DNA of 64,000 nt, from positions 20,150,488 to 20,214,487 of the forward strand of contig OZ029917.1 in assembly GCA_964023275.1 (NCBI GenBank), in the 5' to 3' direction. This DNA is from Norana najaformis. Its lineage: Eukaryota > Annelida > Clitellata > Crassiclitellata > Hormogastridae. Positions 1 to 64,000 of this stretch are shown here, one piece after another (within the stretch, counting starts at the first letter, position 1; each line of letters opens with the position of its first letter). The notes beneath the pieces are model-generated. The model saw only the letters and a program-made list of their open reading frames with translations, was not told the origin of the DNA and did no database searches. The translations under genes were made by a program, and so were the position numbers.

Positions 1-260
1 CAACCATGGAGAGGTTCTGCAACCAATCGAATGCCTGTCCTGTGCACACTTGCTGCCTCAAGAGATCTCCAGATGCTGCATAATCTACCAACTGCGAGAG
101 AATGCCGGATGGTGAGGCAGCTGTGTGCCACGAGTGGGAGACCCCATCACTTGTACTCATTCCTCATCTTGGATGCAATGCATTCCTGGAACTCTGAACA
201 TGGTATCATCTGTCAACTCTGGATGGCATGTGGAAGCCCACTAACTATGACTTTTCTAGT
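1..260 (+). repeat. Fragment of dispersed repeats (62.1 kb-like and family C-like)
   Basis: Bases about 20-110 resemble 62,095-62,180 (shared words such as ACCAATCG, ATGCCTGTCCTG and AGATGCTGCAT with substitutions). Bases about 188-235 resemble the family C repeat near 29,020 (AACTCTGAACA, TGTCAACT). No long reading frame is convincing. It lies downstream of the WWE exon on the gene strand, so it is probably intronic. Confidence 0.45.
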
Positions 261-342
261 TATCTGAGGACTACATGCTAATTGTTGAACTCTTGTTCTT
301 AATTACATATTTTTTATTCTTAACATCATAGAGGCTAGTGTT

Positions 343-415
343 ATGAGCGCCTCTGATTTGTTTCTCTTGCAGCAGCACTATATAAATTTCCATATACAAA
401 TACAGTTACAATCAA
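343..415 (+). repeat. LINE family A 3' tail fragment
   Basis: GAGCGCCTCTGA followed by CTTGCAGCAGCACTATATAAAT matches, with changes, the 3' end seen intact at 38,938-38,990 (GAGCACTTCTGATGAG ... CTTGAAGTGGCGCTTTATAAAT). Same orientation as that copy. Confidence 0.5.
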
Positions 416-523
416 ACACTAAGCCACTCCAAATCAGGCACAATAACAAGATTGTGAGGGGCTGCTGGTACCTGACTGATATTCACGGTTACCAAACACT
501 GGTTACAGAATTTAGTAACTTAC

Positions 524-725
524 CTGGTATGATCCTTTTGATGGAAACTTTTCCACCTTGGCCGCGATCATCTGTCATGTCCTTGAAGTTAATCTTATGT
601 TTAACATTCTTTGAATCGGTGTACTCTAAAGATGATTCTCTCTTGTGATGTGCTCTCTCGATGGTTCCAGTAGCATATCGTCCATAATTTTTAAATGTGC
701 CACCCTCATTGTACGCCCAGACAGC
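524..725 (-). CDS. PARP14-like: PARP14-like exon 23: WWE domain
   Basis: Residues about 2266-2332. Reads AVWAYNEGGTFKNYG with a downstream GKVSIKRIIP, the start and end expected of a WWE domain, which in PARPs commonly binds iso-ADP-ribose or mediates protein contacts. The acceptor is a TTTTGCAG at 726-727 and the donor is CCAG|GTAAGT at 524/523. It enters in phase 0 and leaves in phase 1, so at least one more coding exon lies to the left. The PARP catalytic exons are expected there. Confidence 0.9.
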
Positions 726-3700
726 CTGCAAAAGATGCAACAAGGATGGTTAGAAAGTTGACTAGCAACAAAATATTCTCCCTTTCAGAGCTAAAAATGG
801 TCACAGACGGTAAAATATTAGTATTATTTGTGCTACTATTAACACTGTATTTTTAGTCGGACCTTTGTAACATTCCTTAAACAGCCAACATCAAGCTCAA
901 ATACAAGGAATGAACAAAGTTGACTAGCAACAAAATATTCCCTTTTTTCAGAACTTTTTTCAGATCAGTATTATTTGTATTATTATTAATATTTTTATTA
1001 TGACTTTGTGACATTTCTTAGAATTCTTGCTCCTCAAACACTATGAATGAGCAATTGATAACAGCAAGTAGGACCAGCTAAATTATAATCTAATTCACCC
1101 CAGACCAGCAGTAATAGCATGCATAATAATTATTCTTAGCAAATGATAACAGACAGTAATTTTGCCAAAGGATGCTGGACTTAAAATAACAGAGGGTGGG
1201 CACTTCATAAAATTTCAAATGACGTTTGCTCTTTGGGGTGCTTATGATAGAGAAATTTGTTTGTAATAACAGAATTTGAATCATTCGCCATTATTATTAT
1301 ATTTATATAAATATGAAAGGAAATTTTTAAATATTATGTTTACATTTTTAAAATAATAAGTTCACAATGTGCTAACTAATAAGCACAATACTGATGTTCA
1401 GCTGTACTTCGGCCTTTCACTCAAAACTGAAAACATTGACCTGGAACCGAACCCTTTTGCCTATCGATTTTGTTTTGACTGAGCGCCTGTGAATAAGCTG
1501 GTCCCTGCGGTGCGGCTTTCGTTGAGCGCTGTAGAAATCTTGGAATTACGATTACAATTACTTCTATTTTTTAATTGATTTAAATACCTAGTAAATTTAG
1601 CGATTTTATACTGGTATGTTCTTTTAAATAAGTTAGATATAATTTTCATTTTTTTTCTGCAACAGAATCTACCCTTCTTGCCGTTAATAATGACATCACT
1701 ATAGATAAGGGTAAAGTGACAGCACTTGTTCTTCTGGACTGGTCTGCTGCTTTTGATACTGTAGACCATTCTCTTCTTTTGATTGTCTCCAGCACTGATT
1801 TGGGGTTTCTGGTCCTGGCTACATTGGTTCCCAGTCTGTCCTTCATATCTCCCTCTAACAGTCTCCTTTTATGACAGGTGTTAGCATATTAGTTATGCTA
1901 CCATTAGTGTCAGTCCAATTTTACATGTTTACATAGTTCAAACAAGTTAATCAAATGAATATAGTTCAAACAAGCTAAATAACAAGATCTACGCTTATAC
2001 AGTACTTAAAATCAATCCTCATCCCCAGACTTGTTCATACCTAAGACTAGAACTTTCTTAGAATTGGGTTTTTTTTGTTCCTGGACCTAAATTTTGGAAC
2101 TCTCCTCCTGCATCTGTTTGTTCTGCTCAGTCTCTTATGTTGTTTCGGTTGCAGCTTAGTACTTATCTTTTTCAGTTGTCTTTTACACAATAGGCTGTCT
2201 TTTGCAGTGGACTGATTTTCTGGTTATTGATCTGACTGTTGCTCGATTTTGGTGGTTTATTGGTTAGTGCCTAATGCATTAGACACCGGCACTAAAGAAG
2301 TTGCTAATTAATAATAATAATAATATAATATAATAATAATAGCACTTCTAAATATTTATTAGCAGCAGTAAAAGGTCATGATTTTTTTACATGTTTTAGT
2401 TATTGGGGTTCAACCCATCCCAATTACTAGCAACTCATTTGCTCTGTTTATTATACATGGGCCAAGTATTAACAGAAATCAAACCAAGGTCAATGTTTTT
2501 CTGATCATTTCCATCATTTCAGTATGGAACATGTTGAAGTACATCAAAATGGTACAGCAAGCAGTTTACAATAATATGCTAGCAATTATTAAGTATACTA
2601 AAATGTAATATGTTGGGAAATTTTTGAAATATCTCAACAACACAATCATGTATGTATCATGCATGTATCAAAACGCTTATACAGCACCTTTTAAGGACCT
2701 CTTAAAAGCTCTACACACTTGGCTATCTAACTGTTGCTTGATCTAAACAAACTGAATTAAGAAGGTTCAAAAATACACACTGAGCAGAGCCAAATAATGA
2801 CAATGAATGTGTTCCTAAAACTGCTTGATTACTGATATCGATATATACTAGCAAAAATTATTGTACAACCAGCCCACCACTCATGCAAACACAGTAAATG
2901 ACTGTCACCTGGACAGAAAATAGTCAGCAGTGCTATACAAATGCCACTTTCGCATTTTAAAGCAAATAATCTGTTGTCATTTACCTGCTTTGCAAAAAGC
3001 TCCAGTTCTTTTGAATTTCTTTCCTTAGTGACCATTCCCAATAAAATCTCAAAGATCTCTGCTGTGGCCTTATTGATGTCACCATCTTCTGTCACTATTT
3101 GAATTTTTTGGCGATTAGTTGTCTTATCGATGATAATCTGCACTGAACATTGCTCCTCCAATGACTTTAACTTTCTCTCCTAAAAATAATTACAACAAAT
3201 ATATGATCAGTTTAAATCATCTCCCATGTTCATTTTAACTCGTCAACTGTCTTTCAAATTATCCCCTACTTTCAGCAATTACAAAACATAACAAAGGGAT
3301 TAAAGTAGTTTGAAAGACTTTCGTCTTGTTGTGTCTATTGCACATTTCTGTCTTAATAACAAACCTCCTAAGTTCTGCTAAAAAAACTTCAGTTGCATCT
3401 ATTGATGTTACAATCTAAAATTATGTTAAATTGACGTTACAATCTAAAACATACATGAATTGCACTGACAACTGTTTGCCTGAAAGATCCTGTAAGTTTC
3501 TCAAACAACTGTATCAGTTGCCTTGATATGGTTTTTCTTCCTCTGATTTGTAACCATCTCCACCCACACATTACAGCCATTACCGCTCTGCCTCTGTACC
3601 TCATGCACTGTGTCACTGTGCATCGTAGTATCAACTACACATGCTTTTCAGGACTATCTGCTCTTGTCTCATTCACAGACACAGAAGTCAGTGATGCAAG

Positions 3701-6700
3701 TAAACAAGCAGAATCATTGGGTGACAATAAGCTAAGCAACAAACAGCAGTTCCAATCCAAAAACATAATATTTCTCAAAACTGCTGTCAGAAAAAAATGA
3801 TTCCAGTTATCCCAACATTACATCAAAAATGCAAAGTCAGAAGGTCATGAAACTGATCCAAGACTCCAAGTCAGTGTAATCCATTGGCTTTTGTTGAAAA
3901 CCAGAGGTAAATTAGACATCTAATAACAGCACAATATTAAAATAATATGGAAAATAAACCTGATCATGAGTTAATTTGGAAATGGCTTCTTTCACTGGTG
4001 GAGACTCAAGTGTAACTTCTAACTTGGTTTCTTTGTAGTGTTGTTGGATGTCAGATATGGCCGAACTGACATTAAATTCACTGAGACCATAAATTCGCAG
4101 AACCAATTTGGACTGTTGCAAACGTTTTGTCGGTTTTGCTTTTCTAGTCTTATACACTTTTTTTCTGCCAGTATCCTCTTTCGAATCATCATCAGCTGTA
4201 AGTTGATCTTTTAAATCATTAAACAAGGCTTTTGCTTTGTCTGAAACAACAGAAGCATTCACAGTGCATTAACCTTTTTCCAGATCTGAGCAAAGTGTGC
4301 ATCTAAAACACTTTGAAAATTTTACAAGTTGGCAAAGTAACCAGATCTGGAGTCATTGAACACCACTGCTTTCAGGGTCTACATCTAAATACAACCTGTG
4401 AATCACCTTTTCATTGTTACCGTTCAGTCAGTCTATATATGGAGGTGACATCTGGCCATTGTATAAGAAGTCATGTGGATGTTTTAGCTGAAAGACCCTA
4501 TGTCCACTAGACTGAATATTCACAGGATGGTGAAAGACCAAATATGGAAAAAGACAGTTTGAAGAGTAAAGTTTTGAAATGCTCCAGAAGATAGGGGGAA
4601 GATTCAACAAACCGTGACTATAGGATTACACTGCTCTATTCTGTCCACTTTAAAAAAAAATTAACCTAATAGTGTGTCCTCTTTCAGAGTGACAAAGTTA
4701 TGTCCTGAATGGTCTACCTTATCTATGGAAGCTTTCTTCAGCGCTGTCTGAAGACTATACTGCAATATATCCACAAATTTGGATGGTACATGATTTAAAT
4801 TTAAAACGATAAAGGTGCAAGTCCACATCCAATGGTATATATCATTTTGTGTCATGTGCATAGTTACTCTAATGCAACCTTAATTAAGTGACGTCTTATT
4901 ATATTATACTTCTGAACATGTGTCTTGGACTTGTATCATTACAACACTGTCAATGTTAGTGAAAAACTGATCTGTTAGCAGTAATGTACATTGCTATTCT
5001 GCAGCATGATGGACTTATCTTTGTATAACATTACTGGATATCTAAAAGAAATTAGAGTAAACTCTGGTGATAAATTTCCACTGCACTTCCATCCTATACA
5101 ACTCAAACTCACAGAACATGAATTTATGTTAATAATTGCATTCTATCCATGCGAACATGTCACAAGCTACTTGAAGATATTGGTTAAAGTTGCTTAGTTC
5201 TTCACTCGTCACTGCCAGGGATCAATATAGAGCAGCATAAGTGTTCTATAACTATTTCTTAGACAGGGAAGCAAAATCAGCCACACCTTAATCTCACTTC
5301 AGTTTGAGATGGACAAACGAAAATGCAGAAGTTCCAAAACTTGAATGTGAAAACAATCAACTAAATTGTAATTCTCACAAGACAGAGCACAGAGAATGAT
5401 TTGTTGAACATGCTACACAAGCATTTGGTTTGAATATGCAGTTTACTAGAAGCTTCTTACAGAAATTAATAGCATTATTACAATGGCATTACATAACTTT
5501 TAAATTTTCAATATAATTTATCTAAACACAGATATATAAAGATATATACATATATAGCAGACTCTAGACTGCATTGCATACTGATAATCATCTTGGTCAG
5601 CCGCTGGTCCACAAAGAATACCGAGTGGGATAGCTGAGTAACGGATACTACACTTCAATCTACTGAAAATTTCTTAATTAAAGCAGCATCTAATTCACCA
5701 AGGAGAACATAACTATCTTAAAAAATTGTAAAATTTACAGAAAGCTTGCCTTTAATTAATAATCATAATGCTAGTTTAAATTTGACCCTATCATTTCAGT
5801 CATAAAACAAAATATTGGCCTAATGATGGAGACTAATAAGTTGGTCTAATACGGCTTTTCTGATCTTGGAAACATTAGAAAAGCACCAAATTAAAATTTC
5901 TAAACTAACTTCTAAATATTTTACTGTGCAACAAAAAATATAAAAGAAATGAAAATATTACTACATTAATTTTGGGGAACTTGTTCAAACATAACTAAGT
6001 CTAACCTGCTGCCTTGGACAAAATCTTTTTTAATGGTTTTCCCTGCAGTTTTAGTGCTTGCTCAGTTGCTTCGATGAAATCATCCAGCATTCCTTGATCC
6101 AGGATGGACACAGTAACGGTCTGAAGAAACTGTGGTCGCTTCTGTGAGAAACTGTCCACTTCATCAACAATGGCTTCAGCAAGATCTTTTATTGTGACAC
6201 TGCCACGACCTGTGAGTAAAGAAGCCAGTTTCAACCATTCTGTTTGTTCTGTCAGGTGAGAAACACCTCTGAGGAGTTGTCTTGAAGAGGCCCTATATAA
6301 ATGTTCACTAAGGATTATGATTACAACTACGAAGCTGACTTCAAAGTGTCACTTGGATCATTTATGCGGCATCTGTTCAAGATGTTTAATGAGAAGCGCT
6401 CCCAGCCTAGTCTCTGCAAGAGAGCAGTTTTCAAGTCTGCATTGCACAAAGTGAACAAGTTTCCCCCTTACACTGTCAACTGTCAGCATAAATGCCAAAA
6501 GTTTTAAGCAACACAACTTCAAGATGCAGTTTTAAAATGTGTCCAAACTTTCAGCCTCTTGAACAGAAGCTGAAGGCTGTTCTACACATGCAAGCCACTG
6601 ACCCAAAAGGCCCAATCATCAGTTTGAGTCTTCATTCATCGCAAAAAGACATCAGCAGACTGATAATCACAGCTGCTGCAAAGATCAACCTTTTGTGTAA

Positions 6701-9700
6701 ATGTAATTAGCAACTTCTATCGCACCAGTGTCTAATGCAAAAGACATCAACCGATGGTGCATCAAAGCCAAAACCACAGTCAGGTCAACAGCCAGAAGAT
6801 CAGTCTGTTAAGACAGAGAGGAAGCATATGGTGGATAAGCATTTTGAAACTGGTAAGACTTAGGCTGAGAACAAAAACAAGCAATTTAGCAGAACGCACA
6901 GATACAGGGAGTGTGTTCCAAACTTTAGGTCCAGCAACTGAAAAAGCTTGTTCATCAAGAACAGGTTTAGTCTTACATATGACCAGAGAAAGACAATCAG
7001 ATGACCTAGTTGAATAATCATAAGTCTTGGAAATAAGGACTGATTTAAATATTGTTGTAGGCCAAAGCTCAGTGTTTCATAAACTCTAAGTCCCAATCTG
7101 AAACAAATTCTTTGCTGAACAAGAAGCCAATGCAAAGACTTAAGCATAGGAGTTATATGCTAATATTTTGAAGTATTTGCTATGGCTCTAGCCAAGGAGT
7201 TCTCAACTCTGGAGTTTCTGCATCTTTGATTTTGTGACACGAAAAAGAATAGAGTTACAGTAGTCAAGGCAACTGGGGACCAATGCGTTTGCAAAAGATA
7301 TTCTTGAAGACATGGGGATAATTGTCTGATGCAATTGCAAAATAATGTGGTGCACAGTTGCAACAAAACTTATAAACTAGAAGGCAAGAGTTTGATTTTG
7401 ACATGCTCACTGATCTTGAGCCATGTAACTTGTCTCCTCAGAATCAAACCAAAGTTTGACGTGGTGGGTCACATCCTTTGTGAGACACCAGGAGACAGAC
7501 TTCAGCTGTCTCAGAACACCAAGATCACAAAACTTGATCCTTGGCTCTACTGCATCAGCAACAATGACAAAAGGGTTGCAGTCTGATATGCTTACCCTGC
7601 ATAAGGACAAGCATAAGAGAAACCTGTCTAAGAGGAACTGAGCTGCAGGTGACTGCATCTTATCAAGTCCGTGATGTCACTAATGTAGCTCACTAAGATG
7701 GGTCATAGACACTGGACATCAGTGACATCACATGACGTCTGCAGGGTTAGGTACATATGAACACTATAAAAAAATTCACTTCACCATTGAAAAAAAATTA
7801 AGTGACAAGAACAAGCTTGATGCTCAGCTTTAACATGTAAGCTACTACAAAGCTTGTTAAAACTTCTTTTAAAAATGCTATAAAACTATTTTCAGCAAGA
7901 AATACCCAGTATTTCAAGCTAATATGCTTAGGATACTGACCAACTCCCACTGGTGGAATTGCAATGGACTTCAGCTGCAACCTATCAGCTTCATGCAGGA
8001 CATTTCCAATCACTGCTTTCCAGCCCTTTGTGTCCTTGGCAGTTATGTGGAATATGCATTTGCAAGACAATCGCCCTCCAGAGGACACTGCCATGCCACC
8101 TTGAAGACCATCTGCAATGATAAAAATCAACACCAGTCTTCTCCAACTTCAAATTTTTTGGGATTGGTAGAGGATAGATTGCCAATGTGTTTACCCTTAA
8201 TCTCTGTGTCCAGAGTTCCAACCCCAGTGCACCAAGTAAAAGTGACATTCACTGTTGTATGTGTGCATGTACATAGCTGGATATTTATATAGCACCTTTC
8301 AAGTACCTCTCAGTAGTGCTGTTGTGCAGTTGTGCCATGTTAAGCAAGCAGATTTGTTGTCCAGATATTGGATTGCTCTTGTCATGCTTGCAATTCAGCT
8401 AAAAAGATCCTCAACCTATGAGAACTACTGTTAAAAAGGTATGTAATAAATAAGCAAATAAACGTACATAAACATACATAAATTTGCGACTTCACTGGTA
8501 CAGTGCCTCAAGACTGAACCAACCTCTAGAAATGAATAAAAAGGAATCAAGTGCTGGCAAATTATAATAAGACCCTGGGTCAGATTCTTGCAAATTCTAG
8601 AGCTGAGTATGTGAAAACTACATTGAGAATATAAAAAAACGTGTCTATTATCTGCATAACTTACTCTTCAAACATTCAGTCTGGATTTGACTACCTGCAG
8701 CACACAAGATTGCACGTGACAATTTTCCTGAAGTCAACAAACATGTAAGAATGGAATAAATACTATTACCAATAGATAACTTAAGTGTTCTCTTTAATTC
8801 TCTTTAAGTTCAGAACTCAGACGATTTTATGAACACAGTTTGAATTTGGTGGTACATTCCTGGCCTATTCTGAACAAGAATTATCTATCAGCTGTAACGT
8901 GATCACACCTTAAATGGGTATTATGTAAATTTACAGTACCATACACTGCATCTCAGTAAATTATTTGTAAAAGAGTGTGTGAGCATTTGTGATTCATAAA
9001 GTAATACTAACATACATAATACCTAATTATTCATATGCTTTTACCAATCCTGAGTTTTTTGAAAGAATTCCTGCACTACTAAACTTGTCAGCTCAACTGC
9101 ATTATTTTAGAAATTTTGACATTATTGTAAACATCCATTACCTTAGCTATGATCATGTCATGTCATGTAATCATCTCTGGACTGGATCCAGTCGTTGATT
9201 TCTCTATGACACCCCTCCACAAATCTCGTTTCCCGGCCATCTCCTCAAGGGTCATTCTCCGTCTGCCCTCCGTTTTCCCATAGATAGTAACTCCGGCACC
9301 TTTCAGATCCTCTTCAAGGCAATCTATCCATCTTCTTTTCGGTCTTCCCACTGCTCTCTTTCCGTCCGGTTTGTATTTAAAGATTTTCTTTGGATTGCGG
9401 TTCTCCTCCATCCTCAGGACATGTCCTGCCCACTTCATCCTTCTTTTCTTGATCACATTACTTATCAATGGTTGCTGTGTTCGTTGTCTAATACTTTCAT
9501 TCGTTACATGGTCCTTATAGCTAACTCTTAGTATTCTTCTGAGCCATTTGTTTTCTGCTGCATTCAGTTTCTTCTCCATTGCTCTTGTAATACTCCATGA
9601 CTCACATCCATAGATTAGTACTGGGATCACGCATGTGTTGAGGATTTTTAGCTTTATCGCCAGTTTTATATCATGTCGTTTGAAGACCTTTTGTAACCTG

Positions 9701-12700
9701 TTAAAGGTTGACCCTGCAAGCGCTATTCTCCTTTTGATTTCTGTTTCTGATCCTCCCCCTGCTTTCATTTCACTTCCCAGATAGACAAACTTATCTATTA
9801 CCTCAATTTCCTGTCCCTTAAGCTTAACTATTGGCCCGTTGTATTCCTTTTTTGTTATGATCAGCTATGATCAGACTCACCCATTTTCAGATTCAGTTTG
9901 TCATTTGTCCCATTAATAATGGCATCTGATGACGATCTTGTGATATCCTCTTTTTTAACCAGAAATTTAATGTCTCCAAGTTGACAGTCAACAGCAGTCA
10001 CTCCTAAAGTAAGAATTGCAAGTTTCAAGAAGACAAAGCTAGAAAGCACTTTAAAGAAAATGTACCTTTATAAATCTTGGGGAACAAAGTGAAACTGAAT
10101 AAACTGCATAGACTTTACCATTTAAATGATTTCAATAATCACTGATATATAAATGTTTGCTACATAAATATTGGCTTAATAATTATAGTAGATATAAAGA
10201 ATTTCTTAAAATTGCACATTTCTTTGTGTTCATCAGTATGAATTTTAAGCCACACATTAGACTTTTCAAATCAATAAATGGAAGTTCAGAGTTAAAGCTG
10301 TACATTTAAATCAAATAGTTTTATTTATGTTTATAAATTTACTACAATTTCAGTAATTTACAAATAAATAATTGTTAAACTGATTTTTAAAAGTGTACTT
10401 TCTTAAATTTTGATGCCTGCCATTTCTTTAAATTCTCAGCCTACTTTAACTTCTCATAAGAAATATTATGCTTACTCCTAAGTTAGTTACCAAGTTCATA
10501 AGTAAAAATTTTGAATGCTTCCTCTCACCCGAACTTGCTCTTGATGGCGAGTAATGCGTGGTTCTTTTGGCATATTCATGACCACCATGATGATGCCTTC
10601 TTTGCCTCCTACCTCCTCTTCCATGAATTCTGTTACTCTGACTGTCAGGGTCTTGACCATGCTCTGAAGACTCGTCATCATCTGTATAACTTCTTGCAAC
10701 TTCCTGTTCACCATCTTCATCTTCATCAACACTGCCATCATCCTCTGCATCGTTCTCCTCCTCTTCTTCTTCCTCCTCCTCCTCCTCTTCCTCTTCCTCG
10801 TTATCATTATCCTTTATGTCAACATCAGCTTCATCATCACTACCACCTCCCACTGAAGCAGTGTTTCCAGCACCACCTGAAGACTGGAGCACTTTTTCAA
10901 ATGCCTTAAAAAACAAAACAAAAGAAAAGAAATATGTTAAGTACTGAAGGCATTGTTTAAAATAAGTTCAGTATGACCCACAATAAAGTAAGTATCTGGT
11001 AAGCTTTTGTTGGTAAATCTATCTGAAATTACCTATCAGAATGTTATTATGTATTATATATTAGAATTAGCATTTAATCTCCTTTCACTCTTGCCCATCC
11101 CTCTGTAACTAATCATCTTAAGTTCTCTAACTGATCCATATACCACACTACACCTCAATTCTAGAATGATCTCCCACTTGAATTTTGCAAATTCTCTGTT
11201 CCTCTAACCCTTCTGTCATTCACCCACCATTATCTGTCTCAAGCACCCCTATTTATTACTCCTCACGCATTCCATTCAAAACTGAAGTCTCATCTTTTCA
11301 AGAAGTCTTACCCTGATCCATCCAATCCAGCGCATTCCTGTTTCACTAAACCGAAACCCAACCCACCATAACAGCTCCTCTGTCCCCTTCTCTCTGATCT
11401 TCTGGCAACCAGACTTTGTTCTCCCTATGGCATCGTTGGGCAACCCCGCTGACTTGACACAGCACTCGTGAATAAGCTGATGCCTGTGCTTAGCTTTAAA
11501 GCAGCGATTTAGAAATTCTCGAGATTACAGTTACAAATATGATCTGAAAGACATGATTCAACAGGAGTAACAGAATGAAGCAACAGTGAATCATAATGAG
11601 TTCTCGAGACGAACAACGCATGGCCTTTATTATGTGTAGGAAAGGTAATGAGCCGTTTCATGTCTAACCCTCCAACATATCAAGAAATGCTGAAGAACAA
11701 CGGTTAGCTACATCAAAATGAATATTAAAGTCACCCATAATAACTATTTCGGAAGGGGAGGAAATCAAATATTCATGTAATGACTGAAATTCACTAAAAA
11801 TCAGTCAAAGAGAGGGATGGTGGACCAAAAATATTCACAAGCAATACCTGTTTGTTGCCAGAAATGAGTGTACAGGACCTGAAATGACTTGACTGGGAAT
11901 AGGCAAAGTGAGTCTGTGCAGTGGGGGATATAACTTGGAATTAAAAGCAAGTTCTTACCTTAACTACTAACTACACTGAGGTTCATTTACAATAGAGAAG
12001 GTTGAAGCAGTAAGATCAGAAATGAATGCCAACTTATCATTAGGCTGAAGCCAAGTCTCGTTAAGAGCAATTGTATGAAAGGAATGCTCATAAAGAAATT
12101 TATATTTGGCTGCAGCTTTATTTTGAAGATAGCAAAATTTTAATTGACTGAAATCTAACTGATCCAGGATTTATTTTCAGTATCACCAACCAAAAGAAAC
12201 AACAGAAGCAGATACAAAGACAGCCCAGGAAGGACAGTCAGAGATGTTCTACATAAATTTTCATTCAACCCAGAACAGAAAAGTGAATCCAACATTCAAT
12301 TTTTCTAAACACCTTTCAGAATGAGTTATTAATCACAAATAATGAAATATGAACTGGTTTTCCTTAAGTAGATAATGAAAATCAGATTATATGACTAACA
12401 GATGGATTTTAATCTTTTCTTGATTTTCCTAGTTAACAATTGCCAGTAACGAGGATAAATTACAACTTCACTCACATCTAATGTTTCCTGATCCTTTTCA
12501 TAAATGACGAACTGAATTTCAGTCAGTGAAGTTTTTGGCACTTTTGTACTGAATTTGAGGGCCTCCTCAATCATCAGTTGTGTCACAACATTGCTTGGTG
12601 TCCTTAGTTTGATTCCGGTCCCAATGGCTGGAAACGCCAGACTGGTCATGCCATCATCACTAGCCATCTGCAAAGTGCTGCTCATGAGTTTCCGAATAAC

Positions 12701-15700
12701 CTAAAGTAAAATTGGAAAAGTTTCAAAAGGCAATGATTGAGTAATCAAAAATAAACCACTGTTTTTCCAAGAAACTTCAACAGTCACACATTCAAGATTT
12801 AATGCCTTTTTTGAAGTGTCCATGATATTAAAAACAGGATTTAAAAAACATCACTTACATATTTATCAACTGCATAAGTTTATGAAAATTTAACATATAC
12901 GACATATTTAAATATTATTTATACAAGATTATGTAAGCCTTTGTGATTCCTGCCACTGTTAGAAGTGATACTAACACGTACAACACTTAACTTATGATGC
13001 TTATTTTTTCATAATTAAAAAAACTCTCAATTTGTAAAAGAATTTTAAAACAATGATATGCCTTGAAACACATTTAAAGACTAAGGCATAGACTGAGGCA
13101 GGTCCTAAGACAAAACCGACAACAGGCAGTTCTAAGTCTGAGGCACCATTGCTCAGAAACTGCATAAAATCTGAGGCAGTCTTTATGAATACTCTGACAA
13201 TAGGCTCAGAACAAGTGAACACTGTGAAAATAGTAAATTGAACACCACTCTGAATGAAACCACCCATATGTTTGGCCTCAGCATAGTCATGACCACAGCC
13301 AACTTTTTCCGCTAAGACAATAGCAATTACTAAACTTCTCACAACAACAACATCCATGGACATTTTGAAGTCATACCTGTTCACTGTTACCAGCACCATT
13401 GTCCCATCTGACACAGGCTCCATGATATACAGCCTTGCATGGAAGTTTGTAGGCACCAGTTTTGACAACGTTTCCATAGCCGATGCCCTGAGGCCAAGAC
13501 GTTTGGCATTCAGCCTGGAGCCCACTTCCAGCTGCAATCAAGAGACTCTTAGAGACGGCCGTTCGGGCCAAGTTCAGATCCTTCTCAGTACTGTCAAATA
13601 TGGCATCAACCTGCCAAAGAACAAATTTCATACTGAAACAGAATTAAAAATTAGTCATAACATTAGACACTACAAAGTCACCATTGTGGGCTGATGTAAA
13701 AGAACAGCACTCGTGGATGCAGCTCAGAGTTGCAATTTCATTGTGCTTCCATTCACATTTTCATCTCATGATCATCTCGTTTAAATCATTAAGACTACAG
13801 CTTGATGCACAACGGAACTTCAATTCTGCAGATCTTCGTCCCTGTAACTCTTACCAACAAGGAGCACCTTTCAGCACTGGCTTTTCCAAGTTTACACAGA
13901 TGATCACTACTGAGATATAGGTGTAAGTGACAAAAGGTGGTGCAAAAGAGAAGCATTGTGCTATTAATATTAATTTAATAGTATTAATAAAAAGACATGC
14001 CATGTTCACATCTCACCATACCTTATAAAGTAACATCTGTAACATCAGCGAAATAATTTTAAAATATCACAGCATAACCTAGGGTAGTCCAAAGATACAT
14101 GTAAGAAAATACACTTTGCAAAGCAGTAGGTGAATGGTACAAGTACTCAGATTGTGCCAGGAAACATAAATGAACCGATATTTGAAAAATGTTCAAGAAT
14201 CGTGGGAGAGAAAATGAACAGCTCACAACCACCAAGAAAGAAATGCATCAACGAAAGACATATATACATCATCATATATGGTATAAAAAGACCTTAAATG
14301 ATAATGATCATATATTTCCGTAACTGAACTTCACCTTAGCATTGGCAATTGAGCCTCGAATGAGAGAAACGGTGATTCCCTCTGGCGTCTTCAAAGAATT
14401 AGTGCCACTTCTTGATGCCTGACTGTTAGATCCTGTCTGAGCCTTGCCACGTGGTCTTCTCCCAGAACTGTTTCTTCCTGGCCCTTTAAAAAGATTTGCA
14501 TCTTGCTAGCACTAATGACATTTGCAACAGACCTGACTAACAGATATTTTCAACATTAACAACCAATTACTGTCACAACTCATTTTTATCATGACCAATG
14601 ATTATAGAAGTAGATATGAATTCTGATGTATTGTCTGGTGATACGTACACTGGTCTCATTCTCACTGACATTTACATAATGTACACTCTCGTGATATATA
14701 CTCCTGGCCCCATGTTTTTGGACATTGACATTTACTGCAGATCTGTCATTCCCATATTAGAATTTGTTGCTGTAGAAGTATGATTTAACTATAAAGATTT
14801 AATAAACTATTTTCTACAACATTTCAACCTCAACATGATGCAGTTGACAGCTGTTTGATAAAGTTTGCGTTTCAAAGTTTATTAATGAACTTGGAAGCCT
14901 CTTGCAAATGTCTGGCAACTTTGAAAATGGATAAAAACAACACAATGAGCAAGGCAAAATGATGGAACACACTGAAGCAACCTATCAGGCAGAGTCACAT
15001 TAATCATGGTCCATCTTGCTACAGTTCATGCACTAACAAGTAGAGGAGCAGAAACAATTAGAAGACAAGCTCTGTGAGTAATGATGCGCTGTGGAGGAAC
15101 ATTTTTCCCTCCTTTTACATGCAACCTTTTTATGGCAACCAGTTAAGTCTCCCATTGTCGTTTAGACCTCTCTTGCAGTCCAACCAACAGGCAACACATT
15201 CTCCACAAACCAGCAAACGTTATTCTGCTGTCTGGTACTCCGAACATGGCTGAATTTACACCAGATATTCTTTCATGGAATGCAAAACATTATTATTGCT
15301 TCCACTTTTCACATGTCGCCAGCAACCCAGTGAGTCATTTAAATATATCTTCATAGCACTGAGGCAAGCATATATCTGATCATTCCATTGCCAGCTGATT
15401 ACCAAGACCCCACCATTAAACCACATAAATTTTATTGGTACGGCTAAGGTCTAAAGGGCCATGACAGGCCAGCACTTGTCCATGTGAGTATTGATGCAAA
15501 TGAAGTTCAGCTCTTAGCCTTTCTGGATACCCAGGTGCAAACATCAACATTCTGCCAAAGAAATCCCTGTCATAGTTTGGGATCAGTTGAAGGGCTCTTC
15601 AACCAGCAGACATCACCAACGTGATGTACAATGGAAGGCATGATTTCTCACAGGGATTTTTCAAGGTCAGGGTCAGCATAGATAAGTAAACCATAACAGG

Positions 15701-18700
15701 CTAAACATATGTCCAAAAAGGAGCTACACAATTCCTATTTTCAGACATCAGATGTGAGATGCTAGGAATAATCTCTCAATTCCTTCTCACAAAGTGCAGG
15801 CAGTCACATCAACAACAATATCCAATGTCTTAAAGATGACCAACTCAATGGAGGGAGATCTATCTCCAGAAGGTATGAAGAGCATTCATGGGGAATATAC
15901 TTTACAGCCAGCAGAAGCAAGCACAAAATCAAGCACATACTCGTATCATAGATAAAGTCGTGTCTCCACTGGAGAATCTGTGGTCAAGTGAATTCAGGCC
16001 TCTTGAAGTGGGGGACATATTTAAGTTGGGTTCTAGATCTATCGACAAAGCAATGGTCTTCAGTTGGTGACAATGTCCAAGCCAGACAGCAAAATTACAT
16101 GTTGAAGATGCCAAGTGGAAAGGTCCTTTGGTGCAACCAACAACAGTCTATCTGGCTGAAGATGGACAGTCACCACCCACTAATCAGTCACCACCCACAG
16201 GGGGACTTAACCTAAGGATACAGCAGTTCCTGGGAAAAGAGTCCACTTCAAAGAGACTGTTGAGACATTAGAATTTACTTGAGACCCACAACCAAAGGGA
16301 AGCCCCCAAAATATATATCAAACTCCAAAAAATTCCTGAATGGGAAGTTGATGCATATTATAGTGATATATACTCAGATCTCATGCCTACAGACATATGA
16401 CATTTCCTCTTGTGATATATACTCTGGTCCAGTGCTTCTGGACATTGACATTTACTGCAGATCTGCCTTTTCAGAGTAGAAATTTTAACTGTGTTGCACC
16501 AGGTAAAATAAATATTGAAACGTCTACAAAATATTTTAACAGTAATAAAACCTTAATAGAAAGAAAACAAATTTAAAGAAAAATAATACAATTACCTGAA
16601 GAAGGTCCAGAAAATGCTGATGGGGTCAAAGCAAAATCACTTGAGAACTCAGTGAATGCACTTCGTAAAATATCAAGCGAATCCTGCATGCCGTTGACAA
16701 TATGCACCTCAGAGACACACTTTGAAATCCTCAGGAAATCTGTGATTGTCCTGATAATGATCATTGCAGCTTTCTTCTTGGGAAACTTGAATATGCCACA
16801 ACTGAGGAAAGGCAGTGATACTGACCGATAATATCTACTCTCAGCCTCACATAATGCTGCTTTAACAGCTGCTTCAAGGTCCTTCTCTTCACCACTTTTG
16901 CCGTCCTTCCATATAGGTCCAACAGTGTGGATGACAGACTTGTGTGGGAGACTGCCACCAGCCACTGAGACATAGACAAATCCAGGATGAATCTCTCCTT
17001 TATTTTTGACATGCTGTCGGCACTCTTCTTCTAATCTTGGGTCTCCTAAAACAAAACACAGCTTCACAGGTCACAGAAAGCCTGAAAAGTAAATTACTTT
17101 AAATTTAAAAATATCTCAACACAGAACCATTTTCAGTACAGGTCTAAACTGCCTCACACCAATTTAATTGTAATCGTAATCTCAAGATTACTACAGTACC
17201 CAATGAAAGCTAAGTCACGGGAACCAGTCTATTCACAGGTGCTCAGTCAAAACAAAATCGATAGGCAGGAGGGTTTGGTTCCAGGTCAAGACAGATGGCT
17301 ACAGTGGATGGTATTTGGAATTGAACTGGAAAGTGAGATAAGGGAAAGCGGAAGATTCAGGATAGGATTTGTGACTGTGCCCGTGAAAACCCTCAAAAAG
17401 ACGGAAAAGTTAATTTGCTAGAAACGTGCTCAGATGGCAAGCAGGCATAAAATTGGGTCAAAATGAGTTCTTTGCACATTTATATTCCTTGAGTTAATTA
17501 TCAAATTGTAAGTCCTTACTTAGAATTTTGCTGTATAAGCATTTTTTCAATTTTATTATGATTCCCTGTAACAAAACTTGATTTAACATGTCCCCTTGGT
17601 GCCTTAATTTGAAGTCATGTGCATGAATTATTATGCAAATGAACAAGTCATGTAAATATTCATCTTAACTATTTTATTAGACATTTCATTGACAGCTGCC
17701 TCATAGGCATACGAACATGCTCCAAGTTACCTCACTCGTAAGCATTCACAATCCCTATCACAGCGAATTAATTCAGGTGGATCATAGTTATGGTAAACTT
17801 TAACTCACAATTTCTCAAAACTATCCATGAAGAGACCAACACCTTTAAAAATTTTAAATGTTTACAATTTGCGACAGAAACATGCATTTTCTCTTAAATA
17901 TTCAGCAGTTCCAGCCCAATCCAGTGCAATATCAAACTCAGTTTTGATTTTTTTCGACTTTGTGAGGGTTTTCTCAGGCAGGGTCACATTTTCACACATA
18001 ACCTAGGTAACTTGGTTGTACTGAGATCACTCAGGAGTAATAAAATTATTGGGCTGGCTTTACCTTCCACTATCCAAGTTTAAAACTCTCATAAATGCAG
18101 AGAAGACTAATAGAACCTTGAAAATTTTAAACGCAGATGCAGCCACTACATGTAGCAAAACTGTTTTCTTCTCTGTTGGGTTCTTTAGAGCTATTATATA
18201 CCAAAGGAATTGACCGATGACACTCCAACTAAAAACTTATGTGTTCAAAAGCAAATCCCAGTATGTTAGGGAAATGCTTAGGGAAGCAGTCTGCCAACAT
18301 TACTGAACTGAATAAAAATAAACTTGTTCTAAATTACTTATATTTGTAAAATAACAAATTACTTGTTTTGAACTGCTTATATCTCTTCTTAAATAAATTA
18401 AATAAACAAAATAAGTTTCTCAGGGTTGTTTAGACTTGCCTCAGACTCAAAGCAAATAACTTGATCTGAATTTGCTCTTTAAAATACACTAATTTTTTGC
18501 TCAGAATCACTTGGATTTGCAAATAAAATGAATTAAAATCAATTGCTCCAAATTGCTCAGGCAAGTTTAAAGTACTGGTAATGATTAAATGATTTTAATG
18601 ATTTCAAATGATTGAGTTTAAATGATCATATGATTAACTAGCTCTAAATTATTCATAACTGCCCTAAAGGCAAAAAGCCCTTGCTCAAACTTATTTGATT

Positions 18701-21700
18701 TGCTTCAAAAAGAATTAAAATTAGTTGTTCTGAATTACTTAGATTTTCTTCCTACAAGAATCAAAATAACTTCCTAAGCATTCCTTAGATTAGCTCCAAA
18801 TAACTAAATAAATAAATCCAAATAACTAGATGTAAATAGCCTAGATCAGTTTTAATGGTGCTCTAAAATCATTTTCTCTACTCATCAGTAGATTTGCTAT
18901 TAAAATTTTATTAATCGCATCCTTGAAATTGCTCAGACTGTACCTACAATTCCTCAAGTTCTCTGGTGGCCAACATTCTACCCTGGACTTAGCTGGCCAG
19001 ACCAGAGAGAAAGAGAGAGGAGACCGTAAACTCTCCAGATGGAGAGCTTACGGTGGTGCCCTGTCAGCCACTAAACGGGTTGAACTGCAACATTCCCCAT
19101 CACCGATCATTCTCTTTTAATGGAATCAACTTTCATCCACAGTATACACAGCAAACCGCTTAATAATTATGAAAATATAATTTACAGATTAGCAGTTATA
19201 GGCCCATTCCAAGCATGTGTGTCAGCTAGCTCCATTTAGGCACCTGCATGGTGGTGCCTACCGGTAGATTGGCACTCTGGGCCTTAGCCTCTCAAAGTTA
19301 AAACTGTGTTGCCACCGCTGGTTAACACTGGCCATAGGTAAATTGACTCATATCAATTTCAGGTGACTTGTAAGTTTTAAAAAATCTGACAGATCAGTTT
19401 AAAGATTAAATTAGAAGTGTCCTGTCAGTAGTATCCTTCTGTGTAAACACTGAACATGGCTGCCTGGTATGACCTTGCAAGTGTGCAGTTTCAGATTGGT
19501 TTTGTCAGTTTAATTTAGTTTTTTTGCCAGCATAGTCAATTGAATTTTCTACAAATTTATGTTCACATTATCTTGGTCACATGATACAACCCGATGCAAT
19601 TTTAGCTTGAAAGACATAATATAAATTCATCAGAATACCAATTAATTAGTCAGCCATTCTAACAAACAGTCAAACAATCAAGTCATTCAGCCAAATAATC
19701 AGTCAGTAGTATGCTTACAGTATCATTCATTCAGGCAATGATCACATATGATAAATTCAGTCAAAATGCAATCATACCTGCTTTTGCTATTGCTCTGGCA
19801 ACTCCACTTATATGATCCAGCCTTGAGTTGGCTGCGTTAACAACAGTGTCGGTCTTATCTTTGGTGATATCCCCAAGAACAAGCTTTACAACCTTCCCAG
19901 AAGCCCTGTGCTGAGCACTCGCATAAATGACTGGATCAGAGTAAATTTTACTCTTAATGTCACCTTTTTCTTCATCAGCAGTCTTGATCACAACTTTATG
20001 TTTTGAACCAATTCCAAGAAGTAACAGACTATTGGAAAGAAAAAATTTCACTGCTCCCTGCTTTAGGACTGGAAAGTCTCTAGAACATACAGTCGTCAAG
20101 AACTCCTTCACTCTAGCCACACCCTGCTCAAGTGCCAGTTTTTGACCACGGATGGAGAAGCCACATTCACCTGAACTAGACAGACATTCTTTCATTTCAG
20201 CTGGCTTAATGCTCTCCCTCAACTGTTCCAGTGCTGAACTACCATGTGTCTTCAGAACCTCCATTTTACCCTTGGGTAGTGTGATAAATGTCTCATAGTG
20301 TGCAATACCACTAATGAAGTTCTTAATTCGCTGTGAAATGGCAGCAATGTCACTTTTCTTTGATACAAAAGTTACTGATGCATTAGACTCTGACAATTCG
20401 AGCAGTGGAAAATCTTTGGAAAGACAAGCCTTGTACGTCGTCCAATCCTTCTTTCTGAGAACCTCCCTCATTGGTTCATCAAGATCAATACTCTTTTCAG
20501 CAACTTCTGAAATGAGTAAGTCATATGCACGATCAAGCTGCTTTTTATCTATACTGTACAGCATCACATCCCTCTTCCGCACTTCATAAGTTGCTATCAC
20601 GTTACTCTTTGTGAAACATTCGTGAATACGATTCCTCATTGCAACCTTGTTCAGAGCTTTTGGAAATGCATCTGATTCTGACTTGAAGTCAACTAATTTT
20701 TCTGACAGGTTGCTTGCAATTTCTAGAATTTTCAACTTTGTCTGACGGACTGCCTGTGGCTGGCCAATGATATTAAAACCTTTTCCTGATTCTTCAAACC
20801 TGATATCTTTCTTATCATGAAAGAAATCCATGGCTTTAACTAAGTAAGCCTGATGTGGCCTTAAAGATGCAGATTCTTTGATTTCCTTCTTGGATCGGTC
20901 AAGTTCCTCTTCCAACTCAATTTTAATATCTCTAGCCAATTTCTCAAACTTGTCTGCATGTGTAGCAATTCCAGAATAAAACAAAACATGTCGCTGATCA
21001 TCAAACTCTGTGAGCAGCAGCTGGGTTTCCTTTTGATTTACTTCTCCACTAACTCTGTCCTTGAAACATTTCCAGATTTCATCCAAAACATTCATTTCTC
21101 CATACTTAACATTGCTAAATTCATTTATGAGGAAATCCTCACAATCTAATTTCCATTTCTGAATCACCTGGAAAGCATTAGGATCATTGGAGTCAACTAT
21201 ACAGCGTAAGGTCATCCGATTTCCATCAAACTGTGGCCACATCAAAAAGCATTTTCGTTTCTTCAGACAATGTTCAATGTGTTTCTTTTGGTGAGGAGTC
21301 AGCAGGAAGCGCAAAATTTCTCTGTCACACTCCATTTTAAAATCTGGAGGAATTGGAAGGGCTGGCAAAGAGCCATCAAAACCAGGTGGAAAAATTCCAA
21401 GGCATGGGCAGTAGAGCTGGATGTCAAGATCATGCCCATTAAATTTATGCTTCTTTGATAAAACCTTTTGAAGAGCTGTAAAAACAGATTTAGTAGGAAG
21501 TATAATTTAAATTCACAAAATAAAATCATTTACAACACAAACAAAATTCACTTGCATCTACCACAGCTCATTTCTGAGCAATGAAGACTGACAGTTGAAT
21601 GAGTTGGTTGATGTTGCAAAGCCACCAGGGAAAAAGTCCGGACAGAAGGTGACGACAAAGCATGATCACAGAAACAACATCAAAGAGCCAAAACTAGAAA

Positions 21701-24700
21701 AGTAGTCCAACAGCACTGGCAAAAAATGACTTATGAAAAAATCTAGGTGGTATACAGAACAATCAAACGCTTTTAGGTATAAAATGAATTTATTAGACTT
21801 TTCAACAGCATAAAGAAGACAAGTTTATGTGCCCCTCAAAAAGCTGCTATCGGATAAGTAAGATTAGTGCATCTGACAGGTTTAAAAAAGGCACTACATA
21901 ATTTTAGTATATATACATATATGCATACAACTAAAAACAAAACTATATGAAAAAAACTCAGTAGGTGTCTCAACAATAATGTATTCAATGGCACAATATT
22001 GGAAAAGTTCTACTTACATCTGTTAACTCCAGGCATAAAAGTTAGCAATTAATAACTACCAATTAAACTCTGCTAGATCGTGTCTTAATGTCTTTTCGTG
22101 GCTGACTGACTAAAAACTTAACTGACAAAATGACAGCTACCAGTATATGCATATCCTGAATGATGAAAACTTCTGAAATTATGTCCACATATTATGCATG
22201 CAACTGAACAGTTCTAAAGTGTCTTCTAAGAACCTCTCAAAGGCACTCCTTGCTAACCTAAAAGATGCCACAGTTCATTGTGGACAACAAGTTTATCTGC
22301 TGGCAAATGATTGGAAAATTCACTACTGGCAGTTTATGACTGATTGAATGACTCAAGTCACTAGATTGGTAAAATATACTGACTTCAAACTGTTGACTGG
22401 CTGGAAAAAATAAGTTACTCACCATCTCGTTCAGCAAATTCTATAATGGCATGACTGCCCTCAATGAAATCTACGATCTTGAGGTTGCCTCCACCATTTT
22501 TCGGACTTTCAAAGTACAATTCAAGATTCTCCTGACTCAGTTTTCCAATGGAATGAACCTGGATGCATTTCGTGATCTGAACTCTCTGCACTGAGATCAT
22601 TTTTCCTTGAAAAGGACGACTGCATATGATTGTCTTCACATTTTCATAGTCTGTAATGAATGGCAAGTCTGATTACAGATGACAAGTATAATATACAACA
22701 TTATGCACAATTTAATATATATGATGTATATAAGCCAGTTCACATGTAAGGTGAGCCCCAATTTAAGCCCAAAACATCATACAAATGAATAGGCATGCCC
22801 TAAAGTAATCACTGCCCCTCAATAATGTACAAGCATCAAACAGTGCATTATCTTCAGCTCCATCTCATAAAATGCTAATACTACATTTTGAAAAGGACTA
22901 AGTCATGCCAGTGGGAATGGACACAACACATATTTTGCCACTACCAATTCCACGATGGGCTTTGTCAGATTTTTGTCTTTGGTAGTCCACATTTTATCTG
23001 AAACATGTATAATTAACTGGAACCTATGGTATCAGAATTTATGAGTTTTATGCACCTGTAACATGTCACATAATGTAGCTATTATGAAAATCTATCCAAG
23101 CGATCACAGCAAAAAGTCACTCTGCATTTAAGCAATCACTATACTTGTCTATGAGAATAGATTACATAAATCTGCAATTGCTAAACCTATTAGTTTGAAT
23201 AAATATTGTAATATATGATTATGCCTGAGAAAACCTTCACAAAGTCAGCCGATGGACATATGGCGTGTTAACAACAAGTAGGAAAAAAACAAAACTGGAT
23301 TTGATAATACACTTGATTGGGCTGGCATTGCTACATAATTAGACGAAAACTGCAGGTTTCTATCACGAATAGTAAAAGAGGTACAGTCCTTCAAGGATGT
23401 AGGTGTCTCTTTGTTGCTATTTTTGAGAAATCACAAGTTAAAGTTCACCATAACTACGACCTGACCTAAGTCACTGTGTCTAGAGGTTGTGAATGTCAAG
23501 CAGAATAGCAAACTGGAGCATAACCATCTGCTTCTGAGACTGCCATTAATGAAGTTTCCATTAAAAATGGTTAAGATGAATATTTATGAATATTTACATG
23601 ACCTGGTCATTTGTGTAACAATATAGGCACACAAATTCAAATTAGGGCACTAAAGGGGTTACATTAAATTAACATTAAACTTAACATCAAATTAAGTTTT
23701 TGTTGCAGCACATCAATAATACTGAAAAAATACACTTCAAAATTCTACATAATTTAACACAGTTTAACATGTAAGACAACAAGGTATATAACTAAGCAAA
23801 GAACTTATTCTGACCTATAACACCCATCTTGTGCCTTCTTGCCTTCAGAACATGTTTCTTGCAAATTAACTTTCCCAACTTTGTGAGGGTTTTCAGACAT
23901 GGTCACATATGTTAAATAATTTTTACATGAATGTATTAATGCACTGCTAAAATCATGTTTTGGTAGAGCTATTATAAATAGAATGGTCATTCGCATAACA
24001 ACAGCTATGAAACAGAAATGTAGGTCTGACAAATTCTTTGCTGTAGAAGTAAAAAATCACAGATTATTTCCAAATATATATGGAAGTATTTAAACTTGCC
24101 TCTAAACACAAACATTCCAGTCACGTTTTCATTACATGAACTCTGAAGGTCTGTTTAGCTTAACATCCAAATGTTCATCTTGCTCACCCCATCTCACTCT
24201 GCCCATCCCCTGGGGTTCACGATATTTTGTGTATCTTCTTATTGAACTTTTCTATGTTACATGTGTGGTGGAACTTTGAACTGTGATATTTATCTAGTGT
24301 TTAGATAAGTAGTATTCTTAGGTTGCTTGCAAGTGTAAGGGTTAGATTATTAAGAATCTTAATTAATTTCTTTCCTGCCATGTTTATATTTTTGAGCATA
24401 TCCTCAAACTGCCTCAGATGTCCCAACTGGTTAAAAGGGGTTCAATAAAGCCATAGTCATCAGGGAAGCATCACAATAAAGCACAATGCAATTTGTCAAA
24501 CTTTTACATAACCAAATCATAAGTTGTTCATTAGTTGTTTTCAGGCCTTTTCTTATAGAATAAATTTCTCAGCTAATAGGCAGCCATACATGGTACACTG
24601 CTGTTTCTTGCCAAGAGGTTATAAATGTGCTTACCATTAATTAATGTTCCCAGCTGGAACAAACTAGATATCTTCCTTTCAAAGACACTTACTCCGGTAT

Positions 24701-27700
24701 ATTTAGACTAAAGGGAACAAGAGACTCAGGAAAGAAACAAGAACTGTAAAGAAAACAACTTGCAACAGCTTCATAAATCATATAAAATAAAACAATACCA
24801 CATTTCCAGTACACCTGTTAAACATTCTTACCTGGTTGTTTGGCATACTGAACCAGAGCCATGCCTGGACGACTACTGTATGTTATCTTCTTAACTGGTG
24901 CTTTTCCAGCTTTTTCTGCAAACTCTTGCAGTGTGTTCGAGTTAATCTTCAGTGTATCAAGTTTGGTGAAGAGCAGCTTATCTGGGTCAACTTCCTCCAA
25001 CGTCAGCAATGGAGGAGGGCGGCTAGGCATCAGTGGTTCCACCGTAAGCTTACAGCCTTCTAGCACATGATCCTTGCTATTTACACGCTTCACAACTGTA
25101 ACAACATTTTAACAGTTTCAGCTGCACTAACAACATCATATGTGCAATTAAGATGATACAACAATAAAGTAGCAATAATTAAAATAATTACGACGTAATA
25201 ATAAGGAAGTATGTTATAAAATAATGACAACAAAATTATAGCTATTTACACTTATTCAATAAAAATACTGTCATATCATAATTGACAGCATAACACAATA
25301 AAGAAGTGAAGATTATAATATAATATATAACAGTAGGATAAAAGCACATGAACTAATATATTATAACATAAATATAGCACATTCATATCTAAATAAGGCA
25401 AAAATCAAGATTAATACTGGTAAGGTAACTTAACGTGAATGACAACGGCATGCTAGAGATCCTAAAATAAGTTTACACGGAAATTCTGCACCAATTTGGA
25501 CCAGAAATCAACATCACACTGGAACAGTCCCATCTCTAGATCACATACGGGCCATTGTAAGGCAGATGGAGCCAGTCTGATTGATTGCCTGGGCCTGAAT
25601 GTGCAGCACAGTGGTCTATTGGTAACGCATTTGGTCAATGATCATGCAATTGCGGGTTCGACTCCGTGTAACGACCCTGGGCAAGTTGTTTGTGCACACC
25701 AGGCCTCTGTCACCAAGCAGTAAAATTTGGTACCAGTGTAAGCTTGGAAGTAAACAGCAAGTCTTGCGATGCACTAGCCCTTTGTCCAGGACCTTGGGAT
25801 TCATCCATTGCCGGTCCAAGGGCCTAAGAAAAAGAATTGAGTGCCTCCTCTATGTTTTACTTGTGGGATATGGGATACTTTACTTAACTGCATAAGCTGC
25901 CTATGGCAAGGAATCTGAAGCATTAACTTAGGCTGGACACAAAATCCACCTGTTTAAAGCTTACACACTACCAATCCTTTGTTATTGGTCTGAGACGTGG
26001 ATGCTCACATATGCCCTGGAGAAGAATCTGGTTGGTTGCCTTTCAACAAATGTGTCTGAGAACTCAGGATCCCACACAAAACCTACATGGCACACATCGG
26101 CTAGCATAGACAGCACTTTTGTTAGGCACACAAAAGGCGCTAAGTTAAGTGTCTAGAAAGATAACTAATCACAATGCAGTTGGTATGACCTTCTGGGTTT
26201 CTGAATGTGATGACAGCTGTTTGACTGCCTTCTTCGTAAAATAGCTCCTCAAAGATTTCTCCTCCAGATCTCTTTCTATTTTCAAAGTACATCTCGATCA
26301 CTTCCCTTGATGTTTCATGTTTGAAACCCTGGATCTTAACTGCAAAAGGTCCACCAACATCCGGCCAACTGTCAAGCAGGGTTGCTGTCAGCTTCACTTT
26401 GGACAACAGATGTTTACGTTTCTCAGCCACACGGGCAGCATCTATAATTAATTATAATTAGAAACACTAACTGAAAAAAATAAACACCATTTCAACAAAT
26501 TCTAACCTGTGTATTGGATTGAGCAAATTCTTTATTAATGATAGCTGTACCAATTTAGAACTTCATATCAAAGAAGGTAATGCCACAAAATTATTTTCAA
26601 AGTTTTCTGATTTAAATATGTTATGTTTTCAGAGGCCTCACAAAGCTCCAATAACTGCATCGATACACTGATTATTTTGTAAATATTGCATTAAATTCAC
26701 AACATATTCAGCACATTCATTAAAAAATCAAACTGAAATGAAGAAAGATTATCAATAAATGTCCTCTGTTAAGACAAATAATTATTGTAATTACATTGTA
26801 ACACTGTAATTGTAATTGAAGATTTATATAGCACCTCTTCAAGAGAGATTCATCAAGGTGATCCAGATCTAATGGCAGAATACCTGACAGAAAGAAATGG
26901 TTTCAAGCGCTTACAGAACAGAGGTAAAGAAAGACCAAGGAGCTCATATCAGAGGGTGCTAGGCAACCTGTTCCAGAAAGTTGGACCAACCGCAGCAACG
27001 CACATTAGAGAATAGTCAACAGGCACTCAGTACCCCAGGTTGTATATAAAAGTTTCTATTATATTGTTTGGTGAATGATAACCTTCAGCATGCCGATATA
27101 GAATAACTGCAGCATCCTTTGACAGGATTTGTATAGAGTCCACTGTTCCACCACCTGATCGTTTATTCTCAAAATAGAGTGTGAGGCTGTCCTTGCTCAG
27201 GTCCTTCAAGCAGCCACGAATCTCAACAGTACGAGACTTAACATGGTCTGCTTCGACTTTTCTCTCAGTTGTTTCAACAGTTGATTGTGAAGAGCACAGA
27301 GCAGTGACCGGCTTTCGAACGTTCATGACACTTTTGCCAAGTGTAATCTGTCCTTTTTCTATTACTTGCTCTGCAACTACAGGTGTCAGTGGCAATTTTT
27401 CAGTTTGATACACATGCAAACAATTCTACAACCACTAGAAATTTGTTGCAGTAATCAACAGTAAAAATCTACAAATGTTGAAAAAGTGACAAAAACACTT
27501 CATGGTATGGCATCTAGGCACAAAAGTACACTTTCAGCTCAGTTACCATTAGTGACCTGCAGCCCTAGATTTACAGAGATCAATTTCTTTGCAAATGGTC
27601 TATATGCAGTGTGCCGTGGCAATACTGGAATGGTTCAAACATTGATTCTTCTACAATACAATACAACTGGAATTTGATCATGTCCCTTACATAGTTCAGA

Positions 27701-30700
27701 AGTGCATATTGAAACAGAGCAACAATAAAAATCAACCAAAACGAGACTGGATGAGGTGAGATCTCAGTTTAGAGTGAACGATAGTAACAATGAGCCATGA
27801 TAGTTCAAAATGGAGGGACCTGCAAATTGTGAATGAGCACCAGCCAAAAACAAAGCACGTACAAAGAACAGCGTAAGACGCCAGAAGATGCTGCTAGAAG
27901 AACAGCATTACAAAGTGTGTACAAAGAGCTGTTGTCACTCGCCTGCTGGGTCTTTAAAAGTCACCATCGCAGTTCCACTCTTTTCATCATAGGTGAACCC
28001 ATCTTCGGCAATTTCTCCACCTCCTGACCGTTTCTTGTTTTCAAGGAACATCATCAGTGTATGCGATTTGGTTCCTGCAGGAATCTCACTGATTTCCACT
28101 TGGCCAGGAATCTCTGTACTTTTTGGACTGGAGTCCGTAAGGGCGCGTGGTGATGATGTTGATGACGATGGGCGATATACTTCCAGCATGCTTCCATCTG
28201 TGTACTTAATCTTTCCCTTTTCCAGTAAGCTCTTTGCCACTGTACCAATTTTGCACAAAATACAAACGAAAGTTATTCATATAAAATAAAGCATAATATT
28301 ATTAAGCACAAAATATTAAATACTTAAATTATATCACAATACTAAGTGTAAATGTAAAAATATCATAAAAATAATAATACAAAAAACAATTTATAATAAA
28401 TCCATAATTGTAATTGTAATTGTAACCACGACAGTTTACACAGCACTGTCAGTAGCAAGCTACTTCAAGGGTGTTTACAATGTCAAATGTCGGCACGCAC
28501 AAGAGTCCAACAATTAATGATAAATGGATGATGTACAAAATCAAAATCAAATGCTGATCCTAGAGTTAGTCAGTGATCAGACAATTTTAACTGTTTAATC
28601 TCTATTTTGTTGTGATTAAGAAAAATGTTGAAGTTTAGAAGGTAAAGCTTTAAAACCAGCAAACATTCTAGTTTTGAAGTGTTCAATCTGTATGTAACAG
28701 GTTCACTGATAACTAATCTGTATGTAACAGGTTCACTGATAACTGTTTGGATAGTGTCAAACTGACTTCTGTTACCAGGAAATCATGGATAGGTATGCAA
28801 AGGAAAGCCAGAATCTTTGCAGTGGCATTGAGTGGGAAGGCCTTCAACCAACCAACTGGCCATTGACATAAGCACCTGCAAAGACCTGGTGGCATAAGGG
28901 TTATCTGGATGTGGTACGTTCTACCATCAGTCCAGGGAGTGCCAGTTAGTAAACATAACTGTGTGCTCTGAAAGCTTCATTTGACTGTTGTCATTCTTTA
29001 AGCTCAACACCATATGGACCAGGAACTCTGAACAATGTTTTGACTGTCAACTGGGACACCACTGGTTGTGTTCTACATGTGTGCAAGTGCCTGCCAGTGG
29101 TGATATTTCCAGCTATTCAAGCACAACTTGCTTACATATCAACTTATTGTTCTTAAGAGCTCTATGTCATTTAGGCTATTAAGGGGCTCCTTCAAGAAGT
29201 ACTTAGAAGGTGGTGCCATAAACTTTTCAGTAATAGATATAGCCAAAAACATCCAACCTGACATTTTTAAATAGTTCATTAGCTATTAATTGAGGCAGAG
29301 TCAAATAGGCCATTGTGTCTGCAAAACAATAAAGGAAGGCAGGTCGGTCCAAGAAATTAAAGATTAAACAAAATGGCATAAAACATCCGTGTACTGGATC
29401 GTAATCGTAATCAAAAACTTATAAAGCGCCACTTCAAGATGAAACTCATCAGAGGCGCTCCCGGCCCAATTTCCCATGACTAATGGGGAATAACACGGTC
29501 TTCAGACGCTTGCGGAAAAGAGAGGGAGGAAGAGAGAGGAATTCCCGCCTAAGGTCACCAGGCAGGTTGTTCCATGAGGCAGGGCCAACAACGGCAAAGC
29601 TGCAGCACTGTGCAGTAGTAGTGCAAGCCGTAGGAACTACCAGGTGTCCCTGGATTGCCGATCGCAGCAGTCGGCGGCCAGGGACAGAAGAAACAGGGAC
29701 ACAGAGTTCCCTTAGATAAATAGGTGCACTGCCAACAAGGCAGCTGTGCACAAGGGCCAGAATTTTAAACTAGATGCGTTCTCGAATTGGAAACCAGTGG
29801 ATTTTTTCCAGCATGAATAAGGAGATATGGCCAAACTTTGGAATGCCACCAATCAAGCGAGCTGCAGCATTTAGGACAGACTGAAGTTGGGAGAGGGAAG
29901 AGGATCCAAGACCGGCAAAAACCCTTGATGTCAGCAGGATACTGGAATCCAGTTGTTTCCAAATCAGTTTCAAATGGAGATCTTCATAAAATAATTCTAT
30001 GTCAAATATCAAGTCAAAAGTCAAAACCCATTTCCTACGCTAAAGACATGCTGCCGTTAAAACTGGGTTGCCCTACCATGGCAGTTCTCTCACCACTTTG
30101 CATTAGCTTTCTCATATTTAAAACCCTACATTTAAGACAGAAACAGACTGAGCCTTAGCTTAAATGGGACTCAAAAACATTCTGGAAGAAGAGTAGAACT
30201 CTCACCCTCAGCATCTTGGAATTTAACAATAGCTCTTCCTGTGGCTTCATCCAAACTGAGTTCCACAACTTCACCACCACCTGATCTCTTCTTATTTCCC
30301 AGGAACAACTGCAGAATGTCTTTGTCTGTCCCCTTTGGGATCTTTTGAATCTCAATGGTATCTTCCACCTCCAAAGCTGTGGGAAGCTCTTCTGGCACTG
30401 GCAGAATTTCTAAGGTCATCTGCTTGAACTGGATACAACCAGCTTTCAACAGGTTCTGCGCAACTGTTAAGACAAGCAACTTAAAGTGAACACTAAAATA
30501 ACAGTTTTATTTGTTATTCTTTGTTAACAAAATGCATATAGTCATTTACATAAAGAGGTCAGTGATGGTAACAACTAAAGAAACTACAGACCAGTTTTAG
30601 CAAACACCTTTTCCACACAATCTTGGAAAGTGTGCAATACTGTTCGTTTTTGTGAAACAACAGATGTTTCCTTTATGAAAAGTCTACTTCAGTATATTAG

Positions 30701-33700
30701 GCCTGTTATGATTATCTCATGCAGGACCTACGGATGGCATAGCAAATATTTCCATAAAAAAATAAAATTCAAGTCAGACCATGGGTACAGATAGGTATGT
30801 AGGCATCATGGTTGTAATATGAGGTCAATTTCCTTATCCAGTGCCTTTCTATCAGCATCCAGTGCTATAATGCCACAGCACTTTGAGACATGCTTACTAA
30901 TGTTGTGGAGAAGAAAGCCTGGCTTCTCAGATACCCATTAACAGCCCCTAGAGTATTTTTTGTTCCTGAGGGATTACACTTACCTCAGGTAAAAACAATA
31001 ATAATAATAACATTGACAGCAATAAAAAAGCAGCAACAATAAGAATAATGATAATGCTAGATTTACCCTGATAATCTTCAAACTGAACAATCGTCTGTTC
31101 ATCTCCAGTCTGAAAATGCATACTGACAACTGTACCACCTCCATTTTGTTCTCTCTCCAGCAGAGCCAACAGGACATCATCAGTCATGACTTTAGGAATT
31201 CCACTAACAAGGACCTCTGCAGATGGAAGCTTGCCTTCTTCATTGTCTCTCTCCTCATCGAAAACGTCACTGGTCATGCGATTAAACTCAGATGGAGGAG
31301 GAGGAGGCACAACTGCAAACTCTGTATTGCCAAACTTGACTAATCCTGCCTCTAGAATTCTCTGGGCAACTAAAAATTCAAAGAATCATTACATGCCTGT
31401 ACAACTGATAAGCATCATTGCAGAACTCTGTTACACATTTTGGAGGCTGAAATCTCCAACCAATGAAAAGATATTTCAAGATTTCTGTTTCACTAGTGTC
31501 CCTTAGCGAACTCAGTCATAAAATGAATGCATAAACATATATAATTATACATATATATATAAAATGAATTTACAGACCATACACTGTTGGTGTGAAGATT
31601 AGACAGCAAGGCAGAGGACTGGCCAATACCCATACGTTCTCATACACTGAGGAAAAGTAATGAAGTTGCTAACACTTTGTTCCCATGGCTGCCTCTTGTG
31701 ATTTGTTTAAAGGACTCCTCTGTTTTTTTCATACAAATTTTGATTCCTACATGAATTACATTACATTTCAATTACATCACATCTCAGAGAACTATCACAA
31801 TCTCTGGAAACTTTCAATTCATAAGCTCTCAATTTCATCACTGTGAAAACGGCAATTGAGCAGAACCAGCTAGTAATAGTAAGAAGAACCAATACCAAAG
31901 CCTGCATTGGATGAACAGGAAGCAGGAGAGCAAATGAATTAATGACATACCACAAAAGTCTTCAAAAGTAACCATCACATTATCCCCATCTTGGATCAAC
32001 TGTTCGATGTTGCCACCTCCTGATTTTTCCTGGGTCAGAATAATTTCAAGAAACTCCACCATAGCTGATGGAACATTCTGAATGCATACGGTACGAGACA
32101 ATGCATCCTTGTCACCAGCAATGCTGGTGTCATCTTCAATCTCTACATCAACATTGTCTTGTTCTGGCTCGTCTTCACCAACACTGACAACGATACCTTC
32201 TGCAGGTGGAGGTAACAGGGCCTCAGGAGGAATCTTGGAGAAGAAGAGCTTCTTTCCTTTAACTTCAATAAATTTCTGGTCTAAGAGACTAGCAGCAACT
32301 GTTGTCAATAGAAATGCACACACAAAAATACATAGCACCTCAGTTGCTCTAAATACCTCAGTATTTATATGAAAGCAAATACCGGTAATTACAGAAGATT
32401 TTGTGGAGTAATATGTATGCTTACAAAATAATTGCAGAAAACAAAAAAGTCAACTCATATGATCTTCAACTGCAGCATCTGATATGAATATATACAAATC
32501 CACTTATTTTGCTACATTAAAATAACTAGAATTAGCTGAATGAATAGCCAAATTAAGTCCACATAAGAACCCTTTCTTCAACATCATAAAGCAAATACAT
32601 AAACTCTGAAGTTTAACTTTGGCAGGAACTGCTCAGTTCTTATGTTATTACTTAGCTGTGGCAAATTTTCCACCTCTCTTTTAAATCACAACAATAAACA
32701 GCCGAAAATATTCTACACGTTTTTTTAACAAACAGGTTTGCTTATCAGTAAGTCTATGTGCTACATATATTCAGTAGCTACCTGGTCTCCAAGAACGGGT
32801 TGCCCACGTATTGGATTTGCCTGTGGGAACCAGACCCTAGTCATATAATTAATTAAACTAAATATTAGGTACTCAAGTCATGGAATTCCCAAAAAGTACA
32901 TAATTAGGGTGGCACCCAAGTTCTTCATACATGTAGAAGTTTGTACCTGACCTGATCAATAATGATGAAAAATACCACTCGATTTAATTAGAAATTTCAT
33001 CAGAATTAGCAACAACAGTGTCAGTAAAATGCTTAAAGTCAGTAGAGCAATTATTAAGAGTCATTACATAAAGCACTTCTAGATATTTCTGTTACAGCAA
33101 AAGTAATGGCAAGACAGCAACATACAAAGTAAAACACATTAAGCAAAATATGAATCTTGGTAATTATCTTAGTAATCAAACACCACAAACCTTCCTGTTC
33201 TTCGAAAGATACAGTCACCGTTTCAGAACTGATATCAAAGCTGTAGTCTGATATTGATCCACCACCTTTCTTCGGACTTTCAAGAAACAGTTCAAGCATT
33301 TCATTCACTTCATTTGAGACGCTGCGTACAAACAATGTACATGGACTGGGAGGGACCAGAACCTTCATTGTATGCCCTTGTATTGTTATTACTCCAGTCT
33401 TCAGGAAGAATTCAGCAACTATTTTCGACAGACAAATTACACCATTTGTAGGATTAATCATGACTTTGCCACAAACACAGAAGATCCAGCTAATCAGTGT
33501 CTAATCGCTGTACGCCAACTACTTGTTTCTGTTTTTGGCGATATTCAGTCTTAAATGGCTAGTAATAAACTTCTGAATCCTGTAAAGCCTGAATTCTTTC
33601 TTCTAGTCATAAGCCAATAACTCCATAAATTTGAATGCCTTATGTATGTTCAGTTGGTTGGTTTACTTATTAACTGTACTGAACGTGCACACAATTTGGG

Positions 33701-35311
33701 TGTGGTGTTTGATTCCACCATGTCATTTTCTAACCATGTTCAGACCATATGCAGATCAGCTCAATTTCACATTTGGGATATACACAGAATCAGACCTCTT
33801 TTGCCTCAAACTATCTTAATCCAACTAGCTAGTGCATTGGCGTCCAGCAGACTTGACTACCGTCATCATTTCTTATTGGTATCACTAAGGGTGATCTGCA
33901 CAAACTACAAATCGTTCAAAACTCTCTCATCAGGGCCATAACAAACACCCCTAAATAAATATCAGCATATTAAGCCAATATTAAAATAACTGCACTGGCT
34001 GCCCACTGAGCAAAGAATCCAATTTAAAATCTGTCTTACAGTTCACAAAATTCTGCATTTAAATCAGCTGACCTATCAGTGTTCCATGCTCACTCCTAAT
34101 ACTAACAGACATTGCCTTCAATCAGTGGACACTGTGACTCTTGCTGTGCACTGTACCTGAACAGTGTTGGGCTCTCGGGTCTTCTCGGCAGCTAGTCCAA
34201 AGCTTTGGAATTCACTGCCCAGTTCAGTTCAGTCTGTCAACTCTTTGATGTCATTCAAGTCTAAACTAAAGATGCATCTCTTTCAACTTGCTTACCCAAT
34301 ATAGCCTGGCTTCTGATTTCTCTGACCTATCAGAATTCGACCCGGCTTCTCCAACGGATTATGATTTTGACTGCAATTTTCACTTGAAGTGACCATTGAC
34401 TGATATTTTGGGCATTACAATAATGGTGCTATAGAAGTCTTTAGATTAGATTAGACTATGCTGCATTCCAGACAGAGAAATTAGAGAGTAATGGTGAGCA
34501 AGAATTAGTGAATGAACAAAAGGCCACATTCGAGAAAGAACAAATGCTTGCAACAGAATCTGTATCTCATCAAAGACCAAAAGTCATGATGAGGAAAGGC
34601 AGTACGTAATAAGCATTCTTTTCTCAAAAGCAAAAAGGAAGGTTAAGAACTATAATATTGAGAATAGATGGAGAATCATAAGGTAACCTGGAAGGTAGCA
34701 GTTAAGACAACCATTGCTGCAATGGTATGGTAAATAAATGATAATGATCTGGCCTTTAGTTCATCCATCTAGATATCAAATCACAATGACACCTGGATGC
34801 ATCAGAGACCATAAATGTGTTACTCAGCTACGCAAACAAAACAGAAAGGCAATTAAAACTTTTGGATTCCACAGCCCACTGTAATAACCACTTAAACCAG
34901 CTCTTCTGTCTTCTCTCCGTGTTCTCCTGCTATTAATGGCTAAAGATTATGGTCTTCATATGGTATCTCTGGACAACCCCTCTGATCTGACACAGTGCTC
35001 ATGAATATGCTGATCCTTGCCCTGAACAACCAAGTACTTAGGGCTTTAGAATTTTCTGAGTTTGCAATTTAAACCACAGACATTTACATTTAAACAAGGT
35101 TCAGGTATCAAGTATACAGAAATTCACCTGCAGGATCTTCAAATGTTATCCAAGCCACTTCATGCTCTTCATCATATTGAAAATCATGTATAGATCCACC
35201 ACCCTTCCGCTTGTTTGAAACGAGGGCCTCCAGCACATCTTCGTAATCCTTAAGGACCCCTGCGACGAGCATTGTACAGCCATTCTTGATTTCATCCTTT
35301 GATTCGCTCAT
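524..35311 (-). CDS. PARP14-like: PARP14-like macro-PARP gene, 23 exons placed, 3' end off the window
   Basis: Overall entry; exons are listed separately. The architecture is RRM-like x10, KH-like array, macro1, macro2, acidic linker, macro3, KH-like, WWE. The KH-macro-macro-macro-KH-WWE order is that of vertebrate PARP14, a mono-ADP-ribosyltransferase whose macrodomains bind or remove ADP-ribose and which is linked to innate immunity in vertebrates. The exon lengths sum to 6,997 nt and every phase matches, giving 2,332 codons plus one base; that is already longer than human PARP14 (about 1,800 aa). The transferase domain should follow WWE and is not in the window. The start ATG at 35309-35311 has an in-frame TGA two codons upstream. 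Whether the protein is an active transferase cannot be told here. Confidence 0.93.
754..1040. repeat. Diverged tandem duplication, unit about 157 bp
   Basis: GTTGACTAGCAACAAAATAT occurs at about 757 and again at about 917. Similar AT-rich continuations follow both, including AGTATTATTTGT and a TTTGTAACATTCCTTA / TTTGTGACATTTCTTA pair. It lies in the intron between exons 22 and 23. Confidence 0.6.
1440..1560 (+). repeat. LINE family B 3' end with ATTACA-type tail
   Basis: Contains the family B hallmark TTTGTTTTGACTGAGCGCC, then GTGAATAAGCTGGTCCC, GCGCTGTAGAAATCT and a tail GATTACAATTAC. Related ends occur near 11.45, 17.2, 35.0, 38.0, 40.3 and 43.15 kb. Confidence 0.65.
1650..2330 (+). mobile_element. 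Decayed CR1/L2-like LINE, RT core plus C-terminus
   Basis: Bases 1,660-1,780 translate to the reverse-transcriptase motif LVLLDWSAAFDTVDHSLLL, containing the catalytic-motif sequence AFDTVDH. A second block at 2,080-2,170 reads GPKFWNSPPASV, the usual LINE C-terminal motif. The part between them is deleted and frames are broken. It ends in an AT-rich TAATAA tract at 2,305-2,340. It lies in the intron between exons 22 and 23. Confidence 0.75.
2645..2720 (-). repeat. Short LINE family A-like tail fragment
   Basis: GCTTATACAGCACCTTTTAAGG followed by a degenerate remainder resembles the family A end (TATATAGCGCCACTTCAAG) in reverse orientation. Short and diverged. Confidence 0.3.
2985..3179 (-). 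CDS. PARP14-like: PARP14-like exon 22: end of the C-terminal KH-like segment
   Basis: Residues about 2201-2265, starting ERKLKSLEEQCSVQIIID and ending LELFAKQ. In PARP14 this position, between macro3 and WWE, holds the last KH-like domain; assignment rests on position and the beta-alpha look rather than a strong motif. The acceptor is ATTTTTAG at 3180-3181, the donor AAGCAG|GTAAAT at 2985/2984. Both ends are phase 0. Confidence 0.85.
3960..4240 (-). CDS. PARP14-like: PARP14-like exon 21: charged linker and start of the last KH-like segment
   Basis: Residues about 2107-2200. A charged stretch (TADDDSKEDTGRKK, then VYKTRKAKPTKR) looks like a disordered linker with a possible nuclear localisation signal. 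It is followed by LVLRIYGLSEFNVSSAISDI and CKETKLEVTL-like alternation that fits a KH-like fold. The acceptor is GTTGTTTCAG at 4241-4242, the donor GATCAG|GTTTAT at 3960/3959. Enters phase 1, leaves phase 0. Confidence 0.87.
6006..6209 (-). CDS. PARP14-like: PARP14-like exon 20: C-terminal part of macrodomain 3
   Basis: Residues about 2039-2106. Begins GRGSVTIKDLAEAIVDEVDSF and has ILDQGMLDDFIEA, the usual last helices and strand of PARP14-type macrodomains. It continues the PPVGVG loop of exon 19. The acceptor is TACTCACAG at 6210-6211, the donor GCAG|GTTAGA at 6006/6005. Phase 1 at both ends. Confidence 0.92.
6250..6300 (+). repeat. Short LINE family A tail fragment
   Basis: CACCTCTGAGGAG, then CTTGAAGAGGCCCTATATAAAT, matches the family A 3' end in plus orientation. 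It lies 40 bp upstream of exon 20. Confidence 0.5.
6810..7400 (-). mobile_element. Decayed CR1/L2-like LINE, RT C-terminal region
   Basis: On the minus strand, frame-shifted pieces read in order LDYCNSILFRVTKSK (7,280-7,230), SLARAIANTSKY (7,190-7,160), LHWLLVQQRICFRLGL (7,140-7,090) and a degraded tail matching the usual GPKxWNSLP region near 6,930. These are the standard C-terminal reverse-transcriptase landmarks of CR1/L2-type LINEs. Several frameshifts show it is dead. It lies in the intron between exons 19 and 20. Confidence 0.65.
7941..8111 (-). CDS. PARP14-like: PARP14-like exon 19: middle of macrodomain 3
   Basis: Residues about 1982-2038. Reads DGLQGGMAVSSGGRL, CKCIFHITAKD and SIAIPPVGVG; the last is the equivalent of the loop written AFPAIGTG in macro2. 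The acceptor is ATCATTGCAG at 8112-8113, the donor GTTG|GTCAGT at 7941/7940. Phase 1 at both ends. Confidence 0.9.
8270..8330 (-). repeat. LINE family A tail fragment
   Basis: ATATTTATATAGCACCTTTCAAG followed by a degraded CTCAGTAGTGC resembles the reverse complement of the family A end. Confidence 0.4.
8695..8727 (-). CDS. PARP14-like: PARP14-like exon 18: 33-nt microexon of macrodomain 3
   Basis: Adds 11 codons reading GKLSRAILCAA, which is the helix after the ADP-ribose-binding strand (compare GVARAIAKA in macro1 and TAVSKSLLIAA in macro2). Without it macro3 lacks that helix. The acceptor is GTTGACTTCAG at 8728-8729, the donor GCTGCAG|GTAGTC at 8695/8694. Phase 1 on both sides, so inclusion or skipping keeps frame. 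Found by looking for the missing helix, so it is inference supported by splice sites and motif. Confidence 0.8.
9145..9155. repeat. Target site duplication of the RTE insertion (copy 1)
   Basis: AGCTATGATCA, identical to 9863-9873 on the other side of the RTE element. Confidence 0.85.
9156..9862 (-). mobile_element. 5'-truncated RTE-clade LINE with 11-bp target duplication
   Basis: An open frame encodes the C-terminus of an RTE-type ORF2: FVYLGSEMKAGGGSE, VLIYGCESWS, RRMKWAGHVLRM and GRPKRRWIDCLEEDL. The frame from 9,768 down to 9,163 has no stop, so the copy is fairly young. The stop is followed almost at once by a short CATGA tandem tail, which suits RTE elements with tiny 3' UTRs. Perfect flanking repeats AGCTATGATCA (9145-9155 and 9863-9873) mark the insertion. 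It sits in intron 17 of the PARP14-like gene, same orientation as the gene. Confidence 0.92.
9863..9873. repeat. Target site duplication of the RTE insertion (copy 2)
   Basis: AGCTATGATCA; its edge is one base from the donor hexamer GTGAGT (9880-9875) of exon 17. Confidence 0.85.
9881..10003 (-). CDS. PARP14-like: PARP14-like exon 17: start of macrodomain 3
   Basis: Residues about 1930-1970. Reads VDCQLGDIKFLVKKEDITRS then SDAIINGTNDKLNLKM, the first strands and the NxT/N binding strand of a macrodomain, with extra residues between GDI and DAII. The NAAN of macro1 is replaced by NGTN. The acceptor is CTTACTTTAG at 10004-10005, the donor ATGG|GTGAGT at 9881/9880. Phase 1 at both ends. Confidence 0.9.
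10004..10528. other. Intron 16, AT-rich, no feature seen
   Basis: Between exons 17 and 16. AT-rich sequence without reading frames or recognisable repeats. Confidence 0.6.
10529..10904 (-). CDS. PARP14-like: PARP14-like exon 16: acidic poly-Glu linker between macro2 and macro3
   Basis: Residues about 1805-1929. Starts AFEKVLQSSGG (end of macro2 helix), then GGGSDDEADVDIKDNDN, a run of 14 or so glutamates from a GAG/GAA tract, more D/E/S, then basic HGRGGRRQRRHHHGG. Predicted disordered. The acceptor is GTTTTTTAAG at 10905-10906, the donor TCGG|GTGAGA at 10529/10528. Enters phase 0, leaves phase 1. The opposite strand is also open but only because of the repeat. Confidence 0.88.
11130..11545 (+). 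mobile_element. LINE family B C-terminus and 3' end
   Basis: Translates in pieces to FHSKLKSHLFKKSYPDPS (11,270-11,325), the last conserved block of a CR1/L2-like RT ORF, followed by the family B 3' end (GACTTGACACAGCACTCGTG, AATAAGCTGATGCC) and a GATTACAGTTACAAAT tail. It lies in intron 15. Confidence 0.65.
11640..12180 (-). mobile_element. Decayed LINE, APE endonuclease domain
   Basis: The minus strand reads LNETWLQPNDKLAFISDL near 12,060-12,000 and IMGDFNIHFDVANRC near 11,745-11,700. These are two landmark motifs of LINE apurinic-like endonucleases (E-T-W-L and G-D-F-N-x-H). The frame is broken elsewhere. It lies in intron 15 in gene orientation, next to the oppositely oriented family B end. 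Confidence 0.75.
12476..12700 (-). CDS. PARP14-like: PARP14-like exon 15: C-terminal half of macrodomain 2
   Basis: Residues about 1730-1804. Reads VIRKLMSSTLQMASDDGM, SLAFPAIGTGIKL and IQFVIYEKDQETLD, the binding loop and last strand. The acceptor is TTACTTTAG at 12701-12702. The donor is taken as TTAGAT|GTGAGT at 12476/12475; the frame stays open past it to 12,395, so a read-through end is possible, but the GTGAGT and phase 0 fit exon 16. Confidence 0.88.
13377..13610 (-). CDS. PARP14-like: PARP14-like exon 14: N-terminal half of macrodomain 2
   Basis: Residues about 1652-1729. Reads VDAIFDSTEKDLNLARTAV, SKSLLIAAGSGLQAECQ and YKLPCKAVYHGACVRWD, typical of PARP14 second macrodomains. The Asn of the NAAN motif is Asp here (FDST). 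The acceptor is TTCTTTGGCAG at 13611-13612, the donor GAACAG|GTATGA at 13377/13376. Phase 0 at both ends. Confidence 0.92.
13620..14334. other. Intron 13, no feature seen
   Basis: Between exons 14 and 13. AT-rich, with only small spurious frames; I see no recognisable element. Confidence 0.5.
14335..14483 (-). CDS. PARP14-like: PARP14-like exon 13: linker and first strands of macrodomain 2
   Basis: Residues about 1602-1651. A basic, Ser/Gly-rich linker (GPGRNSSGRRPRGKAQTGS) leads into GITVSLIRGSIANAK, the first two strands of macro2, where the usual G-D-I is GSI. The acceptor is TTTTTAAAG at 14484-14485, the donor GCTAAG|GTGAAG at 14335/14334. Enters phase 1, leaves phase 0. No single long ORF marks it; it was found by domain and phase continuity. 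Confidence 0.85.
14600..16490 (+). mobile_element. Possible Ty3/gypsy-like LTR relic
   Basis: Similar segments at about 14,650-14,760 and 16,365-16,475 share words such as GTGATATATACTC, TGGACATTGACATTTACTGC and AGATCTG, like a pair of decayed LTRs in direct orientation. Just before the second copy, 16,065-16,190 reads GDNVQARQQNYMLKMPSGKV in one frame, which loosely fits the GPY/F end of a Ty3 integrase. The interior has no intact frame. It lies in intron 12. Tentative. Confidence 0.4.
16596..17045 (-). CDS. PARP14-like: PARP14-like exon 12: main part of macrodomain 1
   Basis: Residues about 1452-1601. Reads DPRLEEECRQHVKNKGEIHP, VIHTVGPIWKDG and SLPFLSCGIFKFPKKKAA, the substrate loops of a macrodomain, and ends in a Ser/Pro-rich linker. 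It continues the NAAN strand at the end of exon 11 without gap. The acceptor is TTTGTTTTAG at 17046-17047, the donor TTCAG|GTAATT at 16596/16595. Phase 1 at both ends. Confidence 0.95.
17165..17300 (-). repeat. LINE family B 3' end
   Basis: Reverse-oriented copy: TAATCGTAATC tail, then AAAGCTAAGTCACGGGAACC, TATTCACAGGTGCTCAGTC and AAAACAAAATCGATAGGC. Close to the copies at 1.45 and 38.0 kb. Intron 11. Confidence 0.65.
17420..18060 (+). repeat. Interspersed repeat D, copy 1
   Basis: Matches 23,220-23,690 as an inverted copy: shared blocks include CCAGCCCAATC, GACTTTGTGAGGGTTTTCTC, CATGTAAATATTCAT with ATCTTAAC, and TGCCTTAATTTGAA. No coding capacity seen; unclassified. Intron 11. Confidence 0.65.
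18310..18960. repeat. Degenerate minisatellite-like tract
   Basis: Variants of AAATTGCTC / GAATTACTTAGATTTGCTC recur every 30-60 bp through this AT-rich stretch (for example near 18,330, 18,360, 18,495, 18,545, 18,720, 18,930). Spacing is irregular, so it may be an old tandem array or simple-sequence drift. Confidence 0.35.
19778..21475 (-). CDS. PARP14-like: PARP14-like exon 11: KH-like array and start of macrodomain 1
   Basis: The largest exon, 566 codons, residues about 886-1451. Starts by closing the last RRM (ALQKVLSKKHKFNGHDLDIQ), then has about six or seven weak repeats of 65-75 residues with the beta-alpha pattern expected of the PARP14 KH-like array (for example around FNIIGQPQAVRQTKLKI and FSIRGQKLALEQGVARV). 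It ends KLVLGDITKDKTDTVVNAAN plus GVARAIAKA: the GDI and NAAN motifs that bind ADP-ribose in active macrodomains. The acceptor is CTGTTTTTACAG at 21476-21477, the donor GCAG|GTATGA at 19778/19777. Phase 1 at both ends. The repeat count is by eye. Confidence 0.95.
21478..22422. other. Intron 10, no feature seen
   Basis: About 0.95 kb, AT-rich, between exons 11 and 10. No frame or repeat recognised. Confidence 0.5.
22423..22650 (-). CDS. PARP14-like: PARP14-like exon 10: RRM-like repeat 10
   Basis: Residues about 810-885. Starts with the end of the previous RRM (DYENVKTIICSRPFQGKMIS) and carries QITKCIQVHSIGKLSQEN, LELYFESPKNGGGNL and HAIIEFAERDG. The GGG turn and final hydrophobic strand are the repeat hallmarks. 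The acceptor is TTCATTACAG at 22651-22652, the donor GATG|GTGAGT at 22423/22422. Phase 1-1. Confidence 0.93.
23220..23690 (-). repeat. Interspersed repeat D, copy 2 (inverted)
   Basis: Reverse complement matches 17,420-18,060: GCCAGCCCAATC, GACTTTGTGAAGGTTTTCTC, GTCATGTAAATATTCAT and GTGCCCTAATTTGAA in the same order. Divergence is substantial with indels. Intron 9. Confidence 0.65.
23865..24050 (+). repeat. Partial copy of repeat D
   Basis: Begins with AACTTTGTGAGGGTTTTC then CAGACATGGTCACAT, like 17,955-18,000 (CTTTGTGAGGGTTTTC, CAGGCAGGGTCACAT). Later sequence (CATGTTTTGGTAGAGCTATTA) also resembles 18,150-18,200. Intron 9. Confidence 0.4.
24832..25095 (-). CDS. PARP14-like: PARP14-like exon 9: divergent RRM-like repeat 9
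   Basis: Residues about 722-809. Starts VVKRVNSKDHVLEGCKLTVE (end of RRM 8), then LLFTKLDTLKINSNTLQEF and GMALVQYAKQPG. It is the one repeat that lacks the GGG turn (AGKAPVKKITY instead). The acceptor is TTGTTACAG at 25096-25097, the donor CCAG|GTAAGA at 24832/24831. Phase 1-1. Confidence 0.92.
25096..25490. other. AT-rich part of intron 8
   Basis: Dominated by TAATAA/ATAATAT-type sequence; no frame or classified repeat. Confidence 0.5.
25600..25900 (+). repeat. tRNA-derived SINE
   Basis: AGTGGTCTATTGGTAACGC is a pol III A box and GGGTTCGACTCC, about 40 bp on, is a canonical B box. The sequence after (GACCCTGGGCAAGTTG, then CCTCTGTCACC and AGCAGTAAAATTTGG) looks like the conserved CORE-type middle part known in many SINEs. 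Flanking stems do not pair as a working tRNA, so this is a SINE or relic. Intron 8. Confidence 0.75.
26190..26441 (-). CDS. PARP14-like: PARP14-like exon 8: RRM-like repeat 8
   Basis: Residues about 638-721. Starts DAARVAEKRKHLLSKVKLTA, then FAVKIQGFKHETSREVIEMY, ENRKRSGGEIFEE and TAVITFRNPEG. The glycine turn is GG rather than GGG. The acceptor is AATTATAG at 26442-26443, the donor GAAG|GTCATA at 26190/26189. Phase 1-1. Confidence 0.93.
26800..27010 (-). mobile_element. LINE family A, C-terminus and tail
   Basis: The minus strand reads VAAVGPTFWNRLPS and LPLFCKRLKPFLS with one stop, then GCTATATAAATC and a GTAATTGTAATT-type tail (plus 26,800-26,825). Same family as 29.4, 38.6 and 59.4 kb. 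Intron 7, ending about 70 bp downstream of exon 7 on the gene strand. Confidence 0.65.
27083..27376 (-). CDS. PARP14-like: PARP14-like exon 7: RRM-like repeat 7
   Basis: Residues about 540-637. Starts VAEQVIEKGQITLGKSVMNV, has a linker (SQSTVETTERKVEADHVK), then TVEIRGCLKDLSKDSLTLYF, ENKRSGGGTVDSI and AAVILYRHAEG. The acceptor is GACACCTGTAG at 27377-27378, the donor GAAG|GTTATC at 27083/27082. Phase 1-1. Confidence 0.93.
27943..28239 (-). CDS. PARP14-like: PARP14-like exon 6: RRM-like repeat 6, GC splice donor
   Basis: Residues about 441-539. Starts VAKSLLEKGKIKYTDGSMLE, then a Ser/Pro linker, QVEISEIPAGTKSHTLMMFL, ENKKRSGGGEIAE and TAMVTFKDPAG. The acceptor is AATTGGTACAG at 28240-28241. 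The donor that keeps the phase-1 pattern is GCAG|GCGAGT at 27943/27942, a GC donor. The nearby GT would break frame with exon 7. Confidence 0.9.
28405..28475 (-). repeat. LINE family A tail fragment
   Basis: AATTGTAATTGTAATTGTAA tail followed by GTTTACACAGCACTG and CTTCAAGG, a degraded family A 3' end in reverse orientation. Confidence 0.45.
28685..28744. repeat. Perfect 30-bp tandem duplication
   Basis: Two identical 30-nt units (28685-28714 and 28715-28744) starting AATCTGTATGTAACAGG. Confidence 0.9.
28930..29230 (+). repeat. Interspersed repeat C, copy 1
   Basis: Shares ACTGTGTGCTCTGAAAGCTTCAT, ATGGACCAGGAACTC, TTCTACATGTGTGCAAGTGC and a degraded ACTTAGAAGGTGGTGCC end with 44,815-45,090. 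Unclassified; possibly another LINE 3' region. Intron 5. Confidence 0.55.
29400..30040 (-). mobile_element. LINE family A, RT C-terminal ORF with one stop
   Basis: The minus strand reads LSQLQSVLNAAARLIGG, HISLFMLEKIHWFPIRERI, then one in-frame TAG, then FKILALVHSCLVGSAPIYLR, VVGPASWNNLPGDLRREF and LFRKRLKTVLFPI. These are in-order CR1/L2-type landmarks. The 3' end is TTATAAAGCGCCACTTCAAG in reverse, with a short GTAATC tail at 29,400. Intron 5. Confidence 0.85.
30206..30463 (-). CDS. PARP14-like: PARP14-like exon 5: RRM-like repeat 5
   Basis: Residues about 355-440. Starts VAQNLLKAGCIQFKQMTLEI, then TIEIQKIPKGTDKDILQLFL, GNKKRSGGGEVVE and RAIVKFQDAEG. Closest in look to repeat 6. The acceptor is GTCTTAACAG at 30464-30465, the donor GAGG|GTGAGA at 30206/30205. 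Phase 1-1. Confidence 0.94.
30480..31066. other. Intron 4, no feature seen
   Basis: Between exons 5 and 4; AT-rich with a short AAT-rich patch near 31,000. Nothing classified. Confidence 0.5.
31067..31369 (-). CDS. PARP14-like: PARP14-like exon 4: RRM-like repeat 4
   Basis: Residues about 254-354. Starts VAQRILEAGLVKFGNTEFAV, then a VPPPPPSEF proline linker, AEVLVSGIPKVMTDDVLLAL, REQNGGGTVVSM and TIVQFEDYQG. The acceptor is AATTTTTAG at 31370-31371, the donor CAGG|GTAAAT at 31067/31066. Phase 1-1. Confidence 0.94.
31951..32298 (-). CDS. PARP14-like: PARP14-like exon 3: RRM-like repeat 3
   Basis: Residues about 138-253, the longest repeat exon. Starts VAASLLDQKFIEVKGKKLFF, has an acidic linker (SVGEDEPEQDNVDVEIEDD), then TVCIQNVPSAMVEFLEIILT, EKSGGGNIEQ and VMVTFEDFCG. 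The acceptor is TATTGACAACAG at 32299-32300, the donor TGTG|GTATGT at 31951/31950. Phase 1-1. Confidence 0.93.
32400..33060. other. Part of intron 2, no feature seen
   Basis: AT-rich intronic sequence without recognisable frame or repeat. Confidence 0.5.
33191..33418 (-). CDS. PARP14-like: PARP14-like exon 2: RRM-like repeat 2
   Basis: Residues about 62-137. Starts VAEFFLKTGVITIQGHTMKV, then CTLFVRSVSNEVNEMLELFL, ESPKKGGGSISDY and TVTVSFEEQEG. The acceptor is TCGAAAATAG at 33419-33420, the donor GAAG|GTTTGT at 33191/33190. Phase 1-1. Confidence 0.93.
33610..34460 (+). mobile_element. Decayed CR1/L2-like LINE (second family), RT C-terminal half
   Basis: In-order motifs on the plus strand: LGVVFDSTMSFSNHVQTICR, LIQLASALASSRLDY, a frameshift, then LHWLPTEQRIQFKI-like text near 34,000, PKLWNSLPSSV-like text near 34,200, and KMHLFQLAYPI near 34,290. 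It ends with GGTGCTATAGAAGTC and a GATTA tandem tail at 34,440-34,458, unlike the ATTACA tails of families A and B. Intron 1. Confidence 0.85.
34880..35075 (+). repeat. LINE family B 3' end, degraded
   Basis: Contains CTCTGATCTGACACAGTGCTC, ATGAATATGCTGATCC and GGGCTTTAGAATTTTCTGAG, in the same order as the copy at 11.4 kb. Intron 1, about 50 bp downstream of exon 1. Confidence 0.55.
35128..35311 (-). CDS. PARP14-like: PARP14-like exon 1: start and RRM-like repeat 1
   Basis: Residues 1-61, starting MSESKDEIKNGCTMLVAGVL, then NKRKGGGSIHDF and VAWITFEDPAG. The ATG is preceded in frame by TGA two codons upstream, which supports it as the start, although a 5' non-coding exon further right is possible. 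The donor is GCAG|GTGAAT at 35128/35127, phase 1. Confidence 0.9.
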
Positions 35312-36270
35312 GATTCATTGGCAGCAAGATCATACAAGCTTTACCAGAAAAAACATCCCAAATCAATAATACCAAGAGAATACTTGTATAGCCATATAAT
35401 CATTAGGACTAATTCTGAGTGCACGGTAAAAAGTAGCTCACATTAGAATTGATAAATCTTTTCACATCAAGACCTAGTGGTCCAGTATCTGAATTGGTAT
35501 TAGCTAAGTCTACAGTGCAACTAGTTTACAATAATAAAGTTGCTTACTTAATTGAAATTTAATTAATTTAAATCAGTGTCACTTGAAATAAGAGCAATTA
35601 AAATGATGATCATGACACACTTTGAAGAAATTAAAACATTTTAAAAGGGGTTTCCTGGTGTTGGCTGGTGATCCCCATGATGAACTCTTGACAAGGGCAG
35701 CATGTACCAGTGAAATATATATCCTCACATTTGTAAGTCTCATTTTGAACTGAAGCAGTTACGAACATTCATGAAAATTTCTAAAGCCTAATAACTGGCA
35801 AATCTAAAATTCTTCTATGTAGATCAAATGTGCAAATTAATTGTGGTTAACATGCCTGGAGTCCAAATTAATTGTAGTTCATACACCTGTTAGCAATTTA
35901 AATTTTTGGCAACAGTAGAAGACCATTCTTTTCGATCACGGTCTTATTATTGTGATGTTCAGCAGAAGTTCTCACAACCAACGCCTGAGGGATGATGAAG
36001 CTGAAAGGATTCTCAAAGAATGCTTCAACTAAAATCATTTGCTGTGGGGACTGGAGAACAACAGAGCAAGCAGGTGCTGATGGATAATGCATGAACATTC
36101 CTCAATCACAAATGATCTTCTGATAATATCAAAGACTGTAAGATGTGGAGTATGCAGAAAACAGTATCTTTACAGTTGAGTTGTGCTGATTGCATTCACT
36201 TTTGTCTTCTGTATTTGTTAAACAGTGACTTCTTGTTGTACATGCAAAGGTAAAGGAAAAGTGGCATGCT
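35312..36270. other. 5' flank of the PARP14-like gene, nothing specific seen
   Basis: AT-rich. I see no TATA box or clear non-coding exon. The promoter may be here or further right. Confidence 0.4.
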
Positions 36271-36276
36271 ACAACA

Positions 36277-36790
36277 TTGGTCATTAACTCAAAAACAGCA
36301 AGATACTCAACTGCAAGTACCAAATAACCAAAATTAATTACCTTTGCTAGGAGGCACTCACTGGAAATTGCAGCAGTTTGTAAAGATTGCCAGACATTGA
36401 ATTTTGCACCATCCACAATTGCAATTGCAATATGTGATGAAGCAATCCTTCAGCCACCTGACTTTCAATTAATCCTTTTTTATTTTTATATGAAGCTTAA
36501 TAGTACTGCAGTTGTGATTAAAATTGCATTGTGTCTTGAAAAGCCCTGGAATTTGTTTTGTGTTTTTCGGTCTTTGGTATTGAATACCCTAAAGAACTGC
36601 AAAAGGTTTATGTATTTGTACATAAGCTGCTAGGCATGTCTCAGGCTAGTGCAAAATTCAAAGTCTGGCAATCTTTACAAACTGCTGCAATTTCCAGTTA
36701 GCACCAGACATTGTCTCCTAGCAAAGGTAATTAATTTTGGATATTCTGGTACTTGAAATTGAGTATCTTACTGTTTTTGAGTTAATGAAC
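36277..36790. repeat. Inverted duplication with about 135-bp arms
   Basis: 36,277-36,408 and 36,650-36,790 are inverted copies (for example AATTAATTACCTTTGCTAGG in the left arm, its complement CCTAGCAAAGGTAATTAATT in the right). The loop is about 240 bp. Both arms can be read AKFxVWQSLQTAAISS in opposite directions, so the duplicated unit may be coding-derived. Confidence 0.8.
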
Positions 36791-36799
36791 AAGTGTGCC

Positions 36800-37940
36800 A
36801 CTAGTTAAGTCATTGCAAAAAAGTTCCTGAATAACTTTGCTTGCCACTAGTAATGTAATGTAATCAAAAATTGTCTGAAGTACTGCTAGTATGCACAGGA
36901 TTTTGGGAAATGTATTACATACAATTTTAAGTATCTCTGAATTCATCATTTTTTGATTGACTGTGGATTGACTGTATGCCTGGTTGAAATTGTTTGTCCC
37001 TATTATTATTTCTTTCAACTGGCTGACTCTCACACAGGCTGCTCTGAAAATGTGTCCCTCCTTATACCGTATATATAACACAATTTATAATCTGGTGTTG
37101 TTTCATGATCCAGAGGTGCTCCAAATCAGCCCCAGAAAAATCTAACAAAAGTTTAGATTTAAATTTAAATTTCCGGCATAAGGTGTCTGAGCCACCACTG
37201 AGGTCAAAGCTTAGAGACTACTACTGGCACCTACAAAAGCCCAAACACACATAATCCACCATCTGCTTATTTCAAACCAGGTAGGCCTACTCTGACTTCG
37301 GTGTGTAATAACTGAAAGTGTCATGGCGTACTCGTAACCAAACCGCAACGCCTTCCAGCATGCAGTCTACTTTCATTATAATTTCCTATGTTATTTAATG
37401 GATATTTTAAAATTTATTCTTGCTCGTTGATATCGCCTGTTAATATTTTTCAACAATACGTTTTAAGATTCAGATTTAACCAAAAATGTAAAGAATTGCT
37501 TCTCTTTGAAATACCTCAATTCGTTGATCAGCATCCTAACATTATCGTTAACCTGTAATATTATCTCTAAACACCTATAAGGCCACGTAGAAAATACGAT
37601 AAAGCAGCCATATATAGATTTTAATCACTTAACCTTTGTCTTTCGCCTTTCGCAAATCTATCGCATTGCCAGGAACCCACTGGTTATTAATAGAAACATG
37701 GAATTCCCTGCTTTCTCTCTCACACAAAATTCCCACTTAGCTTTTCGATTTTGCAAAATCGAAATCTGCCGAAAATAGGAATCAAATTTTAAATTTATCC
37801 GACCGATGGACCGAATGATGCCCACACCAAGGCTTGATCCCCTCCGGATTCTGAGATGGTACTGAAACTGACCTAACAACTTGGCTTTCGAGGACTTAAT
37901 TTTAAATAGCGACAGTTAATTATAAGCTAGTCTCTGATGC
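36800..37940. other. Intergenic, no gene seen
   Basis: The stretch from about 37.3 kb has more CpG than the gene body (for example AAACCGCAACGCC, CGACCGATGGACCG), which might mark a promoter for the leftward gene. No core promoter motif was recognised. Confidence 0.35.
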
Positions 37941-37944
37941 AGTT

Positions 37945-38055
37945 TCGTAATCGTAATCGCAATCCCGAGGTTTCCACAGCGCCAAACGAAAGCCACGTCA
38001 CGGGGACCAGCTTATTCACAGGCGCTCAGTCAAAACAAAATCAATAGGCAAAAGT
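37945..38055 (-). repeat. LINE family B 3' end
   Basis: GTAATCGTAATCGCAATC tail, then TTTCCACAGCGCC, AACGAAAGCCACGTCACGG, TTATTCACAGGCGCTCAGTC and AAAACAAAATCAATAGGC. Reverse orientation; well preserved. Confidence 0.75.
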
Positions 38056-38290
38056 ATTCTGTGTGGCGCTGAGAAATTTCGAAAATTCACACATTACATG
38101 CTAGGCTTATCGAAGTGGGGGCTGGGGTAAGAGCTTCCAAAGGAAGAACATAGCTATTGTGAATATTAACAAGACCGCTGATTATCTCTGCAAGCAGCAG
38201 TCTTATTAATATTCATAATATCCGTTCATAATCAGATGTTGTTGGCGGAGCTCAGCGATGGGTGACGTGTGATAGGGTTCAGGAATTGTG

Positions 38291-38314
38291 GTAAGTAAGT
38301 AAGTAAGTAAGTAT
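38291..38314. repeat. (GTAA)n microsatellite
   Basis: Six tandem GTAA units. Confidence 0.9.
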
Positions 38315-38589
38315 ATTCTTTATTAACCAATAGCTAATCGCACATCGGTTTACAAGTATTTAAGAACACAAGAAAACTTAATATTCATACAACATCCTAA
38401 CAATAAAACATTTATGCGTTAAATTGTCAGCAGGAGGAATAATACGATCATCGGTGTGGGGCCGTAGGGAATAACTGAGGGTTTTAATTGGTGGGAGTAG
38501 TTGATGTAAGACATGATTTGGGTTGTTCAAGATTGCTTTAAAGAGACGAGCATCAGCTGTGGTAAGCGTTCGGAAGAAAGCCTTGCTAA

Positions 38590-39012
38590 CCCTTTCGCTT
38601 TCCTTCCAATTATTATTCAGCAGCGTATCCAGTTCAAGATCCTAACGCTTATGCGTAATTGTCTTGTTGGCTCTGCTCCATCATATCTTAGGGACTTCTG
38701 CATTTCGGTCTCCTTGGTTCCAGGCCGTAGCACTCTCCGGTCGGCCTTCCTTGGACTTCTGACTGTCCCTCGTATGCGCACTGCTACAGCGCAGTCTAGA
38801 AGCTTTGCCTATGTTGGACCCAATAGCTGGAATCGCCTTTCCCGAGAGCTTCGGCTAATATTCCTCAGTTTGTCTCTTCCACAGTTTCGCAAGCGCCTGA
38901 AGTCTGTATTATTTGCCAGTGGTCTCACTGGTTCGGGTCGGGAGCACTTCTGATGAGTCTATTCTTGAAGTGGCGCTTTATAAATGTCAGATTACAATTA
39001 CAATTACAATTA
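38590..39012 (+). mobile_element. LINE family A, open RT C-terminus with ATTACA tail
   Basis: An open frame to the stop at 38,951 reads IIIQQRIQFKILTLMRNCL, GSAPSYLRDFCISVS, YVGPNSWNRLSRELRLIF and FRKRLKSVLFASG. The 3' end CTTGAAGTGGCGCTTTATAA runs into ATTACA tandem repeats at 38,990-39,012. The best preserved family A copy here; 5'-truncated. Confidence 0.88.
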
Positions 39013-39019
39013 TTACACT

Positions 39020-40050
39020 CTTAATCTTGTAAATTTTTAGAACCAGTTGAGCAACTTCATATGCCAAATTTCTTAAATCTGTTACCTCTCTGGCCCTCTT
39101 GCCTCTGAGTTCTGACTTCCCTAGTCAGCAAACCTTGATCAGGTTTGCATACCGATAGTGGCTGTATTTCAAAGATTTGAGTGTTTGGCTAGCCCGGTCC
39201 GTACACTGAAACCTTAAACAGCATGGCGCCCATTCAAACGGCCTGCGGTAATGAGGGATCTCACCCGAAAATTCATTAAAAATGAGCAGGGTCGAGACCA
39301 TACAGTCGTTGTAGAAAAACGTACATTTACATTCGCACATTTACATCTTCACAACCCACTTTATTACCGCACACTTCATCTCACTATCATTTCCTCGGCC
39401 TTTCTTATAATCTGTGAACAATTTCAATCTGTCCTCAACATCACAGATCACTGGATAGTGGTGGTGAAGGACCTCACCCAATCAAGTCATTGAAAAATGA
39501 CCATGATCGAGGTCACATGGTCACTATAGAAGTATTCATTTACATTTAAATCTGCTTAATCACTGTCAGTATGGGCAATAAGCCATCTCTGCCATTTCCT
39601 TCTTATCAATCTTTTTGCTGCTTTGGATCCAATGGCCGTAAAGCCTCGATGCAAGGCATCGGAAAAATCGACTCCCAATTCGTTTTAGTCACTCCATCAT
39701 CCCTTGATCTCCTAGCATGGTACAAACCCACTTACCAGCCTCCTTGATGCTCATGTGCCACAGCTCCGCCTAGGCTACCAAACACAGCACACACGGAAAT
39801 AACCTTGGTGCATTCAAATTCATTCACTGAAGCCTTAAGCATATATTAATGCACTACTGATTGCACAACCAGGGCAAACACAATCACAGGAGTACAAAGT
39901 CCTATCATTTACCTATAACTCACTCTAATCCTCCCGACACTCCTACCTTCGTCAGTTATTTACATTCAAACCACTTGACTCCTCTTCCGCCTTAACACTT
40001 CTCCACCCTTCCATCACCAAATCCTTAAACTTGGGAATCACTTCACAGCC
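39020..40050. other. Intergenic, no gene seen
   Basis: Only short spurious frames; no classified repeat. Confidence 0.5.
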
Positions 40051-40059
40051 CAAGCTGCT

Positions 40060-40390
40060 CCATCCTCTTGAATAATCTCCCACCAGAATTATAACTATTA
40101 TCATACTGCACCTTTTGCATTCTCTGCACAGGTCTTTCATTCAAAAACTGCATTAAAACAATCCTGTGTCACAAATCCTATCCTGATCCTTCCTCTTCCC
40201 CTTACTCTTCTTGCCACTCCATCCACCATAGCCTTCTGACTATCTGCCTGACCCTTGCAACTTGACCTTGAACCGAATCTGTCTTTACCTGCTGTTCAAT
40301 TTTGTTTTGACTGATCATCTGTTAATAAGCTGCAGTGACTTAGCTTTCTTAGGGTACTTGAGAAATCTTGAGGGTACAGTAACTACTGAT
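40060..40390 (+). repeat. LINE family B C-terminal and 3' end, degraded
   Basis: Resembles 11.1-11.5 kb: a pyrimidine-rich stretch with CTTTCATTCAAAAACTGCAT and CCTATCCTGATCCTTCC, then GAACCGAATCTG, TTTTGTTTTGACTGATCATC, GTTAATAAGCTG and GAGAAATCTTGAGGG. Confidence 0.55.
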
Positions 40391-40399
40391 ATGCAAAAA

Positions 40400-41840
40400 T
40401 CAGTCACTGACAAATACCATCTTCTGGAATAACAGCCCAAATGTCAGAAGACTCTATCAATTTTAAAGAAGTTGCTTCTTAAACAAGTAGGTCCTAAAAC
40501 ACATAGTCATGTTAAGTAAAAGATTTTTTACTTACTCCCCGGACTTGTTGGGCACCTCCCTGAATAAGTGGTCTTTCAGTGTTGTTTGGCTAGCTAAAAT
40601 TTGTGGCAGATTTATCTATAAAATGTTTGACTTTTGATTGTGATTTCACTTTCGAGCAACCAATAACATTTTGTGTCATGATAAATACTCTACATGGATT
40701 AGCACCATCATGAAAATGCCTTGGCCATTTAACAAAACATCACCGATTTACCCAAATGGTGATGAATTCATTGTCAAGCTGTTTTGTTAAGCTTACACCG
40801 TGTTGCCAAACCTTGTATCATGCCAGGAATGTTTTACCACTGCCTCCTGCAGGAAACCTATTGCAGGTAGTTCCATCAACCACAAGACTACATCTTGAGG
40901 AATTGGGAGATTTGACAGGCCTTAGGCATTGAAATGAATGCATCTGCAGGGAACACTGGTTTACAGGAATAGTAGTTCTGGTTCAGAAACTAATATAAAA
41001 CTCCCTTTAAACATAATTTATTTCAGACAACTCCATAAACCAAATTACATACCAACAGCAGCAAAAGATGCCAGCAAGCTACTGCATTAGAACCATTTAT
41101 GTGTGTAGAGTGATATCAGAATGATAAAATGATAAACAACTGTCACATAACACTCACAATTCAGTTCAAATAAAATAAACAATCTCTTCTATACACAATC
41201 AATCATAATTCATTAAAATTAACTTACTTTTCCAAAATGATTTGCAAATAAAATTTTTAAAACGAACACTACAGTCGCAATAAACTAAAAACAGATATTC
41301 TGAATGGACCCAACTACGACATTGAACTGTTATAATACTGTTATCCGTACTTTGTTATCTGAAGTTTCAACATGCTACTGAATGCATAAGACAAGCTACA
41401 AACAGGAAAAACAATCAAAATAAGTGATCAATAGAAAGTTCCAATATACAGGTACAAATAATATAATGTATCCATATATTTCTATATACAGCTGTAAATG
41501 CATTACACATGATATGCATATTGCACATACATATATATGTACAAACTGGAGCTCTCAATCACCAGCACTCTTGAGCGGTCCAAAATGGTGCTTTATTAAG
41601 TGTCGTAATTGAAATCAACTAATCCTACGATGAAAATTTTCATCATGTACTTACTATTAATTAAAATTTGTAAAAAAAGCCCACTTCTTATATATATGTC
41701 TATGCATATAATACATATATATATATATATAATATATATAATATATACATGTTTATATTAAATATATTTATGTATATATAAAATGTTTCCAATACAAACA
41801 AACTCAATCACATCTCTAAACAGAAATGGCACAGTTCAGA
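40400..41840. other. Intergenic AT-rich sequence
   Basis: No gene. It includes (AT)n-rich stretches at about 41,700-41,780. Confidence 0.5.
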
Positions 41841-41899
41841 GCAATTGTAGGCCCTGAGAGAAAACTACACAAAAGTGTTGGGTAATAAACGAAAAAGAG

Positions 41900-42180
41900 G
41901 AGCAGACGATTGAGCTAGCCCCGAGGCAACCATGGGTGCGAAGTGTCAATGACTTCATATTTCTTTGCCTCGGCATACAAGGACGGGTCACCAGCCCTCT
42001 CTCTGCCGCCTGAGCTTCCCACTAATAGTGTGCAGTCGGTGTACTCATTATAGTTGGCCTGGAAGTGCAAATGGAGCCGAAATCTCGCAACAAACTTTCT
42101 GCCCTGGTGGGGATTTGAACTCCTGACTTTTTGATTAACAGTATAGCACTCTAACCACTAGACTATCACACACCCAGTTC
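41900..42180 (-). repeat. tRNA-derived SINE (tRNA-Asn-like head)
   Basis: On the minus strand TAGTCTAGTGGTTAGAGTG (A box), a loop with CTGTTAATC, and GGAGTTCAAATCCCC (B box) form a tRNA-like head at 42,175-42,100. The GTT anticodon position suggests descent from tRNA-Asn. About 200 bp of unrelated body follows (41,905-42,095). The acceptor stem does not pair, so it is not a working tRNA. Confidence 0.8.
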
Positions 42181-42184
42181 GGCA

Positions 42185-43035
42185 ATCAGATTCACGATCA
42201 AATCAATTTCTGTGCATGTCAGTTAAATAAGTTAATCAACTGAGGCATCTTATTTAAATCACTTCCTGTCTACCCTGTACAATTCAAGAAAATTTAGCTT
42301 ATTTGCCTCAAGTATAAACACTATAAATTCATAACCTCAAAAAAGGTTACAATGGCTTAAGCAAATTCTAGATTATCTAGGCAAAGCAAGTTTTTAACAA
42401 CAGGCCTGCTAATCACGGCAATATAAAACTGAGCAAGTGATCTTAACTTTAAAGGTTATTTTATTTCATAGCTTATTTAATTTTACCAAACACCACAATT
42501 CGCAGTAAAATGAAATTCAATAACTTGGTAGAATTTTGGTTAACTACCATCTTGTCTCATAGAACACACTTTTGTATGATGTACACCTCCGTTTAACCCT
42601 GATGTAAAAATTTGTAAACCTGTCGATAACACAAAGGTCAATATTAATTCGTTGATCTGGACCAACATTTAACTTCTCTTCCCCATCTTCACTGGCTGCA
42701 CCCTATTAAGCATCATCACATTTGTTGTAGTTGGCACCTGATGCAACATCTGCAGTTTGCATTGATTACCATCTTAACCTCAACATCAAAAATCAGTTCA
42801 CTTATTCCAGATGATTCTCCACAGAAAGAGTCCCTATATGTTCCATTGCCTGTTACAAAATCAGCACAAGTGAATGCTAATTGACTGCTGGCTGCATTTA
42901 TGGCTTATTATTAATATAATTAATAAACCCTTACTTTCATTACTGTGATCTGTTATAAACTTCTGCGCTTTTGAGGTGAATTGGTGAATTCATAAATTAG
43001 CATGATGTAAATATCTGATTAATAATACCTTCCCA
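42185..43035. other. Intergenic, no gene seen
   Basis: AT-rich with no recognised element. Confidence 0.5.
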
Positions 43036-43039
43036 CTTC

Positions 43040-43235
43040 TCTCAGCTTAAACACAAGCCACCCTAACAGTTCCTTTCCCCCTTCTCTCTCTGGTCTTCTG
43101 GCAACCGGACTTGGTTCTTGACATGGCATCTTTGGTCAACCTGAGACTTGACACAGCGTTCATTAATAAGCTGGTGCCCTGTGCTTAGCTTTTAAGTAGT
43201 GCTTTAGAAATTGTGAGTTTAAAATTACAAATACT
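43040..43235 (+). repeat. LINE family B 3' end
   Basis: Very like 11,350-11,545: TCTGGTCTTCTGGCAACCGG, GAGACTTGACACAGCGTTC, AATAAGCTGGTGCCCTGTGC and AGTGCTTTAGAAATTGTGAG. Confidence 0.7.
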
Positions 43236-43239
43236 TGTT

Positions 43240-44735
43240 AAACACAAGAGGCGCACTGCTGTTATTCTGTGACTCCACACGTTTCCTAATAAACGATGTT
43301 GCACCTGTTGCAGTTAAGTCGAAAGTTTAATGGTTTGTTCAATTGTGACTTTATATATAGTTGTTTAAGCCAAAATATTTAAAAACAGAACTGTCCTCAT
43401 CAAGAACATTTGTATACACATCATCAACCATTGCTGCTGTATGATGTGGTTCTACTAATACTAAATAATTCTTGGTAAAATTCACATCCAGAATTAAAGA
43501 CTCAATTTCAGAGAAAAAAAACTATGTTATATTTGAGACATTATCAGTAGCCTACTACAGGGGCTGAGATTTTCTGAATTGCAAAAACTGAGCAGAATAA
43601 GTCGTGTTTTAATCTGAATATCTCAACATAGTAAAAATATATATACCGGTAGACCTATACATTTATACACAAGAAAAATTAAACATATATTATATACACA
43701 TACATAAAAACAATGACTGTGCATTCTTTCCACACTGCTGGAAGTAATTTGGCATGTATACATACATATACACGGGTTTTGATGTAATAACGTACAGTCA
43801 CATACGTTCACGGTTGTGCATATTCTTGTATGTTAGCACTTAGGTGACTATGGGGTGAGCATGCAGTCTCAATCTACACAGTTTGACTATTATATAAAGT
43901 AGCAAACACTTACAGAACTCAACAACAGCCACCTACTCTAAGGAGCGAGAAGAATAAGGTGCTGTACCGCAACAAAGTAACCAATGTTTTGATTGGAATG
44001 AATTTATTCTTTTTCATCCAACTGTCTGTTTAATCTGCATCATTTCTTTATAAATTTGAGCTTCATTAAGCACAAAGCTAGATATGGTCAGCCAGGTTAA
44101 TTTTGTGAGGGTATTCAAATTTTAAAACAAATTTTGTTTTTTTTCTGACTGGATGGTTTAGTTGAACTGCAACAAACAATGCCTTTTATATAATGCCTAA
44201 ATCATAATGTTACAATAACAATATTCACAGGTCAATTCAACTGTAGCATTCATGGAGTACTGGCCTATAACAAAACATTTACATAAGAAAAAACACTTCA
44301 AAAAGCTTTAGTTTAGCCCTTCAACAAGTATGATATTCACAAATGAAAGTGAGGCATACATATTCAATAAAAGAAATGATGTAACTAAGTATCAACAAAA
44401 ATTTAATTCTTTTTTCATTCATACTAAAAAGAGTGAAAGGAGAGAGTGTGTACAAGCATATGTACAATTCAGGAGCTAAAAGAGATAACGAGTTCAGATG
44501 GGACACTAATGACCAACAAATCACAGCTGACCGAGGGTTACCTAAAAACGATCAATAAACTACACAGAATTCAGGATTATATATAACATTCAGAAATCTG
44601 GAATATTTTAAAACTTAATTGCCCTTAAGTTCTGAATATTCTAGATCAGCAAGAAGCACAAATAAAATCACTAGACCTCCACATATGGCAACGTGGTAAG
44701 GTCTCGGGTGACATTAAAGATGTGAACATGTTGCT
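43240..44735. other. Intergenic, no gene seen
   Basis: AT-rich; several short frames without family resemblance. Confidence 0.5.
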
Positions 44736-44739
44736 CTGC

Positions 44740-44775
44740 TCAATCCTATTATCTGGTGGCAGATAATAGGATTGA
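44740..44775. repeat. Perfect 16-bp hairpin
   Basis: TCAATCCTATTATCTG (44740-44755), loop GTGG, then the exact reverse complement (44760-44775). Confidence 0.9.
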
Positions 44776-44814
44776 GACATGGTGTACTTTATCTTCTGCT
44801 CAGGGATTGTCAGT

Positions 44815-45090
44815 AGATGAGCACAACTGTGTGCTGCAAATGCTTCATCCAAGGTTGTCAGTTACTGTCCCAAATACCTCATGGACCAGTAACTCCGATC
44901 ATCAATGAATCATGGATGAGAAGAATCAGTTGGTTTGGTTCTACATGTGTGCAAGAGCCTGCTAATGGAGACTTTTACCGCTTCTTTAGCATCATTTGCC
45001 TGCAGCTGAACCTTTCATTCTTATCAAAATGTAACATCAAAAAAGGCTAGCGAGGAGCACCTTAGAAGGCTCTATATAAATGTCCAGGTA
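44815..45090 (+). repeat. Interspersed repeat C, copy 2
   Basis: Matches 28,930-29,230: ACTGTGTGCTGCAAATGCTTC, ATGGACCAGTAACTC, GTTCTACATGTGTGCAAGAGC. It ends GCACCTTAGAAGGCTCTATA like the family A-type tails. Confidence 0.55.
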
Positions 45091-45099
45091 TATAACTAC

Positions 45100-46830
45100 A
45101 TACATATGCCAGAACAAGTAGAAACATTATATTACCATAAAACTCCAGAAACATAAAAAACAGATATATAACACATATAAGTGACCGCAGTAAACCCAAC
45201 CAAATTAAAACCAAAACTCCAAAAGACACTTAACATGACACAGGAGTGTATGTTGGTTATGCATGGGCCTCAGAGACCTTCAGGCAAGATTACCATTGGT
45301 TGGGAAACTCACCAGATATCCAAGGCCGAACAATGAGGCCAATGAACGACAAATATGCCAGCCTTCATTTAAACACAATAAGATCTACTGTCTAATCAAA
45401 AACTGTAGTTATAATTTGGGCTAAAATGATAAAGACAAGCACAAACAAAAAGACAAACCAGTCCTTTTAGGGGTCATCTTATCAGGACAGATCAAGATAA
45501 CAACAGATACTTGGCTTAGCTATATTATAATACAATAAACAGAGAACAAAGAAGTGCATTATCATCATTACAGGACACAGGATGAATGCTTTGCCTAGAT
45601 ACCAGCCAATGTCATTGAGCCATGATACTTACCTAAGATTAAGAAGGCACAGATCTGCCAATGCAACAGCAAGTAGTGCAGACAATAGGAATATAGGCTC
45701 ACTGTATTTTTACAGCAGCTCTTAGTTTTGCTGCTACTTTGAAGCATTCAGAAGGCACAAGTTCGCTGAAATGGCTTGTACATTGCTGAAAACGCTATGC
45801 ATGCTATCAACCACCACCAGCACTCAAGCTACAGATGTAGAACACCAACACCTGGAATCAATGCCAGAGAAGCCGTGTTTCCAAGCATGATTTTCTTATT
45901 TGTCTTTAGTCCTACCACGAGTAATTCCAAATACACAAATATCAACCAGTAAGGTACTATGTCCTGTAAACCAAGCCATAAACCAGCAAAACTTCTAATG
46001 TTAAGTACTCTCAGCATAAAGCTGATTTGTTTGCTTGCACTAAATTTAGGAATTTCTGTGAAAGCACATTTAGTAAACTAATCACATTTCTTGCCTAAAA
46101 CAAACTTTGTAACAAAACATACACATATCAGAAGCAGAATCTCAGTGAAAAAGCTTAACATTTGAACACAATTTCAACTAACTAATATGTTACAATACCT
46201 TAGACAAAATATTGACTTGCAAAATACAGCTGTATTTGTGAACCAATTTCAATTTTCGACTACCCAACTCCAGAAATCATACATGCTGAAGAAATAAAAT
46301 TTCATAAAGTCTTAGTCTTTGGCAGTCAAAATTCACGTGCTTTCAATTTTTTCCAAAGGCCAACTGTAAGATTTAATGATCAGGCAAAAATTATACAACA
46401 TGCCATTTTCAACATAATTTAAAGTTTAGCATAATAAAATGTTAAGGTGATTTCTATTTAACTCCTATGCATAAGTCACCACTCAAGTGACTTGCAAATT
46501 GAACAAAGAAAAAGAAAATGACTGTACCAAACATTTTGACCAAGGCTAATCAGAAAAAAGCTGCTAAACTAGTTGTGAACTTGTTCATGTGCACAATTAC
46601 CTGAAGCTAACAAAAACAAAGTAGATTTATAAGCAGCATTTACTGAACAGAGAGTAGACTAGGAGCTTAACCAATCAAGCCCTGTATTACAGACAAAGGC
46701 ATTAAAACAATGCACACAAAACAGTGACTGAGTGATGTATGACTTGAAAGATAAACTTGCCAAAACCACACTGCTCTCATCCTTGGCACTTGTTTTACCT
46801 GGAGAAAAATTAGGTGGTCTAGACCTGGAA
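45100..46830. other. Intergenic, no gene seen
   Basis: Between repeat C and the end of the polyamine oxidase gene. No recognisable element. Confidence 0.5.
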
Positions 46831-46838
46831 GAGACACC

Positions 46839-46844
46839 TTTATT
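46839..46844 (-). terminator. Candidate polyadenylation signal of the polyamine oxidase gene
   Basis: AATAAA on the minus strand, 40 bp after the stop codon. Short for a 3' UTR, so only a candidate. Confidence 0.35.
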
Positions 46845-46883
46845 AAGTTTTCAGTTTTAGTTTAACCACCGGCAAGCTATCAG

Positions 46884-57809
<10,926 letters not shown>

Positions 57810-57814
57810 TTTCC

Positions 57815-58160
57815 TACCTTCAACCAAAATGTCAATTCAACAAATGACACGCCGCTAGTCAGAAGATTTTATGCGAATCTATTCCGCTAACTGCGTCACG
57901 GAAATTATGGTTGCAAAACACGCAGAAAAAGAGGCAGAAAGAACTGTTTACTTAACAGGACTGACCTATTATCAGAGACAAAACCAAAGTTCTGCCCTGC
58001 ATTAGGGACAACTGAGGTAAATGTAACCATAGCGTTATTGGTTGCGTTCTCGTTCTTAATCTTACAGTCGCCAGCGCCGAAACACTACGGCGCCGCCGAC
58101 GGGTGGTGGGCCAAGTACACACTCCTACTGACTTAGCACAATATAATATGTAAATGTACA
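57815..58160 (-). promoter_or_regulatory. CpG-richer 5' flank of the polyamine oxidase gene
   Basis: Just upstream of the start the sequence becomes richer in CpG (for example CGCCAGCGCCGAA-type stretches near 58,070-58,100) than the intron sequences. A TATA-less promoter is plausible; no specific motif recognised. Confidence 0.35.
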
Positions 58161-58284
58161 CGGTTTTATAGACCTGGCGACGACTCTAACCAGTTTCAGA
58201 TTGCTTAAGAGTTTACCAGAAACACTAAACAACGCGAAAACACCAGAGTGAGCTTTAAAATGAAGAGAGGAGAGAGCATTCATG

Positions 58285-58312
58285 CATACATGCATACATA
58301 CATACATACGTA
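58285..58312. repeat. (CATA)n microsatellite
   Basis: ATACATGCATACATACATAC and continuation. Confidence 0.85.
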
Positions 58313-58339
58313 CGCACTAAAGCATCTATGTAACACCAT

Positions 58340-59200
58340 CACCAGTTATCAGCCTGGATGACTGCCAGCCTTCTATACCTCAACCCTTTGAAAACCGAAT
58401 TTCTCGAAAGTGACCTCCTTGAACAATTAAGCAAACCTTTAACCAGTCCTTCGGACCTTTCTCCAAAGGACTGCACTTCATCTGCGCCTTACTCTTCTCT
58501 AGCCCCCAGTCTCGAAATTGTCTTCGACAAAAACCATACCTTTGCAGACCACATCAATCGTTTATCTTGCAATTAATAATATATGCATATTCGTGACCTT
58601 TACGGTACGTGCATCGACTTCGCCCACACTACTATAAACTCCCTGCACAGTGGCCACATCAATTGTTCACTTCAGACTTTAATACTGCAACCCCCTTTTC
58701 AATACCATCAGCACTTCTCAAAAGAAACGTCAGCTTTACTACTGCAATTCACTCTTCTATACCATCAATAATTCTCCAGTCAAACGTCTTCAAATACTCC
58801 AGAATGCTCTTGCTCGTGCAGTTACCAAAACTCCAAATTATCACCAGATAACTGCAGTCTTCATATCACTTCGGTGGCTTAAGGTCCTCGGGCTGTCCTC
58901 AGTGCATCCACTATGAAGTTTCATCTCTTACCTACAATGCCCTTCAAACTTTTCACCCCTCTTAGTAAATTCGCCAGCTGTTCATTATCCAACCTGCCAG
59001 ATCTACTCGTTCTACTTCCTCAGATCCTTCTCTATTTCGGCCTCCAGTCTCTTCCTCTCTCAAATTCTGCAACCGCTCCATTAGGACATTACCAGCCCCT
59101 ACCACGTATAGTTGGATAGCTGAGTGGGCGCCAGCATTTCTCCAAATACTATGCTTAACCGGGCTTGATGGTGCTATAACTTCACTGTGCCTGCCATCGT
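58340..59200 (+). mobile_element. Decayed CR1/L2-like LINE, RT middle and C-terminus
   Basis: In-order plus-strand landmarks: WMTASLLYLNPLKTEFL (58,355-58,405), LEIVFDKNHTFADHINRLS (58,510-58,570), HIRDLYG, a frameshifted SKLDYCN-type region, and LQNALARAVTKTPNYHQIT (58,797-58,853). Multiple frameshifts. Confidence 0.8.
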
Positions 59201-59360
59201 TATATCAACAACATCAGGCAAGCAGGTAGTCCTAGCCACTTGATTTGGTTGATTCGTGTGTTATTGTATAGGCCTACTTAAGAACTTACTGCAAGTTGGT
59301 CCTATTTTGGCCTACATCATATACATTAGGCCTATACGTGCATTCTTCTTTCATTGCATT

Positions 59361-59765
59361 TGTAATTGTAATTGGAAATTTATATAGCGCCACTTCAAGA
59401 TAGACTCATCAGCGGCGCTCCCGGCCCGACGTCCCGGAGCTAGTGGGGGGAACAATTCGGTCTTCAAGCGCTTGCGGAAGAGAGGGGCTGAGAGAGGAGT
59501 TCCCGCCGAAGGCCACCAGGCAAGTTGTTCCATGAGGCGGGGCCAACGACAGCGAAACTACGACGCTGTGCAGTAGCAGTTCGAGCCCGAGGGACGACCA
59601 GGTCTCCCTGGACCACTGACCGCAATAATCTGCGGCCACGGGCGGTGAAAAGTGGGGCACAAAGTTCCCGTAGTTAAGTCTGAGGGTAGTCAACAATGCA
59701 TTTCCGCACGAGGACCAAAATTTTAAACAGAATGCGCGCTCGAATTGGAACCCAGTGAAGGTTTC
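59361..59765 (-). mobile_element. LINE family A, C-terminus and tail
   Basis: The minus strand has the family A end: FRKRLKTELFPPLAPG, then CTTGAAGTGGCGCTATATAA and an ATTACAATTACA tail (59,361-59,380). Upstream text is frame-shifted, but the spacing matches 29.4-29.8 kb. Confidence 0.8.
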
Positions 59766-59769
59766 GTTG

Positions 59770-60305
59770 TGAACGTCTCATTAAATAACTATCAGTCTAT
59801 TCAGTTGAAGCTTAAAGCCATGGCTTGCATAGGCTAAGTGTACGACGTTAACGCGTAACATATCAGTAACTTTTTCTCGCCCCCGGGTGTATGCCGGTAC
59901 GAACGTATTTAATCATCGAAACACGCACAGCAAATCTTACATGCCTATAAAATCTAGCTATGTCAAAACATTACAAATTAAATTATAATTTAGACGAACA
60001 TAAATACGTGTATAAACGCATAATTTCATTTAATAATAAAATATTCAGTCCTTGTACTGGCTATAGTTCTTGTTGCACTATAAGGTGGTATACGCATTAT
60101 ATACAGATGTCTACAGGTATGTACACATAATCTTCACCTTCCTGTTTAGGAGGTTTAGGCTATAACACGTTTATTCAAGATATATCGTTATACATCTTTT
60201 AAGATCTCCAATCACATTAAGATCTCGAAGTAGGCCAACGAATGCTTACATACAGATGTAGGCCTATCTATGCAAATAAGGGTGGTAGGGTGGTATTCTA
60301 TTTAA
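59770..60305. other. Intergenic, no gene seen
   Basis: No recognised element. It may include the 3' UTR of the putative gene at 60.3 kb. Confidence 0.4.
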
Positions 60306-60309
60306 GATC

Positions 60310-60572
60310 TCAAAAGTCGTTGTTATCGGTGGATGAATGGGTGGCCAACCGAGGAGGAATAGGAGGAGGAAGATCGTAGAAAGCACTGGGAGGAGGAGAT
60401 GGAGGTGGAGGAGGAGCAGGATGTCTGCGTCTGGAGGCGTGAATGGGGAATGGGGAAGATGGGGAAGGGCACGATGACGTTGAGATGTTTGCGCTTCGAG
60501 TCGGTCTTGGAGGACTTGATGTCACATCCGGTAACCTATCTTGCTGCTGTTGTTGCTGATGTAACTGAGAGA
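60310..60572 (-). CDS. Possible last exon of an unidentified gene, proline-rich C-terminus
   Basis: After a good acceptor (TTCTGTTGACAG, ending at 60,573) the frame reads SQLHQQQQQQDRLPDVTSSP, a Ser/Pro stretch, APPPPPSPPPSAFYDLPPPI and ends PPRLATHSSTDNNDF with a stop. YDLPPPIPPR resembles tyrosine/SH3-ligand tails of signalling adaptors. No upstream exon can be identified in the window. Low-complexity composition means it could be a chance frame. Confidence 0.4.
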
Positions 60573-60708
60573 CTGTCAACAGAAAACGGCGGACTTTCAT
60601 TTAGCACAGAAAAGCCATCATGAACATTGTGAAGGAGCCTGTAGAAATGATACATATGTATATATGATATCATATATAAACTCCTTTGAGTTTTCTGTCG
60701 TTTATAAT

Positions 60709-60784
60709 CGTCCGTCCGTCCGTCCGTCCGTCCGTCCGTCCGTCCGTCCGTCCGTCCGTCCGTCCGTCCGTCCGTCCGTCCGTC
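60709..60784. repeat. (GTCC)n microsatellite
   Basis: About 18 uninterrupted units of CCGT/GTCC. Confidence 0.97.
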
Positions 60785-61119
60785 TATCGATCTATCAATA
60801 TATCTATTTCTCAACTGCCTGCGATTAAAATCACTGAAATTCTCCTCAGGTAGACCTACGCAGCAGAAGGCACTCCAACACATCAAAGCACATGCCACTG
60901 ATGCCAACACGAGGCAGATTTGCGGAATATCCAGATGTGATGATGTGTCTAATTATATAGCTACGCGAAACCATGCTGTACCTGTCGCGACACTGTCTGA
61001 CTAGAATGCTCTTCCCAAATGAGATCTGCCTACGTTTCAGAAAGATGCTGGCATTGCCCTCTGCCGAATGTTAAGACCTACATCTGTTTTGCGAAGGATT
61101 AGAATGCCTCTAAGTTCCA

Positions 61120-61165
61120 TACTCAAACTTAAACAGGGGCTATATAAATTATGTATTGCATGACA
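61120..61165 (+). repeat. Short LINE-tail-like fragment
   Basis: AACAGGGGCTATATAAATTA resembles the end of the family A-type tails. Confidence 0.3.
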
Positions 61166-61255
61166 CTACAATGGCGCATAGCCTCTGGGAACACAACAAA
61201 GCCCATGAGAATTGGAGGCAGAAGAAAATGCTGCAAAGCCAAAAGGTCCGAGGAA

Positions 61256-61400
61256 AGCGATTAACCTACGGTCATGGGATGACGCGAGATGGCGGTGACG
61301 AGATCGTTCTGGAAGAACGGGGGGACTTCCGAGGTAAGAAGTTGACTCGTGAGTTCGCGACAACGAAACTGCAAACAACAGTTGAACAGAAATTTAAGGC
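61256..61400 (+). repeat. Coding-like block, copy 1
   Basis: Reads LTYGHGMTRDGGDEIVLEER then GDFRGKKLTREFATTKLQ in an open frame (61,156-61,626). A second copy with mostly third-position changes is at 63,543-63,690. Family not recognised. Confidence 0.6.
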
Positions 61401-61487
61401 TGAAAGATATAACTTAAATCAACTGTCAAAAGGGCACACATATAGCAGTTTAGTGGCTAAAAGAGTATGGAGACACATGCGCATACA

Positions 61488-61515
61488 TGCATGCATACAT
61501 ACATACATACATACT
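61488..61515. repeat. (CATA)n microsatellite
   Basis: CATACATACATACATACATA type. Confidence 0.85.
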
Positions 61516-61647
61516 AGTCATGCATACATATACACATACACTCAAGGTATCAAGCAGGGCTTCGTTTTTGGTTTTGAACCTGTCTACCATTCAGGGGTGA
61601 CAGCAGGTTCCCCGTTGGACAACTGAACCTCAGACCTGCACGCCGTC

Positions 61648-62005
61648 CAGTGGCGTACCTGGCCGGGGCGTTCCTAGGGTCCCGACTCCCTAAGGCCAAG
61701 ACCATGAACCTTGAGACTCGAGTAGATCCGATGAGAATTTTTGGCTGCGACCTTCCCTTTCCCCCGATCTATCGATGGATACGAGTGTCATACAATGAAG
61801 AGTATTTTTCAGGCCGATTTCATAAATTCTATTCTTAACCTGTTTTATTTCGGCAAAACGCGTTTGCTTCCGGGGTTCCGCCTGGACCCCACTATGGAGC
61901 TTACGACGCTCTCCAGACCTCTTAGTCGTTAAGGGTTGTTGTCACATACCCCCTCAATTTCATCCAGGTACTGAATCTCCTGGATGAAAAGTCCCGTACG
62001 CCATG
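61648..62005. mobile_element. Possible MITE-like DNA element
   Basis: Starts CCAGTGGCGTACCTGG; the other end reads GTACGCCATGGACTG, whose complement CAGTCCATGGCGTAC is a gapped match to the start. CAGTGGCG resembles terminal repeats of hAT-type elements. No target duplication seen. Confidence 0.45.
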
Positions 62006-62094
62006 GACTGACCTGAAAAATCTTGGGTTCGGTGACGGAAGCTTTGAGAAGCTTCTTAGGAATGGCATAAAACCGTCAATCACGGGGAGATTCG

Positions 62095-62180
62095 GCGACC
62101 AATCGGATGCCTGTCCTGCTTCGGGCTGCTGCTGACGCTAAGAGATACCTGGATGCTGCGTCCCCTACCAACTCTGAGGG
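62095..62180. repeat. Second copy of the repeat at 20-110
   Basis: Shares ACCAATCGGATGCCTGTCCTG-type text and AGATACCTGGATGCTGC with the left end of the window. Confidence 0.5.
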
Positions 62181-62184
62181 GCAC

Positions 62185-62300
62185 GGTAGCCTATTGGTTA
62201 GAGCGTTCTGCCTGTACTCGGAGAAGACGGGTTCGAGCCTCCTCTGAGGCGGTTACTGTGTAATGACCTTTAGTAAATCCTTTACTCAATTTCCAATAAT
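62185..62300 (+). repeat. tRNA-derived SINE head
   Basis: TAGCCTATTGGTTAGAGCG (A box) and GGGTTCGAGCCTCC (B box) 40 bp apart, followed by ATGACCTTTAGTAAATCC, like the CORE-type text after the 25.6 kb head. It runs into an AAT-rich tract. Confidence 0.7.
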
Positions 62301-62362
62301 AATAACAACAACAATAAAATAATAATTATTATTATTATATTGTTGTTATTATTATTATTTCT
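62298..62362. repeat. AAT/ATT microsatellite
   Basis: Imperfect AATAAC / ATTATT tract. Confidence 0.85.
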
Positions 62363-62364
62363 AC

Positions 62365-63400
62365 ATTTCCATCTAAATGACTCAACATCAATCGATCTTG
62401 CTGAGCAATTGTGAGTAAAGGATTTAATTTCACTGTACTTATCAAGGGCGTATCCACATTCCATCCACATCACCAAGACAAGACCCTTAATAATTGGGCC
62501 AATTGGGCCAATTGCATAATGAATGGCTAAAGAGATCGACAGATTTATAACCAAGTTAATTTAAGTACGTACGCACGTATGTAAAGTTAGTAGTTGTCGT
62601 AGTAGCCTAGTTACTAGCCTAACTAACTCAGTTTAGTTGTTGGGAGGTTAGGAGAGAGAGAGAGGGGACAGCTAATGCAGAGACATCAACTGATGCCAAC
62701 ACCCGGCTGAGCCAGTGGAGTAGGGGTAGGACATCTGATTAATTGTTTTCTTCAGACAGAGAGATGGGATCTGATAACTGGGAAGTGAGTCAACCGGCCA
62801 CACAGAAAGCGATTGCACAATCAGATGCAAGAGAGACATGGAGACAGACGGATACAGATACAGGGAGAGATACGCAGACAGACCACGCCGAGTAAAAAGT
62901 CCGCTTTGATGCGAGAGAAGTCAGTCGAGAGTTAGGCGTCAGAGAACACAGTCGAATAGCTCTGAAAGTTCTACTCTCGGAGATAGAAATGTAGCCGCAG
63001 TAGTGTCTAGTGTCTTCTTGACACTACCGTGTAGAATTAGATCTTAAAGTTCGTCGCAGGCCATTATTCGCTCCGTAAGGTAACTCTGATTGAACTAGAA
63101 TCATACTAGCGTTACTACAGCTATTGCATTAGAAGAATATTCATGTGTCGAATGACAATCCGAAATAAAAGATGAAAACTGAAGAATGCGATCCGGACGT
63201 GAAACCAGTATCATATCTGATGGTCACAGACACTTATATCGTAATCGAAAGCAGAACTGAACCCTACAATAGATTGATGTCCGACGACTAAAAGTTATAT
63301 GTTAAAAAGAATATAAGGACGAGCCATAACACAAGAGGACATAACGGAGCCTATAATAACAGGTCATAACAGAAGGAAACACGTGCAGCATGGCCCAACA
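62365..63400. other. Intergenic, no gene seen
   Basis: No convincing frame; several purine-rich GAGAGA/ACAGAC patches near 62,650 and 62,840-62,890. Confidence 0.45.
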
Positions 63401-63404
63401 GCTC

Positions 63405-63537
<133 letters not shown>

Positions 63538-63542
63538 AAAGT

Positions 63543-63690
63543 AACTTACGGTCATTCGAAGATGCGATATGATGATGATGATGATGATGATGATGATAAG
63601 GTCGTTCTGGAAGACTATGCGGACTTTCAAGGTAAGAAGTTGACTCGTGAGTTTGCGATGACAAAGCTGCAAAAACATTTGAACAGGATT
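63543..63690 (+). repeat. Coding-like block, copy 2
   Basis: Reads VTYGHSKMRY, a poly-Asp run from (GAT)n, then VVLEDYADFQGKKLTREFAM and TKLQ, followed by stop. Differences from copy 1 include TTC/TTT and AAA/AAG synonymous changes. Confidence 0.6.
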
Positions 63691-63719
63691 TCTTAAATGA
63701 ACTGCACTATGTGCACACG

Positions 63720-64000
63720 TATCATCATCAGGCATCATTAACAACATCATCCATTCATCATCCATCGTCATCCCTCATCATCATCATCAAGCATTGTCAT
63801 TTATCACCATTGGTCATCATCCAATATCATCATGCATCATCTATCATCATCAATCACCATCAATCACCAATCTGCACCCGTTACCTTCAGTCATCGGTTA
63901 TCATCAATCATCATTTAACATAATCCGTCATCCATCATCATCAGTCTTCATCCATCATCATTTATCATAATTCATCATCATCGACCATTATCAATCATCA
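63720..64000. repeat. Degenerate (ATC)n tract
   Basis: CATCATCA and TCATCCATCATC variants to the end of the window. Confidence 0.9.

Follow-up and report, generated by a model that had tools for sequence, protein, structure and literature searches.

How does a PARP14-like gene come to carry ten RRM-like units at its N-terminus, which genetic unit was multiplied, and what would such a row of units bind? These questions arise from a stretch of 64,000 nucleotides of the annelid Norana najaformis (positions 20150488-20214487 of C5, in a 608-Mb assembly of 17 contigs), hereafter the window. Human PARP14, described as a fast-evolving antiviral and genome-stability factor, possesses eight KH domains and three RRMs, against the ten RRM-like units of the window gene (PMC13224862); an earlier, sequence-only reading of the window, which had stated that vertebrate PARP14 has far fewer RRMs, is thus right as far as the human protein goes. 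Two of the human RRMs cap the KH row, and one is held on a flexible linker (PMC10450202). In basal animals and lancelet, PARP14-like genes are often duplicated and carry macrodomains, some of the sponge genes having a WWE domain and some an RRM; the available text of this survey reports RRM presence but not arrays, exon phase, or unit number (PMC4245714).

The gene lies on the minus strand and was modelled with 12 exons, their splice sites being chosen from the sequence. The span 22423-35311 proposed earlier for the array is upheld, running from the ATG at 35311 to the exon 10 donor at 22423. In this model, phase 1 holds for introns 1-11 and for the intron 12 donor, in keeping with the phase 1 previously assigned to introns 1 to 12. 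The lengths of exons 2-12 (228, 348, 303, 258, 297, 294, 252, 264, 228, 1698, and 450 nt) are all multiples of three, so that the frame allows any of them to be skipped or duplicated without a frameshift, as had been claimed. The last base of every modelled exon is a G. Donors are GT in 11 of 12 introns, the remaining one being the GC of a GC-AG intron in the middle of the array (intron 6, window 27942). Exon 10 has an alternative candidate acceptor at 22668, likewise in phase 1, and downstream of exon 12 the candidate splice sites are of more than one phase, the likeliest by eye forming a mix of phases 0 and 1. Introns 9 and 11 (22651-24831 and 17046-19777) have in common a transposon-like stretch of 647 alignment columns, inverted and 68% identical.

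The exon boundaries are offset from the domain boundaries: each intron interrupts its RRM between β3 and α2, and a typical exon encodes α2-β4 of one RRM, a linker, and β1-α1-β2-β3 of the next. Exon 1 (35128..35311, minus strand, as all exons of the gene) holds the ATG and β1-α1-β2-β3 of RRM1, ending in a KRKGGG turn. Exon 2 (33191..33418) supplies α2-β4 of RRM1 and then the front of RRM2 (PKKGGG), exon 3 (31951..32298) the back of RRM2, a 41-residue linker, and the front of RRM3 (EKSGGG), and exon 4 (31067..31369) the back of RRM3, a 24-residue linker, and the front of RRM4 (EQNGGG). The backs of RRM4, RRM5, and RRM6 and the fronts of RRM5, RRM6, and RRM7 follow in exons 5 (30206..30463, KKRSGGG), 6 (27943..28239, KKRSGGG), and 7 (27083..27376, KRSGGG), respectively. 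Exon 8 (26190..26441) bears the back of RRM7, a weak profile match, and the front of RRM8, in which KRSGG is not followed by a third G; exon 9 (24832..25095) the back of RRM8 and the diverged front of RRM9; and exon 10 (22423..22650) the back of RRM9 and the front of RRM10 (PKNGGG). Exon 11 (19778..21475) includes the back of RRM10, the KH region, and the start of the first macrodomain, which alone stays below the cut-off, and exon 12 (16596..17045) the remainder of that macrodomain. The GGG turn, attributed before to exons 2-10, is thus found in exons 1-7 and 10 (8 of the 10 units), exon 8 having GG and exon 9 neither. RRM n is made of exon n and the start of exon n+1, the ten units being coded by exons 1-11; exon 11 is therefore needed for the tenth RRM, and the idea of one RRM per exon had the register wrong, the introns falling inside the RRM at the β3/α2 boundary.

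Several observations support this register. In the alignment, the codon split by the intron occupies one and the same column in 9 of the 10 units, and lies three columns off, beside an indel, in R9. In exons 2-10, the unit profile finds its two halves in reversed order, positions ~50-77 coming before ~2-53; the profile, however, derives from these very units, and its back-half matches, at E 1e-4 to 0.2, are weak. Independently of it, the start of exon 11 matches positions 52-80 of PF23085, the Pfam model of the third PARP14 RRM, with 17.5 bits, and, of the 40 PF23085 matches obtained across the genome, 28 terminate at profile position 50-54, with one beginning at 52. The linkers (0-41 residues, as the units were cut) lie between β4 and β1, i.e., within exons, and the intron-bearing β3-α2 turn remains short. 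On the predicted exons, the unit of structure is the RRM, whereas that of the gene is the permuted exon. Since the intron lies inside the RRM, skipping or doubling an exon would yield a hybrid RRM and no clean removal.

The ten units (R1 to R10), 74-80 residues each, were delimited manually in the protein predicted from the spliced exons. Nine of them pass the PF23085 cut-off singly (E 3e-6 to 2e-18), R10 being the top scorer with 66.6 bits, and R9 stays below it (14.8 bits vs 24). The joined array of 912 residues reaches 335.8 bits (E 2e-102) over nine stretches, and so is not a product of chance; ten RRM-like tandem repeats are indeed present, and a search of the window with a profile of the ten units revealed no further one (lowest other E about 5). 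Against solved chains, the unit profile finds NMI (E 3e-11), the PARP10 RRM (4e-10), hnRNP A1 (2e-5), and IFI35 (0.0014).

The structure prediction that had been suggested per unit was performed on exons 5 and 9, each folded as an exon. Exon 5 alone is predicted by AlphaFold2 as a permuted RRM (pLDDT 80.7, pTM 0.67), whereas the prediction for exon 9 is poor (pLDDT 56.4). In a Foldseek search with the exon 5 model, RRM proteins make up most of the 50 matches listed, with ~50 residues covered; the best E among these is 0.014 and none is below 0.001, a weakness that we think stems from the permuted order of the elements in the model. The RRM fold of the units is thus indicated by the exon 5 model together with the profile matches to the PARP10 RRM and hnRNP A1. 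It is conceivable, though we consider it rather improbable, that the exon is also the working unit, each cassette folding alone as a circularly permuted RRM, so that the protein has two registers and splicing, duplication, and recombination swap cassettes freely. If true, the gene would encode an immune-type ADP-ribosyltransferase with an arm adjustable, one exon at a time, in both length and specificity.

Among solved chains, NMI comes first with the unit profile. The Pfam model of the NMI and IFI35 NID domains (PF07292) matches the joined array in a stretch lying across an exon, where residues 531-619 align with profile positions 1-89 of 90 at 96.8 bits, vs a cut-off of 25. This span takes in the back of one unit together with the front of its successor and coincides with the exon register. 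Run against the re-registered single units, the same model gives matches up to E 1 in 9 of 10 and reaches its cut-off in none. The exon register may explain why the NID model fits across two half-RRMs. NMI and IFI35 are small proteins that are not known to carry macrodomains or an ART domain. The N-terminal domain of Rrp7 is also listed among the closest known systems.

Downstream of the array, the parts of a PARP14 follow on one strand, in the order RRMs, KH region, macrodomain pieces, WWE, and ART. In the KH region, KH_PARP14_1 exceeds its cut-off (26.8 vs 21), and KH_PARP14_2 (17.4 vs 27) and KH_PARP14_4 (14.9 vs 22) stay below theirs. Three macrodomains were found, in pieces, with PF01661 matches of 77.4, 28.5, and 25.0 bits (cut-off 22) in the open frames 16573-17070, 13371..13643 (second macrodomain), and 7798..8148 (third macrodomain), the latter two on the minus strand. 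The frame 12395-12700, at 20.6 bits just under the cut-off, is probably the remainder of the second macrodomain; the frame 9861-10067 has no PF01661 match. The WWE exon (524..725, minus strand, likely ends placed by eye) matches PF02825 with 28.9 bits vs 21.1, and the PARP14-specific WWE_1 model with 14.2 vs 27. The ART exons lie just outside the window, in open frames at 7627-7412 and 6575-6264 of L009, where PF00644 is over its cut-off in one frame (27.7) and just under in the other (24.3 vs 26.7). Compared with solved chains, frame 6264-6575 finds PARP14 first (E 1.1e-21), then PARP15 (2.8e-20) and PARP10 (4.5e-17). These ART exons are missing from the list of a genome scan with the PARP model, probably because introns split them, but single-exon scans do find them. 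These domain matches support the identity of the gene as a PARP14, with a predicted ADP-ribosyl transferase activity. Elsewhere in the window, a neighbouring gene (55956-57836, minus strand) has flavin amine oxidase matches (PF01593) in two frames (E 1.5e-22 and 1.5e-9), and simple repeats at about 60700-60950 and 63400-63600 read as short repeated peptides in several frames.

Domain order is the same as in human PARP14, and the last RRM of the window gene is the closest to the Pfam model of the third PARP14 RRM. The likeness extends to the tandem RRM pair that adjoins the KH row in the human protein; here R9 and R10, joined without a linker, lie beside the KH region. R1 and R2, at the opposite end of the array, are likewise joined without a linker. 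R9 lacks the GGG turn, and human RRM2 is not known to have one either.

The array has relatives in the same genome. The PF23085 search returned 40 matches, of which 6 are in the window and 2, on C9, coincide with ordinary RRM matches. Front halves number 11 in the largest C4 cluster (one partial), 6 in C14 (one partial), 5 in C12, 3 each in C2 and at C4 2909847, and 2 at C4 2956434, with single ones at C4 2924283, on C13, and at two places on C1. These numbers are lower bounds, the C4 2909847, C4 2924283, C4 2956434, C2, C13, and both C1 places having been seen in part; the unit scan left out the C11 locus (L036). On the strand of the C4 and C14 clusters, PARP-model matches occur ~17-20 kb beyond them. 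For 31 of the 32 complete front halves outside the window (the partial fronts C4 3052282 and C14 15874427 being left out of the count), the best GT within 12 bases of the same block is in phase 1; the remaining one lacks a GT altogether, so that no best GT falls in another phase. Where several GTs were available the most consensus-like was taken; in a few rows a GT of a different phase is present as well. With 31 of 32 donors in phase 1 at the same place, the intron site is therefore a property of the family. The unit devoid of GT is the first of the smaller C4 cluster (C4 2957931-2958083), and this copy may therefore be decaying.

It is hardly credible that the array consists of mis-joined separate genes or is an assembly artefact. 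The gene model is admittedly based on sequence alone, but it has a single ATG, no stop, one phase, and splice sites at every exon end; its RRM halves complete one another only across introns, PARP14 parts come after them on one strand, and comparable clusters recur on other contigs. As read from the genomic DNA, the array and its phases are real.

The origin of the array by exon duplication, as suggested in the sequence-only reading, finds support in the family and less so in the window. Identity among the ten units averages 24% (range 11.3-43.6%, highest between R5 and R6), and none of the 7 inner branches of their tree is well supported. This tree, one of the checks proposed, was run, but the descent of the exons cannot be read from it. 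With such a mean identity and such a tree, the window array is therefore old. Its introns show no homology indicative of a recent duplication and, apart from short matches and one transposon-like stretch, no sign of a common origin. In the family, by contrast, the shared intron site is joined by an adjacent pair of C4 units (3048538 and 3050342), which group at 100/99 and have 31 of 50 residues equal; by their sequences, this is a duplication inside one cluster. An exon of the large cluster, C4 3050162-3050379 (L042), contains an internal repeat of linker and β1, 76% identical over 113 columns.

The smaller C4 cluster provides a possible case of loss. Its exon at C4 2958627 is most like C4 3056396 (82.7%, others ≤71.1%), and the intron upstream of it is most like that of C4 3054244 (81.6%, others ≤75.7%). 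The 300 bases after the exon have no clear partner (73.3-76.1% to all five places), and stretches beyond them again match what follows C4 3056396 (73-74%). Since C4 3054244 and 3056396 are less alike (72.9%) than the two matched pairs (87.6 and 82.7%), the simplest account is that the smaller cluster lost two exons, with gene conversion as an admissible alternative. Exon gain and loss are thus documented, at the level of genomic sequence, for the gene family rather than for the window array.

Counterparts in other clusters exist for three units. R9 pairs with C12 22810308 at 100/97, a unit after which one further unit comes; R2 pairs with a unit of C4 (97/91), and R10 with one of C14 (82/85). 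The R9-C12 and R2-C4 pairings imply that portions of the array are older than the paralogs. No front half corresponding to R9 turned up in the C4 and C14 clusters. The last pair, with R9 lacking GGG and R10 closest to the third PARP14 RRM, appears to have been kept as a cap beside the KH region; such a fixed R9-R10 cap, seen again only in C12, may be inferred.

These data bear on whether the ten units are ancient and fixed, an old long array having been kept here while vertebrates lost most of it, with the exon phases as an unused relic. The age of the units, with their mean identity of 24%, fits this possibility, as do the counterparts of R9, R2, and R10, by which some positions predate the split of the paralogs. 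Counts differ among clusters, however (C12 5, C14 6, C4 11, window ten, all but the window's being lower bounds), and the C4 locus displays an adjacent duplicate and a two-exon difference, although this is change in the family and not in the window gene. We regard an ancient and fixed array as a tenable but somewhat less than even prospect. The reading that we consider likely is that of a PARP14-like gene whose N-terminus was enlarged to ten units by duplicating a permuted phase-1 exon cassette, giving a multivalent arm. A symmetrical phase-1 exon would have been duplicated to generate the ten RRM-like units, the repeating genetic unit being a permuted cassette of α2-β4, linker, and β1-α1-β2-β3. 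Because the cut lies in the short β3-α2 turn and every modelled exon ends in G, splicing any two cassettes together would keep the frame and give a whole RRM of hybrid make-up, its seam codon specifying V, A, D, or G. Clusters in this genome could therefore gain or lose units by whole exons.

The same properties raise the question of isoforms with differing numbers of units, produced by alternative splicing of exons 2-10. Exons 2-12 are divisible by three, with phase-1 ends and a final G, and hybrids modelled for single skips score like natural units (mean 47.8 vs 48.5 bits, 9 cases, with a profile built without the two units concerned); such hybrids stay RRM-like in their sequence. The GC donor of intron 6 also belongs to a class that is often weak. 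On the other hand, the hybrid scores more than 4 bits lower in 3 of the 9 cases, and a profile score is blind to the packing of the two halves. We consider such isoforms unlikely.

As to function, the units upstream of the R9-R10 pair would most likely form a multivalent arm that serves the ADP-ribosylating C-terminus in targeting and assembly, a flexible arm that extra units would lengthen. The canonical stacking positions of RRMs (RNP2-2, RNP1-3, and RNP1-5) are aromatic in only 2 of 30 cases in the ten units, which therefore do not show the canonical pattern, and in 11 of 126 over 42 units including the ten of the window. In five ordinary RRM loci of the same genome, used as control, 13 of 15 are aromatic (scored by eye, 3 of 8 loci being dropped for strand). 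With these aromatics nearly absent (2/30), the RNA-binding modules of the sequence-only reading are at most putative. The arm might accordingly be a device for protein-protein contacts or self-assembly, like the NIDs of NMI and IFI35, and not a binder of nucleic acid. The contrast with ordinary RRM loci and the place of NMI as best solved relative point this way, and NMI and IFP35 bind each other through their NIDs (PMC8698480). Conversely, the recruitment of human PARP14 to nascent DNA requires its RRMs, which have been modelled with AlphaFold on ssDNA and RNA (PMC12891911). Lack of aromatics is, moreover, compatible with RNA binding. RRMs without them, such as those of hnRNP F/H, can bind RNA through loops. 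A purely protein-binding arm is given slightly less than an even chance. Taking together the recruitment role of the human RRMs, the few aromatics, and the NID pairing, we prefer the reading of a multivalent arm, whose partners are about as likely to be nucleic acid as protein. Such an arm may bind by avidity.

A role has been given to PARP14 RRMs only recently (PMC12891911). The genome of this annelid harbors several clusters of PARP14-type RRM exons, which differ in number and have the same cut site, and thereby provides a natural series for the effects of RRM number. Whole exons could be gained or lost in these clusters without breaking the frame, and the family would be a clear instance of exon duplication in which what is copied is a domain in permuted form.
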